Shown here: piece by piece, positions 1 to 64,000 of the stretch
Layout of the letters: each line of letters starts with the position of its first letter
How positions within the stretch are numbered: the stretch's first letter is position 1
NCBI GenBank assembly: GCA_947090765.1
Contig: OX352322.1
Span: 1,693,501 to 1,757,500 of the forward strand
Reading direction: 5' to 3'
DNA: 64,000 bases
Source of the DNA: Pseudomonas sp. MM223
GTDB taxonomy: Bacteria > Pseudomonadota > Gammaproteobacteria > Pseudomonadales > Pseudomonadaceae
Notes under the pieces: generated by a model
Told to the model about the DNA's origin: nothing
The model's database searches: none
What the model saw: only the letters and a program-made list of their open reading frames with translations
Made by a program: the position numbers and the translations under genes

Positions 1-1213
1 CAAGCCCCGCTCCAGGTGCGCGGCCATCTGCTCGGCATCGGGCTCGATGCCCGCCACACAGTGCAGCTGGAAGTTGCGGCAGCCATCGGCCAGCAGTTCG
101 ATCGACTGCAACAGGTTGTGGATGATCACCGGCTTGAACACGTTCAGCTGCAAATGCCCCTGGCTGGCAGCAAAACCGATGGCTGCATCGTTGCCCAGTA
201 CCTGGCAGGCCAGCATCGACAGCGCCTCGCACTGGGTCGGGTTGACCTTGCCCGGCATGATCGAGCTCGCCCGGCTCGTTGGCCGGCAGGCGCACTTCGG
301 CCAGCCCGGCGCGTGGCCCAGAGCCCAGCAGGCGCAGGTCGTTGGCGATTTTCATCAGCGCCACGGCCAGGGTCTTCAGGGCGCCCGCCAGGCTGGTCAG
401 TGGTTCATGGCCGGCCAAGGCCGCGAACTTGTTCGGCGCCGTCACAAACGGCAGGCCGGACTCCGCCGCCAACTCGGCAGCAATGGCTTCGGCAAAACCA
501 TGCGGGGCGTTAAGCCCGGTACCTACGGCGGTGCCACCCTGGGCCAGCTCGCACACCGCCGGCAGGGTGGCGCGGATGGCACGCTGGGCATAGTCGAGCT
601 GGGCGACGAAGGCGGACACCTCCTGGCCGAAGGTGATCGGCGTGGCATCCATCATGTGTGTGCGGCCGGTCTTCACCAGCTTGTGGTGGCGCGCCGACAG
701 CTCGGCCAGCCCTGACGACAGCTCGGCGATTGCCGGCAGCAACTGCTCGTGCACCGCCTGCGCCGCAGCGATGTGCATGGCCGTGGGGAAGCAGTCATTG
801 GAGCTTTGCGAGCGGTTGACGTGGTCGTTGGGGTGCACTGGCGCTTTGCCGCCACGGCCTTTGCCGGCCAGTTCGTTGGCGCGCCCGGCGATCACTTCGT
901 TGACGTTCATGTTGCTTTGCGTGCCGCTGCCGGTCTGCCAGACGACCAACGGGAACTGCTCGTCGTGCTGGCCATCCAGCACTTCGTCGGCGGCTTGTTC
1001 GATCAGCCGGGCGATGTCGGCCGGCAGGTCGCCATTGCGGTCGTTGACGCGTGCCGCGGCCTTCTTGATCAGTGCCAGGGCGTGCAGTACCGCGAGGGGC
1101 ATGCGTTCCTTGCCAATGGCGAAGTTGATCAGCGAGCGCTGGGTTTGCGCACCCCAGTAGGCGCCATCAGGAACTTCGACCGGGCCCAGGCTGTCTGTCT
1201 CGATACGGCTCAT
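1..1213 (-). pseudogene. fumC: Fumarate hydratase class II, 3' end outside the window, frameshifted
   Basis: The minus strand from the ATG at 1213 reads MSRIETDSLGPVEVPDGAYW, the typical class II fumarase N-terminus, and continues through the fumarase/aspartase fold (THMMDATP, HPNDHVNRSQSSND, GTAVGTGLN). The enzyme interconverts fumarate and malate in the cytosol; class II is the iron-free, superoxide-resistant type. At about 264-272 the family signature [11 protein letters not shown] is broken. The frame reads ...[13 protein letters not shown]..., while [20 protein letters not shown] follows in another frame; removing one base restores PGSSIMPG exactly. The shift falls in the catalytic serine loop, so a protein made from this frame should be inactive. 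Beyond the shift the correct frame stays open to the window edge. The change may be real or a sequencing error. No operon partner is seen upstream. Confidence 0.9.
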
Positions 1214-1367
1214 TCTGTACTCACTCCTGTGTAGTTCGAAATCGCAGTTTAGGCCCTGATTCGACCGAGCGGTTCCATCGCTCGTCGTGCCACTTGAGCA
1301 CATCGCCACCACAGCGCAGAATGCTCTACTCTGAGGTACCCGCCTCCCTCTCCTTGAAGGAAATGCA

Positions 1368-1892
1368 ATGACCCGTCTCCGTGTCCTTTGTGCCGCCGTT
1401 GCCCTGGCTTGCGCCAGCGGCCAGGTACTCGCTGCCACCGCCAGCCACAACGCTGCTGCCGAGAAATTCCTGACCCTGGCCAACGCCGACAAGCTGGGCA
1501 CCCCGGTGTACATGCAGGTCCAGCAGATGTTTGCCCAGCGCTTCGCCCAGACCAAGGCCCCGGCCGCCAAGCAGCCGGTGCTGGAAAGCTACCAGGCCAA
1601 GGCCAACGCCGCGCTGGACAACGCCATCGGCTGGAACAAGCTGAAGCCGAAGATGGTCGACCTGTACACCCAGACCTTCACCGAACAAGAGCTGAAAGAC
1701 CTGGTCAAGTTCTACGAGTCGCCGCTGGGCAAGAAAGTACTGCGTGAAATGCCCAAGGTTACCCAGCAATCGGCCCAGCTGACCCAGCAGAGCCTGGAGC
1801 CAGCGGTGCCGGTGGTGAACAAGCTGCTGGAAGACATGACCAAGGAACTGGACCCTAACGCTGGCAAGGCCGCCGTCCCTGCCAAGAAGTGA
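1368..1892 (+). CDS. Secreted/periplasmic DUF2059 family protein
   Basis: This is a 174-residue protein. The first about 22 residues form a signal peptide (MTRLRVLCAAVALACASGQV, cleavage near VLAA), so export to the periplasm is expected. The body is helical and carries the DUF2059 pattern around residues 100-140 (YTQTFTEQELKDLVKFYESP, then GKKVLREMP). The biochemical role of this family is unknown. The bolA gene starts 10 nt downstream on the same strand, so the two are probably co-transcribed. The ATG at 1368 is preceded by a purine-rich AAGGAA. Domain assignment rests on the characteristic F.S.EEL..L..FY.SP.G.K motif. Confidence 0.85.
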   Translation: MTRLRVLCAAVALACASGQVLAATASHNAAAEKFLTLANADKLGTPVYMQVQQMFAQRFAQTKAPAAKQPVLESYQAKANAALDNAIGWNKLKPKMVDLYTQTFTEQELKDLVKFYESPLGKKVLREMPKVTQQSAQLTQQSLEPAVPVVNKLLEDMTKELDPNAGKAAVPAKK

Positions 1893-1902
1893 GCACGCCG
1901 CG

Positions 1903-2199
1903 ATGACCATGCAACAGCGCATTGAACAACAGCTGGGCGCCCTGGCGCCGCAGCACCTGCAAGTGCTCGACGAAAGTCACATGCACAGTCGTGGTCAGGA
2001 GACCCACTACAAGGCTGTGATCGTCAGCGAGCAGTTTGCCGGGTTGAACAGCGTCAAGCGCCACCAGAAGGTGTACGCCACCATGGGTGAGCTGATGGGC
2101 CAGATCCATGCCCTGGCCATTCATACCTACACCGCCGAAGAGTGGGCCAAGGTCGGCGTTGCGCCGGCCTCGCCAGTGTGCGCCGGCGGCGGGCACTGA
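1903..2199 (+). CDS. BolA family protein
   Basis: This is a 98-residue protein with the BolA fold. The C-terminal half carries the helix-turn-helix-like signature SVKRHQKVYATMGELM (about residues 49-64), with the conserved RH pair, and ESHMHSRGQETHYK matches the variable loop region near residues 25-37. BolA proteins work with monothiol glutaredoxins in Fe-S cluster handling, and canonical BolA also affects morphology and biofilm genes. Ten nucleotides separate it from the upstream DUF2059 gene, suggesting one transcript. The tail APASPVCAGGGH is a low-complexity extension. It could be an IbaG-type paralogue, but its length and motif fit canonical BolA better. Confidence 0.88.
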   Translation: MTMQQRIEQQLGALAPQHLQVLDESHMHSRGQETHYKAVIVSEQFAGLNSVKRHQKVYATMGELMGQIHALAIHTYTAEEWAKVGVAPASPVCAGGGH

Positions 2200-2240
2200 A
2201 ACCTTTTTGTTGTTCTGGTAGAATTTGCTGCATCCCAAAA

Positions 2241-2360
2241 GGGGGCTGCTGTGCAGCCCATCGCAGGCAAGCCAGCTCCCACAGGTAAAGTGCCCTTCTT
2301 GAGAGTGGCGCAGTACCTGTGGGAGCTGGCTTGCCTGCGATGGGCCGCACAGCGGCCCCC
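2241..2360. repeat. Inverted pair of REP elements (BIME) between bolA and trhO
   Basis: Two about 45-nt copies face each other. GGCAAGCCAGCTCCCACAGG near 2267-2286 is mirrored by CCTGTGGGAGCTGGCTTGCC near 2317-2338, and the outer arms are GGGGGCTGCTGTGCAGCCC and GGGCCGCACAGCGGCCCCC. About 30 nt of spacer lies between them. This is a Pseudomonas REP pair; as RNA it folds into a long hairpin that could end or stabilise the bolA transcript. Confidence 0.85.
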
Positions 2361-2419
2361 TGTTTCTTGTGTAACCCGGTCCGCCCCTTACGAGGGCAAC
2401 CACCTGGAGAACCAGCTTC

Positions 2420-3352
2420 ATGTCCCAACCCATCGTCGTCGCGGCGCTGTACAAGTTCGTCACCCTGCAAGACTACGTAGAACTGCGCGAGCCGCTGCTC
2501 AAGGCCATGCTCGACAACAACGTCAAAGGCACCCTGCTGCTGGCCCACGAAGGCATCAACGGCACCGTGTCGGCCACCCGCGAAGGCATTGACGGCCTGC
2601 TGGCCTGGCTGCGCAACGACCCGCGCCTGGTCGACATCGACCATAAAGAGTCGTACTGCGACGAGCAGCCGTTCTACCGTACCAAGGTCAAGCTCAAGAA
2701 AGAGATCGTTACCCTCGGCGTGCCGGGCGTGGACCCGAACCAGGCGGTCGGTACCTACGTCGAACCCAAGGACTGGAACGCGCTGATCAGCGACCCGGAA
2801 GTGCTGCTGATCGACACCCGCAACGACTACGAAGTGGCCATCGGCACCTTCAAGGGCGCGATGGACCCGAAGACCGAAACCTTCCGCGAGTTCCCGGACT
2901 ACATCAAGGCCAACTTCGACCCCAGCAAGCACAAGAAAGTGGCCATGTTCTGCACCGGCGGCATTCGTTGCGAAAAAGCCTCCAGCTACATGCTCGGTGA
3001 AGGCTTCGAGGCGGTCTATCATCTTAAGGGTGGCGTGCTGAAGTACTTCGAGGAAGTGCCTCAGGAAGAAAGCCTGTGGGACGGCGATTGCTTCGTCTTC
3101 GACAACCGCGTCACGGTGCGCCATGACCTGAGCGAAGGCGAGTACGACCAGTGCCACGCCTGCCGCCACCCGATCAATGCAGAGGAGCGCGCGTCCGAGC
3201 ATTATTCGCCAGGTGTCAGCTGCCCGCATTGCTGGGACACCCTGAGCGAGAAGACCCGGCGCAGCGCCATCGACCGGCAGAAGCAGATTGAGCTGGCCAA
3301 GGCCCGCAACCTGCCACACCCGATCGGTTACAACTACAAAGCCGAGGCTTGA
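2420..3352 (+). CDS. trhO: tRNA uridine(34) hydroxylase TrhO (YceA), rhodanese domain
   Basis: This is a 310-residue cytosolic protein that uses O2 to hydroxylate U34 of tRNA to 5-hydroxyuridine, the precursor of wobble modifications. An N-terminal YceA/UPF0176 domain (about residues 1-100, with [15 protein letters not shown] near 35-50) precedes a rhodanese domain. The rhodanese domain has the active-site loop [17 protein letters not shown] (about 175-192), including the conserved cysteine. The C-terminus has a zinc-ribbon-like CHACRHPI...CPHC. ATG 2420 follows a GGAG-like site and gives the family length. A thioredoxin-fold gene follows after 3 nt, so co-translation is likely. Confidence 0.93.
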
Positions 3353-3355
3353 TGC

Positions 3356-3988
3356 ATGTCTGCTCGCCTGATCTATGTGATGGACCCGATGTGCTCCTGG
3401 TGCTGGGGTTTCGCGCCGGTAGCCGCCGCCCTGATCGCCCAGGCGGGTGAAGCGGGCGTTGCCACCCGCGTGGTGCCGGGCGGGCTGCGCACCGGCGGCA
3501 GCGCCCTGGACAGCTCTACCCGCAAGTACATCCTTGAACACTGGCAGGCAGTGGCCGACGCCACCGGCCAGCCGTTTCGTTTCGAGGGGGCCATGCCTGA
3601 CGGCTTTGTCTATGACACCGAACCGGCCTGCCGCGCCCTGGTCACTGCCCGCGAGCTGGACGCCGAGCGCGTCTGGCCGCTGCTGGCGCTGATTCAGCGC
3701 TCGTTCTACGAACAGGGCGTGGACGTGACCACTGCGCCACAGCTGGTCGAACTGGCTGAACAGGCGGGCTTCGACCGTGCGGTGTTTGCCGAAACCTTCG
3801 CCCGTGCCGATACCCGCGCGGCCACCGCAGCCGATTTCAGCTGGGCCCAAGACCTGGGTATTGCCGGGTTTCCGACCTTGCTGGCCGAGCGTAATGGCCA
3901 ACTGGCCCTGCTGACCAACGGCTACCAGCCGCTGGAGCGCCTGCAACCCTTGCTCGGCCGTTGGCTGCAGCAGGCCGCTTGTGCTTGA
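3356..3988 (+). CDS. DsbA-family thioredoxin-fold protein with CSWC motif
   Basis: This 210-residue protein starts DPMCSWCWGFAP: a CxxC redox motif at about residues 12-15, followed by a helical insertion and the cis-proline loop GIAGFPTLL near residue 175. This is the DsbA/FrnE-like fold. No signal peptide is present, so unlike periplasmic DsbA it is expected in the cytosol, where relatives act as disulfide reductases/isomerases or glutathione-dependent enzymes. It sits 3 nt after trhO, and its stop overlaps the GTG start of the ABC exporter by 8 nt, making a three-gene operon. The substrate cannot be told from sequence. Confidence 0.85.
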   Translation: MSARLIYVMDPMCSWCWGFAPVAAALIAQAGEAGVATRVVPGGLRTGGSALDSSTRKYILEHWQAVADATGQPFRFEGAMPDGFVYDTEPACRALVTARELDAERVWPLLALIQRSFYEQGVDVTTAPQLVELAEQAGFDRAVFAETFARADTRAATAADFSWAQDLGIAGFPTLLAERNGQLALLTNGYQPLERLQPLLGRWLQQAACA

Positions 3989-5813
3989 TGTGCCTGGGTC
4001 ACCCGACCCGGTGCCGGGCAAGCCTCACATTGCGGGCGATCGACTGAGCCGGGCGGAAATCCGCCGCCTGGCCCTGCATCACAAGAAAAACCTCTGGTCT
4101 GCCAACCTCATCGCCGTGCTGGCGGCCTGCTGCAGCGTGCCCATTCCGTTGCTGTTGCCCCTGCTGGTGGACGAAGTGCTGCTGGGCCATGGCGATGCTG
4201 CGCTGAAGTGGATGAACCACCTGCTGCCGTCCAGCTGGCAGGTTGCAGCCGGCTATATCGGGCTGATGCTGGCGCTTACCCTGTGCCTGCGCCTGGCTGC
4301 CTTGGCGTTCAACGTCATCCAGGCTAAGCTGTTTGCCGGTTTGGCCAAAGATATCGTCTACCGCCTGCGCATCCGCCTGATCGAGCGGCTCAAGCGTATT
4401 TCGCTGAAGGAATACGAAAGCCTGGGCAGTGGCACGGTAACCACCCATCTGGTCACCGACCTGGACACGCTCGACAAGTTCGTTGGCGAAACCCTCAGCC
4501 GCTTCCTGGTGGCCATGCTGACCCTGACCGGCACGGCGGCGATCCTGATCTGGATGCACTGGCAGCTGGCCTTGCTGATCTTGCTGTTCAACCCGCTGGT
4601 GATCTACTTCACCGTGCAGTTGGGCAAGCGCGTCAAACACCTGAAAAAACTCGAGAACGACAGCACCGCGCGTTTTACCCAAGCGCTGACGGAAACCCTT
4701 GATGCCATCCAGGAAATCCGTGCCAGCAACCGCCAGGGGTACTTCCTTGGCCGTTTGGGCCTGCGCGCCCGCGAAGTGCGTGACTACGCCGTGGATTCGC
4801 AGTGGAAGAGCGATGCCAGCGGCCGTGCCAGCGGCCTGCTGTTCCAGTTCGGCATCGACATCTTCCGCGCTGCCGCCATGCTGACCGTGCTGTTCTCCGA
4901 CCTTTCCATCGGCCAGATGCTGGCGGTGTTCAGCTACCTGTGGTTCATGATCGGCCCGGTGGAGCAACTGCTCAACCTGCAATATGCCTACTACGCCGCG
5001 GGTGGTGCGCTTAGCCGCCTTAACGAGCTGCTGGCGCGTGATGACGAGCCGCAGTACCCGGCTGCCAGCGACCCGTTCGCCGGCCGTGAGACGGTGGGCA
5101 TCGAAGTGCGCGACTTGCGCTTTGCCTATGCTGACGAGCCGGTGCTGGAGAACCTCGACCTGTCTATCGCCCCGGGCGAAAAGGTGGCGATTGTCGGTGC
5201 CAGTGGTGGCGGCAAAAGCACCCTGGTGCAACTGCTGCTGGGCCTGTACAGCGCCCAGGCCGGGACCATTCGCTTTGGCGGCGCCAGCCTGCAGGAAATT
5301 GGCCTGGAAACCCTGCGCGAAAACGTTGCGGTGGTGTTGCAGCACCCGTCGTTGTTCAACGACACCGTACGCGCCAACCTGACCATGGGCCGTGACAGTA
5401 GCGATGAGGCCTGCTGGCAGGCGCTGCGCATCGCCCAACTGGATGCCACCATCGCCGCCTTGCCGCAGGGCCTGGACAGTGTGGTCGGGCGTTCCGGCGT
5501 GCGCTTGTCGGGCGGGCAGCGGCAGCGCTTGGCCATTGCCCGCATGGTGCTGGCCGAGCCCAAGGTGGTCATCCTTGACGAAGCCACCTCGGCGCTGGAT
5601 GCCGCCACCGAGTACAACCTGCACCAGGCCCTGGCGCGCTTCCTCAGCGGCCGTACCACACTGATCATCGCCCACCGCCTGTCGGCGGTGAAGCAGGCCG
5701 ACCGGGTGCTGGTGTTCGATGGCGGGCATGTGGCCGAAGATGGCGACCACCAGCAGCTGATTGCCGAGGGTGGGTTGTACGCCAAGCTTTATGGGCACCT
5801 GCAGCAAAGCTGA
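3981..5813 (+). CDS. ABC exporter, fused permease and ATPase (MsbA/MdlB type)
   Basis: This is a 610-residue half-transporter. The membrane domain has about six helices (residues about 40-310, with SVPIPLLLPLLVDEVL and LMLALTLCLRLAALAF). The ATPase domain follows with Walker A GASGGGKST near residue 405, signature RLSGGQRQR near 509, Walker B VVILDEATS near 530 and the H-loop IIAHRL. It should act as a homodimer exporting a lipid, peptide or drug from the inner membrane; the substrate is unknown. The start is GTG 3981, inside the preceding gene, indicating translational coupling. Confidence 0.9.
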   Translation: MLDVPGSPDPVPGKPHIAGDRLSRAEIRRLALHHKKNLWSANLIAVLAACCSVPIPLLLPLLVDEVLLGHGDAALKWMNHLLPSSWQVAAGYIGLMLALTLCLRLAALAFNVIQAKLFAGLAKDIVYRLRIRLIERLKRISLKEYESLGSGTVTTHLVTDLDTLDKFVGETLSRFLVAMLTLTGTAAILIWMHWQLALLILLFNPLVIYFTVQLGKRVKHLKKLENDSTARFTQALTETLDAIQEIRASNRQGYFLGRLGLRAREVRDYAVDSQWKSDASGRASGLLFQFGIDIFRAAAMLTVLFSDLSIGQMLAVFSYLWFMIGPVEQLLNLQYAYYAAGGALSRLNELLARDDEPQYPAASDPFAGRETVGIEVRDLRFAYADEPVLENLDLSIAPGEKVAIVGASGGGKSTLVQLLLGLYSAQAGTIRFGGASLQEIGLETLRENVAVVLQHPSLFNDTVRANLTMGRDSSDEACWQALRIAQLDATIAALPQGLDSVVGRSGVRLSGGQRQRLAIARMVLAEPKVVILDEATSALDAATEYNLHQALARFLSGRTTLIIAHRLSAVKQADRVLVFDGGHVAEDGDHQQLIAEGGLYAKLYGHLQQS

Positions 5814-5831
5814 TTCTTGCGCTGTCTCTGT

Positions 5832-5923
5832 GGCCCTATCGCCGGCAAGCCAGCTCCCACAGGATTACCACAGGCCTGAGCATTGTGGGGTTCCTGTGGG
5901 AGCGGCTTGCCGGCGATAGGGCC
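5832..5923. repeat. Inverted REP pair between the ABC exporter and the GGDEF/EAL gene
   Basis: GGCCCTATCGCCGGCAAGCC at 5832-5851 is mirrored by GGCTTGCCGGCGATAGGGCC at 5904-5923, and both arms carry the GAGCTCCCACAGG-like core. The spacer is about 30 nt. It probably serves as a transcript end for the upstream operon. Confidence 0.85.
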
Positions 5924-6049
5924 AGCACAGGCCATGCACATAGCCGGCGATTCCCTGTCATAAAAAACCCCGTCACGTTGATGGCAGATGGCCTACGCTG
6001 TGCTTGTCTGGGTCGATTTACGCCTTATCTGCTCTGTGACAGGGACTCC

Positions 6050-8506
6050 ATGAAGGGACATCGCACACTCGAAGCGCCAAAGTTGCTCGGCATTACCTGG
6101 CCCTTCATCGCCGTTGTGGTCTTCCAGGTGGCGCTGGGCAGCCTTAGCCTTTTTACGCTCTCGGCCGTACGCGCCTATGTTGCGGGTGAAAGCCTGTGGT
6201 CCAAGGCGCAGAAAGACGCCATCTACTACCTCAACCTGTACGCCGACACCCGCGACGAGAGCACCTACCAGCGTTATCGCCAGGCCATTACCGTGCCCCA
6301 GGGCGACCACCAGTTGCGCGAGGTGCTCGACCAGCCCAGCCCCGATCTGGAGGCTGCGCGCCAGGCGGTACTGCAAGGTGGCAACCACCCCGACGATGTC
6401 GAGCGGATCATCTGGTTCTACCGTAACTTCCGCAACATCAGCTACATGCAGACAGCCATCGACTACTGGGACATTGGCGACGACTACCTGGCCAAACTGG
6501 ATGTGCTGGCCGGCGAAATGCGCCAAAGCTTTGCCAGTGGCCCGGCCGACGCCCAGGCAGTCAACGCCTGGAAGGCTCGCATCGTCACCATCAACGAGGG
6601 GGTCACACCCGCTGCCAAGGCGTTCAGCGATGCCTTGGGCGAGGGCTCGCGCATGTTGCTGCGGGTGCTGCTGATCACCAACCTGCTGACAGCGATGTTC
6701 CTTATTACCATCGCCTGGCGCCGCTCCAGCAAGCTGCTGTCCCAGCGTCAGGCCTTCGCCAGCGCCCTGCAGGAAGAAAAAGAGCGGGCGCAGACCACCT
6801 TGCAGGCCATTGGCGATGCGGTCATTACCACCGATGTAGAGGGCTGCATCGGCTACATGAACCCGGCTGCAGAGCAACTGACCCACTGGCAGTCTGGCCA
6901 GGCCCAGGGCCTGCCGCTGTCTGCGCTGTTCAGCCTGGTGGACGAGCAGGCCGAGGAAGATGGCCGTAGCCTGGTCGAGCAGGTGCTGAGCGGCAGCCTC
7001 AAGGGTGGCGCCGAGCACGCCCGGCTGATCCAGCGCCTGGACGGCAGTACCGTGTCGATCAACCTGGTGGGCTCGCCGATCGTCAGTGACGGCCAGCTCA
7101 GTGGCATTGTGCTGGTGCTGCATGACATGACCCAGGAGCGCCAGTACATTGCCAACCTGTCCTGGCAGGCCACCCATGACGCCCTGACTGGCCTGGCCAA
7201 CCGCCGGGAGTTCGAATACCGCCTGGAGCAGGCATTGAACGGCCTGGCCCGCCAGGCCGGGCGGCATTCGCTGATGTTCCTTGACCTTGACCAGTTCAAG
7301 CTGGTGAACGACACCTGCGGCCATGCCGCTGGCGACGAATTGCTGCGGCACATCTGCGCCGTGTTGCAATCCGGCCTGCGCGAAGGTGACACGCTGGCCC
7401 GGCTGGGTGGCGACGAGTTTGGCGTGCTGCTGGAAAGTTGCCCGCCTGACCAGGCCGAGCGCATCGCCGAGCAGCTGCGCCAGATGGTGCAAAGCCTGCA
7501 CTTTGTGTGGAAGGGGCGGCCGTTCGTCACCACGGTCAGTATCGGCCTGGTGCACATGGCCCAAAGCCCCGGCACCCTGGAAACCTCGCTGCGTGCCGCG
7601 GACATGGCCTGCTACATGGCCAAGGAGAAGGGGCGCAACCGCGTGCAGGTGTACCACGCCGACGACAGCGAGCTGTCCATGCGGTTTGGCGAAATGGCCT
7701 GGATCCAGCGCTTGCACGTGGCCCTGGAAGAAAACCGCTTCTGCCTGTACGCCCAGGAAATTGCGCCGCTAAAAACCTTCGAAGGCCCAGGCCATATCGA
7801 AATCCTGCTGCGCCTGTATGACGAAAGTGGCCGTACCATCCTGCCCAGCAGCTTCATCCCGGCCGCCGAGCGCTACGGCCTGATGACTGCGCTGGACCGC
7901 TGGGTGGTGCGCAATGTGTTCCAGGTGGTGCGCCAATGCCTGGACGAAGGCCGCGAAGGGCCGCTGTCGATCTGTGCGATCAACCTGTCGGGGTCGAGCA
8001 TCGGCGATGACAAGTTCCTCGAGTACCTGCAGCGGTTGTTTGTCGAGTACGCCATCCCGCCACGGATGATCTGTTTCGAAATTACCGAAACCAGTGCAAT
8101 TGCCAACCTGGGCAGCGCCATTCGTTTCATCAACGAGCTGAAGGGGCTGGGTTGCCGCTTCTCGCTCGATGACTTCTGCGCCGGCATGTCCTCGTTTGCC
8201 TACCTCAAGCACCTGCCTGTTGACTATTTGAAGATCGACGGCAGTTTCGTCAAGGACATGCTCGACGACCCGGTCAACCGGGCCATGGTCGAGGTCATCA
8301 ACCACATCGGCCATGTCATGGGCAAACGCACCATCGCCGAGTTCGTCGAAACACCCTTGATCGAACAGGCCCTGCAGGAAATAGGCGTGGACTACGCCCA
8401 GGGTTACCTGATCGAGCGCCCCCAGGTGTTCACCTGTGACAGTCTGCAGCGCCAACGGATCGCCGCCCGGCCTCTGTTGCAGCGGGCGCCTGGCACGTTT
8501 CGCTAG
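6050..8506 (+). CDS. Membrane sensor with PAS, GGDEF and EAL domains (c-di-GMP turnover)
   Basis: ATG 6050 gives 818 residues; the frame is open further upstream, but that part runs through a REP pair and is not coding. Transmembrane helices lie at about 12-38 and 200-223 and bracket a helical periplasmic sensor. A PAS domain follows (about 245-360). The GGDEF domain has an intact active site GGDEF near 452, preceded by a product-inhibition I-site REGD five residues upstream. The EAL domain (about 555-805) has EILLRL instead of EAL, FEITET, DDFCAGMSS and KIDGSFVK. It may make, degrade or sense c-di-GMP; AEFVE where AEGVE is usual could weaken the phosphodiesterase. A TenA-like gene follows 30 nt later. 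Confidence 0.9.
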   Translation: MKGHRTLEAPKLLGITWPFIAVVVFQVALGSLSLFTLSAVRAYVAGESLWSKAQKDAIYYLNLYADTRDESTYQRYRQAITVPQGDHQLREVLDQPSPDLEAARQAVLQGGNHPDDVERIIWFYRNFRNISYMQTAIDYWDIGDDYLAKLDVLAGEMRQSFASGPADAQAVNAWKARIVTINEGVTPAAKAFSDALGEGSRMLLRVLLITNLLTAMFLITIAWRRSSKLLSQRQAFASALQEEKERAQTTLQAIGDAVITTDVEGCIGYMNPAAEQLTHWQSGQAQGLPLSALFSLVDEQAEEDGRSLVEQVLSGSLKGGAEHARLIQRLDGSTVSINLVGSPIVSDGQLSGIVLVLHDMTQERQYIANLSWQATHDALTGLANRREFEYRLEQALNGLARQAGRHSLMFLDLDQFKLVNDTCGHAAGDELLRHICAVLQSGLREGDTLARLGGDEFGVLLESCPPDQAERIAEQLRQMVQSLHFVWKGRPFVTTVSIGLVHMAQSPGTLETSLRAADMACYMAKEKGRNRVQVYHADDSELSMRFGEMAWIQRLHVALEENRFCLYAQEIAPLKTFEGPGHIEILLRLYDESGRTILPSSFIPAAERYGLMTALDRWVVRNVFQVVRQCLDEGREGPLSICAINLSGSSIGDDKFLEYLQRLFVEYAIPPRMICFEITETSAIANLGSAIRFINELKGLGCRFSLDDFCAGMSSFAYLKHLPVDYLKIDGSFVKDMLDDPVNRAMVEVINHIGHVMGKRTIAEFVETPLIEQALQEIGVDYAQGYLIERPQVFTCDSLQRQRIAARPLLQRAPGTFR

Positions 8507-8536
8507 CAAGAAATCACAAGGATCAAGGAGCTGAAA

Positions 8537-9322
8537 GTGATTGATGCATTCGTTCGTATCGGGCCTTTGATGGACCCCGCCAGCTATCCCCAATGGGCCC
8601 AGCAACTGATTGAAGACTGCCGCGAGAGCAAGCGCCGGGTGGTAGAGCATGAGTTCTACGCGCGCCTGCGCGACGGCCAGCTCAAACAGTCGACCATTCG
8701 TCAGTACCTGATCGGTGGCTGGCCGGTGGTGGAGCAGTTTTCGCTGTACATGGCCCATAACCTGACCAAGACCCGCTATGGCCGCCACCAGGGCGAAGAC
8801 ATGGCGCGGCGCTGGCTGATGCGCAACATCCGCGTTGAGCTCAACCATGCCGACTACTGGGTGAACTGGTGCCAGGCCCATGGTGTGCACCTGCATGAGC
8901 TACAGGCCCAGGAGGTGCCACCCGAGCTGAACGGCCTGAACGACTGGTGCTGGCGCGTGTGTGCCACCGAGAACCTGGCCATTTCCATGGCAGCCACCAA
9001 CTACGCTATCGAAGGTGCGACCGGGGAATGGTCGGCGGTGGTGTGCTCGACCGACACCTATGCCCTGGGCTTCCCGGAAGACCAGCGCAAGCGGGCGATG
9101 AAGTGGCTGAAGATGCATGCCCAGTATGACGATGCGCACCCGTGGGAGGCGCTGGAGATCATCTGCACCCTGGCCGGCGAGAACCCGACCCTGGGGCTGC
9201 GTACCGAGTTGCGCAGGGCGATTTGCAAGAGCTATGACTGCATGTACCTGTTCCTGGAGCGGTGCATGCAGCTGGAAGGGCGCCAGCAAGGCCGTTTGCG
9301 CCCGGCGTTGGCAGCCGGCTGA
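8537..9322 (+). CDS. TenA/PqqC-like (heme-oxygenase fold) protein
   Basis: This is a 261-residue all-helical protein of the TenA/THI-4/PqqC superfamily. It has EHEFYARLRDGQLKQSTIRQ near residues 36-55 and a histidine/glutamate-rich core (VEQFSLYMAHN, RVELNHADYWVNW) that could bind a metal. True TenA hydrolyses aminopyrimidines in thiamin salvage, whereas many Pseudomonas relatives are labelled iron-containing redox enzymes. No thi genes are adjacent, so the role is open. The GTG start at 8537 is supported by AAGGAG at 8525-8530. Confidence 0.8.
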   Translation: MIDAFVRIGPLMDPASYPQWAQQLIEDCRESKRRVVEHEFYARLRDGQLKQSTIRQYLIGGWPVVEQFSLYMAHNLTKTRYGRHQGEDMARRWLMRNIRVELNHADYWVNWCQAHGVHLHELQAQEVPPELNGLNDWCWRVCATENLAISMAATNYAIEGATGEWSAVVCSTDTYALGFPEDQRKRAMKWLKMHAQYDDAHPWEALEIICTLAGENPTLGLRTELRRAICKSYDCMYLFLERCMQLEGRQQGRLRPALAAG

Positions 9323-9337
9323 TCGCTCACCTGGCCG

Positions 9338-9445
9338 GCCCATTCGCGGCACAAGGCCGCTCCTACAGGGATAGCATTCCCGTCGGCTTGTGCATTCCCC
9401 TGTAGGAGCGGCCTTGTGCCGCGAATGGGCTGCAAAGCAGCCCCG
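9338..9445. repeat. Inverted REP pair between convergent tenA-like and yciK genes
   Basis: CCCATTCGCGGCACAAGGCC followed by GCTCCTACAGGG (about 9340-9371) is mirrored by CCCCTGTAGGAGC and GGCCTTGTGCCGCGAATGGG (about 9397-9429). The outer loops GGCTGCAAAGCAGCC complete the second copy. It sits between convergent genes, where it could act as a two-way terminator. Confidence 0.85.
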
Positions 9446-9458
9446 GCAATCTCAAGCC

Positions 9459-10199
9459 TTACTGGGCGTTGAGCGCCTGCCCGTTCACTGCTTTGCTGTC
9501 CGGCCCCATCAGGTACAGGTATACCGGCATGATCTCTTCCGGCAGCGGGTTGTTCTGCGGGTTTTCGCTGGGGTAAGCCTGGGCCCGCATCGCCGTGCGC
9601 GTGGCGCCCGGGTTGATGCTGTTGGAACGTACGGGTGCCACGCCTTCCAGTTCGTCGGCCAGGGTCTGCATCAGGCCCTCGGTGGCGAACTTCGACACGC
9701 CATAAGCGCCCCAATAGGCACGGCCCTTGCGCCCGACGCTGCTGCTGGTAAACACCACCGAGGCGTCTTCCGACAATTTCAGCAGTGGCAGCAGGGTGCT
9801 GGTTAGCATGAAGGTGGCATCGACGTTGATGTGCATCACGCGCATGAAGTTGTCGCCCGACAACTGCTCCAGTGGCGTGCGCGGGCCAATGATCGAGGCA
9901 TTGTTCAGCAGGCCGTCCAGGCGGCCGAACTGGTCTTCGATCATCACGGCCAGCTCGTCGTACTGGTGGGGCAGGGCGGTTTCCAGGTTGAACGGGATGA
10001 CTACCGGTTGCGGGTGCCCGGCGGCTTCGATCTGGTCGTAGACCTCGTTCAGGTTGGCCTCGGTCTTGCCCAGCAGCAGCACGGTGGCGCCCAGCGCAGC
10101 GTAAGCCTTGGCGGCAGCGGCACCAATGCCGCGGCCGGCGCCGGTAACCAGGATGACCCGGCCTTGCAGCAGGTCGGGGCGGGCGGTGTAGTCGAACAT
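9459..10199 (-). CDS. yciK: YciK-type short-chain dehydrogenase/reductase
   Basis: This is a 246-residue classical SDR. It has the NAD(P)-binding TGAGRGIG (about residues 19-26), NNAS near 98-101, and the catalytic Ser in FTSSSVG with YGVSK (Tyr and Lys near 160-164). The C-terminus SINPGATRT matches the YciK branch. YciK is a cytosolic oxidoreductase of unknown physiological substrate. It lies 86 nt downstream of mupP on the same strand, separated by a perfect 34-nt palindrome that may uncouple them. Confidence 0.88.
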   Translation of the reverse strand: MFDYTARPDLLQGRVILVTGAGRGIGAAAAKAYAALGATVLLLGKTEANLNEVYDQIEAAGHPQPVVIPFNLETALPHQYDELAVMIEDQFGRLDGLLNNASIIGPRTPLEQLSGDNFMRVMHINVDATFMLTSTLLPLLKLSEDASVVFTSSSVGRKGRAYWGAYGVSKFATEGLMQTLADELEGVAPVRSNSINPGATRTAMRAQAYPSENPQNNPLPEEIMPVYLYLMGPDSKAVNGQALNAQ

Positions 10200-10230
10200 T
10201 GTAAGTTCCCTATTTATGGCGCAACACGAA

Positions 10231-10264
10231 CCCTGTGGGAGCGGGCATGCCCGCTCCCACAGGG
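10231..10264. repeat. Perfect 34-nt palindrome (solo REP hairpin)
   Basis: CCCTGTGGGAGCGGGC at 10231-10246 is the exact reverse complement of 10249-10264, with the central ATGC itself palindromic. It is a REP-type hairpin with no loop to speak of, located between mupP and yciK. It is not followed by a T-run, so RNA stabilisation or factor-dependent termination is more likely than intrinsic termination. Confidence 0.85.
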
Positions 10265-10285
10265 CCTGGTGTCAGCCGTTGTAAC

Positions 10286-10957
10286 TCAGCAGCCGCACAG
10301 CGCGCTGTCGATCACTTTGCGCAGTTCCAGCGGGTGGTCCACCACCACGTCGGCACCCCAGTTGTTAGGGTTGTCCTCTGGATGAATATAGCCGTAGCGC
10401 ACGGCTGCCGTGCGAGTGCCGGCGTCGCGGCCAGACTCGATGTCGCGCAGGTCGTCGCCGACGAACAGCACGCTGGCCGGGTCCAGGTTCAGGGTCTTGC
10501 AGGCCAGGATCAGCGGCTCGGGGTCGGGCTTGCTGTTTTTCACGTGGTCCGGGCAAATCAGCAGCGCCGAGCGCTCGGCCAGGCCCAGTTGCTGCATGAT
10601 CGGCTCGGCGAAGCGCACCGGCTTGTTGGTGACCACGCCCCACAGCAGGTTGCCTTTCTCGATGTCGGCCAGCAACTCGGCCATGCCGTCGAACAGCTTG
10701 CTGTGTACCGCGCAGTCACGCTGGTAGCGCTCCAGAAACTCCAGGCGCAGGGCCTCGAAGCCCTCGGCTTGCGGGTCCATGGCAAAGGTAGTGGCAACCA
10801 TGGCGCGGGCGCCGCCAGAGATCACGCCACGGATCAGGTTGTCGTCAATGGCCGGCAGGCCGCGCTCGGCGAGCATGGCCTGGCAGATGGCGATGAAGTC
10901 TGGCGCCGTGTCGAGCAAGGTGCCGTCCATGTCGAAGAGTACTGCTCGCAAACGCAT
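10286..10957 (-). CDS. mupP: N-acetylmuramic acid 6-phosphate phosphatase MupP (HAD family)
   Basis: This is a 223-residue HAD phosphatase with motif [11 protein letters not shown] (nucleophile Asp near residue 9), motif II VVTNKP near 108-113, Lys in NSKPDPEP and motif [10 protein letters not shown] near 165-172. It resembles phosphoglycolate phosphatase. In P. putida, however, the phosphatase encoded next to ubiG is the cell-wall recycling enzyme MupP, which dephosphorylates MurNAc-6-phosphate in the AnmK-MupP-AmgK-MurU route to UDP-MurNAc and bypasses fosfomycin-sensitive MurA. The product is cytosolic. The stop of ubiG lies 2 nt upstream, so they form an operon. The mupP call depends on this synteny. 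Confidence 0.85.
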
Positions 10958-10959
10958 GC

Positions 10960-11658
10960 TTATTCCTCGCGCAGGGTCTGGATCATGTAGTTGACGTCGA
11001 CGTCGCTGTTGAGCTTGTAGTGCTTGGTCAGCGGGTTGTAGGTGAGGCCGATGATGTCCTTCACCTGCAGGCCGGCATCGCGGCTCCAGGCGCCCAGTTC
11101 TGAGGGGCGGATGAACTTCTTGAAGTCATGGGTGCCGCGCGGCAGCATCTTCAGGATGTACTCGGCGCCGACAATGGCCAACAGGTAGGCCTTGGGGTTG
11201 CGGTTGATGGTGGAGAAGAACACCTGGCCGCCAGGCTTGACCATGCGGTAGCAGGCGCGAATCACCGAGGACGGGTCGGGCACGTGCTCGAGCATTTCCA
11301 GGCAGGTAACCACGTCGAACTGTTCAGGCATTTCTTCGGCCAGGGCTTCGGCGGTGATCTGCCGGTATTCCACCTGCACGCCGGACTCCAGCTGGTGCAA
11401 CTGGGCCACTGCCAGAGGTGCCTCGCCCATGTCGATGCCGGTCACCGTGGCGCCGCGCAGGGCCATGGCTTCGCTGAGGATGCCGCCGCCGCAGCCTACG
11501 TCCAGCACTTTCTTGCCGGCCAGGTTGGCCCGCTCGTCGATCCAGTTGACGCGCAGCGGGTTGATTTCGTGCAGCGGCTTGAACTCGCTTTCGCGGTCCC
11601 ACCAGCGGTGGGCCAGCGCTTCGAACTTGGCGATTTCGGCGCGGTCGACGTTGCTCAT
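10960..11658 (-). CDS. ubiG: Ubiquinone biosynthesis O-methyltransferase UbiG
   Basis: The start at 11658 gives 232 residues; a longer in-frame extension upstream crosses the promoter region and lacks family similarity. The class I SAM methyltransferase motif [16 protein letters not shown] lies near residues 47-63, with [12 protein letters not shown] (about 112-123) and [13 protein letters not shown] after it. UbiG makes both O-methylations of ubiquinone at the inner-membrane surface. It is first in ubiG-mupP(-yciK) and divergent from mtnA across about 110 nt. Confidence 0.95.
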
Positions 11659-11768
11659 TGAACAGTCCTCTGAAACTTCGCAAAATTGCGGCGGAGTATA
11701 CCCGAGCGCTCGGCCCCCAGGCTCGCTATAATCGCCGGCTTTTGACATGCGAACGACGGGGAGAGGCG

Positions 11769-12845
11769 ATGCGCGAGCGACTTTTGGCGGCGGAGAAGGT
11801 GACCGGGATCCGCTGGCAGGGCGGCATCTTGCACCTGCTCGACCAGCGCCTGCTGCCGTCGGAAGAACGCTGGCTGGCCTGCGACAATGTTGCGCAGGTG
11901 GCGGCGGCAATCCGCGACATGGCGGTGCGTGGCGCCTCGGCCATTGGTATTGCCGCGGCCTATGGCCTGGTACTGGCCCTGGAAGAGCGGCTGGCCGAGG
12001 GTGGCGACTGGGAAATGGACCTGGAAGAGGACTTTCTCACCCTTGCCGAAGCACGCCCCACTGCGGCCAACCTGTTCTGGGCGCTTAACCGCATGCGTGA
12101 GCGCCTGCTACGGCTGCGCCCTGACGAAGACGTGCTGGCCGCGCTGGAGGCCGAAGCCGTGGCCATTCACGAAAGCGACCGTGAAGCCAACCTGACCATG
12201 GCCCAGCAGGGTATCGAACTGATCCGTCGTCATCAGGGCAATGCCCAGGCCCTGCTTACCTACGGCAATGCCGGTGCCCTGGCCAGTGGCGGCTTCGGCA
12301 CCGCGCTGGGGGTAATTCGCGCCGGCTACCTGGAGGGCATGGTCGAGCGGGTGTACGCCGGCGAGACCCGCCCGTGGCTGCAAGGCTCGCGTCTGACCGC
12401 CTGGGAGCTGGCCAACGAAGGCATCCCTGTGACCCTGTGCGCCGATTCGGCGCTGGCCCACCTGATGAAGAGCAAGGGCATTACCTGGGTGGTGGTGGGC
12501 GCGGACTGCATCGCTGCCAATGGCGACGTGGCCAGCAAGATCGGCACCTACCAGCTGGCGGTCAGCGCCATGCACCATGGTGTGCGCTTCATGGTGGTGG
12601 CGCCGAGCACCAGCATCGACCTGAACCTGGCCACGGGCGAGGATATCCCGCTGGAAGAGCGTGATGCTGACGAGTGGCTGGACTTTGGCGGTGCCCCGGC
12701 GGTGCCGGGTGTGGAGGTGTTCAACCCGGTGTTCGATGTGACCCCGGCCGACCTGATCGACGTGATCGTGACCGAGCGCGGCATCGTAGAGCGCCCGGAT
12801 GCCGCCAAGCTGGCCCAGCTGATTTGCCGCAAGCGGCTGCACTGA
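11769..12845 (+). CDS. mtnA: S-methyl-5-thioribose-1-phosphate isomerase MtnA
   Basis: ATG 11769 gives 358 residues, the normal family length; the frame runs further upstream but enters ubiG's control region. Visible family features are [18 protein letters not shown] near 45-62, the catalytic cysteine in [11 protein letters not shown] (about 160) and the catalytic aspartate in [12 protein letters not shown] (about 240). The enzyme converts methylthioribose-1-phosphate to methylthioribulose-1-phosphate in the methionine salvage pathway. A TATAAT box at 11727-11732, about 37 nt before the start, is a plausible -10. Confidence 0.95.
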
Positions 12846-12868
12846 TGCTTCGGTAGAACGCGTACTTT

Positions 12869-12985
12869 GTGGGGGCGGCCTTGCGTCGCGACAGGGTCGC
12901 AAAGCGGCCCCGGGATGTCGGCGAAGAAGCAAAAATTGCCGGGGCTGCTGCGCAGCCCTTTCGCGACACAAGGCCGCTCCCACAA
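12869..12985. repeat. Inverted REP pair upstream of gyrA
   Basis: TGTGGGGGCGGCCTTGCGTC at 12869 onward is mirrored by GACACAAGGCCGCTCCCACA ending at 12984. The inner arms are GCGACAGGGTCGCAAAGC and GCTGCGCAGCCCTTTCGCG. The rest of 12986-13207 holds the presumed gyrA leader; TTGTGATAACAT near 13027 may be promoter sequence. Confidence 0.8.
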
Positions 12986-13207
12986 TGACTGTGTACTGCC
13001 GTTCAGATCTCCCCACCGCCCCCGCCTTTGTGATAACATCCGGCAGTTTCCAAGACCGCCCATCACGGCGGCCTTCATTGCGCAGATCCATGGCACAACT
13101 CATTGATTTGTCGTAAGTCGTCGCACCCTTATGCGCTGCGGCGGCGAGCTTCGTTCGGCCCTTGATGGAGCTGCGAAGTTTCACCAGAAAAAGGAATCAG
13201 GCTTCTC

Positions 13208-15973
<2,766 letters not shown>

Positions 15974-15988
15974 GCAAGCGTAAACCCG

Positions 15989-16015
15989 AACGGGGCGACC
16001 AAGGTCGCCCCGTTT
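15989..16015 (+). terminator. Terminator hairpin after gyrA
   Basis: AACGGGGCGACC / GGTCGCCCCGTT form a perfect 12-bp stem with a 2-nt loop, followed by TTT. It begins 15 nt after the gyrA stop codon. Confidence 0.85.
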
Positions 16016-16063
16016 GACTGATTAGGCCGGGCAATGCCTGGCCCTGAATGGTCAGTCTGTTCT

Positions 16064-16096
16064 TTTGTAGGAGCAGCACAAGGCTGCTCCTACAAA
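16064..16096. repeat. Solo REP-like hairpin upstream of serC
   Basis: TTTGTAGGAGCAGC at 16064-16077 pairs with GCTGCTCCTACAAA at 16083-16096 around the loop ACAAG. It carries the GTAGGAGC core of Pseudomonas REPs. It lies between the gyrA terminator and serC. Confidence 0.75.
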
Positions 16097-16153
16097 GAGC
16101 AGCGAGCAGCATGCAATAACGAATTTGTTCTATTTGGCAGAGCGAGAGTGGAT

Positions 16154-17239
16154 GTGAGCAAACGAGCCTTTAACTTCTGCGCAGGCCCTGCCGCGCTTCC
16201 TGATGCTGTTTTGCAGCGCGCCCAGGCCGAGATGCTGGACTGGCGCGGCAAGGGCTTGTCGGTGATGGAAATGAGCCATCGCAGCGACGACTACGTGGCC
16301 ATCGCCGAAAAGGCCGAGCAGGACCTGCGTGACCTGCTGTCCGTCCCCTCCAACTACAAAGTGTTGTTCCTGCAGGGTGGCGCCAGCCAGCAGTTTGCCG
16401 AAATCCCGCTGAACCTGCTGCCGGAAAACGGCACTGCCGACTACATCGAAACCGGCATCTGGTCGAAAAAGGCCATCGAGGAAGCGCGCCGCTTCGGCAA
16501 CATCAATGTCGCCGCCAGCGCCAAGCCCTACGATTACCTGAATATCCCGGGCCAGAACGACTGGAACCTGACCAAGAACGCTGCCTATGTGCACTATGCG
16601 TCCAACGAGACCATCGGTGGCCTGCAGTTTGACTGGGTGCCGCAGACTGGCGACGTGCCGCTGGTGGTCGACATGTCCTCCGACATTCTTTCGCGCCCTA
16701 TCGACGTGTCGCAGTTCGGCCTGATCTACGCCGGCGCGCAAAAGAACATCGGCCCTAGCGGGCTGGTGGTGGTCATCGTGCGCGAAGACCTGCTGGGCCA
16801 TGCCCGCAGCAGCTGCCCGACCATGCTCGACTACAAGGTTTCGGCCGACAACGGTTCGATGTACAACACCCCGGCCACCTATTCCTGGTACCTCTCGGGC
16901 CTGGTCTTCGAGTGGCTGAAAGAGCAGGGTGGGGTCGACGCCATGGAGCAGCGCAACCGCGCCAAGAAAGAGCGCCTGTACGGCTTCATCGACAGCAGCG
17001 ATTTCTACACCAACCCGATCAGCGTCAACGCCCGTTCGTGGATGAACGTGCCGTTCCGCCTGGCTGACGAGCGCCTGGACAAAGCCTTCCTCGCTGGTGC
17101 AGATGCCCGTGGCCTGCTCAACCTCAAGGGCCACCGTTCGGTGGGGGGGATGCGCGCTTCCATCTACAACGCCCTGGGCCTTGAGGCTGTGGAGGCCTTG
17201 GTGGGCTACATGGCCGAATTCGAGAAGGAGCACGGCTGA
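16154..17239 (+). CDS. serC: Phosphoserine aminotransferase SerC
   Basis: GTG 16154 gives 361 residues beginning VSKRAFNFCAGPAALP, the family's usual N-terminus; an in-frame 40-residue extension upstream runs through a REP hairpin and is not coding. The PLP lysine lies in YAGAQKNIGPSG (about residue 196), and GGASQQFAEIP near 75-85 and KGHRSVGGMRAS near the C-terminus match SerC. It makes 3-phosphoserine for serine and also acts in pyridoxine synthesis. The stop codon shares one base with the pheA ATG (TGATG), so the genes are translationally coupled. Confidence 0.97.
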   Translation: MSKRAFNFCAGPAALPDAVLQRAQAEMLDWRGKGLSVMEMSHRSDDYVAIAEKAEQDLRDLLSVPSNYKVLFLQGGASQQFAEIPLNLLPENGTADYIETGIWSKKAIEEARRFGNINVAASAKPYDYLNIPGQNDWNLTKNAAYVHYASNETIGGLQFDWVPQTGDVPLVVDMSSDILSRPIDVSQFGLIYAGAQKNIGPSGLVVVIVREDLLGHARSSCPTMLDYKVSADNGSMYNTPATYSWYLSGLVFEWLKEQGGVDAMEQRNRAKKERLYGFIDSSDFYTNPISVNARSWMNVPFRLADERLDKAFLAGADARGLLNLKGHRSVGGMRASIYNALGLEAVEALVGYMAEFEKEHG

Positions 17240-18333
17240 TGTCCGAACAGGAACTCAAGGCGCTGCGCGTACGCATCGACAGCCTCGACGAGAAGATTCT
17301 CGAGCTGATCAGCGACCGCGCCCGTTGCGCTGAAGAAGTAGCCCGGGTCAAGACCGCCTCGCTGAAGGAAGGCGAAAAGCCGGTGTTCTACCGCCCTGAG
17401 CGCGAAGCCGCTGTGCTCAAGCGCGTCATGGAGCGCAACAAGGGCCCGCTGGGCAACGAAGAGATGGCGCGGTTGTTCCGCGAAATCATGTCGTCGTGCC
17501 TGGCCCTTGAAGAGCCGCTGAAAATCGCCTATCTCGGCCCTGAGGGTACCTTTACCCAGGCTGCGGCCATGAAGCACTTCGGCCATGCGGTGATCAGCCG
17601 GCCGATGGCGGCCATCGACGAAGTGTTCCGCGAAGTGGCGGCCGGTGCTGTCAACTTCGGCGTGGTGCCGGTAGAAAACTCCACCGAAGGCGCTGTCAGC
17701 CACACGCTGGACAGCTTCCTTGAGCACGACATGGTGATTTGCGGCGAAGTCGAGCTGCGCATCCACCATCACCTGCTGGTAGGTGAGAACACCAAGACCG
17801 ACAGCATCACCCGCATCTACTCCCACGCCCAATCGCTGGCCCAGTGCCGCAAGTGGCTGGACGCGCACTACCCGAACGTGGAGCGCGTGGCGGTGTCGAG
17901 CAATGCCGAAGCAGCCAAGCGGGTCAAGGGTGAGTGGAACTCGGCGGCGATCGCCGGCGACATGGCGGCCAACCTGTATGGTTTGACCCGCCTTGCGGAA
18001 AAGATCGAAGACCGCCCGGACAACTCCACGCGCTTCCTGATGATCGGTAGCCAGGAAGTGCCGCCGACCGGCGACGACAAGACCTCGATCATTGTCTCGA
18101 TGAGCAACAAGCCGGGTGCCTTGCACGAGTTGCTGGTGCCGTTCCACCAGAACGGCATCGACCTGACCCGCATCGAGACCCGCCCGTCGCGCAGTGGCAA
18201 GTGGACCTACGTGTTCTTCATCGACTTCGTCGGCCACCACCGCGACCCGCTGATCAAGGCGGTGCTCGAGCAGATCAGCCAGGAGGCTGTGGCGCTGAAG
18301 GTATTGGGGTCTTATCCGAAGGCAGTGCTTTGA
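17239..18333 (+). CDS. pheA: Bifunctional chorismate mutase / prephenate dehydratase (P-protein)
   Basis: This is a 364-residue cytosolic enzyme for phenylalanine synthesis. The N-terminal AroQ chorismate mutase (about 1-90) contains LRVRIDSLDEKILELISDRA. The prephenate dehydratase domain (about 95-275) starts IAYLGPEGTFTQAA and has the catalytic TRF in NSTRFLMIG. The ACT domain (about 285-360) contains the phenylalanine-binding GALHELL and an ETRP where ESRP is usual, so feedback inhibition by phenylalanine is expected. It overlaps serC by 1 nt and precedes tyrA-aroA, with a REP pair between. Confidence 0.97.
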   Translation: MSEQELKALRVRIDSLDEKILELISDRARCAEEVARVKTASLKEGEKPVFYRPEREAAVLKRVMERNKGPLGNEEMARLFREIMSSCLALEEPLKIAYLGPEGTFTQAAAMKHFGHAVISRPMAAIDEVFREVAAGAVNFGVVPVENSTEGAVSHTLDSFLEHDMVICGEVELRIHHHLLVGENTKTDSITRIYSHAQSLAQCRKWLDAHYPNVERVAVSSNAEAAKRVKGEWNSAAIAGDMAANLYGLTRLAEKIEDRPDNSTRFLMIGSQEVPPTGDDKTSIIVSMSNKPGALHELLVPFHQNGIDLTRIETRPSRSGKWTYVFFIDFVGHHRDPLIKAVLEQISQEAVALKVLGSYPKAVL

Positions 18334-18344
18334 TCCAAGGCCCT

Positions 18345-18457
18345 TGGGGCTGCCTTGCAGCCCTTCGCGGCACAAGGCCGCTCCTACAGGGTTTTGCAGA
18401 CTTGCACGGTCCTTGTAGGAGCGGCCTTGCGCCGCGAAAGGGCCGCAGAGCGGCCCC
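18345..18457. repeat. Inverted REP pair between pheA and tyrA-aroA
   Basis: GGGGCTGCCTTGCAGCCC and TTCGCGGCACAAGGCCGCTC (18346-18383) are mirrored by GAGCGGCCTTGCGCCGCGAA and GGGCCGCAGAGCGGCCCC (18419-18456). The spacer carries GGGTTTTGCAGACTTGCACG. It splits the otherwise tightly packed aromatic operon. Confidence 0.85.
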
Positions 18458-18503
18458 AATGGCCCTCACAGGCTGTCTTGATTTCTGAACAGGGTTCGCA
18501 CCA

Positions 18504-20756
18504 GTGGTAAATGCAGCAAAAACCAAACCCGCGCCAATCATCAACCGCCTGGTGGTGGTCGGCCTCGGCCTGATCGGTGGCTCGTTCGCCAAAGGCCTGC
18601 GTGAAAGCGGCCTGTGCCGTGAAGTGGTCGGTGTCGACCTTGATGCCCCCTCGCGCAAGCAGGCCGTGGCCCTGGGCGTGGTCGACCGCTGCGAAGAAGA
18701 CCTCGCTGCAGCCTGTGTCGGTGCTGATGTCATCCAGCTGGCAGTGCCCATCCTGGCGATGGAGAAAGTCCTGGCCCGCCTGGCCCAGCTTGACTTGGGT
18801 GATGCGATCATTACCGATGTCGGCAGCGCCAAGGGCAACGTCGTCCGTGAGGCGCGTTCTGTTTTTGTAAACGAGAGCGGTCAGCGCTTGCCGCGTTTCG
18901 TCCCCGGCCACCCCATTGCCGGTTCCGAGCAGAGCGGGGTAGAAGCCTCCAACGCCTCCCTGTTCCGTCGGCACAAGGTGATCCTCACGCCGCTGGCCGA
19001 AACCGACCCGGCCGCGCTGGCCTTGGTCGACCGCCTGTGGCGTGCGCTGGATGCCGACGTGGAGCACATGTCGGTCGAGCGCCACGACGAAGTGCTGGCA
19101 GCCACCAGCCACTTGCCGCACCTGCTGGCCTTTGGCTTGGTCGATTCACTGGCCAAGCGCAATGAAAACCTCGAGATCTTCCGGTACGCTGCGGGAGGCT
19201 TCCGCGATTTCACAAGAATCGCCGGCAGCGACCCGACCATGTGGCATGACATCTTCCTCGCCAACCGCGATGCTGTCCTGCGCACACTCGATACATATCG
19301 CAGCGATCTCGACGCCTTGCGCGACGCGATCGCCGAAGGGGACGGGCACCAGCTGCTGGGTGTATTCACCCGTGCGCGTGTTGCCCGCGAGCATTTCAGT
19401 AAAATCCTGGCCCGCCGGGCCTATGTGGACGCTATGAACGCCAACGATCTGATTTTCCTGGCCCAACCGGGTGGCCGCCTGTCCGGGCGAATCCGCGTAC
19501 CGGGCGACAAGTCGATTTCTCACCGCTCGATCATGCTCGGCTCGCTGGCCGAAGGCACCACCGAAGTCGAAGGCTTCCTCGAAGGTGAAGACGCACTGGC
19601 GACCCTGCAGGCATTCCGCGACATGGGTGTGGTCATCGAAGGCCCCAACCACGGTCGCGTGACCATTCATGGTGTTGGCCTGCACGGCCTCAAGCCGCCA
19701 CCCGGGCCGCTGTACGTGGGCAACTCGGGTACCTCGATGCGCCTGCTGTCGGGCCTGTTGGCCGGCCAGTCGTTCGACGTGACCATGACCGGCGACGCTT
19801 CGCTGTCCAAGCGCCCGATGAACCGTGTGGCCAACCCGCTGCGCGAAATGGGCGCTGTGGTCGAAACCGGGCCGGAAGGCCGCCCGCCGCTGACCATCCG
19901 CGGTGGCAGCAAGCTCAAGGCGTTGACCTATACGCTGCCAATGGCCAGTGCCCAGGTCAAATCCTGCCTGCTGCTGGCCGGTCTGTACGCCGAAGGCAAG
20001 ACCACCGTTACCGAGCCTGCGCCTACCCGTGACCACACCGAGCGCATGCTGCGCGGCTTTGGCTATGCGGTCGAGTCGAGTGGCCCGGTGGCTTCGTTGC
20101 AGTCCGGCGGCAAGCTGACGGCTACCCGTATCGAAGTGCCGGCCGACATTTCCTCGGCAGCTTTCTTCCTGGTAGCAGCCTCCATCGCCGAAGGTTCCGA
20201 GCTGGTGCTGGAGCATGTTGGCATCAACCCGACCCGCACCGGTGTAATCGACATCCTGCGCCTGATGGGCGGCGACATCACCCTGGAAAACCAGCGTGAA
20301 GTCGGCGGTGAGCCAGTGGCCGACCTGCGCGTGCGCGGTGCCAGGCTGAAAGGTATCGACATCCCGGAAGCGCTGGTGCCGCTGGCCATCGATGAGTTCC
20401 CGGTACTGTTCGTGGCCGCCGCCTGCGCCGAAGGGCGTACCGTGCTGCGCGGCGCCGAAGAGCTGCGGGTGAAGGAGTCCGACCGTATCCAGGTGATGGC
20501 CGACGGCCTGATCACCCTGGGCATCAAGTGCGAACCCACCCCGGACGGCATCATCATCGACGGTGGCCAGTTGGGTGGTGGCGAAGTGCATGGTCACGGC
20601 GACCACCGCATTGCCATGGCTTTCAGCGTGGCCTCGCTGCGCGCCAGTGCGCCGATCCGCATCCACGATTGCGCCAACGTCGCCACTTCGTTCCCCAACT
20701 TCCTGGCGCTGTGCGCCGAAGTGGGTATCCGCGTGGCGGAAGAGGGCAAGTCGTGA
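18504..20756 (+). CDS. tyrA-aroA: Fused prephenate dehydrogenase (TyrA) / EPSP synthase (AroA)
   Basis: This is a 750-residue natural fusion. Residues about 15-300 form TyrA, with the NAD(P) site [28 protein letters not shown] and HLPHLLAF. Residues about 312-750 form 5-enolpyruvylshikimate-3-phosphate synthase, with [35 protein letters not shown] and ELRVKESDR. The motif set LSKRPM plus [10 protein letters not shown] looks closer to the class II type than to the E. coli enzyme, an inference worth aligning. One polypeptide thus serves both the common shikimate pathway and the tyrosine branch. The start is GTG 18504. The stop overlaps the cmk GTG (GTGA). Confidence 0.96.
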
Positions 20757-21439
20757 GTCCGCTGGCGCCGGTCATCACCATCGACGGGCCAAGCGGCTCG
20801 GGCAAGGGAACGGTCGCCGGCCTGTTGGCCCGCGAGCTGGGCTGGAAGCTGCTGGACTCCGGCGCGCTGTACCGCTTGCTGGCGTTCAACGCCAGCAACC
20901 ATGGTGTCGACTTGACCAACGAAGAGCTGCTGACCAAGCTTGCCGCCCATCTGGACGTGCAGTTCATCGCCGCAGAGCCCGGTAAGCTGCAACAGATCAT
21001 CCTTGAGGGTGAGGATGTCAGCAATGTCATCCGCACCGAAACCGTCGGCGCGGGCGCGTCGATGGTTGCTTCGCTACCGGCCGTGCGTGACGCGCTGCTG
21101 GTGCGTCAGCGCGAGTTTCGCGAGGCGCCAGGCCTGATCGCTGACGGGCGCGACATGGGCACCGTGGTGTTTCCGGACGCACCGTTGAAGGTTTTCCTCA
21201 CTGCCAGTGCGGAGGAGCGCGCACGTCGCCGTTACCTGCAGTTGAAGGGCAAGGGTGAAGATGTTAGTCTGTCGAGTCTGCTGGATGAGATACGTGCGCG
21301 TGATGAACGCGATACCCAACGCGCAGTGGCCCCGCTGAAGCCAGCGGCAGATGCCATTCAGTTGGACTCTACCGAGTTGTCCATCGAGCAGGTGTTGCAA
21401 CGTATCAGGAGCGAGATCGCACTACGCGACTTCCACTGA
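20753..21439 (+). CDS. cmk: Cytidylate kinase
   Basis: GTG 20753 overlaps the stop of tyrA-aroA by 4 nt and gives 228 residues, the normal length; a longer in-frame reading inside aroA is not coding. The P-loop [16 protein letters not shown] is at about 8-23, LLDSGALYR near 35-43 and [13 protein letters not shown] near 130-142. It phosphorylates CMP and dCMP with ATP. The cmk-rpsA order is conserved widely in gamma-proteobacteria. Confidence 0.96.
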
Positions 21440-21563
21440 TAGCCAGGAGAGCAGGCAGGTGCACCAGTCAACGTCCTGTCGGCTTTCCTTTACTTAAAAC
21501 AAACCCACATTGTCTGGAATGTGGCTATGGGCGTTTGTCTCGCCCGAATCTACAGGAATTAAA

Positions 21564-23240
21564 ATGAGCGAAAGCTTTGCAGAACTCTTTGAAGAAAGCC
21601 TGAAAACCCTCAATCTTCAGCCGGGTGCGATCATCACCGGTATCGTTGTCGACATCGACGGCGACTGGGTTACCGTACACGCTGGCCTGAAGTCCGAGGG
21701 TGTCATCCCGCTCGAGCAGTTCTACAACGAAGCTGGCGAACTGACCATCAAGGTCGGTGACGAAGTTCACGTTGCGCTGGACGCGGTCGAAGACGGCTTT
21801 GGCGAAACCAAACTGTCCCGTGAAAAAGCCAAGCGCGCCGAGTGCTGGATTGTTCTGGAAGCAGCTTTCGCCGCCGAAGAAGTGGTCAAGGGCGTTATCA
21901 ACGGTAAGGTTAAAGGCGGCTTCACTGTCGACGTTAACGGCATCCGTGCGTTCCTGCCGGGCTCCCTGGTTGATGTCCGCCCAGTGCGCGACACCACCCA
22001 CCTCGAAGGCAAAGAGCTGGAATTCAAGGTCATCAAGCTGGACCAGAAGCGCAACAACGTTGTTGTTTCGCGTCGCAGCGTGCTGGAAGCCGAGAACTCC
22101 GCCGAGCGCGAAGCCCTGCTGGAAACCCTGCAGGAAGGCCAGCAAGTCAAAGGTATCGTCAAGAACCTCACCGACTACGGCGCATTCGTGGACCTGGGCG
22201 GTATCGACGGCCTGCTGCACATCACCGACATGGCCTGGAAGCGCATCAAGCACCCATCGGAAATCGTTAACGTTGGCGACGAAGTCGACGTACGCGTTCT
22301 GAAGTTCGACCGCGAGCGCAACCGCGTTTCGCTGGGTCTGAAGCAAATGGGCGAAGATCCGTGGGTAGCTATCACTGCCCGTTACCCAGAAGGTACTCGC
22401 GTACAAGCTCGCGTTACCAACCTGACCGACTACGGCTGCTTCGCTGAGCTGGAAGAAGGCGTTGAAGGTCTGGTACACGTTTCCGAAATGGACTGGACCA
22501 ACAAGAACATCCACCCGTCGAAAGTCGTTCAGGTTGGCGACGAAGTGGAAGTTATGGTTCTGGACATCGACGAAGAGCGTCGTCGTATCTCCCTGGGCAT
22601 CAAGCAGTGCAAGTCCAACCCATGGGAAGACTTCTCCGGCCAGTTCAACAAGGGTGACAAGATCACCGGTACCATCAAGTCGATCACCGACTTCGGTATC
22701 TTCATCGGCCTGGACGGCGGCATCGACGGCCTGGTTCACCTGTCCGACATCTCCTGGAACGAAACCGGCGAAGAAGCCGTACGTCGTTTCAAGAAGGGCG
22801 ACGAGCTGGAAACCGTCATCCTGTCGGTCGACCCAGAGCGCGAGCGCATCTCCCTGGGCATCAAGCAGCTGGAAGACGATCCGTTCTCCAACTTCGTTGC
22901 TGTCAATGACAAGGGCGCTATCGTCAAGGGCATCGTGAAAGAAGTTGACGCCAAAGGCGCCATCGTCACCCTGGCCGACGACATCGAAGCCACTCTGAAA
23001 GCTTCCGAAATCAGCCGTGACCGCGTTGAAGACGCGCGTAACGTTCTGAAGGAAGGCGAAGAGATCGAAGCCAAGATCATCAGCGTTGACCGCAAGTCCC
23101 GCGTTATCAGCCTGTCGATCAAATCGAAAGACGACGCTGAAGAGCGCGAAGCCATCCAGAGCCTGAAAAACGCTCCGGAAGCGGCTGCCGACACCACCAT
23201 GGCTGCGCTGCTGCGCGAAGCAATGGCCAAGCAGAACTGA
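21564..23240 (+). CDS. rpsA: 30S ribosomal protein S1
   Basis: ATG 21564 gives 558 residues; the extension upstream to 21510 is the mRNA leader. Six S1 RNA-binding repeats can be followed (for example [20 protein letters not shown] near 19-38, [20 protein letters not shown] near 195-215, and [20 protein letters not shown] near 280-300). S1 unfolds mRNA at the 30S platform. Codon use is highly biased, as expected for a ribosomal protein. The 124-nt leader after cmk probably holds its own promoter and the autoregulatory structure known for rpsA, and a strong terminator follows. Confidence 0.98.
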
Positions 23241-23260
23241 GTTCTGTTTGATCGGTAAAA

Positions 23261-23288
23261 AGGGCGACCCTCGGGTCGCCCTTTTTTT
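23261..23288 (+). terminator. Intrinsic terminator after rpsA
   Basis: AGGGCGACCC / GGGTCGCCCT form a 10-bp stem with a 2-nt loop, followed by eight T residues. It starts 20 nt after the rpsA stop. Confidence 0.95.
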
Positions 23289-23297
23289 GTGCCCGCA

Positions 23298-23753
23298 TCA
23301 TAGCCACATGCAGTCCCAGTGAGGGTAATCGCGTGCATGTTTCGCCAGGCCTGCGCGGATGGGGTTGGCGATGATGTAGCGAGCGATGGTTTTTACATCG
23401 TTTTCTTTTCGTAATGCCCTGTCATGAAAGCCGGGTTGCTAGATGCGATGCCGTTCAGCCCCGGCTTGATAAAGGGCGTTGCTGCTCCGTGACTTGAAAG
23501 TGCGCATCAGTTCGTCCAGCCGTGTTGGTCCCAGTTCGATCAGCCAATGAAGGTGATCGGGCATCAAGACCCAGGCTAGCGTCCGGCATTGTCCTTCGTG
23601 GTCGCTCAGTCGAAGCTGCTGGATAGCTGCTCGTGCCAGAAAGAGTTGGGCGAAATGTGGTATGCGCTTGCGAGTGACGGTTGTCAGCAGGTAGAGCCGG
23701 CCTGGTTCTGAATAGCGCCCGAGACGTAATCGGTGATTGCCTTGACGGTCCAT
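23298..23753 (-). pseudogene. REP-associated tyrosine transposase (RAYT), split by an amber codon
   Basis: The minus strand from 23753 encodes a RAYT of the Y1/HUH nuclease fold. The first 104 residues contain the HUH motif MPDHLHWLIEL near 64-74. At 23439-23441 a TAG stands where RAYTs have Trp (HRI-stop-QPGFHDRALR). The same frame continues without further stops through TIARYIIANPIRAGL, which holds the predicted catalytic tyrosine, to a TGA at 23298-23300; total read-through length is 151 residues, the usual family size. The stop separates the metal-binding histidines from the nucleophile, so the product should be inactive. It lies about 60 nt from the edge of the REP array it probably once mobilised. 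Confidence 0.87.
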
Positions 23754-23960
23754 GTCGATTTCCTTTTGATCAAGCGTTCAACCGTAGACGAAACGGCTGT
23801 TCAGGCCGGTGCGAGACCATTTCCAAACCTGACAAGCGACCTTGGTGCCGGCGTGCCCTGCCGGGTATATCGCTGCACTGCTGATATTGCCGGGGCCGCT
23901 GCGCAGCCCTTTCGCGGCGCAAGGTGATCTGGTCAAGTAATTTTGGACACCGGTTAAGGT

Positions 23961-24758
23961 TTATGCCGCTGCCCTCAGTTTTTCCTCCATGGCTACCGGG
24001 GTCTCGTAGCCGTTGTAGCTATGGAGGCGTTTGAGGTTGTAGCGCACCAGATAAGCCATGATGTCGGCCTTAGCCTCAGCTTCGGATTCATAGCCTCCTG
24101 CCGGCATCCATTCTGATTTCAACGCCCCGAAGAATCGCTCCATGGCGGCGTTGTCCCAGCATTGGCCGCGGTGGCTCATGCTTTGTTTCAAGCGGCATTC
24201 TTCAAGCACAGCCCTGAATTTATGGCTGGTGTACTGACAACCTTGATCTGAATGAAACATCACGCCAGCAGGCTTGCCCCTAGACTCAGACGCCATGCGC
24301 AGCGCGTCACAGGCCAACCTGGCATCGGCAGTCATTGAAAACGCCCAGCCCACAGCTCGGCGTGCGTACAAGTCGATTACCGCGGCCAAGTACAGCCAGC
24401 GCCTGCCAACCTGGATGTAAGTCACATCGCCACACCAAACCTCGTTGATAGTCGAAACTTTGAAATTTCGCTTCAGTTGGTTTTCCGCAATCAGTGCTTC
24501 TGTACCTGACGAGCGATACCGGTGCGGCCTGCGCTGCCGGCATTTCAAGCCAGCCTCACGCATAAGCGCGCGCACTTTGTAACGCCCGACTTCATGGCCT
24601 TGACGACGCAACTCCTGCACGAGCGTTCGTGATCCAGAAGCATTTCGCGACGCCTTGAAATGGTCGACTACCAGCAGGCGCAGAGCATCTCTGTCAGGGT
24701 TTTCACGCCCTTGGCGTTTGCGCCATGCATAGAAACTGCTGCGCTTGACCCCAAGCAC
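23961..24758 (-). CDS. IS3-family transposase OrfB (DDE integrase core)
   Basis: This is 265 residues from the first ATG. The rve integrase core carries the DDE triad: Asp in WCGDVTYIQV, Asp in FHSDQGCQY and Glu in WDNAAMERFFG, with an HTH_21 region before it (GSRTLVQELRRQGHEVGRYK). In IS3 elements OrfB is normally made as an OrfAB fusion by -1 frameshifting. Here the OrfB frame is the same as OrfA's frame rather than -1, because of one extra C (GAGCCTGAG near 24791), so the programmed shift would run into TGA. The fusion transposase is therefore probably not produced from this copy. Confidence 0.88.
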   Translation of the reverse strand: MLGVKRSSFYAWRKRQGRENPDRDALRLLVVDHFKASRNASGSRTLVQELRRQGHEVGRYKVRALMREAGLKCRQRRPHRYRSSGTEALIAENQLKRNFKVSTINEVWCGDVTYIQVGRRWLYLAAVIDLYARRAVGWAFSMTADARLACDALRMASESRGKPAGVMFHSDQGCQYTSHKFRAVLEECRLKQSMSHRGQCWDNAAMERFFGALKSEWMPAGGYESEAEAKADIMAYLVRYNLKRLHSYNGYETPVAMEEKLRAAA

Positions 24759-24803
24759 GCGACAGCAGTCGACAACACCGTAATGCTCACTCAGGCTCGT
24801 TGA

Positions 24804-25106
24804 TCAGCGAGAACGATCTTTGGAGTCCCGAAGCAGGAGAGCACTGGCCTTTTTTAGGATTTCGATATCCCGATCCTTTTGACGAACCAGGCTTTCCAGC
24901 TCCTCGATTCGTCGTTGCTCCGGGGTGATAGCCTTTGCACCAGCCGGGACTTTCCCCTCTCTCTCCTGCCGTACCTGGTCAACCCACCGGCGAAGAGCTG
25001 TGCGGCCAATCCCGAGGATTTCACATACCTCAGGAACTGACTGGCCACCGTCCAGCACCATTTCAGCTGCTTGGATTTTGTGTTCTTTCGAATAAGATTT
25101 TCGCAC
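24804..25106 (-). CDS. IS3-family OrfA (helix-turn-helix, DNA binding)
   Basis: The GTG at 25106, preceded by TTGGAGG, gives a 100-residue protein MRKSYSKEHKIQAAEMVLDG; an ATG further up (25163) lies inside the inverted repeat and is less likely. It has an HTH_Tnp_1 domain (SVPEVCEILGIGRTALRRWV) and a leucine zipper (RIEELESLVRQKDRDIEILK). It binds the IS ends and regulates transposition. The A6G slippery site lies near its 3' end, in codons CTA AAA AAG. Confidence 0.88.
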   Translation of the reverse strand: MRKSYSKEHKIQAAEMVLDGGQSVPEVCEILGIGRTALRRWVDQVRQEREGKVPAGAKAITPEQRRIEELESLVRQKDRDIEILKKASALLLRDSKDRSR

Positions 25107-26715
25107 TGATTTTGCCTCCAATTGGGCGTCATCATAGCGCCCGAAGAAGGTGTCCAAAATCATTAGGCCAGTTCAAGGCCGCTCCTACACAAAAAACGAG
25201 TACGCCTGAATCTGCGGGCGATGGCTAGGCCACTCAAAACCTGGCAAGCGACATTCGACCAGCGTGCACTGCCCTGCACTGCCGGGGCCGCTGCGCGGCC
25301 CTTTCGCGGCGCAAGGCCGCTCCCACACAAAAATCGAGTGCGCCTCAATCTGCGGGCGATAGCTAGACCACTCAAAACCTGCCAAGCGACATTCGACCAG
25401 CGTGCATCACCCTTTGTAGGAGCGGCCTCGCGCCGCGAAAGGGCTGCGAAGCAGCCCCAGGATTTCAGCAGCGCCGCCGACACTGCCGGGGTCGCTGCTC
25501 AGCCCTTTCGCGGCGCAAGGCCGTTCCCACACAAAAATCGAGTGCGCCTCAATCTGCGGGCGATAGCTAGACCACTCAAAACCTGCCAAGCGACATTCGA
25601 CCAGCGTGCACGACCCTGTGTAGGAGCGGCCTCGCGCCGCGAAAGGGTTGCGAAGCAGCCCCAGGGTTTCAGCAGCGCCGCCGACCCTGCCGGGGCGGCT
25701 GCGCAGCCCTTCCGCGGCACAAGGCCGCTCCTACACAAAAACCGGGTACGCCTGAATCTGCGGGCGATAGCTAGGCCACTCAAAACCTGCCAAGCGACAT
25801 TCGACCAGCGTGCACGACCCTGTGTAGGAGCGGCCTCGCGCCGCGAAAGGGTTGCGAAGCAGCCCCAGGGTTTCAGCAGCGCCACCGACCCTGCCGGGGC
25901 GGCTGCGCAGCCCTTCCGCGGCACAAGGCCGCTCCTACACAAAAACCGGGTACGCCTGAATCTGCGGGCGATAGCTAGACCACTCAAAACCTGCCAAGCG
26001 ACATTCGACCAGCGTGCACCGCCCTGTGTAGGAGCGGCCTTGTGCCGCGAAAGGGCTGCGAAGCAGCCCCAGGATTTCAGCAGCGCCGCCGACACTGCCG
26101 GGGTCGCTGCTCAGCCCTTTCGCGGCGCAAGGCCGCTCCCACACAAAAATCGAGTGCGCCTCAATCTGCGGGCGATAGCTAGACCACTCAAAACCTGCCA
26201 AGCGACATTCGACCAGCGTGCACCGCCCTGTGTAGGAGCGGCCTCGCGCCGCGAAAGGGCTGCGAAGCAGCCCCAGGATTTCAGCCGCGCCGCCGACCCT
26301 GCCGGGGCCGCTGCGCAGCCCTTTCGCGGCGCAAGGCCGCTCCTACACAAAAATCGAGTGCGCCTCAATCTGCGGGCGATAGCTAGACCACTCAAAACCT
26401 GCCAAGCGACATTCGACCAGCGTGCACCGCCCTGTGTAGGAGCGGCCTTGCGCCGCGAAAGGGCTGCGAAGCAGCCCCAGGATTTCAGCAGCGCCGCCGA
26501 CACTGCCGGGGCCGCTACGCAGCCCTTTCGCGGCACAAGGCCGCTCCTACACAAATCGAGTGCGCCTTCATCTTCGGGTGGTGGCTAGACCATTCTTGTA
26601 AAACTTCAATCTTGAATTTTTTTATTAAGTCAAGAACCACCCTGTTCAAATCCTTCCCGGCGTGCTACAAACTGGTTAAGCAATGATCTAGCTGCTTGAT
26701 AACGAAGGGAAAAAT

Positions 26716-27012
26716 ATGACGAAGTCGGAGCTGATCGAACGTATTGTCACCCATCAGGGGCTGCTCTCGTCCAAGGACGTAGAGCTGGCCATCAAGACCA
26801 TGCTTGAACAGATGTCGCAATGCCTGGCTACCGGCGATCGCATCGAGATCCGCGGCTTTGGCAGCTTCTCGCTGCACTATCGCGCCCCTCGTGTGGGGCG
26901 TAATCCCAAGACCGGCCAGTCTGTCAGCCTGGAAGGCAAGTTCGTGCCACACTTCAAGCCCGGCAAAGAGTTGCGTGATCGGGTCAATGAAGAAGACGAG
27001 GCCGAAGCCTGA
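26716..27012 (+). CDS. ihfB: Integration host factor subunit beta
   Basis: This 98-residue protein of the HU/IHF family starts [20 protein letters not shown]. The DNA-bending arm includes [20 protein letters not shown] and NPKTG, with the proline that intercalates in the minor groove. With IhfA it forms the heterodimer that bends DNA at WATCAANNNNTTR sites. GAAGGGA at 26703-26709 is the ribosome binding site. The AT-rich stretch 26595-26660 after the REP array (TTGTAAAAC...TTTTTTTATT) is the likely promoter. A lapA-domain gene follows 19 nt later. Confidence 0.97.
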
Positions 27013-27031
27013 TCAATCAAGGAGTATTCTG

Positions 27032-27295
27032 ATGCGTAACCTCAAGCGCGCCCTGGCGGCGGTATTCGTGCTGTTGCTGGCGGCTGTGGTGCTGTTCTTC
27101 GTGCTGGAGAACCAGCAAAGCGTGTCATTGGTCCTGTTTGGCTGGGCTGCGCCGGCCATGCCGGTTGCCGTGCTGGTGCTGGCCGCCCTGGTCGTTGGCC
27201 TGGCAGTCGGGCCATTACTGGGTGCTTATGGTGTGCAGCGCAGCAAGCGCAAGATCAAGGCGTCTGCCCGCCAAGCGGCACTGAGCGGCAACTAA
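27032..27295 (+). CDS. LapA-domain (DUF1049) inner-membrane protein
   Basis: ATG 27032, with AAGGAG 27019-27024 in front, gives an 87-residue protein with two membrane helices (about 8-28 and 42-66) and the motif FFVLENQQSVSLVLFGWAAP typical of lipopolysaccharide assembly protein A domains. In E. coli, LapA works with LapB in LPS assembly and LpxC turnover. No lapB follows, so the function is inferred only from the domain. It is probably co-transcribed with ihfB. Confidence 0.88.
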   Translation: MRNLKRALAAVFVLLLAAVVLFFVLENQQSVSLVLFGWAAPAMPVAVLVLAALVVGLAVGPLLGAYGVQRSKRKIKASARQAALSGN

Positions 27296-27396
27296 GGAAG
27301 TTTCCTACGCGCCGCAGTGAAAGTTCGTATATGCCTGCCCAGGCCTTTATGAAGTAATAGCGCACTTCATATTCGGCCCAGGTGAGTGTGCGCAGT

Positions 27397-28824
27397 ATGG
27401 AATATCCCAGCCTTTCCCATCACGGTGGTACCCGCGGCGTTACCGGCTCGTGCCATCAGTTGCACCTCGCCCCATCAATCAGCCTGCTGATCGACTGCGG
27501 CCTGGAGCAGGGCGCCGAGGCAGCGCCAGGCGCGGCAACTGCATCGCTGGGCTTCGACGTGCAGGGTATTGAAGCCCTGATCGTCACGCATGTTCACCTG
27601 GACCACGTTGGTCGCATCCCAGCGCTGCTGGCTGCCGGATACCGCGGCCCCATCCTGTGCAGCGAGCCTTCCGCCCGGCTGTTGCCATTGGTGCTGGAAG
27701 ATGCCTACAAGCTGAGCATCAGCAGTGACCCCGCCCATGTGGCGCGCTACCTCGCATTCGTCCGCGACTTGATCGTGCCCCTGCCGTTCGAGCAATGGCA
27801 CACGCTGGTCGAGCGCCCCGGCCTTGGCTGCCGCATACGCTTGCAACGCGCCGGCCATCTGCTGGGCTCGGCTTATGTCGAGTGCGACATGCAGCACGGG
27901 CAATCCAGTAGCCGCTACGTGTTTTCCGGTGACCTGGGCGCGTGCTGCAACCCGTTGCTGCGCCCGGTGCAGCCCCCGGAACAGGCCGATGTGCTGGTAC
28001 TGGAAAGTACCTATGGTGACCGCCTGCATCCGCAGGCTGGCGACCGTAGCCAGCAGTTGGAAGCTGCCATCGATCGCGCCCTGGCCGACAAGGGCACTAT
28101 CCTCATTCCGGCTTTCAGTCTGGGCCGCACCCAGGAGCTGCTTTACGAGCTGGAAGAAATCCTCTACCGCAAGGCTCTGGTGGGTAATGCAGGCCCAGGT
28201 CCCGAGGCCGATCCGCTCGACTGGTCACAGTTGCCCATCATCCTCGATTCGCCACTGGCCCAGCGCATTACCGGTGTGTACCGGCAGCTGCATGACTACT
28301 GGAATGCCGAGGCCAGGGCGCGGCTTGCCGAGGGGCGTGACCCGCTCGGTTTCAACCAGCTGGTCAGTGTAGATACCCATGCCCGTCACCAGCAGGTGGT
28401 CAATTACCTCAAGAGCACCGGGCGACCGGCCATTGTTATCGCGGGTAACGGCATGTGCTCGGGTGGGCGCATCGTCAATTACCTGAAAGCCATGCTGGGG
28501 GATCCACGGCATGAGGTGATGTTTGTGGGGTATCAGGCCAAGGGCACGCCGGGGGCGGTGATACAGGCCAGTGAGGGCGCGGAAGGGTTTGTGCAGATTG
28601 ACCTGGACGGGGATATGTATGAGGTTCGGGCTAAGGTGATGACGCTGGGTGGCTACTCAGGGCATGCGGACCAGGCGCAGTTGGTAAGGTTTGCGCGCGC
28701 CTGTAATGCTCGTCGCGTTGTGTTGGTGCATGGAGAGGAGCGGGCCAAGAGGGCGCTTGCAGTTGCCCTCTGTGAGGTCTTTGCACAGGCAGGGCATGAC
28801 GTGAGCGTTACAGTTGCAAAATGA
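27397..28824 (+). CDS. Metallo-beta-lactamase / beta-CASP exonuclease-like protein
   Basis: ATG 27397 gives 475 residues; a GTG 15 nt earlier is possible. The metallo-beta-lactamase zinc motif THVHLDHVG is near residue 64, GHLLGSAY near 154, SGDLG near 176 and ESTYGDR near 205. The beta-CASP and RMMBL parts follow, with IPAFSLGRTQELL near 236 and GGYSGHADQ near 427. Relatives are RNases of the CPSF73/RNase J superfamily or mRNA 3' exonuclease-like proteins. A cytosolic nuclease acting on RNA is likely but the target is unknown. It marks the core-side border of the O-antigen cluster. Confidence 0.88.
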   Translation: MEYPSLSHHGGTRGVTGSCHQLHLAPSISLLIDCGLEQGAEAAPGAATASLGFDVQGIEALIVTHVHLDHVGRIPALLAAGYRGPILCSEPSARLLPLVLEDAYKLSISSDPAHVARYLAFVRDLIVPLPFEQWHTLVERPGLGCRIRLQRAGHLLGSAYVECDMQHGQSSSRYVFSGDLGACCNPLLRPVQPPEQADVLVLESTYGDRLHPQAGDRSQQLEAAIDRALADKGTILIPAFSLGRTQELLYELEEILYRKALVGNAGPGPEADPLDWSQLPIILDSPLAQRITGVYRQLHDYWNAEARARLAEGRDPLGFNQLVSVDTHARHQQVVNYLKSTGRPAIVIAGNGMCSGGRIVNYLKAMLGDPRHEVMFVGYQAKGTPGAVIQASEGAEGFVQIDLDGDMYEVRAKVMTLGGYSGHADQAQLVRFARACNARRVVLVHGEERAKRALAVALCEVFAQAGHDVSVTVAK

Positions 28825-29030
28825 CCGTATGGCAGGAGACGTAGTGTCTGTCAGAAAGTGAGGAACTTTTGCAAGGTGATTCTTTCTACTCTTTCTTGAA
28901 GCTATGTTAGAAGCGTGGCGGGAATAGTTGCAAATAGCCGCTACGCTTGATTCGAGGGGTGCCAAGTCGAGCAGGAGAGTGTGGGCCCCGAGATGATGCA
29001 ATCAGACAGACCCAAGGAAAAAAAGACTAA
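28825..29030 (+). other. Leader region upstream of the O-antigen cluster
   Basis: About 200 nt without a gene, more AT-rich than the preceding core (TGATTCTTTCTACTCTTTC). It presumably contains the promoter of the wzz/wbp cluster. No clear ops/JUMPstart element was found. Confidence 0.4.
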
Positions 29031-30095
29031 ATGCGCAATGAACGCGAGCGCCTGAGTGGTAGCGATGAAATTGACCTGATTGAGCTTGTGCAGGGGGTTT
29101 GGCGGCAAAAATTATGGGTGGGGCTGGTTGCGGTACCGGTGATTGCCTTGGGGTTGGCTTATGTGATGCTGGTTGCCCCGGTGTACGAGGCAAAGCTCTA
29201 TATTCAACCGCCTTCACAGAATGAGATTGCTCAGCTCAACTATGGGCGTGGCCAGGTAACAGGCCTCACACCGCTCAGTACCAAGGATGTGTACAGCGTC
29301 TATCTCAAGGCTCTTCAGTCCGAGGCGGTGCGAGACAAATTCTTCCGCAGTGCCTTCCTGCCAATGTTGACCGAAGAAGAACGGGGTGGGTCCCGTGATG
29401 CGTTGTATGCCCAGTTCAATGGTGTGCTCAAAGTGGCCCCTGCTAGTAAGGACACGCCGGATCGCTATGTCCTGGTGGCAAGCCTGGAAGACCCGCGCCT
29501 TGCGGCTACCTGGGTGTCAAGCTACGCGGAAATGGCGGCTGAACAAGCAAAGAACGAATTGTTGAGCGGCGCCCGCAGTGACATATCGATCATGGCGGAT
29601 AACCTGGATCAGCAGATCAAGGCCGCCCGGGCCACTGCCGGCAATCAGCGTTTGGACCAGATTGCCCAGCTCAAGGAAGCGCTGCGTGTGGCGCGTTCAA
29701 TTGGCCTGGAAAAACCACCGATTATTGCCGATGAGCTCTCCAGTGAAGTGTCGGCGGGTATGGGGGGAGCGCTCACCTACATGCGTGGTAGCAAGGCGCT
29801 GGAGGCAGAAATCATCAACCTGGAATCTCGCTCGTCGGACGACCCGTTCATACAGAATTTGCGAGAAAAGCAGGAGGGGCTGAATTTCTTGCGTTCGTTG
29901 AAGGTCGACCCTTCTCTTGTTTCGATGTATCAACAGGATGGCGCCGTTTCTTTGCCTGACAAACCGATCAAGCCGCGAAAAGCCATCATTATGCTGCTAT
30001 CCGCTTTGGTTGGTGTAGGTCTTGGCGTAATGGTGGCCTTGGGTCGAGACATGTGGTGCAGGCGAAAAGCGACGAATGGTGGGGAACTTAGCTGA
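29031..30095 (+). CDS. wzz: O-antigen chain-length regulator (Wzz-like), first copy
   Basis: This is a 354-residue polysaccharide co-polymerase. An N-terminal helix (about 31-52, VGLVAVPVIALGLAYVMLV) and a C-terminal helix (about 316-338, IIMLLSALVGVGLGVMVALG) are preceded by the proline-rich PDKPIKPRKAI motif typical of Wzz. The periplasmic part between is coiled-coil rich. It sets the modal length of O-antigen made by Wzy in the inner membrane. Codon use is moderately AT-shifted versus the core. A second Wzz paralogue follows after 118 nt. Confidence 0.9.
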   Translation: MRNERERLSGSDEIDLIELVQGVWRQKLWVGLVAVPVIALGLAYVMLVAPVYEAKLYIQPPSQNEIAQLNYGRGQVTGLTPLSTKDVYSVYLKALQSEAVRDKFFRSAFLPMLTEEERGGSRDALYAQFNGVLKVAPASKDTPDRYVLVASLEDPRLAATWVSSYAEMAAEQAKNELLSGARSDISIMADNLDQQIKAARATAGNQRLDQIAQLKEALRVARSIGLEKPPIIADELSSEVSAGMGGALTYMRGSKALEAEIINLESRSSDDPFIQNLREKQEGLNFLRSLKVDPSLVSMYQQDGAVSLPDKPIKPRKAIIMLLSALVGVGLGVMVALGRDMWCRRKATNGGELS

Positions 30096-30213
30096 TAGGA
30101 AAGCATCCTCAAGCGTTGTTGTCGGTTGCGGAAGGTGTAACAATAGCCTTTCGTCGCCGATGACATGGAAAGCTGGAAGAGCGAGCACGACGCGCTAAAC
30201 AGTTCTACCTGTC

Positions 30214-31623
30214 TTGGTTAACCCCCCCGTTAAGCAGGCAAGAATTGTGAATAGCGTTGCGCGAGTCCCCTCCATGGCCGCTTCAGGCGAAATTGACCTT
30301 TTCAAAATATTCCGTACTGTCTGGCGTAGGCGTGTGCTTATCGTTGCCATTGCGGGCGCCTGCGCGCTTGTCGGGGTTGCAGTCGCTTACAGCATTACGC
30401 CTGTCTATGAAGCGTCCACTACGTTAAGGCCGGTCGCTCTGAACCAGCTGGACGCCCTGAACCGTTCGAAAATCTATTCGTTGCCGCCGGGGGCGGCACT
30501 GAAGCGCGTCGGTGCAACACTGGACTCTTACAATGCCAGGTTGGACTTCTTCCGCTCCCGGCCCGATCTCATCGAGATTTTTCAGAGCGAAGGTCAAAGT
30601 GTCGAACAGGCGTTTGAAGAATTCAACCGCGAAGCACTTAGCGTAGTGCTGGCTGACCCGAAAAAAGCCGATGTATTGAGCGATTTTATCGGTTTGAAAA
30701 TGCGCTATGAGAAAGGCGTAAATGGCGCGGCGATCCTTAATGACTTCGTCGATTATGCCATTGAGCGTGAGCGTAGCCAGTTGTCCAAAGATATGCAGCT
30801 TATTCTGGCCAACCGTTTGGCAGAGGTGGACAAGAAGCTGAACTCCGCAGTGTCTGAATATGAAGCCGGGAATGAAAGCCGTATCGCCCGCCTGGAAGAG
30901 GCAGATGCGATCAAGCGTGCACTGCTCAATGATGAGCTCAAGGCCTTGCGCGTTCAGTTGAAGCTGCGTCGCGAGGCACGTTTGGCTGAGCTTGAGGAAG
31001 CTATCAGTGTGGCGCGAAGCCTCGGTTTGAAAAAGCCTTCCACCCCCTCCTTGATGGCTGATGAAAGCTCGGTAAATGGCAATGTCATTCGTACCGAGGT
31101 AAACGGCAGGCCGGTGCCGCTGTACTTCATGGGTACCGAGGTGCTGGAAGCTGAACGTGCCGCTTTGCGCAAGCGTTCTTCAGACGATTTTGTCGAGCCG
31201 AGAATCGGCCAGATCCGCAAGGAACTCATCCTGCTTTCGACCAACCGCAAAGTCGAGGCAATCAAGGCCCGGGCGAGCGAGGCGCTATTCCTTGAGGGAA
31301 TCGAAGGCCTTCGCGTGGAGCGTACGCGTTTGCAAGCCATCGATACTCAGTTGCGGGGGCTGCACCTGGTGGATATTGATCAGCGTGCGGTGCCCTCCAG
31401 CAAACCTGTGAAGCCACGTAAAGCGCTCATCGTGCTGTTTGCATTAGTCGGCGGCCTGCTGCTCGGAACAGTCGTTGCCCTGCTGCGAGGGGCGTTCAAG
31501 GATCATGCAAGGCAGTTGCGGGTACTTGAAATCGAGGGTTCGGCTCATCGCGTTCTACCCAATGAGCCGGTGCAGCAGAGCCATGCCCGGGTGAGTGAAG
31601 CCCCAAGCTTGAGCCCTAGTTGA
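30214..31623 (+). CDS. O-antigen chain-length regulator (Wzz-like), second, larger copy
   Basis: The frame from TTG 30214 gives 469 residues; GTG 30247 or ATG 30274 are plausible alternatives, as none has a strong ribosome binding site. Transmembrane helices lie at about 44-66 and 407-430, with PSSKPVKPRKALIVLFALVG before the second. The long periplasmic helices (KKLNSAVSEYEAGNESRIAR) are larger than in the first copy, suggesting a longer modal chain length, as with very-long-chain Wzz proteins. A 40-residue cytosolic tail follows the last helix. The two paralogues share the layout VARSIGL(E/K)KP near mid-protein. Confidence 0.87.
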   Translation: MVNPPVKQARIVNSVARVPSMAASGEIDLFKIFRTVWRRRVLIVAIAGACALVGVAVAYSITPVYEASTTLRPVALNQLDALNRSKIYSLPPGAALKRVGATLDSYNARLDFFRSRPDLIEIFQSEGQSVEQAFEEFNREALSVVLADPKKADVLSDFIGLKMRYEKGVNGAAILNDFVDYAIERERSQLSKDMQLILANRLAEVDKKLNSAVSEYEAGNESRIARLEEADAIKRALLNDELKALRVQLKLRREARLAELEEAISVARSLGLKKPSTPSLMADESSVNGNVIRTEVNGRPVPLYFMGTEVLEAERAALRKRSSDDFVEPRIGQIRKELILLSTNRKVEAIKARASEALFLEGIEGLRVERTRLQAIDTQLRGLHLVDIDQRAVPSSKPVKPRKALIVLFALVGGLLLGTVVALLRGAFKDHARQLRVLEIEGSAHRVLPNEPVQQSHARVSEAPSLSPS

Positions 31624-31899
31624 GTGATGCTAATTTAATGGCATTTAGGCGTGTATTTGGTTCGGAAAACTTCGATGGATTGCCGAAGCCTAACCGCCTA
31701 TGATTGTGGCGCCTCATTAATGCTAGCCACCGGGCCACTCCCTGGTCGTATGTGCGTAGGCGCTTTTTGCTCGGCAGTGTGGCCAATGCACGCTGCCGCC
31801 GAATGGATTCACTCGACTGACGAATGAATCGGAGAAGGTTCAATAACCCGTTATGCAGTCGTGGAAACGGGCAGGTAAATTCAAGGTGAGTTGGAAAGC
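31624..31899 (+). other. Non-coding stretch before wbpA
   Basis: About 275 nt with no recognisable gene. AAGGTGAG at 31883-31890 is the ribosome binding site for wbpA. An internal promoter for the biosynthesis genes is plausible but not identified. Confidence 0.4.
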
Positions 31900-34235
<2,336 letters not shown>

Positions 34236-34505
34236 GGTGCTAACTAACGGGTAGCGCTCAGGCGTTGCCCGTGACCAGTTTTCTCGGCGGGTTCGCAATT
34301 CAAAGGCATGGTCGTCGAACCCCTCGTGCGCAATTCATGAATTTCTCCGGCAGCGTTTTTTGTCATTGCTCCGATCATGAACGCCCGCTCACTATCGGGA
34401 CAGGCGCCACCTCCATGAGATCGGTGCTCGCTGATCTTGGCTATACGCCTCGATAGCTATGCGGTATGCGTACAGTCAACCTCAATCCAGTGTGAGTCTT
34501 GAACC
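34236..34505 (+). other. Gap between wbpB and wbpD where wbpC would lie
   Basis: About 270 nt hold no convincing gene; a 63-codon frame at 34265-34456 shows no recognised family. In the collinear P. aeruginosa O5 cluster the acyltransferase gene wbpC occupies this place, so the gap probably marks its loss. Confidence 0.5.
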
Positions 34506-35081
34506 ATGAATTACTCTCAGCATCCTAGCGCCATCGTTGATGAAGGCGCGCAGATCGGTAACGGCTCCCGAGTCTGGCACTTTGTGCATGTGTGTGCCGG
34601 TGCCCGTATTGGGGAAGGCGTTTCCCTGGGGCAGAACGTCTTTGTAGGTAACAAGGTCGTGATCGGTGACCGTTGCAAGGTGCAGAACAACGTATCGGTT
34701 TACGACAACGTGACCTTGGAAGAAGGCGTGTTTTGCGGTCCGAGCATGGTATTCACCAATGTCTACAATCCTCGTTCTTTGATCGAACGTAAGGATCAGT
34801 ATCGCGATACGCTGGTCAAGAAAGGCGCCACGCTGGGTGCCAACTGCACAATCGTCTGTGGCGTCACAATCGGTGAATACGCCTTCGTCGGGGCTGGCGC
34901 AGTGATTAACAAGGATGTGCCAGCATATGCCCTGATGGTTGGCGTTCCGGCCCGCCAAATCGGCTGGATGAGCGAATTTGGCGAGCAACTGCAATTGAAC
35001 GAGCAAGGGGAAGCCACCTGCTCGCACACCGGGGCCCGATACGTCCTGAACGGCAAACAACTGAACAAAATGGATGTTTGA
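34506..35081 (+). CDS. wbpD: UDP-GlcNAc3NA acetyltransferase WbpD (left-handed beta-helix)
   Basis: This is a 191-residue hexapeptide-repeat acetyltransferase. Imperfect repeats ([40 protein letters not shown]) form the left-handed beta-helix, and [16 protein letters not shown] near 155 is the usual end of the helix. WbpD acetylates the 3-amino group of UDP-2-acetamido-3-amino-glucuronate with acetyl-CoA in the cytosol. Its stop lies 2 nt before the wbpE ATG. Confidence 0.93.
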
Positions 35082-35083
35082 GC

Positions 35084-36166
35084 ATGATTGAATTCATTGA
35101 CCTGAAAAGCCAGCAGGTACGCATCAAAGAAAAGATCGATGCTGGCATCCAGCGTGTTCTGAGCCATGGCCAATACATCCTCGGCCCTGAAGTGGCTGAG
35201 TTGGAAGAGCGGCTGGCTGCCTTTGTCGGTGCCAAATATTGCATTACCTGCGCCAATGGCACTGACGCGCTGCAGATTGTGCAGATGGCACTGGGCATCG
35301 GCCCAGGTGACGAGGTGATTACCCCAGGCTTCACCTACATTGCCACCGCCGAAACTGTCGCGCTGTTGGGCGCCAAACCGGTTTATGTGGATATCGACCC
35401 GCGTACCTACAACCTTGATCCGCAGTTGCTGGAAGCGGCGATTACGCCGCGCACCAAGGCGATCATCCCTGTTTCGCTGTATGGCCAGTGCGCCGATTAC
35501 GATGCGATCAATGCAATTGCTGCCAAACATGGCATCCCGGTGATTGAGGATGCGGCGCAAAGTTTTGGTGCCAGCTACAAGGGCAAGCGTTCGTGCAACC
35601 TCACGACTGTTGCTTGCTCCAGTTTCTTCCCGAGCAAGCCGTTGGGTTGCTACGGCGATGGCGGTGCAATTTTCACCAATGACGAAGCCTTGGCGACAGT
35701 GATTCGTCAGGTCGCACGGCATGGGCAGGATCGGCGTTATCACCACATTCGTGTGGGTGTAAACAGCCGCCTGGATACTCTGCAGGCAGCCATTCTCTTG
35801 CCAAAGCTTGAAATTTTCGAAGAAGAGATTGCTCTGCGTCAGCAAGTGGCTGGTTGGTATGACGTTGCGCTCAAAGAGGCTGGGGTCGACTCTACGCCTT
35901 ATATTGAGGCTGGCAATATCAGCGCCTATGCTCAATACACTGTACAGGTGGATGAGCGAGATGCAGTCCAGAAGCGACTGCAAGCTGCTGGCGTACCGAC
36001 TGCGGTGCATTACCCGATTCCACTCAATAAACAACCTGCTGTAGCAGATGAGCAAGCGTTGCTTCCGGTCGGTGATAAGGTTGCAACACGTGTGATGAGT
36101 TTGCCGATGCATCCATATCTGGACAAGGCTTCGATTGATGCAATCTGTGCAGCTTTGGCAAGCTGA
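35084..36166 (+). CDS. wbpE: UDP-3-keto-GlcNAcA aminotransferase WbpE (DegT/DnrJ/EryC1)
   Basis: ATG 35084 gives 360 residues (TTG 35078 is a weaker option overlapping wbpD). It starts MIEFIDLKSQQVRIKEKIDA. The PLP-binding ANGTDALQI is near 63-71, VIEDAAQSFGA near 152 and the Schiff-base lysine lies in SSFFPSKPLGCYGDGG near 185. It transfers the amino group of glutamate to C3 of the keto-sugar made by WbpB. It follows WbpD closely and shares the operon. Confidence 0.93.
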   Translation: MIEFIDLKSQQVRIKEKIDAGIQRVLSHGQYILGPEVAELEERLAAFVGAKYCITCANGTDALQIVQMALGIGPGDEVITPGFTYIATAETVALLGAKPVYVDIDPRTYNLDPQLLEAAITPRTKAIIPVSLYGQCADYDAINAIAAKHGIPVIEDAAQSFGASYKGKRSCNLTTVACSSFFPSKPLGCYGDGGAIFTNDEALATVIRQVARHGQDRRYHHIRVGVNSRLDTLQAAILLPKLEIFEEEIALRQQVAGWYDVALKEAGVDSTPYIEAGNISAYAQYTVQVDERDAVQKRLQAAGVPTAVHYPIPLNKQPAVADEQALLPVGDKVATRVMSLPMHPYLDKASIDAICAALAS

Positions 36167-36169
36167 CGG

Positions 36170-36361
36170 ATGCCCACAACTGCTCGGATCGACAGGTCAG
36201 TTTTATCGAGATCTGTTCTGGTGTTTGCCTTCAGTACTTTTTTCTGTGGGCGAACATCTATTGCATGCGCTTACTCGAAGGGTAATGGCTGCGTAGAGGA
36301 TCGCAGGCAGCTAGATTTCGCGTGCCTGTCATCCTATCAGTCAAGATATTTTAGGGTGTGA
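36170..36361 (+). pseudogene. Probable N-terminal remnant of the ancestral O-antigen polymerase wzy
   Basis: A 63-codon frame begins 3 nt after wbpE and reads MPTTARIDRSVLSRSVLVFA, continuing with one hydrophobic helix. From memory this resembles the start of the P. aeruginosa O5 Wzy (ARVDRSIL...VLLFAF). The wzy gene lies at exactly this place, between wbpE and wzx, in that cluster. The rest of a polymerase of over 400 residues is absent. The similarity is short and recalled rather than computed, so this is an inference; an unrelated small frame is the alternative. Confidence 0.45.
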
Positions 36362-36365
36362 AGCG

Positions 36366-37600
36366 ATGAGCGCTATTTTTATTAACCGTGTGGCTCGAGT
36401 GCTGGTGGGCACCCTCGGTGCGCAGCTGATCACCATAGGCGTTACCCTGCTGCTGGTTCGTCTCTATTCCCCCGCTGAGATGGGAGCGTTTAGTGCTTGG
36501 TTTTCGTTTGCGACCATTTTTGCGGTAATGGTGACAGGTCGCTATGAGTTGGCAATCTTCTCGACCAAGGCGAAAGACGAATTTCATGCCGTCATCAAGC
36601 TCGTTGTGTTCCTTACTGTATCAATTTCAGTGTTGGTGGCGGGTGGTCTCGTTTTGGTCGCGCCATTAATCGACGCTCTACCATCTGTCGTGCACGATTA
36701 CTGGCTGGGGCTCGCAGTTGTTTCGTTTGGGTTAGGCGCAAACAAGTTAGTGTTATCGCTTCTGACCTACCAGCAATCGTTTAATCGCTTGGGGGGGCGC
36801 GAGTCAGTCTTGCAGCTTGTATCGCTCTCGCTCAGGTCTCGGCGGCCTATCTTGTTGGCGGAGTATCGGGGCTTATTTATGGGCAGTTGTTTGGTGTCAT
36901 AGTGGCCACCGCGCTGGCGGCTATTTGGGTTGGCAAACCGCTTATCTCTGCCAGTGTCGCTGCGCCGTGGAGCGCGGTGAGGCAAAGCGCAGTGAAGTAC
37001 ATCAACTTCCCGAAGTTTTCGTTGCCGGCGGATTTGATCAACACGATTGCCAGTCAGATCCCGGTGGTACTGCTGGCGGCGAAATTCGGAGGGGAGAGCG
37101 CAGGCTGGTTCGCCTTGACCTTAAAAATTATGGGCGCCCCCATTTCCTTGTTGGCAGCGTCGGTACTTGATGTATTCAAGGAGCAGGCTGCCCGTGACTA
37201 TAGGGATAATGGCAGCTGTCGCAGCGTTTTCATCAAGACTTTTAAGCTGTTGGCGGTGCTAGCACTTCCCCCGTTTGTCGCGTTCTGGTTTGTGGGTGAA
37301 TGGGCTTTCGGATTCATATTTGGTGATGCATGGGCCGAGTCCGGCCGCTATGCCGTGTTGATGATACCGCTGTTCTACATGCGCTTCGTCGTCAGTCCAC
37401 TTAGCTACACAATCTATATTGCGCAGCGGCAGAACCTGGACCTGGTGTGGCAGCTGACACTGCTGGCCTTGACCTTTGCCTGCTTCACCTTCCCGGACAC
37501 CGTGGATTCGGTGCTGTGGTTCTACTCCATTGGCTATGCAATCATGTATTTCATTTATTTCTGGATGTCCTTTTACTGCACCAAGGGAGATGCCAAGTGA
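36366..37600 (+). pseudogene. wzx: O-antigen flippase Wzx, frameshifted in a poly-G run
   Basis: Two overlapping frames make up one polytopic MATE/Wzx-like membrane protein of about 411 residues. Frame one (from ATG 36366) encodes the first about 140 residues (LVGTLGAQLITIGVTLLLVR) up to FNRLGG. After seven Gs at 36791-36797 the homologous sequence continues in another frame (ARVSLAACIALAQVSAAYLV, then INFPKFSLPADLINTIASQI) to 37600. One added G or two removed would restore the gene. Wzx flips undecaprenyl-linked repeat units across the inner membrane. The break is real slippage, phase variation or a sequencing error. Its end overlaps hisH by 4 nt, so the second half remains under selection-like operon architecture. 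Confidence 0.87.
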
Positions 37601-38205
37601 TCGTTGTAGTTGATTATGGTGTTGGGAACATTGCGTCGGTGTTGAATATGCTGAAGCGAGTGGGCGCCAAAGCCAAGGCATCGAACAGCCGTGAGGATAT
37701 CGAGCAGGCGGACAAGCTCATTTTGCCTGGCGTAGGTGCATTCGATGCCGGTATGCAGACACTGCGGAGCAGTGGTCTGATAGATGTATTAAACGAGCAG
37801 GTGCTGAACAAGCGCAAGCCGGTGATGGGTGTTTGCCTGGGCAGCCAGATGCTGGGTAATGGTTCGGAGGAGGGCAGTGAACCTGGGCTTGGCTGGGTAG
37901 ACATGGATATCGTTCGTTTCGAAAAGCGTGATGGGCGAAAAGTGCCGCACATGGGGTGGAATGAAGTAAATCCTCAGTTGCAACACCCAATCTTGACGGG
38001 AGTCGATCAAGAAAGTCGCTTTTATTTTGTTCATAGCTATTACATGTTGCCACGGCATGCAGAAAGCACGCTGCTAACTGCAAACTATGATCAAGTCTTT
38101 ACTGCAGCAGTGGTAAAGGATAATATTTTTGGCTTTCAGTTTCATCCGGAAAAGAGCCATAAGTTTGGTATGCGGCTTTTCAAGAACTTTGTGGAGTTGA
38201 TCTGA
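37597..38205 (+). CDS. hisH: HisH-type glutamine amidotransferase of the O-antigen cluster
   Basis: GTG 37597 overlaps the wzx stop by 4 nt and gives 202 residues. It is a class I glutamine amidotransferase like histidine-pathway HisH: YGVGNIASV, LPGVGAFDAGM, nucleophile Cys in VMGVCLGSQML near residue 83, and His/Glu in GFQFHPEKS near 178-186. In the wbp system it feeds ammonia to HisF/WbpG for making the acetamidino group rather than histidine. GC is lower than in true his genes, consistent with a cluster-specific copy. Confidence 0.92.
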   Translation: MIVVVDYGVGNIASVLNMLKRVGAKAKASNSREDIEQADKLILPGVGAFDAGMQTLRSSGLIDVLNEQVLNKRKPVMGVCLGSQMLGNGSEEGSEPGLGWVDMDIVRFEKRDGRKVPHMGWNEVNPQLQHPILTGVDQESRFYFVHSYYMLPRHAESTLLTANYDQVFTAAVVKDNIFGFQFHPEKSHKFGMRLFKNFVELI

Positions 38206-38960
38206 TGGTCAGGAAGCGAGTCATCCCCTGCTTGTTGCTCAAAGATCGTGGTCTAGTCAAGACAGTGAAGTTCAAGGAGCCAAAGTATGTTGGTGATCCT
38301 ATTAATGCCATTCGAATTTTTAATGAGAAAGAAGTTGATGAGTTGGTCTTGCTCGATATTGAGGCTTCAAGGCTCAATCGTGAGCCCAATTACGAGTTAA
38401 TTGCGGAAGTGGCTGGCGAGTGTTTCATGCCCATTTGCTATGGCGGTGGGATCAAGACCTTGGATCATGCTGAGAAGGTGTTTTCTCTTGGGGTCGAGAA
38501 AATTTCCATCAACACGGCAGCTCTGGTCGACCTTTCTCTTATCCGTCAAATTGCCGACAAATTTGGATCGCAAAGTGTTGTAGGATCCATGGATTGCCGT
38601 AAGGGCTTTTGGGGAGGGTATTCGGTATTTTCGGAAAATGGTACGAAAGATACTAAACGCTCGCCAGTCGAGTGGGCTCAGGCACTCGAAGTCGCAGGGG
38701 TTGGGGAGATTTTCCTGAACTCGATCGATCGTGACGGTACACAGAAAGGTTTCGATACATCGCTGGTGGAAAGCGTTGTTTCCCAAGTACATGTTCCAGT
38801 CATCGCTTGTGGTGGCGCTGGTTCCACTTCAGATCTGATTGATCTGTTTGACCGCACAGGCGTTTCGGCTGTGGCGGCTGGTAGCCTGTTTGTTTTTCAC
38901 GGCAAGCATCGCGCCGTGTTGATCAGTTATCCTGATATTAATGTTTTGAACGCTGGGTAA
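38205..38960 (+). CDS. hisF: HisF-like (beta/alpha)8 subunit of the O-antigen cluster
   Basis: This is a 251-residue barrel protein starting MVRKRVIPCLLLKDRGLVKT. It has ELVLLDIEAS, ICYGGGIKTL and VIACGGAGSTSDL, the phosphate-binding loops of HisF. It pairs with HisH as an ammonia channel. As in P. aeruginosa O5, it is expected to deliver ammonia to WbpG. ATG overlaps the hisH stop by one base (TGATGG). GC and codon use are low for this genome, indicating transfer. Confidence 0.92.
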   Translation: MVRKRVIPCLLLKDRGLVKTVKFKEPKYVGDPINAIRIFNEKEVDELVLLDIEASRLNREPNYELIAEVAGECFMPICYGGGIKTLDHAEKVFSLGVEKISINTAALVDLSLIRQIADKFGSQSVVGSMDCRKGFWGGYSVFSENGTKDTKRSPVEWAQALEVAGVGEIFLNSIDRDGTQKGFDTSLVESVVSQVHVPVIACGGAGSTSDLIDLFDRTGVSAVAAGSLFVFHGKHRAVLISYPDINVLNAG

Positions 38961-39101
38961 TAAAGATTCGAGCTTTTGAGGCGGTTTGTCCTGAGGCGAT
39001 GCCCTTGCAGCCGATATACTGCTTTGATTGTCATACATGCTGCGTCTGCTGCAGGGTAGCCCCGTCAGACAGGCCGATGAAAACGCTTTAGGAGGTGGAG
39101 A

Positions 39102-40235
39102 GTGGTTAAGGTATGTTCGCGCTGTGTCATGGACACGTCTGACGCTGAAATCGTGTTCGATGACGCGGGAGTGTGCAATCACTGCCATAAATTTGACAAC
39201 CTCCAGTCGCATCAGCTTTTTTCAGGCATTGATGGGGAGCGGCGCCTACAGTCTATTATTGACAAGATAAAAAAAGAGGGTGCCGGTAAAGAGTATGACT
39301 GCATCATTGGTCTCAGTGGTGGGGTTGATAGCTCTTATCTGGCCGTCAAAGTCAAAGATTTTGGTTTGCGGCCTTTGGTTGTGCACGTTGATGCAGGCTG
39401 GAATAGTGAGCTAGCGGTTAGCAATATTGAGAAAGTTATTAAGCATTGCGGTTATGATTTGCATACGCATGTAATGAATTGGGAGGAAATGCGTGATTTA
39501 CAGTTGGCGTACATGCGTGCGGCAGTTGCTAACCAAGATGTCCCGCAAGATCATGCGTACTTTTCGAATATGTACCACTTTGCTGTGAAGAACAAGATTA
39601 AGTACATTTTAAGTGGTGGTAATCTCGCGACAGAATCTGTATTTCCTGATAGCTGGCATGGTAGTGCCATGGATGCGATTAACCTCAAGGCTATTCATAA
39701 GTCATACGGGGGGCGCAAGCTTCAGGACTATAAAACTATTAGTTTCGGTGAGTATTACCTTTGGTACCCATTTGTCAAAGGTATGCGTACCGTGCGTCCG
39801 CTTAACTACATGGATTACGATAAGCGAAAGGCTGAGTCGTACTTGCAAGAAGTAATCGGGTATCGATCGTATGCGCACAAGCATGGCGAGTCGATCTTTA
39901 CCAAACTATTTCAGAATTATTATCTTCCTAAAAAATTTGGCTATGATAAGCGCAAGCTGCACTACTCTAGCATGGTGCTTTCGGGGCAAATGACTCGGCA
40001 AGAAGCCATTGATAAGCTGGCAGAGCCACTCTATGACGCTAGTGAACTGCAAGCTGATATTGAATATTTTTGCAAAAAAATGCGTATTACGTCCGCCGAG
40101 TTTGAGGTGTTGATGAGCGCGGAAATTCACGACTATACAGACTTTGGTAACTGGGACTCGCGCAAAAACCTGATGAAAAAAGTGCAGGGCATAGTTCAGC
40201 GGGTGCTGGGGCGTCGAATCAATGTCTATTCTTGA
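39102..40235 (+). CDS. wbpG: N-acetyl sugar amidotransferase WbpG (PP-loop)
   Basis: This is a 377-residue PP-loop ATPase. The ATP-binding motif GLSGGVDSSY is near residues 69-78. The N-terminus has paired cysteines (CSRCVMD and CNHCHKF), a probable zinc or Fe-S site. It activates an acetamido group with ATP and, using ammonia from HisH/HisF, turns it into an acetamidine, as in ManNAc3NAmA of P. aeruginosa O antigens. The start is GTG 39102 with GGAGG nearby (39092-39096). The 140 nt before it hold no gene. AT-rich codon use shows a horizontally acquired origin. Confidence 0.92.
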   Translation: MVKVCSRCVMDTSDAEIVFDDAGVCNHCHKFDNLQSHQLFSGIDGERRLQSIIDKIKKEGAGKEYDCIIGLSGGVDSSYLAVKVKDFGLRPLVVHVDAGWNSELAVSNIEKVIKHCGYDLHTHVMNWEEMRDLQLAYMRAAVANQDVPQDHAYFSNMYHFAVKNKIKYILSGGNLATESVFPDSWHGSAMDAINLKAIHKSYGGRKLQDYKTISFGEYYLWYPFVKGMRTVRPLNYMDYDKRKAESYLQEVIGYRSYAHKHGESIFTKLFQNYYLPKKFGYDKRKLHYSSMVLSGQMTRQEAIDKLAEPLYDASELQADIEYFCKKMRITSAEFEVLMSAEIHDYTDFGNWDSRKNLMKKVQGIVQRVLGRRINVYS

Positions 40236-40247
40236 GTGAGGGGTAAT

Positions 40248-41360
40248 ATGGCCAAGATCGCTCATTTGTCATCCGTCCATTCTAGATATGATGTTCGAAT
40301 ATTTCAAAAGCAGTGCAAAACGCTGGCGAAGGAAGGGCATGAAGTCTTCTTTGTTGTCGCTGACGGTAAAGGTGATGAAGTTAAAGATGGTGTTACGTTT
40401 GTCGATGTTGGAAAGCTGAGTGGGCGGCTTAACAGGATTTTTAAGACCACCAAGGCTCTTTATCGGAAGGCTGAAGCTCTGGGGGCCGAGCTCTATCATC
40501 TTCATGATCCAGAACTCATTCCTATTGGGCTAAAATTGAAGGCTCGGGGGAATGCTGTGATTTTTGATGCTCATGAAGATGTTCCCAAACAGATTTTGGG
40601 AAAGCCATATTTGAACAAGTATGTGCGTGGGTTTGTTTCACGAATTTTTGCATGTTACGAGTCATGGGCCTGCCGGAAATTGGATGCGGTGGTGGCGGCT
40701 ACGCCATACATACGCGACAAATTTCTTTCCTTAGGGGCTCGTACTATTGATATTAATAACTACCCTATCATTGATGAGTTGGTGGTCGGCAAAGTCTCTT
40801 GGGCGGAGAAGCGGCGTCAAGTCGTTTATATTGGCGGCTTAGAGGAAATACGCGGTATTCGTCAGATTGTACAAGGCGTTGAATTGGCTTCGACCAATAC
40901 GCAGCTTTCAATTGGCGGTGTTTTCACGGAGAAGAGCTTTGAATCCTCGGTAAAGAGCGAGCGAGGCTGGAGTAAGGTGGATTTCCTTGGGTGGCTGGAT
41001 CGCGAAGGCGTTAAGCAACTACTTGATAGTTCGATGGCGGGCCTAGTGACACTTCATCCAACGCCGAATTACTTGGATGCTCTGCCTGTGAAAATGTTTG
41101 AGTACATGGCTGTTGGTTTGCCCGTTATCGCATCTGATTTCCCGCTATGGAGGGATATCATTGACTCTAGTAAATGTGGAGTCTGTGTGAATCCTTTGGA
41201 TCCCCAGCAAATAGCAGGCTGCATCGATTATCTTGTATCTAATCCAGTTGAAGCAGAGGAAATGGGCCGGAATGGGCAGCGGGCCGTGCTTGATAAATAC
41301 AATTGGGGTGTAGAGGCTAAAAAACTAAGCCAATTCTATACTGATTTGCTAAAAGGCTGA
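40248..41360 (+). CDS. wbpH: Glycosyltransferase WbpH (GT4-like)
   Basis: ATG 40248, after GAGGGGTAAT, gives 370 residues. It is a GT-B-fold glycosyltransferase: N-terminal [33 protein letters not shown] and [10 protein letters not shown], and the C-terminal donor-binding region [19 protein letters not shown] near 288-306. It lies in the wbpG-wbpH-wbpI order of the P. aeruginosa O5 cluster, where WbpH transfers a ManNAc3NAc-type uronate. Exact linkage cannot be read from sequence. It is a peripheral inner-membrane enzyme. Confidence 0.83.
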
Positions 41361-41365
41361 TATTT

Positions 41366-42454
41366 ATGAAAGTTTTAACCGTTATCGGTGCACGCCCACA
41401 GTTCATCAAGGCAAGTGTAGTAAGTCATGTTATTTCCACGCTTCCAGGTGTGGATGAGGTCGTCGTTCACACTGGCCAGCACTTCGATTCAAACATGTCC
41501 GACGTGTTCTTCCAAGAGTTGGGGATGATAACCCCAGCCTACCAGCTTGATATTCACGGTGGGAGTCATGGTGACATGACTGGCAGGATGCTTATCGAGA
41601 TTGAGAAGGTACTGCTTCAAGAGCGCCCCGATGTCGTGCTTGTATACGGTGATACCAACTCAACGCTTGCGGGCGCGTTGGCCGCCGTCAAGCTTCATAT
41701 CCCTGTCGCTCACGTCGAAGCTGGCCTGCGTTCGTTCAACATGACGATGCCCGAAGAAGTGAATCGTATTCTCACTGATCGAGTATCCCGTTGGATGTTC
41801 ACACCAACCGCTACAGCCGTAGATCACTTAAAAGCCGAAGGTGTCAACGCTGCCAACATCATCCCGGTGGGTGATGTAATGTACGACGTCGCCAAATTCC
41901 ACGGTGAACGTGTTGATGCCAGTGGGCGAATCATGGCCAAGCTTGGTCTGAAGAAGGACAGGTTTGTATTGGCAACTGTCCACCGTGCCGAAAACACTGA
42001 CGATCCTGCTCGTCTTACCGCAATTGTTGAAGCTTTCCGCGATCTATCTACCGACTTACCGATCGTATGGCCGGTGCATCCGAGAACCAAAGCTGTTCTG
42101 CAGAAGCGTGGTCAGTTGGATGAAATGCCAGCAAACTTGCACCTCATCGACCCAGTCGGTTATCTGGACATGGTGCAGCTTGAAAAACATGCGGCACTCA
42201 TTGCCACTGATTCGGGCGGTGTCCAGAAAGAGGCGTTCTTCTACGGTGTCCCATGTGTAACTTTGCGTGATGAAACCGAATGGGTCGAGTTGGTCGAGGC
42301 AGGCTGGAACCGGCTGGTATCACCGAAATTTGCACATGAGGTAGCATCTGTCGTTCGCCAAGCGTTGGGCAGCAAAGGCGCGGCAGTGCAACCCTACGGC
42401 GAGGGGAATGCGGCCGAGCTGATCATCCGACGTCTTGTCGAGGATCTTGCTTAA
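41366..42454 (+). CDS. wbpI: UDP-2,3-diacetamido-glucuronate 2-epimerase WbpI
   Basis: This is a 362-residue WecB-like GT-B-fold epimerase: [46 protein letters not shown] and TDSGGVQKEAFF. WbpI inverts C2 of UDP-GlcNAc3NAcA to give UDP-ManNAc3NAcA, the last nucleotide-sugar step of the wbpA-B-E-D-I pathway. Cluster context separates it from the second epimerase (WecB, 62040-63251). Only 5 nt lie between wbpH and its ATG. Confidence 0.93.
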   Translation: MKVLTVIGARPQFIKASVVSHVISTLPGVDEVVVHTGQHFDSNMSDVFFQELGMITPAYQLDIHGGSHGDMTGRMLIEIEKVLLQERPDVVLVYGDTNSTLAGALAAVKLHIPVAHVEAGLRSFNMTMPEEVNRILTDRVSRWMFTPTATAVDHLKAEGVNAANIIPVGDVMYDVAKFHGERVDASGRIMAKLGLKKDRFVLATVHRAENTDDPARLTAIVEAFRDLSTDLPIVWPVHPRTKAVLQKRGQLDEMPANLHLIDPVGYLDMVQLEKHAALIATDSGGVQKEAFFYGVPCVTLRDETEWVELVEAGWNRLVSPKFAHEVASVVRQALGSKGAAVQPYGEGNAAELIIRRLVEDLA

Positions 42455-43680
42455 TGAAAAGCGTCTGGATTCTCAACCACTACGCCCAGGAACCAGGTGG
42501 CGCCGGAGGAACCCGGCATTACCAGTTGGCAAAAAACCTGCCAGCACATGGTTGGGAAGCAGCGATAGTTGCCGCTAGTGTGGAACACCAGTCTGGTCGG
42601 CAGCGGCTTGCTGAGTCGGAAACCGCCCGGCTCGATCAGTACGGCGGCGTTCCATTTCTATGGCTAAAAACCTCGGAATATAAAGGCAACGGCACGGCGC
42701 GTATGCGCAACATGCTGGAATTCACGTGGCAAGTGATTAAACCTGGCAAGCTTGCACTACTGAACAAGCCCGATGTAATCATCGGTTCGAGCGTCCACCC
42801 GTTCGCGGCGGCTGCCGGTGCAGTGCTTGCGTGGCGCCATAAGGTACCTTTCGTTTTCGAAGTGCGTGATCTTTGGCCAGAAACATTGATTGACATGGGA
42901 CGATTGGAGCGAAACAGCTTCGTTGCCCGCTCGCTTCGTGTATTGGAGAAGTGGCTATACAAGCGTGCTAAGCGCATTGTCGTATTGCTGCCAAAGGCAC
43001 ATGAGTACATAGTGCCTATGGGCATTGATCCCCGAAAGATTGTCTGGATCCCGAACGGCGTTGATCTGCAAGACTTCCCGTGCCCAGAGGATAAGGTATC
43101 TGAGGATGAGTTTACGCTGATGTATTTTGGCGCGCACGGTCCGGCCAATGGGTTGGATAATGTGCTGCGTGCACAGCAGATCATCGAGCAAAGGCCAGAA
43201 ATGTCCCATGTTCGGCTCCGGATTATCGGTAACGGCCCCTGCAAAACCGATTTGATTACCATGGCCGAAAAGTTTGGCCTCAAGCGTGTCAGCTTCGAAG
43301 ATCCTGTTCCAAAGAGGGATATTCCGGCACTTGCGGCGCAAGCGGATGCATTTGTCTTCAATCTGATCAACGCCCCGGTATTCAAGTACGGAATTAGTTC
43401 GAACAAGTTGTTCGATTTCATGGCCGGGCAGCGTCCTGTTCTGTTCTGCTGTGATGCGGGCAACAATCCCATCGAGGATTCTGGCGCCGGATATACCGTA
43501 CCGCCGGGCGACCCGGAGGCGCTGGCTGATGCGATCGCTACTTTGACCCAGATGCCAAGTGATGAAAGGGCAGCAATGGGACGTGCTGGTCGGCACTATG
43601 TGGAGGTTGAGCATGGTTTTGACAAACTTGCAGGAAGCTTGGCAAATTGCCTCAACGAGGCTTGTGGGACCAGCAGATGA
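42454..43680 (+). CDS. wbpJ: Glycosyltransferase WbpJ (GT4)
   Basis: This is a 408-residue GT-B protein starting MKSVWILNHYAQEPGGAGGT. It has PFVFEVRDLWPETLIDMG near 131-148, WIPNGVDLQDF near 195-205 and the donor-site GISSNKLFDFMAGQRPVLFC near 312-331. Its ATG overlaps the wbpI stop by one base, and its own stop overlaps the next gene by 4 nt. By position it is the WbpJ equivalent; donor and acceptor are not known. Confidence 0.85.
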   Translation: MKSVWILNHYAQEPGGAGGTRHYQLAKNLPAHGWEAAIVAASVEHQSGRQRLAESETARLDQYGGVPFLWLKTSEYKGNGTARMRNMLEFTWQVIKPGKLALLNKPDVIIGSSVHPFAAAAGAVLAWRHKVPFVFEVRDLWPETLIDMGRLERNSFVARSLRVLEKWLYKRAKRIVVLLPKAHEYIVPMGIDPRKIVWIPNGVDLQDFPCPEDKVSEDEFTLMYFGAHGPANGLDNVLRAQQIIEQRPEMSHVRLRIIGNGPCKTDLITMAEKFGLKRVSFEDPVPKRDIPALAAQADAFVFNLINAPVFKYGISSNKLFDFMAGQRPVLFCCDAGNNPIEDSGAGYTVPPGDPEALADAIATLTQMPSDERAAMGRAGRHYVEVEHGFDKLAGSLANCLNEACGTSR

Positions 43681-44267
43681 AAAGAGTGATTGATTTTTTC
43701 GGGGCATTGGTTGGATTGATCCTGATGTCCCCGGTCATATTGGTTGTAGCATTGCTGATCAAGCGTAGGCTCGGGGGGGCGGTTTTATTTCGGCAGGTCC
43801 GTCCTGGACTGGGCGGCAGGCCATTCGAAATGGTCAAGTTCCGCACGATGCGAGATGCCTATGACAAAAACGGTGCCCCATTGCCCGATTCGCAACGCAT
43901 GACGCCTTTCGGCAGCTTCCTGCGTTCTAGCAGCCTGGATGAGTTGCCTGAGTTATGGAATGTGCTTAAGGGTGACATGAGCCTTGTAGGGCCCCGGCCA
44001 CTGTTGATGGAATATCTGCCGCTCTATAACGAGCGGCAGTACCAGCGTCATCAGGTGCGGCCAGGTGTTACCGGGTGGGCCCAAATCAATGGTCGTAACG
44101 CGTTGGGTTGGCCTGAAAAATTCGAATTGGATGTTTGGTATGTAGAAAATCGTTCGCTTTGGCTAGATATCAAGATTATCGCTTTGACCGTCAAGAAAGT
44201 TGTAAAGAGAGACGACATCAACGCCAGCGGCGAGGCCACCATGCCTAAATTTACAGGCAAAGAGTAA
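43677..44267 (+). CDS. PglC-type phosphoglycosyl transferase (initiating enzyme)
   Basis: This is a 196-residue monotopic phosphoglycosyl transferase. A re-entrant hydrophobic helix (about 5-25) is followed by the catalytic Asp-Glu pair in SSLDELPELWNV near 84-95 and by DMSLVGPRPLLMEY. Small size and the DE motif match PglC, WcaJ catalytic domain and relatives. It should load a sugar phosphate, here probably UDP-diacetamido-trideoxyhexose, on undecaprenyl phosphate. It takes the place of WbpL, a polytopic enzyme, in the P. aeruginosa cluster. Start overlaps wbpJ (ATGA), and its stop overlaps the next gene (TAATG). Confidence 0.87.
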   Translation: MKRVIDFFGALVGLILMSPVILVVALLIKRRLGGAVLFRQVRPGLGGRPFEMVKFRTMRDAYDKNGAPLPDSQRMTPFGSFLRSSSLDELPELWNVLKGDMSLVGPRPLLMEYLPLYNERQYQRHQVRPGVTGWAQINGRNALGWPEKFELDVWYVENRSLWLDIKIIALTVKKVVKRDDINASGEATMPKFTGKE

Positions 44268-44887
44268 TGAGAAAACTCGCGATTCTTGGTGCCAGTGGGC
44301 ATGGGAAAGTGGTTGCGGATACCGCTGAGGCTTGCGGTTGGACGGAGATCGTATTCTTTGACGACGCGTGGCCCTCCCGTACATCCAATGGTGTTTGGGC
44401 GGTAGTGGGTACGGGCGAGGACTTTTTTGAAAAGGCCCATCAATTTGATGGGGTTCTGGTTGGCATTGGCAACAACGCTATACGCCAGTCGAAGCTCGCA
44501 ACGCTGGCCCTAAAGGGTGCTCCGTTGGCTACGCTTATCCACCCAGATGCTTACGTGAGTCGGCATGCCACTGTTGGGGCCGGAACGGTGGTTTTCGCAG
44601 GCGCGGTACTCAATATCGGAGCCTCCGTGGGGATAGGCGGAATTTTGAACACAGGTTGCAGCGTTGACCACGACTGTGCCCTAGGCGACGCCGTCCATAT
44701 CAGCCCAGGCGCCCGGCTTGCAGGTAGTGTAGCGGTAGGTCAGTGCTCATGGGTGGGTATCGGTGCTTGCGTGAAGCAGATGATTAACATCGCTGCTGAC
44801 GTGGTAGTAGGCGCTGGAGCCGCTGTTGTGTCTGATGTCGGCGAGGGAATGACAGTGGTTGGAGTGCCAGCCCGAAACTTAGAATAA
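44267..44887 (+). CDS. PglD-like sugar N-acetyltransferase
   Basis: This is a 206-residue protein of the NeuD/PglD family. The N-terminal UDP-sugar domain starts MRKLAILGASGHGKVVADTA. The C-terminal left-handed beta-helix has the catalytic His in NTGCSVDHDCALGD near 130, and the end VVGVPARNLE. It would acetylate the 4-amino group of a UDP-4-amino-trideoxysugar with acetyl-CoA, giving UDP-N,N'-diacetylbacillosamine or an isomer. The start overlaps the transferase stop by one base. A hairpin follows before the aminotransferase gene. Confidence 0.87.
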   Translation: MRKLAILGASGHGKVVADTAEACGWTEIVFFDDAWPSRTSNGVWAVVGTGEDFFEKAHQFDGVLVGIGNNAIRQSKLATLALKGAPLATLIHPDAYVSRHATVGAGTVVFAGAVLNIGASVGIGGILNTGCSVDHDCALGDAVHISPGARLAGSVAVGQCSWVGIGACVKQMINIAADVVVGAGAAVVSDVGEGMTVVGVPARNLE

Positions 44888-44906
44888 TTCCACGAAACTA
44901 CGGATG

Positions 44907-44944
44907 CGGCTGTAGACTGTGTGCTACAGCCGTCTGCATTTTTG
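44907..44944 (+). terminator. Terminator-like hairpin between pglD-like and pglE-like genes
   Basis: CGGCTGTAG (44907-44915) pairs with CTACAGCCG (44924-44932), followed by TCTGCATTTTT. It may end or attenuate part of the transcript before the aminotransferase gene. Confidence 0.6.
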
Positions 44945-44971
44945 CCAGCCTAATGAATCAGGATAAATTCA

Positions 44972-46150
44972 ATGCTGAATACCCCCTTTTCCCCTTGGCC
45001 GTCGTTCTCTGAAGAGGAAGCAAACTGCGCGCGCGACATCATTTTGTCCAATAAGGTCAATTACTGGACAGGGCAGGAGTGCCGTCAGTTCGAGCGTGAG
45101 TTCGCCGCTTGGGCTGGGACCGATTTTGCAGTCGCTGTTGCCAACGGTACGGTGGCCCTTGACTTGGCTCTGCTGGCCTTGGGGATTGGGGCGGGGGACG
45201 AGGTTATCGTAACCTCCCGGACCTTCCTGGCTTCGGTTTCCAGCATCATCAATGCTGGTGCTGTTCCTGTCTTTGCCGATGTGAATGCGGATTCTCAGAA
45301 TATCGATGCATCCACGATCAGCGCGGTGCTGTCTGCTCGTACCAAAGCCATCATCTGCGTACATCTGGCGGGATGGCCATGTGACATGGACCCTATCATG
45401 GCTCTAGCGGCTGAGCATGATATTCGTGTAATTGAAGATTGCGCGCAGGCTCATGGTGCGCTGTACAAAGGCCGAGCGGTGGGTTCCATTGGTGATATCG
45501 GCGCGTGGTCATTCTGCCAGGACAAGATCATGACCACGGGCGGTGAAGGCGGCATGGTAACCACGAATAACCGCGAGCTATGGTCGATAATGTGGTCGTT
45601 CAAGGATCACGGCAAGAGCTGGGACGCGGTCTATGATCGTCAGCACGCGCCCGGTTTCCGGTGGTTGCACGAGAGCTTTGGTACCAATTGGCGAATGCTT
45701 GAGGTACAAGGCGGCATCGGCAGAATTCAACTGAAGCGCATGCCTCAATGGCATCAATCGCGTTTGAGCAATGCTCGCCGCATCTGGGATTGTGCCAAAG
45801 GATTACCTGGATTGCGAGTTCCTGAAACTCCGGTTGACTTCGTGCATGCTGCCTATAAGTGCTACGTGTTCGTGGAGCCCGAGCAGCTAGCCGAAGGGTG
45901 GAGCCGTGATCGCATTCTGAACGAAATCAATTTGTTGGGCGTGCCGTGTTTTTCAGGCTCGTGCTCTGAGGTTTATCTCGAAAAAGCATTCGATGGGACC
46001 GGCTGGCGCCCGGAGCAAAGTTTGCCGGTCGCTCGGCAATTGGGTGAAACCAGCCTGATGTTCCTAGTTCACCCCACTTTGACTGAAACCGAGATCGCAA
46101 AGACTTGCGAGATGTTGACCCAGGTAATGTACGACGCGACTGGTCGATGA
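44972..46150 (+). CDS. PglE-like aminotransferase (DegT/DnrJ/EryC1)
   Basis: This is a 392-residue PLP enzyme. VANGTVALDLALLALGIGAG is near 54-73, VIEDCAQAHGA near 152 and the likely Schiff-base lysine lies in SFCQDKIMTTGGEGGM near 183-198. It should transaminate the 4-keto sugar formed by WbpM, to give a UDP-4-amino-trideoxy-GlcNAc. With PglD-like and PglC-like genes upstream and WbpM downstream it makes a complete route to a bacillosamine-type initiating sugar. PerA-like stereochemistry cannot be excluded. Confidence 0.87.
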   Translation: MLNTPFSPWPSFSEEEANCARDIILSNKVNYWTGQECRQFEREFAAWAGTDFAVAVANGTVALDLALLALGIGAGDEVIVTSRTFLASVSSIINAGAVPVFADVNADSQNIDASTISAVLSARTKAIICVHLAGWPCDMDPIMALAAEHDIRVIEDCAQAHGALYKGRAVGSIGDIGAWSFCQDKIMTTGGEGGMVTTNNRELWSIMWSFKDHGKSWDAVYDRQHAPGFRWLHESFGTNWRMLEVQGGIGRIQLKRMPQWHQSRLSNARRIWDCAKGLPGLRVPETPVDFVHAAYKCYVFVEPEQLAEGWSRDRILNEINLLGVPCFSGSCSEVYLEKAFDGTGWRPEQSLPVARQLGETSLMFLVHPTLTETEIAKTCEMLTQVMYDATGR

Positions 46151-46302
46151 GGTAGTGGTCGGCCACCAAGCGATTATACGTTAGGTAAGGGCCAGCTGGT
46201 TTTATTTCTTGTTTATGGTCGGCTCATCGCCAGGGACAGGAAGCTTGTATGAAATGGAATAGGAAGGGGTCTGGTTTGGTTCGGAGTCAGGAGAGTAAAC
46301 GG

Positions 46303-48300
46303 ATGACGGATAAGCTGCGTACGGGGATGCTAATGTTACCCCGGCGCTACAAACGCGCCCTTCAGGTCGTTACTGACGTTTTGTTGGTTTGGTTCGCCTT
46401 GTGGTTAGCGTTTTTGGTTCGTCTTGGAATAGATGAAATCTATGATCCACTGCGTTTGCACTACTGGTTGTTTCTAGCTGCGCCGATCATCGCAATACCT
46501 ATTTTTATCCGTTTTGGCATGTATCGTGCCGTGATGCGCTATTTCGGCAATGATGCGTTGATTGCAATTGGGAAGGCAGTATCACTATCTTCACTGATCC
46601 TCGCCTTGGTCGTTTATTGGCACAGCAATCATACCGCAATCGTACCTCGCTCGATCGTGTTCAATTACTGGTGGCTGAGTTTGGTATTAATTGGTGGGCT
46701 GCGCCTAATCATGCGCCAGTATTTTCTCGGTGATTGGTTCGCCGCCAGGCAGTATGTGCCCTTCACTAGCCGTGACAATGGGTTGCCGAAAGTCGCTATC
46801 TACGGTGCAGGTGCTGCTGGAAATCAGTTGATAGCTGCCCTTCGAATTGGTCGCACAATGCATCCGGTTGCATTCATCGATGATGACGAGAGTGTTGCAG
46901 ATCGAATTATATCTGGGCTGCAGGTGTTTCGAAGCAATGACATCCAGAAAATGATCGATACAACGGGCGCGGAAGAGATCCTTCTGGCCATACCATCGGC
47001 GAGTCGCGTACGTCGCCGTGAAATTCTGGCGTTACTTGAGAATTTCCCTTTGCATGTGCGCAGTGTTCCTGGCTTCATGGACTTGGCGAGCGGCAGAGTT
47101 AAAGTTGATGACATTCAAGAAGTCGATATTGCTGACTTGTTGGGGCGCGATGCCGTTCCAGCCCAAGAGGATCTACTTGCCCGTTGTGTAACAGGTCAAG
47201 TGGTCATGGTGACTGGCGCTGGAGGCTCAATCGGCTCCGAATTGTGCCGCCAGATCCTCATGCTCGAACCTAAAGCGTTGCTTCTGTTTGAACATAGTGA
47301 GTTCAATCTCTATAGTATTCATGGTGAGTTGGAGCAGCGCATACGCCGTGAGTCACTATCGGTGCGCCTCGTACCCTTTTTAGGCTCAATTCGTAACTAT
47401 AAGCACTTGGTCGATACCATGACGATGTGGGGCGTCAACACTGTCTATCACGCGGCCGCCTACAAGCACGTCCCTATGGTGGAGCACAATATTGCCGAAG
47501 GTGTCCTCAATAATGTTATTGGCACGTTGAATACGGCGCAGGCAGCGCTTCGAGCTAATGTAGCAAACTTTGTTTTGATTTCGACCGACAAAGCAGTTCG
47601 TCCAACTAATGTGATGGGTAGTACCAAACGCTTGGCAGAACTGGTTTTGCAGGCATTGAGCAAGGAGGTCGCACCGGTATTATTCGGAGATTCCAGTAAT
47701 GTTGCCAGGGTAAATAAAACTCGCTTTACGATGGTGCGTTTCGGCAATGTTCTCGGATCGTCGGGGTCGGTAATTCCACTATTCCGTAAGCAAATCAAAG
47801 CCGGCGGACCGTTGACGGTCACTCACCCAAAAATTACACGTTACTTCATGACCATCCCTGAGGCTGCTCAATTGGTGATTCAGGCTGGGTCAATGGGGTT
47901 GGGAGGTGATGTGTTCGTGTTGGATATGGGGGCGCCTGTTAGGATTGCGGAGTTGGCTGAAAAAATGATCCACCTGTCCGGTTTGAGTGTGAGGTCCGAA
48001 AATAATCCTCATGGTGATATCGCTATTGAGTTCACTGGGTTGCGACCAGGAGAGAAACTCTATGAGGAACTTTTGATTGGCGACAACGTGTCGCCCACTT
48101 TGCATCGAATGATTCTGACGGCAAGTGAGGATTTTATGCTTTGGGACGCGCTCAGAGAACGATTGGCACATTTGCTCAAAGCAGTCGAAAACGAGGATTT
48201 TGCAGTTGTTCGTCAGTTACTTAGAGAGTTGGTCAGCGGCTATACTCCCGAAGGGGAAATCGTTGATTGGGTCTATCAGCAACGCTTGAGAGATGTCTAA
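46303..48300 (+). CDS. wbpM: UDP-GlcNAc 4,6-dehydratase WbpM (PglF/CapD family)
   Basis: ATG 46303 (AGGAG at 46290-46294) gives 665 residues, the length of P. aeruginosa WbpM; an in-frame ATG at 46249 adds 18 residues without homology. Four N-terminal membrane helices (about 15-125) precede a CoA-binding-like Rossmann domain (IYGAGAAGNQLIAAL near 165) and a catalytic SDR domain (VTGAGGSIGSELCRQI near 305). STDKAVRPTNVMGSTKR near 425 has Met in place of the SDR tyrosine, as is usual in this family. It forms the 4-keto-6-deoxy intermediate for the initiating sugar and is needed for all O-antigen made here. Confidence 0.95.
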   Translation: MTDKLRTGMLMLPRRYKRALQVVTDVLLVWFALWLAFLVRLGIDEIYDPLRLHYWLFLAAPIIAIPIFIRFGMYRAVMRYFGNDALIAIGKAVSLSSLILALVVYWHSNHTAIVPRSIVFNYWWLSLVLIGGLRLIMRQYFLGDWFAARQYVPFTSRDNGLPKVAIYGAGAAGNQLIAALRIGRTMHPVAFIDDDESVADRIISGLQVFRSNDIQKMIDTTGAEEILLAIPSASRVRRREILALLENFPLHVRSVPGFMDLASGRVKVDDIQEVDIADLLGRDAVPAQEDLLARCVTGQVVMVTGAGGSIGSELCRQILMLEPKALLLFEHSEFNLYSIHGELEQRIRRESLSVRLVPFLGSIRNYKHLVDTMTMWGVNTVYHAAAYKHVPMVEHNIAEGVLNNVIGTLNTAQAALRANVANFVLISTDKAVRPTNVMGSTKRLAELVLQALSKEVAPVLFGDSSNVARVNKTRFTMVRFGNVLGSSGSVIPLFRKQIKAGGPLTVTHPKITRYFMTIPEAAQLVIQAGSMGLGGDVFVLDMGAPVRIAELAEKMIHLSGLSVRSENNPHGDIAIEFTGLRPGEKLYEELLIGDNVSPTLHRMILTASEDFMLWDALRERLAHLLKAVENEDFAVVRQLLRELVSGYTPEGEIVDWVYQQRLRDV

Positions 48301-48308
48301 CTTTCTCT

Positions 48309-48341
48309 GCCTGGTCGACTGTTTTCAATAGTCGGCCAGGC
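48309..48341 (+). terminator. Terminator-like hairpin after wbpM
   Basis: GCCTGGTCGACT and AGTCGGCCAGGC form a 12-bp stem with one G-U pair and a 9-nt loop. It lies between the convergent wbpM and wzy-like genes. The T-run is weak. The remaining 48342-48466 shows no feature. Confidence 0.65.
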
Positions 48342-48466
48342 TCAATTTCGTAGGAGCTTCCGGGTTAAGTCAGTGTAATCGTGGCTGCTAAACCCTATTC
48401 AGACTTGCTGAGACGTAACCTGGCTCGAAGGTTTTCTCACGTGTGTCCCATCGGCGCACCCATTCG

Positions 48467-49603
48467 TTATGGCAAGGCTTTTCGTCTAGATGCCGAGCAC
48501 AGCGCTAAAGCGGTGGGAACAAGCAGGTAAGTAAAATACTTGCCAGCTATCAGCAGTAGTATTGCAGTTAATATCAGTGATAGGGCGACCATAGAGAGGT
48601 GGTCCGATTTTACTGAAAGTACATCGGCTATGCCTCTCAATGCGGGTGTGGTTATAAGAAAGATGAAGAACAAAGCTCCAAGCAGTCCTGTTTCTTGCCA
48701 GACAGACATTATGTTGTGTATGTATCCACCCTCTTCATATTCCCCGTAGGCGCCTAATATAGGGTTTGCGAGTATTTTGTCGATGCCCTCTTTAGACATT
48801 CTGTCGCGCTCGTTGCTTGAGTTGTCGTTTTTGAGATCTGCTAGCGCTGTGATTCTGCTCTCAGGTAACTTAACTGTTTCGGTTGTAATAGCAATTAGGA
48901 TGAGGCTCAGTGCAGTGAATGCCAGTATTATTGGGGTCGACTTATTCTTGAAGCTTAAGAATTCTAGTGTGGCTACAAAAAATATATAGCCTGCAAATTC
49001 GCTCCTTGCAGAGTTGATGAAAAGGCAGGTCAATGCAGTTATGTGCACTAAGTTGCGTAAAAGGCGTGAGTTGGTTTTGGCTGCGATGAAAACCGTAGCC
49101 ACCATATAGCAAAAGGCGAATGTTTGGTAACTAGGTATAATGCCTACATCGTCCGAAATATCCCTCAATGCAAACCTGCCATCTTGGCTTAGGAGGATTA
49201 TAGAAGCTGAGGCCATTGCCCAGCCTAGCGTTATGATCCAGGATTCATTCTCTCTATTTGAAAATACTTTTTTGCATAAAATGAATACAGCAATGCTTTG
49301 CGCGATGGATATCAAGTGCCAGTTCATCAGTGATTTGTCGGCAGTTTGAAAGCCATGCCATATTGCTATTAATGCAAAAGCAATGAGGAATAGCAAGAAT
49401 GCGAGGTCTATTGATTGTATTCTTCTTGTCTTGATGGTATCGATGGTGTAGATGGGCAGGATTGCCAGTAAAGACACGGTGCACATTAGGCCGAAAAAGC
49501 CAGCGTTTATCGGTGGGAGGACATGCTGTGAAATGGCGACGTAGTACAGGATTGTTCCTGGGAAAGTAAGAGCAAATAGTATGTTGTAAATTCTGATAAG
49601 CAT
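48467..49603 (-). CDS. Wzy-like O-antigen polymerase
   Basis: This 378-residue polytopic protein has about ten membrane helices. Its C-terminal loop ILANPILGAYGEYEEGGYIH, then NIMSVWQETGLLGALFF, matches the Wzy/O-antigen ligase pattern NPhhG...HN...hxExGhhG. In its place a Wzy adds the repeat units in the periplasm. It is on the opposite strand to the rest of the cluster, has very low GC and unusual codon use, and lies next to an IS66, so it looks recently acquired. A WaaL-type ligase is the alternative. It could compensate for the lost ancestral wzy. Confidence 0.8.
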   Translation of the reverse strand: MLIRIYNILFALTFPGTILYYVAISQHVLPPINAGFFGLMCTVSLLAILPIYTIDTIKTRRIQSIDLAFLLFLIAFALIAIWHGFQTADKSLMNWHLISIAQSIAVFILCKKVFSNRENESWIITLGWAMASASIILLSQDGRFALRDISDDVGIIPSYQTFAFCYMVATVFIAAKTNSRLLRNLVHITALTCLFINSARSEFAGYIFFVATLEFLSFKNKSTPIILAFTALSLILIAITTETVKLPESRITALADLKNDNSSNERDRMSKEGIDKILANPILGAYGEYEEGGYIHNIMSVWQETGLLGALFFIFLITTPALRGIADVLSVKSDHLSMVALSLILTAILLLIAGKYFTYLLVPTALALCSASRRKALP

Positions 49604-49841
49604 GACAGTCCTGTTCAGTGCGCCTAACGTTATAGCGAATCATAACCCAAGTGTGAACAGGCCTCTATGGATTGCTGAAAAAACGGAACAGGCAGCGCGT
49701 ATCGCCCCGATTAGCTGTGGAAAATCCTTTCCATGGTGGGGTATCAAGCGTTTTTTGTATCCGCTCCACGAACCCCACATTCCAAGCAAATAGCTGCAGC
49801 CCGATGCTGCGCTCCTCGAGTATTTCTGGAGCCTGCCTGCC

Positions 49842-50180
49842 ATGATGCATCCCGACAGTAAAGTCGGGAGAGTCTACCTCTACCCCAAACCCGTGGACTT
49901 TCGAAAGTCCATCGACGGCCTGACCGTACTGGTCGAACTGGAAATCAAGGTCGCGGTGTTCGACCCCGTACTTTTCGTCTTCCTCAACAAAGCCCGAAAC
50001 CGCATCAAGGTGTTGTATCGGGAGCGCAACGGCTTCAGCTTGTGGCTCAAGCGCCTGGAAGCCGAGCGTTTCAAAACCTCGCCCGATGCTACCGATGAAC
50101 ACATTGTGCTGACCGTCCAGGAGCTTAATTGGATATTTAATGGCTTCGATCTCTGGCGCAACCGTCCGCATCAGGTTTAG
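49842..50180 (+). CDS. tnpB: IS66 accessory protein TnpB
   Basis: This is a 112-residue protein with the IS66 Orf2 signature VYLYPKPVDFRKSIDGLTVL (about residues 11-30) and VLYRERNGFSLWLKRLE. TnpB is needed for IS66 transposition together with TnpA and TnpC. The frame is intact although the rest of the element has decayed. A second, shorter remnant of the same gene lies at 56740-56910. Confidence 0.88.
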   Translation: MMHPDSKVGRVYLYPKPVDFRKSIDGLTVLVELEIKVAVFDPVLFVFLNKARNRIKVLYRERNGFSLWLKRLEAERFKTSPDATDEHIVLTVQELNWIFNGFDLWRNRPHQV

Positions 50181-50218
50181 ACACCCCATTTCGTCGCCTG
50201 ACCCGGATAATCCAGGCT

Positions 50219-51743
50219 ATGATTTCAGTGCCCGATGACCTTCCCGACGACCCAGCCGTGCTCAAACAAGGCTTGCGCAGTTGTTGGCTGAGCGCACGGT
50301 CGACTAGGACCAGATCGTCGATCTTAAAGAGCAGATCAAGCTACTGCGCGATCGACTGTTCAACCGCAAATTCGAGCAGCCCGTCGAGCCCAATACACCG
50401 TAATTGGCGTTGTTCAACGAGCCCGAAAGCCTGTGTGTGCCTGCCGCTGATGATGCTGAGGAAGACGTCGTTGCGCCGACCCCGCGCCGCGGCGAGCGCA
50501 AGCCACTGTCGGCCGACTTGTCACGTATTGAGATCATCCACGACCTGCCCGAGCATGAACTGACCTGCGCCTGTGGTTGCCGCAAGCATGTCATTGGCGA
50601 AGAAATCAGCGAGTAGCTCGACATCGTGCCGATGCAGATTCGTGTGCTCAAACACGTGCGCAAGGTCTACGACTGCCGTGGCTGCGAAATCGCGCCGGTC
50701 ACCGCTGATAAACCCGCTCAATTGATTAAGAAGAGCATGGCCAGCCCCAGCGTGCTGGCCATGCTGCTGACCACCAAGTACGTCGATGATCTGCCACTGC
50801 ACCGCTTCGAAACGGTGCTGAGTCGGCACGGGACCGTAATCCTCCGGCAAACCCTGGCGCATTGGGTGATCCAATGCAGCGAACACTTCCAGCCGCTGTT
50901 GAACCTGATGCGTGACCGCTTGCTGGAAAGCCCGGTGATCCACTACGATGAAATGCGGGTACAGGAGCTCAAAGTTACGGATCGCGACCCGACCATCCAG
51001 TCCTGGATTTGGGGGCAGGCCAGTGGCCCACCTGATCGACAGATCGTTAGTTCGACTACACCACCAGCCGTGCGCAGGAAGTGCTATTACGCCTGCTGGA
51101 AGGGTATCGCGGCTACGTGATGACCGATGATTACGCCGGCTACAACGCATTGGCGTTGCAGCCCATTGTGGAGCGGCTGGCGTGTATGGTTCATTCGTGA
51201 CGCAAGTTCGTAGAATCGCAGAAAGTGCAGCCCAAGGGTAAGACGGGCCGGAGCGATATTGCGCTATGATCAACAAGCTGTATGGCATCGAGCGCGACCT
51301 CCAGGAAGTCAGCGTTGAACGGCGGTTCATCGCTCGTCAGGAAAGAAGCCTGCGATCCTCGGTCAGTTGAAAAGCTGGCTGGATAAACGCAGTCCCAAGT
51401 GACGCCACAAAGTGTGTTGGGCAAGGTGGTGCAATATCTGGCGAATAACTGGAGTCGGTTGGAGCGCTATGTCGAGGCCGGTCATTTGCCGATCAACAAC
51501 AACCTCGCGGAGCGCGCGATCAAGCCGTTTGTCATCGGGCGCAAGGCGTGGCTGTTCAGCGATATGCCCAACGGCGCCACGGCCAGTACGCAAATCTACA
51601 GTTTGGTCGAGACCGCCAAGATCGGCGGCCAAGAGCACTACACGTGGCTGCGCCACGTGCTTGAGCGACTGCCGCGTGCATCGTCCGCAGCAGATTACGA
51701 AGTGCTGCTGCCGTGGAAATGCTCGCCAGAGATGCCACGGTAA
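50219..51743 (+). pseudogene. IS66 transposase TnpC, multiply broken
   Basis: Pieces of one TnpC can be followed: MISVPDDLPDDPAVLKQ; QIVDLKEQIKLLRDRLFNRK; RRGERKPLSADLSRIEIIHD; the zinc-like CACGCRKHVIGEEIS; SVLAMLLTTKYVDDLPLHRF; YRGYVMTDDYAGYNALA; and the C-terminus [20 protein letters not shown]. They are separated by in-frame stops (TAG near 50305, TAA near 50401, TAG near 50614, TGA near 51198) and frameshifts. No active transposase can be made. Confidence 0.87.
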
Positions 51744-51786
51744 GCCGAGACCCCAACTTTTAGAAGGTGGGGTTTATGGATCGCAC

Positions 51787-52219
51787 TCAATCGACTACTC
51801 ATAGGTACCGACTGCTGCGTGAGAGTGTCACGCAAAAATCACGCAGGCATTTTACCCGCCTGCGCCCGCCTTCGGCGTCCTGTCGACCATATCCTTTCCT
51901 TTATACACCTACCCACCGCCTAGGCGGACTGTATCGGTCACCGCCCCTCACTGCTGGGCAGCTTTGCGCTAGGTAAAGGAGTCCTCTATGCTTCGCATCC
52001 AGCGATTTTCTTTCGACGAGGCAGTAATGATCATAGTCGCCTGCACATGGGTGGCTGGTCCGCCTCAGAAGCCGGCTTGCGCGATGCAGTTGCTGCCTGC
52101 CACAGGCAAGCATCCCAGGAGGACACAGCTAAAGACTGCAGCGACAAGGAACGAAAACTGCTTGAACTGTATGGTGAAAGCACTAGGAAACCAAAATAAA
52201 CTATCACCGAAATTTATAA
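51787..52219 (+). other. Junction region between IS66 and the secreted-protein gene
   Basis: About 430 nt with inverted repeats (GTGAGAGTGTCACGC near 51830; GCAGGCATTTTACCCGCCTGC near 51842-51862) but no recognised gene. A 50-codon frame at 52047-52199 (start MGGWSASEAGLRDAVAACHR) has coding-like composition and could be the end of a truncated gene; it conflicts with a 79-codon frame from ATG 51988 that has a good AAAGGAG site. Neither is recognised. Confidence 0.35.
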
Positions 52220-53557
52220 ATGCCTAAGCCCAACATGATCAAAGCATCCCTAATCGCCTTAGCTCTTCTAATAACAAATACGGCTTTTTCTGACGACAAG
52301 CCAAGCTACAACGACATAAATGCAATATCAAAAATAGGAAGCTCAAGCTTAGAGTGGAGCAAGACAGTTGCAAACTTAACCAATGAACCATTATGGAGTT
52401 TGCGCGATGCTTATGATGCTTCGCACACACTTATGATTCCAATGCACTTCGCCTTCGCCGCGGGCGACGCTAAAGGTGTAGAGCAATTTGAACACCTGAT
52501 CTCCCAATTTACGCAGCAGGAACTTCCCGGTGGGCAGCTTAACCAAGCGCAGTGGCTTTACTTTGTTACACGCTACCTCGCACTAAGGGCCGAATTCAAC
52601 TACGAATTTAGTAAAAGCGATGCTTACCTCGTCCAAAGAGTCGCCGCTTGGCTGCATAACAGATGGATGTACGAACCAGCCTACCAGTGGGGGCAGCTCC
52701 CTCTTACCGGTACAAAATCAAGAATGACCTTAATTAGCTCTACTTCCAAATCATGGCCGCTGAGCTATTACCCAGCTGTAACGGACTATGAGCTATTCTT
52801 GTTCTCCGCAGCATCTGATATTAGATTTATCACAAAAAAATTTCCAGAAACTATAAAGCTTCAATCCAAGGAAATTAGTGCCAGCATTGAAGAGCTGGCG
52901 GCCACAGGAATTGCTGTGGTCCGCGAGCGCGGAACGTTTACCGGCAATGGAGGATGGCTATTCCAAGTTGGGACTTGGACTGATCACCCTGATTTCCGAT
53001 TCGCCGGACACACGAAAATTGAAGAAAACCTCAGCGAACAGCGCTTAAAGGACATCGCTGAAGATTCTTCACACTCGCATCGCTGGCCATTGTTTTTCCG
53101 GAGCATGATTATTGCCTCCGACGATAAGCCACAAGATAGAGATCTGCTACTAAAATCCTACCATGGATTCTCAAAGCAATTTGCCAATAATGTTGTTGTG
53201 ATATGTGACGGATCAGTATTTCTAAACAATTACATGAACGGCAGTAATGGTCTCTACCGATACAAATACGCAACCATTGGCAAAAATGACAAGCTTGGAT
53301 ATGGCCCCAGCGCCCTTAGCGGCATTCTTGGAGAAAGCTGGTATCCGTTTTCCTCTGGCGTTGCAAATATATACGAGACCTACGAACGATCTTACCCTCT
53401 GTCAGAAAGTACTATTGACCTGTATGTAGGTCCTAACACAACCAGAGACCGCAATCCGCTTTTCGTTTGGCCGCAATTTTTCACTGACGGCTTTGCTGGC
53501 CTTATCGCGAAGCAGGGCGCATACATAGCCAAGCATTATTCATTAGATGCAAAGTAG
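52220..53557 (+). CDS. Secreted protein of unknown function, 445 residues
   Basis: I do not recognise this family. The start is ATG 52220 or ATG 52235; the latter gives the signal peptide MIKASLIALALLITNTAFSD. The mature protein of about 420 residues is rich in aromatic residues and amphipathic helices (for example AQWLYFVTRYLALRAEFNYE, WLHNRWMYEPAYQWGQLPL), a look shared with helical-barrel carbohydrate enzymes such as lyases and epimerases. This resemblance is impressionistic. GC is low and codon use unlike the core. It lies between two IS66 remnants, beside a secreted C5-epimerase-like gene, which suggests a polysaccharide-related role in the periplasm. Confidence 0.72.
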   Translation: MPKPNMIKASLIALALLITNTAFSDDKPSYNDINAISKIGSSSLEWSKTVANLTNEPLWSLRDAYDASHTLMIPMHFAFAAGDAKGVEQFEHLISQFTQQELPGGQLNQAQWLYFVTRYLALRAEFNYEFSKSDAYLVQRVAAWLHNRWMYEPAYQWGQLPLTGTKSRMTLISSTSKSWPLSYYPAVTDYELFLFSAASDIRFITKKFPETIKLQSKEISASIEELAATGIAVVRERGTFTGNGGWLFQVGTWTDHPDFRFAGHTKIEENLSEQRLKDIAEDSSHSHRWPLFFRSMIIASDDKPQDRDLLLKSYHGFSKQFANNVVVICDGSVFLNNYMNGSNGLYRYKYATIGKNDKLGYGPSALSGILGESWYPFSSGVANIYETYERSYPLSESTIDLYVGPNTTRDRNPLFVWPQFFTDGFAGLIAKQGAYIAKHYSLDAK

Positions 53558-53604
53558 AGAGGTAAACTAAACAATAATATTGAATTTCTACCGGAATTTA
53601 GTAT

Positions 53605-53629
53605 GGCGGAAAGATGGCTTTCCGCCTTT
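53605..53629. terminator. Hairpin after the secreted-protein gene
   Basis: GGCGGAAAG / CTTTCCGCC form a 9-bp stem with a 4-nt loop, followed by TTTA. It is about 50 nt after the stop of the 445-residue gene. Confidence 0.6.
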
Positions 53630-54134
53630 AGGGCGCCTTCATTTTTTGAATCACCTCCGCGCACGCCGGCCCGGCTATTCGGCTTCGCTCAAGCGCTGCT
53701 GCGCAGCTGCCCGCCATTCGGTCAGACTCTTCAAGCAATCTTCCGAGCACCACGACGGTAGAGGCTCCTGCCTGGCGCTGCTGGATAGCGATGGCACTGC
53801 AGGTTGCTGATCGCCCGGCGCGCAATCGGTAGATTTCCCTGTGCAAGCCGATAGCAGAAGACTCAGCGTCAGCGGCGCGGCCTTGGGCCAGTTTCTGTCG
53901 TGCTCTCTCACCCACTTCGTCCGCCACGGTCTGGCGACGCTGTTCTTGCTGTCGGACCTGGACAGTGGCACGTCGGTCGCGCTCGGCAACCTCCTGGCGG
54001 TAGTCGGCCAGTTCGCCATGGGCTGTCGCTGTGTCACTTTGCTCAACCACCAACCGGTACTGCTGGCCGCCGGCAACCTGCAGTAGGGCGATCAGCCACC
54101 AGCACCAGGCCGATACCGCAGCAAGCCAGTTCAT
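53628..54134 (-). CDS. Phage DUF2514 (Rz-like spanin) protein, prophage remnant
   Basis: This is a 168-residue protein with an N-terminal membrane helix (MNWLAAVSAWCWWLIALLQV), a long alanine/glutamine-rich coiled coil (ADYRQEVAERDRRATVQVRQ) and the C-terminal pattern AAALERSRIAGPACAEVIQ typical of DUF2514 proteins of Pseudomonas prophages. Such proteins are thought to act like Rz in host lysis. The frame is intact. Its ATG overlaps the end of a broken lysis-module gene (ATGA). No other phage genes remain nearby, so it has no obvious function here. Confidence 0.8.
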   Translation of the reverse strand: MNWLAAVSAWCWWLIALLQVAGGQQYRLVVEQSDTATAHGELADYRQEVAERDRRATVQVRQQEQRRQTVADEVGERARQKLAQGRAADAESSAIGLHREIYRLRAGRSATCSAIAIQQRQAGASTVVVLGRLLEESDRMAGSCAAALERSRIAGPACAEVIQKMKAP

Positions 54135-54612
54135 GCCGGCACAGCCTTAACCGCGGAAGCGTGGTTGCGCTTGAACTTGGCGCGAAGCTCCTCCGGCTGC
54201 GGTTCATAGGCTCCGGGCCGCCAGACGCGCAGGTATATCTCCTAGGCGGCCTGCTCATCGGTGATCGCCGGCAATGGCTTCGGGTCAGTCCAGAGCAGCA
54301 GGAGGGCCAGCGCTGCCGCAAGGACGGAGCCGTGACCGATGACCTAGTGGATCGAGTCGGCATAGAAGGCGGTGCCACGGGTGTGGCACACCTCCTCAGT
54401 CATGCGCTTGGAAGCCGGGTGCGTCATGACCCCTTCACCCCGCTGTCGCGCTCGAACTGGTAGTCCCAACGGGCTGGGCCGTTCACCTGCTGCTCTAGCC
54501 GCCTCGGGTTCTACCGTAGGTTGATGGCGTGCAGAAGGATGCGCGCAGGCCGCGTGCCCATTCGAGGCGGCAGCAGAGCCAGACCTGCGCGAATGTCTTG
54601 GTCAAGCGACAT
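54131..54612 (-). pseudogene. Broken phage lysozyme-like / structural gene next to DUF2514
   Basis: From ATG 54612 the minus strand reads MSLDQDIRAGLALLPPRMGT and continues to HAINLR, a TAG, then RWDYQFERDSGVKG. One frameshift joins this to MTHPASKRMTEEVCHTRGTA, then a TAG, LALLLLWTDPKPLPAITDEQ, another TAG, and EIYLRVWRPGAYEPQPEELR. The order and motifs (LLLWTDP.PLP, YLR.WRPG) match a conserved Pseudomonas prophage lysis-module protein. Three stops are all TAG, at least two in positions where Trp would fit. A possible minus-strand hairpin ACCCCGCGGGGTCTTTT lies upstream near 54630. Confidence 0.7.
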
Positions 54613-54802
54613 GGGTTCTATCCAGGCAAAAGACCCCGCGGGGTGGGCGGGTATTGGGGGCGGTCAGCAGCGGTTGTTGCCCTGTGAAAGGAATCCGCGG
54701 CGTCAACAAATCAACCAATAAGTGGAAATCCAAAGGAAATTAAATGAAAATGCTGCCCATTTGATCTGACCAGCACCGATAAAATCAGGAATCCTGCACA
54801 AC

Positions 54803-56467
54803 ATGGATATGAAGAAAGCTTGCTTCGCAGCCATACTTTCAGCTGCAACACAATGCGTTTTTGCTGATGAAGTTGTTTCGAGAAATGTAGAAGGAAAATG
54901 CCCATCCATAGGTGTTGCTGAGCGCACGCCTTACGCCCCTGGCCTTTCCTATGCAACTAGCGGTAAATTCACATTACGGGAAGATGGCATTACTCTTTTT
55001 GACTACGGAACCAATTATAATAATCTGGGTAAATGGGCAAACCCTTATTTCAATTCAAACTTCGCATATGCGCTGTATCGTGATTGGCTGCAAACCAAAT
55101 GTACCGATGACGACCTGAAGAATAAGTTCCTTCGTGTAGCTGATTGGTATATTGAAACTGCTGAATTCAAGAACGGAATGGCTTTATGGACCTACCCATT
55201 CCACAATCAGTATTTTGATCTTGATCCTGGCTGGATTTCCGGCATCGGGCAGGCACGTGTCGCCGGCGTCCTTTACCGGGCTAATGCCGTATCGCCAAAA
55301 GAGTCTTACAAGAAAACAGCTGATCTCGCTATGGAGGCATACACCCATGAAATCACTGAAGGCGGCGTCATAACTCGAGACAATGGCGTGACTTGGATCG
55401 AGGAGGCCCCGGATCCTAAGGGGCGCAGTTTTAAGGTTTTAAACGGTCACATCACAGCCCTTTCTGGGCTTGTAGATATTTACGAAATCACCAAGGATCA
55501 AAGATGGAAAAATCTTATACACCAGGGTGAGGCTGCCGTCTCTCGCGATCTTACCAAATTCGATGGCGGTTTCATTTCATTCTTTTCACTTGACTGGCCA
55601 TCGCCTACCCGTCGCATGTCGGAGAGAGGAGGGTACAACTCTCTACATGTTGAACAGTTGCTCTGGATGTATGAATATTTCCAAGAGCCGAAGTACCTAA
55701 AATGGGCTTCACACTTCCAGTCCTACGAAATGAACAGTGACAAATATACTGCATCATATTCGGTTAACGCAAAAACCAATGGCCCAGAAAGGACAAAGGC
55801 TATTCTCTTTGGCGCATCATGGACTACAAATGAATACCCAACCACATTCACTGTAACCCCTGAGAAGCCGACAAGGGTTAAAGGAATTGCTATCGACGCA
55901 TTGGACCTTGCACGACGCCCAATTGATTTTACAGTTGTTGCCTACATGAGTGGACGAGAAGTCGCTAGGAAAGAAATAGTTGGTAATGAAGAGCTCTGGA
56001 CCGACGTCCTTTTCAAGTTCCCGGTTAAGGCGGACAAGATAGATATCACATTCACAAAAGGCGACAGAATTACGGCTATCACATCGATTATGGCCATCCG
56101 TCGTGATGTTGACCTTGCTCCTGTGACAAACCGTTGTAACTACCGCCGAAAATCTGGGACAAATGATATCGTCTACACCTTAAACGGCGCCATGAGCGAA
56201 GACCCGAACGAGAAAATGCCAGTACGGTGTGACGGATGGGTATTCCTACCGATGGAGAAGGGTAAACCTTATCTTCGAGTAAAAGCCCACGGCGTCAAAG
56301 GTGCAGAATTCACGGTCCTAGAAAGCTGGGACATGAAGAAGTGGAAGGAAGTTAAACGAGTCCCGATCGCGTCTGGTGAGCGGATACGCATCAATGCCAA
56401 GTACGCCAAGCTCGAGTTCAAGCGTGAAGCACATGAAATCACAGAGATCAGTACAGCAGTGAACTGA
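54803..56467 (+). CDS. Secreted D-glucuronyl C5-epimerase-like protein
   Basis: This is a 554-residue protein with a signal peptide (MDMKKACFAAILSAATQCVF, cleavage after about 22). Residues about 60-330 look like the C-terminal catalytic domain of glucuronyl C5-epimerases: YFDLDPGWISGIGQARVAGV near 135-155, VLNGHITALSGLVDIYEIT near 213-231 and YNSLHVEQLLWMYEYF near 276-291. Residues about 335-554 form two beta-rich parts resembling carbohydrate-binding modules. Such enzymes invert C5 of uronic acid residues within a polymer. Here the likely substrate is the 2,3-diacetamido-mannuronate of the wbp O-antigen, giving L-guluronate; this is inference. CAGGAAT upstream supports ATG 54803. Low GC marks it as acquired; a strong terminator follows. 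Confidence 0.75.
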   Translation: MDMKKACFAAILSAATQCVFADEVVSRNVEGKCPSIGVAERTPYAPGLSYATSGKFTLREDGITLFDYGTNYNNLGKWANPYFNSNFAYALYRDWLQTKCTDDDLKNKFLRVADWYIETAEFKNGMALWTYPFHNQYFDLDPGWISGIGQARVAGVLYRANAVSPKESYKKTADLAMEAYTHEITEGGVITRDNGVTWIEEAPDPKGRSFKVLNGHITALSGLVDIYEITKDQRWKNLIHQGEAAVSRDLTKFDGGFISFFSLDWPSPTRRMSERGGYNSLHVEQLLWMYEYFQEPKYLKWASHFQSYEMNSDKYTASYSVNAKTNGPERTKAILFGASWTTNEYPTTFTVTPEKPTRVKGIAIDALDLARRPIDFTVVAYMSGREVARKEIVGNEELWTDVLFKFPVKADKIDITFTKGDRITAITSIMAIRRDVDLAPVTNRCNYRRKSGTNDIVYTLNGAMSEDPNEKMPVRCDGWVFLPMEKGKPYLRVKAHGVKGAEFTVLESWDMKKWKEVKRVPIASGERIRINAKYAKLEFKREAHEITEISTAVN

Positions 56468-56473
56468 GTTGAT

Positions 56474-56503
56474 AAGCCCACCTAATATGGTGGGCTTTTT
56501 CTT
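56474..56503 (+). terminator. Intrinsic terminator after the C5-epimerase-like gene
   Basis: AAGCCCACC and GGTGGGCTT form a 9-bp stem with a 6-nt loop, followed by TTTTTC. It starts 7 nt after the stop. Confidence 0.92.
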
Positions 56504-56511
56504 TAACGAGG

Positions 56512-56655
56512 TGTAGATGCGCGCCAGAGCACGCGAGCAGTGCTGGCTGCGCCAAAGTTGGCAGGGTTGTCAGTCTTAACGGTCAGGCTGACTGCAGATG
56601 CCGTGGGCGTGTTGCTGTTGCAGACGACTGCTGTCGACCTGAGCGCGGTAGTGTT
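56512..56655 (-). pseudogene. C-terminal scrap of an unknown gene cut by an IS66 end
   Basis: The minus strand is open from the IS66 border and reads TTALRSTAVVCNSNTPTASA, then SLTVKTDNPANFGAASTARV, to a stop near 56512. The composition (Ser/Thr/Ala-rich, beta-like) is coding-like and resembles phage tail or surface-protein ends, but I cannot name it. The IS66 remnant starting at 56656 removes the rest of the gene. Confidence 0.4.
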
Positions 56656-56915
56656 GTAAGCGCTCCATGAACCCCACATTCAAAGCGCTTACCTGACCCC
56701 GGATGCTGTGCTCCCGATTGTTTTCTGGAACTCGCCGACCATGATGTAATCGGACGCCAAAGTCGAAAATTGTACCTCTACCCTAAGCTCGTCGACTTTC
56801 GAAAATCCATTGATGGCCTGGTCGAGCTCGATATCAAGGTGGCGGTTTTCGACCTAGTGCTTTTCGTTTTCCTCAACAAGGCACGCAATCGCGTGAAGAT
56901 CCTTTACTGGCGTGT
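56656..56915 (+). mobile_element. Second IS66-family remnant (left end plus tnpB fragment)
   Basis: GTAAGCGCTCCATGAACCCC at 56656 is a good IS66 left end and aligns with the left end at 49757. It is followed by a decayed tnpB: YLYPK..VDFRKSIDGL..., then VFDLVLFVFLNKARNRVKIL. About 18 nt of tnpB are missing relative to the first copy, and the element stops near 56910. Confidence 0.82.
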
Positions 56916-57325
56916 GTCACGATCGTTGGCGTAAGCCCGCGACCTGTATCAAAAAAGGGGGTAGGCCTACCAATTTCGGCTTACAGGAGCTGACTCCAAA
57001 CCTCCCCGTGCTGCTGCGTTCAAAAAGAGCGGTGGTGAGCGACCGTCGGAAACGGCACCAATAATGGCGTCGGGCACGTATTGAGAAGATGAGTGAAAGC
57101 CAACTGTCCGAAGATGCAGCGTTGAGTATTAAAGTGCTACCAAATCCGAAGTCGCCCAGTAGCCTCGGGATCAGTCTGGAATATATCAGCGTGAGCTAGC
57201 ATGCATCCCTATCCCATAACCTGCTTCGGCGTCAAAATCCGAGGCAGGATCCGTAAGCGATAATTCTGCACGTAAGGATCTGTGCGGGGGCCAGGCGACT
57301 GCCATTCCTACCGCGACCCAAGCAA
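56916..57325. other. Gene-poor stretch after the IS66 remnant
   Basis: About 410 nt with no supported gene on either strand. It may contain more decayed insertion-element sequence (AAACGGCACCAATAATGGCG near 57050), but no ends were identified. Confidence 0.4.
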
Positions 57326-57907
57326 TTACAAGCTGGGGCTTCCAGTTACAGGTTCGGTGTTAAACTGGCCCACATCTGTACCAGCCATCGAAGTCGAAAA
57401 AGTAACTGAGTAACGCCCAAGATCACTAAGATCTCGGCCAAAATCAATAGCAAACCCTTGAGTGTTCCACTTGGAAATCTCGGCTTCATAAGAAGCACCT
57501 GATTTTAACTTCACCCAATGAGTCGCGCTTGTAGCTGGTCTTCCGAGTTTATCGGTCAGCATCTCTTTAACCAGATACAAATTATTAGCATTCCCGGTCA
57601 AAACCAGCTGACTAACAGCCCCATCATCTACCGTAGCAAACAACTTATACCCCGGTGAAATAGGCAGATAAGGCAACCCGCGGACTTCAAAGCGCCCAGC
57701 TTTTCGGGTCGCAACCCGGCAAGGCTCGCTTGGGCTTGCATCCCCCGCCGCACATTCCGGCACCTCGGTCATGAAATCCCCCCGCAGATCAACCCCCAGA
57801 AATGCGCTCGGCGTCATCACCCGGTCAACCATCTGAGTAGACTGTGCCCAACCAGGCGCAGAAACAAACAAAGCCGCAAGCGCGACCGATTGAGTAAGAG
57901 TAGGCAT
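57326..57907 (-). CDS. Small secreted protein of unknown function
   Basis: I do not recognise this family. ATG 57907 (AGGGATG just before it) gives 193 residues, and ATG 57913 is 2 residues longer. The signal peptide MPTLTQSVALAALFVSAPGW ends near WAQS. The mature part has two cysteines (ECAAGDASPSEPC) that may form a disulfide and a beta-rich C-terminal half. It is divergent from rmlB across about 180 nt and may belong to the accessory island or to the core. Confidence 0.7.
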   Translation of the reverse strand: MPTLTQSVALAALFVSAPGWAQSTQMVDRVMTPSAFLGVDLRGDFMTEVPECAAGDASPSEPCRVATRKAGRFEVRGLPYLPISPGYKLFATVDDGAVSQLVLTGNANNLYLVKEMLTDKLGRPATSATHWVKLKSGASYEAEISKWNTQGFAIDFGRDLSDLGRYSVTFSTSMAGTDVGQFNTEPVTGSPSL

Positions 57908-58089
57908 GAACATCCCTGTAAGCCCAGATGGCTTGTGTGCTGAGAAGGTTTCGCATTTTGCCCTGCCAGCAATGACAGAACAACAGTCAAAAGCATGAAC
58001 GGTGTCTTACTGCCATCCTCCCGCACAATTCCCGTCTAGAATCACGCCTGTGATCTCCAACCGACACTCATTCGAGAAGCGTTCACCCT

Positions 58090-59160
58090 ATGACAATCCT
58101 GGTAACCGGCGGCGCCGGCTTCATCGGTGCGAACTTCGTGCTGGACTGGGTAGGCCAGTCAGGCGAAACCCTCGTCAATCTGGACAAGCTGACCTACGCC
58201 GGCAACTTGCGCAGCCTGGCGAGCCTGGAGGGTAATCCACAGCATGTTTTCGTGCAGGGGGATATCGGCGATGGGCCGTTGGTGCAGCGGCTGTTGGCAG
58301 ACTATCGCCCGCGTGCCGTGCTCAATTTTGCCGCCGAGTCGCATGTCGACCGCTCCATCCATGGCCCCCAGGCGTTTGTGGAAACCAATGTGGTGGGTAC
58401 CTTTCAATTGCTGGAAGCCGTGCGCGGCTACTGGCAAGGCCTGGGGGAGGCGGAGCGGGCAGCGTTCCGCTTCCTGCATGTTTCCACAGATGAAGTGTAT
58501 GGTTCGCTGAAAGCCGGTGAGCCTGCGTTCACCGAAACCCATCAATACCAGCCCAACAGCCCGTACTCGGCGAGTAAGGCCGCCAGCGACCATTTGGTGC
58601 GGTCCTACCACCACACCTATGGCTTGCCGGTGCTGACCACCAACTGTTCAAACAACTACGGCCCGCTGCATTTCCCGGAGAAGCTGATCCCGCTGATGAT
58701 CGTCAATGCTTTGGCCGGCAAGCCCCTGCCGGTGTATGGCGATGGTCAGCAGATTCGTGACTGGCTGTACGTCAAGGACCACTGCAGTGCCATCCGCCGT
58801 GTACTGGAAGCAGGGCAGGTGGGGGAGGTGTACAACGTGGGGGGCTGGAACGAAAAGCCCAACCTGGAAATCGTCCGCCGTGTGTGCGCGCTGTTGGACG
58901 AACTGCGCCCCCGTACCGACGGCAAGCCCTACGCCGAACAGATCACCTATGTTACCGACCGCCCCGGGCATGACCGCCGCTACGCCATCGATGCACGAAA
59001 GCTGGAGCGCGAGCTTGGCTGGAAGCCCGCGGAAACTTTCGAGACCGGCATTCGCAAAACCGTTGCGTGGTACCTGGCTAACCAGGAATGGGTCAAGGGC
59101 GTCATGGACGGCAGCTACCGTGACTGGGTGGCGCAGCAATATGGGGCTAACAAAGGTTGA
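58090..59160 (+). CDS. rfbB: dTDP-glucose 4,6-dehydratase RmlB
   Basis: This is a 356-residue extended SDR. NAD-binding [13 protein letters not shown] is at about 5-17, [14 protein letters not shown] near 81-94, STDEVYGSL (active-site Asp-Glu) near 136 and the catalytic [10 protein letters not shown] near 160. RmlB makes dTDP-4-keto-6-deoxyglucose, step two of dTDP-L-rhamnose synthesis. The end overlaps the TTG start of rmlD by 4 nt. Confidence 0.96.
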
Positions 59161-60062
59161 AAATTTTGCTGTTGGGGAAAAACGGACAACTCGGTTGGGA
59201 GTTGCAGCGTGCCCTTGCGCCATTGGGCGAGGTGATTGCGCTAGATCGCCAGGGCAGCGGCAGCTTATGCGGGGATTTGAGCAATCTCGATGGCCTGGCG
59301 GCTACCGTACAGGCGCTAGCCCCGGATGTGATCGTGAACGCGGCCGCCTACACGGCAGTGGACCAAGCCGAGAGCGAGCCGGCGCTGGCTGCGCGGGTCA
59401 ATGCCGAAGCGCCGGGCGTGCTGGCACGTGAAGCCGCCAGGCTGGGTGCCTGGCTGATCCACTACTCCACAGACTACGTGTTCAACGGCAGTGGCCAGGC
59501 ACCGTGGCAAGAGGATGCGCCAACCGGGCCGCTGTCTGTCTATGGCCGGACCAAGCGCGAGGGTGAATTGGCCATTCACGCCAGCGGCGCCTCTGCCATC
59601 GTGCTGCGTACCAGTTGGGTTTATGCTGCGCGCGGCCACAATTTTGCCAAGACCATACTGCGCCTGGCCGCCGAGCGCGACGCGCTCAATGTGGTGGCAG
59701 ACCAGTTTGGCGCGCCCACCGGCGCAGAGCTGATCGCGGATGTTACCGCTCATGTGCTGCGCCAGGTATTCAGCGTGAAAGACCCGCGCCATTTGGCCGG
59801 CATCTACCACCTTGCTGCTGCCGGTGTAACCAGTTGGCACGGGTATGCCCAGTTTGTTTTGGCACATGCCAGCCGCAAGGGTGTTGCCTTGAGGGTTTGC
59901 GCTGAGCAGGTAGGTGCAATCAGTACCGAGGCTTACCCGGTGCCGGCGCCACGCCCACGAAACTCTCGGCTGGCATTGGCTAAACTCGAAGAAACCTTCA
60001 ACCTCAAGATGCCGCTTTGGCAACAAGGTGTACAACGCATGCTGGATGAAATTCAGCGTTAG
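59157..60062 (+). CDS. rfbD: dTDP-4-dehydrorhamnose reductase RmlD
   Basis: TTG 59157 overlaps the rmlB stop (TTGA) and gives 301 residues starting [35 protein letters not shown] is near 62-76, STDYVFNG near 102 and the catalytic YGRTKREGE near 128. RmlD reduces the 4-keto sugar to dTDP-L-rhamnose. The upstream epimerase RmlC is not in this window. It shares the operon with rmlB and rmlA (8 nt gap). Confidence 0.95.
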
Positions 60063-60070
60063 GAGTTCTT

Positions 60071-60952
60071 ATGGCACGTAAAGGACTTATTCTGGCGGGT
60101 GGCTCTGGCACTCGCCTGCACCCTGCCACGCTGTCGGTATCGAAGCAGCTGCTGCCGGTGTACGACAAGCCGATGATCTACTACCCGCTCAGTACCCTGC
60201 TGCTGGCCGGCATTCGCGACATCCTGATCATTTCTACGCCACAAGACACACCGCGCTTCGAGCAACTGCTGGGCGATGGTAGCCGTTGGGGCATCAACCT
60301 CTCATATGCGGTGCAGGCGAGCCCGGATGGGTTGGCCCAGGCATTCACCATCGGGGCAGGTTTTATTGGCAATGACGCATCTGCCTTGGTACTGGGCGAC
60401 AACATCTTCTACGGTCACGACTTCCAGGCGCTGCTGCTGGACGCTGACCAGCAGCAGGCGGGGGCCACCGTCTTTGTCTACCACGTGCAGGATCCGGAGC
60501 GTTATGGCGTCGCGGAGTTCGATGACCATGGGCGCGTGTTGTCGATTGAGGAAAAACCGAAAGTCCCCAAGTCCAACTACGCGGTCACCGGCCTTTATTT
60601 CTACGACAATCAGGTTGTCGAGCTGGCCAGCCAGTTGAAACCGTCAGCACGCGGCGAGCTGGAAATCACCGACCTCAACAACCTTTACCTCCAGCAGCAG
60701 CAATTGCAGGTCGAGATCATGGGGCGGGGTTATGCATGGCTGGATACCGGTACCCACGACAGCCTGCTGGATGCCAGCCAATACATCGCCACCATGGAGC
60801 GGCGCCAGGGCCTTAAAATTGCGTGCCCTGAAGAAATATGCTTCCGCGCGGGGTGGATCGATGCCGAACAGCTTGAGCGCCTTGCCCAGCCATTGATGAA
60901 GAACGGCTACGGCAAATACCTGAAGAACCTGCTTGAGGTGAAGATATTCTGA
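60071..60952 (+). CDS. rfbA: Glucose-1-phosphate thymidylyltransferase RmlA
   Basis: This is a 293-residue nucleotidyltransferase. [20 protein letters not shown] (nucleotide-binding loop) is near 6-25, [11 protein letters not shown] near 108-118 and [20 protein letters not shown] near 159-178. RmlA makes dTDP-glucose from glucose-1-phosphate and dTTP and is inhibited allosterically by dTDP-rhamnose. GGAG at 60062-60065 is its ribosome binding site. Gene order is rmlB-D-A, with a terminator hairpin where rmlC is often found. Confidence 0.96.
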
Positions 60953-60985
60953 GGCGCGCTATTCCATTGGCCATCCCTTAAGACC

Positions 60986-61019
60986 AAAAAGGGCCGCTAT
61001 GCATTGCATAACGGCCCTT
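60986..61019 (-). terminator. Terminator between convergent rmlA and the kinase gene
   Basis: AAGGGCCG (60989-60996) pairs with CGGCCCTT (61012-61019), with inner pairing of TATGC and GCATA. On the minus strand the stem is followed by TTTTT, so it best serves the kinase gene, but it can act both ways. Confidence 0.8.
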
Positions 61020-61065
61020 GTGAATCAGCCAGACCGGCTCAGGCAATCTGGCTGTTCATGGCGCT

Positions 61066-61905
61066 TTACCACCGGCTTTCGAGTACACCGCGGGTAAAGA
61101 TTTTGCGGCGTTCCATGCGCCCGACTTCCTGATGTTTGGCCAGCGCATACACCCGGTTGAAGGCAGCGTGCTCCACATCAGGGAAGTACTTGGCCAGCGC
61201 GCATTCAACCGCAGCATCGTAGTCTGCTTCGGTGATGTAGCGGTAGATTTCCCGGAAGTAGAAAAAGCCGAACTGAAAGCCCAAGGTTTCGCTGAAGAAA
61301 TCGCCCGGTTCGGAGAAGCTATTCTCCAGGTCGATGGCCTGCGCTTTGCCTTGTTTCGGGAGCATCACATTGGCGGCCCACAGGTCCATGTGGGTGAGCC
61401 CCTGGCAGTGCAGGTCATGCAACAGTTCGAAGGATGCCTCGATCACCTGGTGCACGGCTTCGGGCGCCCGGCGGATTCTTGCCGCCCCGTCTTCGTGGTC
61501 GCTGAGCAACTCGGTGATCAGGAAGAAGTCCTGCATCAGGCCGATTTTGGAGCGGCTGTAACCGTAGCCGACCAGCCTTGGCACCCGTGCGCCGCGGCGG
61601 GCGGCTTCGCGCGTATTGATCAGTTCCTCGAGGGTCCAGTCGTACATGCCGTTGCGCTTGGGCCTGCCGCGTTGCATGCGCAGCTTCTTTTTCAGCGAAT
61701 CGAGTTTTTCTCGCTTGGTGAACAGCTGGCTCTGCGCGCACGCGAGCGGGGCGCTGATGCGTTTGGCGTTGGCGTTTTGCGCGATGAGCTGTTCGAGGGC
61801 TTGCCGGGTGTGGGTGGCAATGGGGTCCTGAAGGTGCAGCGTGGTGTTGCAGTGCCGCAGGGTGTGAGGATATTCGTTTTGCCAGGTATGTGTGACGCCT
61901 ACCAC
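61066..61905 (-). CDS. WaaP/Bud32-like lipopolysaccharide kinase family protein
   Basis: This is a 279-residue protein-kinase-fold enzyme. The catalytic loop LTHMDLWAANVMLP near 186-199 has the HxD...N pattern, and AIDLENSF near 206 stands for the metal-binding DxE motif. QDFFLITELL near 130 is the hinge. It resembles LPS-core or InaA-type kinases that phosphorylate sugars, but a small-molecule kinase is possible. A basic stretch (REKLDSLKKKLRMQRGRPKR) suggests membrane-phosphate or nucleic-acid contact. Its position beside rml and wec genes supports an envelope role. Upstream 61906-61990 is AT-rich and probably holds its promoter. Confidence 0.75.
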   Translation of the reverse strand: MVGVTHTWQNEYPHTLRHCNTTLHLQDPIATHTRQALEQLIAQNANAKRISAPLACAQSQLFTKREKLDSLKKKLRMQRGRPKRNGMYDWTLEELINTREAARRGARVPRLVGYGYSRSKIGLMQDFFLITELLSDHEDGAARIRRAPEAVHQVIEASFELLHDLHCQGLTHMDLWAANVMLPKQGKAQAIDLENSFSEPGDFFSETLGFQFGFFYFREIYRYITEADYDAAVECALAKYFPDVEHAAFNRVYALAKHQEVGRMERRKIFTRGVLESRW

Positions 61906-62011
61906 GCTTCATCCTTGTAATATCAAAGAGCCATATAGCAATGGATCCAATACTACAGAATTTTCACATAATTCCTACAATTTATTGACGCTCGCCCTCT
62001 TGACGGGGTGA

Positions 62012-62037
62012 CAAGGGCCGCATGTGCAGCCCTTGTT
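62012..62037 (-). terminator. Hairpin after wecB
   Basis: ACAAGGGC and GCCCTTGT form an 8-bp stem around a 10-nt loop just downstream of the wecB stop on the minus strand. There is no T-run, so its role as terminator is tentative. Confidence 0.45.
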
Positions 62038-62039
62038 AC

Positions 62040-63251
62040 TCAAACCGTGGGCGGTTTCTCGGGATCCAGTGCAACGACAAAATCAGCCAGCGCCTGCACA
62101 ATTCGGCCACACGCCTGCCCATCACCATACGGGTTATGCGCCACGCTCATCGCCCGGTACGCCTCCTCATCGGTCAGCAGCTTGCCCAGGTTCCCGACAA
62201 TGGAGCCAACCTCCGTACCCACCAGCTTTACCGTGCCCGCTGCCACGGCTTCTGGCCGCTCGGTGGTATCACGCATCACCAGCACCGGCTTGCCCAGCGC
62301 CGGTGCTTCCTCCTGAATCCCCCCGGAGTCGGTGAGGATCACGTACGCACGGCTCATCAGGTAAACAAACGGCAGGTAGTCCAGCGGCTCGATCAGGTAG
62401 ATGTTGCTTACATCCGCCAGCAGCCGGTTGACCGGCTCGCGCACATTGGGGTTGAGGTGAACCGGGTACACCACATCCACCTCCGGGAACTGGCGTGCGG
62501 TCTGCACCAGGGCCTGGCAGATACGTTCAAAGCCACCACCAAAGTTTTCGCGGCGGTGGCCGGTTACCAGCACCATGCGGCGGTCGCTTGCCAGGTAGTG
62601 ATACTCGCGTTCGAACTGGGCCCTTGATGCGGGGCTCTCCAGCTTGCGCACCACTTCCAGCAAGGCGTCGATCACTGTGTTACCGGTGGTGAAAATGCTC
62701 GCGGGGTCGATGCCTTCGCGCAGCAGGTTGTCCCGTGCGGTGGTGGTGGGTGCAAAGTGCAGTGCCGCCAGGGTGCCGGTCAGGCGGCGGTTGCCTTCTT
62801 CTGGCCAGGGCGAATACAGGTTGTTGGTGCGCAGGCCGGCTTCTACATGGGCAATAGGGATTTGCTGATAGTAGGCCGCAAGGCTGGTGGCAAAGGTGGT
62901 CGCGGTGTCGCCATGCACCAGCACGATGTCAGGTTTGAACTCGGCCAGCACGGGCTTGATACCTTGCAGTATCGCGGTGGTCACGCCGGTCAGGTCCTGG
63001 CCGGGTTTCATGATGTTCAGGTCGTGTTCGGGGGTAATGCCGAACAGTTCCAGTACCTGGTCGAGCATTTGCCGGTGCTGGCCAGTCACGCACACACGGG
63101 CCTCGAAACGGGCGTCTTGAGCAAGCTGGAGCGCCAAAGGGGCCATCTTGATGGCTTCTGGGCGGGTACCGAAAACGGTCAGGGTCTTGAGGGGCACGGC
63201 GGTGATCCTCTTGCTTGGGTCCTTGAAGCAATCGGGTTGTGCATTGCTCAA
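62040..63251 (-). CDS. wecB: UDP-N-acetylglucosamine 2-epimerase (non-hydrolysing) WecB
   Basis: This is a 403-residue protein; a later start near residue 20 ([20 protein letters not shown]) would give the more usual size. Family features are [66 protein letters not shown] and [20 protein letters not shown]. It converts UDP-GlcNAc to UDP-ManNAc. It is distinct from WbpI, which works on the diacetamido-uronate. It stands alone, outside the wbp operon, and may serve common antigen or another polysaccharide. Confidence 0.94.
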
Positions 63252-63627
63252 AAAATCTAGCAGTTGGCCGGTGGGGCGCCAGTTTGCAGGGTAAGGTCTG
63301 CGGGCCGCGGCAGCTTGATTTACTGGGCAGGCCTTGTTCGGCGGGGGGTGTAGGAGAACGGCTTGGCATGGGTGGGCAGGACGTATCGGACCAACGGGGA
63401 TGTGGCTACAGGCACATGGCCGTGGCAGGGAATACGTTGGGCCGGGTCAGATAGGGGCGCAATGGCTGTTGCTTGAGGGTAGGCAAAGTTGAGCGGCTTC
63501 ATGACTAATCCGGTAACCATTCGCCGCTGATGATGGCTGTTTTGACGAAGGGTTGAGCGCTAGGGTTGATTGCGCAGCCGAAGGAAAACGGCTGCTGGAA
63601 AATGACCAACCCAAGGAGTGTTCACCC
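63252..63627. other. Intergenic region between wecB and the ComEA-like gene
   Basis: About 375 nt between divergent genes with no supported coding frame. It holds presumably both promoters. AAGGAG at 63613-63618 is the ribosome binding site of the right-hand gene. Confidence 0.5.
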
Positions 63628-63963
63628 ATGCGTAACAACGTTCTGTCGTACCTGCTGCTGCCCCTGTTCACCAGCCTGTCGTTCTCCCTTAGCGCGGCGC
63701 CTGCCAGCACCACGGCGGCGTCCGAGCCGGTGCCGGTTGTGGCCCAGGTGCAGGCCCAGGAGGCGCCGCGGCTGGACATTAACAAGGCCGATGCCCTTAC
63801 CTTGCAGAAGGAGCTGAACGGTATCGGCAAGGCTAAAGCCGAGGCCATCGTGGCCTACCGGGAGGCCAATGGGCCGTTTGCTTCGGTGGATGAATTGCTG
63901 GAAATCAAGGGGATCGGGAATGCGTTGCTGGAGCGCAACCGGGACAAGGTGATGGTGGAGTAA
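63628..63963 (+). CDS. ComEA-like helix-hairpin-helix DNA-binding protein
   Basis: ATG 63628 gives 111 residues; a longer frame from 63553 lacks a ribosome binding site. A signal peptide (MRNNVLSYLLLPLFTSLSFS, cleavage near SAAP) precedes a Pro/Ala/Gln-rich linker and a ComEA HhH domain (about residues 48-110): LDINKADALTLQKELNGIGK, AEAIVAYREANGPF and LLEIKGIGNALLERN. ComEA binds double-stranded DNA in the periplasm during natural transformation; many pseudomonads have this short stand-alone form. It is near the window's right edge. Confidence 0.92.
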   Translation: MRNNVLSYLLLPLFTSLSFSLSAAPASTTAASEPVPVVAQVQAQEAPRLDINKADALTLQKELNGIGKAKAEAIVAYREANGPFASVDELLEIKGIGNALLERNRDKVMVE

Positions 63964-64000
63964 GCGAGGGGCGGGGCTGACAGGCGCAATACGTCTCAAG

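What the first reader, a model, noticed from the sequence alone, without database searches (positions are those of the whole stretch)
54803..56467. Exported uronate C5-epimerase in an island beside an O-antigen cluster that makes D-manno-uronates
Seen: a signal peptide and motifs like those of the glucuronyl C5-epimerase catalytic domain (DPGWISGIGQ, YNSLHVEQLLW), 6 kb from a complete wbpA/B/D/E/I set. Known: these enzymes invert C5 of uronic acids in finished polymers such as heparosan or alginate-like chains, and some Pseudomonas O antigens contain both ManNAc3NAcA and its C5 epimer GulNAc3NAcA. Inference: this protein may convert part of the D-manno residues to L-gulo in the periplasm after Wzx export, a step with no obvious enzyme in the core wbp pathway. 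It could thus be a polymer-level O-antigen tailoring system.
Basis: partly seen in the sequence, partly recalled or inferred. Interest (0 to 1): 0.85.

Follow-up and report, generated by a model that had tools for sequence, protein, structure and literature searches.

The report
Phage-derived O-antigen C5-epimerase beside wbp cluster
A gene next to a bacterial surface-sugar cluster looks like a virus-delivered enzyme that inverts one carbon of finished surface sugar chains, which could explain how strains with the same sugar genes come to carry different sugars; no activity has been tested yet.

Summary

Relatives lie inside three O5-type wbp clusters. Others sit in temperate phages beside tail or lysis genes, in Pseudomonas often beside the D3-type tailspike, where phage D3 keeps its serotype-converting genes. 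Two proviruses hold epimerase + Wzy-beta + Iap-like. The window gene nests among the phage copies, and its island also holds a spanin and a D3-like Wzy-beta.

Best reading: a captured phage serotype-conversion cassette whose exported C5-epimerase turns D-manno into L-gulo uronates in the O antigen. This would fill a gap in print: P. aeruginosa O5 and O18/O20 share their Wzy but differ by this epimer. This copy may be idle (F261; wzx reads in two frames). Nothing was assayed.

The parts
54803..56467 (+). E: exported C5-epimerase-type protein, 554 aa
   Evidence: ORF, PF06662, model and fold match, phage clade
55187..55720 (+). catalytic C5-epim_C domain of E, residues 129-306, with E201, F261, Y278
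   Evidence: Pfam stretch; residues by alignment
55733..56107 (+). beta-sandwich of E, about residues 311-435, like CBM32/F5-8C modules
48467..49603 (-). Wzy-beta-like O-antigen polymerase, 42% identical to phage D3 Wzy-beta
   Evidence: phrog_19842
53628..54134 (-). phage Rz-like spanin ORF
   Evidence: phrog_312, E 1.4e-23; 67% over 148 aa to L016 prophage ORF
49755..51740 (+). IS66 element, transposase in two frames
56674..56913 (+). IS66 fragment
52220..53557 (+). X: unknown protein with signal-like start, also in the G357 island (61%)
   Evidence: no Pfam, NCBIfam match
31891..48300 (+). wbp-type O-antigen cluster, wbpA- to wbpM-like; supplies the proposed substrate
   Evidence: likeness to clusters in L015, L017, L041, L042

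Best explanation
E is a periplasmic C5-epimerase that came with a temperate phage as part of a serotype-conversion cassette (Wzy-beta plus epimerase) and is now stranded beside wbpM. After Wzx and Wzy have flipped and joined the repeats, E removes and returns the C5 proton of a di-N-acyl D-mannuronate, so that it becomes L-gulo and the beta-D link becomes alpha-L without being broken, as in alginate. For the phage this alters an O-antigen receptor: D3-type tailspikes are relatives of an O5 O-antigen lyase that acts by beta-elimination. Shown: fold, conserved E201/Y278, export-type start, phage ancestry, phage slot, linkage to wbp clusters. Inferred: the activity, which residue is changed, superinfection exclusion, and that this diverged copy still works.
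For: Domain, model and fold. Invariant E201 and Y278 in 20 of 20 distinct rows. Homologues inside three wbp clusters and smaller PF06662 proteins beside wbpM in G357 and G245. PF06662 and a close wbpD together in 7 of 10 PF06662 genomes against 40 of 388 others, p 1.9e-5. Fifteen P. aeruginosa phages carry it beside a D3-type spike. L031/L032: E + Wzy-beta + Iap-like + spike. Window E groups with phage L029 at 100/99. Third codon positions differ far more than second ones (339 against 88 of 554).
Against: F261 in place of the Y of 19 of 20 rows; the equivalent of GLCE Y500 is A, and that of R563 is not conserved. wzx reads in two frames. The signal-like stretch is the weakest of the 20. No Iap and no tailspike in the window island. 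The wbpD statistic ignores phylogeny; the 15 phages are one near-identical lineage. No assay.
Confidence: 0.72

Rival explanations
1. The family works as above, but the window copy is a decaying or idle remnant and this strain makes no epimerised O antigen. This overlaps the best explanation; the confidence is for this copy being idle.
For: F261, wzx in two frames, IS66 pieces on both sides, weak signal stretch.
Against: Intact 554-codon ORF and a substitution pattern of purifying selection against L029, which does not exclude recent decay.
Confidence: 0.4
2. E is a lyase or other cleaving enzyme on the O antigen: epimerases and lyases share the proton-abstraction step, and a receptor-destroying lyase would also suit a phage.
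For: Same chemistry in part (recalled); not all GLCE active-site residues are kept.
Against: Copies inside wbp biosynthesis clusters would destroy their own product; best fold is GLCE by a wide margin.
Confidence: 0.1
3. E acts on another polymer (an exopolysaccharide or alginate-like chain), and its place beside wbp is chance.
For: PF06662 also occurs in other contexts: 3 of the 10 PF06662 genomes have no close wbpD.
Against: Three wbp-internal homologues and the D3-type spike slot.
Confidence: 0.06
4. The phage protein is a virion (tail) component and not a conversion factor.
For: It lies beside tail genes in phages and has sugar-binding-like beta-sandwiches.
Against: All phage copies compared have a hydrophobic export-type start; chromosomal copies lie in biosynthesis clusters without tail genes in view.
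Confidence: 0.05

Closest known systems
Glucuronyl C5-epimerase (human GLCE and zebrafish homologue; PF06662)
   Different: 20% identity over 270 residues; GLCE Y560, Y500 and R563 equivalents not kept in this copy; C-terminal CBM32-like sandwich and a further beta domain; presumed N-acylated D-mannuronate substrate
Phage D3 serotype-converting unit (wzy-beta, oac, iap)
   Same: Wzy-beta relative in the island; phage E genes occupy the slot beside the same tailspike; in L031/L032 E sits with Wzy-beta and an Iap-like stretch
   Different: C5 inversion in place of acetylation; window island has no Iap or tailspike found
Alginate epimerases AlgG/AlgE
   Same: Proposed reaction: D-mannuronate to L-guluronate in the finished polymer, outside the cytoplasm (recalled)
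   Different: Beta-helix fold (recalled, not tested here)

Membership tests
Glucuronyl C5-epimerase family (PF06662) | C5-epim_C domain above the curated cut-off | tested here: met
   101.9 bits against 23.3
Glucuronyl C5-epimerase family (PF06662) | GLCE-type (alpha/alpha) catalytic fold | tested here: met
Glucuronyl C5-epimerase family (PF06662) | GLCE E499 and Y578 equivalents (roles recalled) | tested here: met
   E201, Y278, 20 of 20 rows
Glucuronyl C5-epimerase family (PF06662) | GLCE Y560 equivalent (role recalled) | tested here: not met
   F261 in the window copy; Y in the 19 other rows
Glucuronyl C5-epimerase family (PF06662) | C5-epimerase activity on a polymer | not testable with these tools
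   needs an assay
D3-type serotype-converting unit | Wzy-beta polymerase | tested here: met
   42% over 97% to D3 Wzy-beta
D3-type serotype-converting unit | Iap inhibitor | tested here: not met
   no convincing tblastn match in 48000-58200; a 31-aa protein can be missed
D3-type serotype-converting unit | Place beside tailspike and lysis genes of a phage | tested here: inconclusive
   window: spanin only, no spike; phage relatives: yes
D3-type serotype-converting unit | Change of O serotype in the carrier | not testable with these tools
   needs O-antigen analysis

The most novel reading that the evidence does not exclude
Phage-borne exported C5-epimerases of this family are the unidentified genes that separate the L-gulo serotypes of P. 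aeruginosa (O18/O20, and O2 by deduction) from the D-manno ones (O5, O16). The CF23a type (epimerase without Wzy-beta) would give alpha-linked L-gulo O antigen; the L031 type (epimerase + Wzy-beta + Iap-like) beta-linked L-gulo. C5 inversion of a finished polymer would be a new chemistry of phage serotype conversion.
Probability: 0.6. Interest if true: 0.93.

Novelty: new variant of a known kind. Interest (0 to 1): 0.86.

Why it matters
A 2025 review says that P. aeruginosa O5 and O18/O20 have identical Wzy polymerases yet carry D-manno or L-gulo residues, that O2/O16 behave alike, and that the mechanism needs further investigation (PMC12004945, section 8 read). A 2016 paper says that the O2-serogroup clusters are identical and that the genes for the O5/O16 linkage difference must therefore lie elsewhere, which proved to be phage genes (PMC4815439, introduction read). 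This family offers an enzyme, a carrier and a mechanism for the epimer difference too. It would add stereo-inversion of a finished polymer to the known phage conversion chemistries, and could give a genetic marker for serotypes whose clusters look alike.

Tried and rejected
The first genome-contig scan with E alone found no relative; the alignment scan found 5 loci, of which 3 lie in wbp clusters, 1 (Achromobacter) in a prophage-like stretch, and 1 (Pseudaminobacter, partial) at a contig edge with neighbours I did not identify. Plasmids: one weak Deinococcus hit for E, none for X. X has no phage hit and a poor two-sequence model (pLDDT 47), so the idea that X is a matching lyase was dropped. 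No AlgG/AlgE-type entry is among the 50 rows shown, which proves nothing. The codon method gave no usable dS (saturated), so only dN and codon-position counts are quoted. The L039 phage copy reads as two ORFs and was left out of the alignment of 20, as were the partial L043 and the copies identical to L040 or others (4 of 24 rows dropped as duplicates). In the tree L016, L017, L063 and L041 are long branches, the root is a midpoint, and I put the Achromobacter row in the phage group by its neighbours. Of 18 IMG/VR contigs I listed neighbours for 14.

Papers: timed out; two GLCE mechanism papers and a P. aeruginosa LPS review are not held, so residue roles are recalled. Searches gave no paper; others listed 5, 7, 5, 20 (of 315) and 9 (of 10) papers, none of which reports a phage C5-epimerase in its title or the start of abstract shown. 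The find passages of PMC2997053 were not relevant; those of PMC3210612 mention L-gulo uronates in other O antigens. The mSystems lung-phage paper (PMC6550368), which I recall as the source of the MK5110xx phages, has no hit for serotype, O-antigen, LPS, epimerase or CF23a (find only).

Full report

ACTIVE SITE. Among 20 distinct family rows (24 less 4 duplicates) the equivalents of GLCE E499 and Y578 (E201, Y278) are invariant. The Y560 equivalent is Y in 19 and F only in the window copy. The Y500 equivalent is A, M or V in 16 and Y in 4; the R563 equivalent (position 264) varies. The residue aligned with Y278 is Y in the free GLCE chain and F in the chain of the entries with substrate or product. 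Residue roles and GLCE numbering are recalled; the papers were not held. So the family keeps a core pair, while this copy may be altered or weakened.

LINK TO THE O-ANTIGEN PATHWAY. In genome G060 the homologue (30% identity) sits inside an O5-type wbp cluster between wbpH- and wbpI-like genes; G060 is taken to be Pseudomonas taeanensis MS-3 because contig length and place agree. In Pseudomonas sp. 10-1B it lies between hisF2- and wbpG-like genes, in Marinobacter sp. BGYM27 between wbpG- and wbpH-like genes. In G357 and G245 a smaller PF06662 protein lies directly beside wbpM; G357's island also holds relatives of the window's X (61%) and Wzy (33%), and IS66. Of 398 genus genomes sampled, 10 have PF06662, 47 a close wbpD (E at most 1e-60), 7 both (odds ratio 20, p 1.9e-5; no correction for phylogeny, and wbpD stands in for the cluster). 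In the window, WbpG, WbpI and a NeuD/PglD-type acetyltransferase pass curated cut-offs and a DegT aminotransferase is present. I infer a repeat with ManNAc3NAcA, ManNAc3NAmA and a bacillosamine-type sugar.

LINK TO PHAGES. tblastn of E against 50,697 phage records hits 15 P. aeruginosa phages (MK511001-11, MK511013-16) at 40% identity over 95%, annotated hypothetical, and one Bradyrhizobium phage weakly. In CF23a the gene follows a tail protein that is 94.7% identical to D3 orf27. In D3, iap, oac and wzy-beta lie between that tail protein and the endolysin. Of 27 phage records with a D3-type spike over at least 80% of its length, 15 carry E, 11 carry Wzy-beta, none both, and 1, a 15-kb record, neither. 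MK511012, of the same accession series, matches the spike over only 20% and has no E hit. The 15 are one near-identical lineage, so this is few independent events. IMG/VR scans gave 18 distinct contigs with a relative, one of them (L063) the small type. In L031 and L032 the order is E, Wzy-beta (90% to D3), Iap-like stretch (59% over 22 aa), D3-type spike (83%), with no Oac hit: E stands in for the O-acetylase. For 13 of the 17 full-length-type contigs I listed neighbours: in these 13 a tail fibre/spike or lysis gene is next to E or one gene away, named by PHROGs or by similarity. A prophage in G342 has an OafA-like acyltransferase and a divergent PF06662 protein between a D3-like endolysin and a D3-type spike.

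ORIGIN OF THE WINDOW COPY. A maximum-likelihood tree joins it to phage L029 (70% identity) with support 100/99, within a phage group of 98/98; the wbp-cluster copies form another group (94/97) (midpoint root). A spanin ORF lies upstream of it in divergent orientation (phrog_312), the same layout as in L029 although the spanin family differs. Its island partner is the D3-like Wzy-beta. Three wzy-like genes of the other clusters have no match in the window, so Wzy-beta may be this cluster's only polymerase; I did not search exhaustively. GC is 0.47 for E and 0.43 for Wzy, near wbpM (0.49) and well below gyrA (0.63).

MECHANISM. Exported E would meet the polymer after Wzx and Wzy. Inverting C5 of a beta-D-mannuronate gives alpha-L-guluronate without touching the bond (recalled chemistry). 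The D3-type spike of L031 matches a solved spike labelled gp27 along its whole solved part and gp49 at E 9e-75; LKA1 gp49 is 32% identical to the D3 spike and is reported to be an O5 O-antigen lyase cutting by beta-elimination (PMC5701251, passages read). Changing C5 should spoil such a cut, so exclusion of rival phages is a natural benefit (inference).

WHAT IS IN PRINT. D3 turns O5 into O16; iap and wzy-beta are responsible; O2 and O16 strains express the converting unit; the O2-serogroup clusters are identical; O5 and O16 have identical sugars (PMC4815439, introduction read; passages). O5 and O18/O20 have identical Wzy and differ in epimeric D-mannose/L-gulose residues, O2/O16 likewise, and the proposed cause is a speculation about Wzy (PMC12004945, section 8 read). 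That O2 is the L-gulo partner is my deduction. A superinfection-exclusion review has no hit for 'epimer' (PMC11436027, find), nor does the YA3 phage paper for 'epimerase' (PMC7326022, find). My searches showed no paper on a phage C5-epimerase; the library holds open-licence papers only, so this is not proof of novelty.

CAVEATS. No activity was measured. wzx of this strain reads in two frames, F261 is odd, and the island is littered with IS66 pieces, so this copy may be idle even if the family works as proposed.

Noticed in passing
window 36327-37597: The wzx-like flippase gene reads in two different frames (36327-36794 and 36785-37597), so it is broken in this assembly or really split.
   Followed up: partly
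window 52220-53557; L017 3953-5299: X, an exported-looking protein without Pfam or NCBIfam match, found in only 2 of 398 genus genomes, both times in the island beside wbpM.
   Followed up: partly
L021 6543-10742; L022 9506-13714: Proteins of about 1400 aa with two PF06662 stretches each, in polysaccharide clusters that also hold wbpI/wbpE-like genes.
   Followed up: no
L020 9191-10195: A second small PF06662 protein in G245, beside ORFs weakly like a phage spike and an integrase.
   Followed up: no
L016 8221-11031: Prophage conversion slot with an OafA-like acyltransferase plus a divergent PF06662 protein: perhaps another pairing of modifications.
   Followed up: partly
L039 9941-11645: The phage epimerase-like gene reads as two ORFs here, while near relatives are intact.
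   Followed up: no
window 48467-49603 (phrog_19842): PHROGs files the Wzy-beta family as 'polymerase' under DNA/RNA metabolism, which looks like a mislabelled O-antigen polymerase.
   Followed up: no
window 25221-26588: A 455-codon ORF made of a repeated unit, probably a non-coding repeat array.
   Followed up: no
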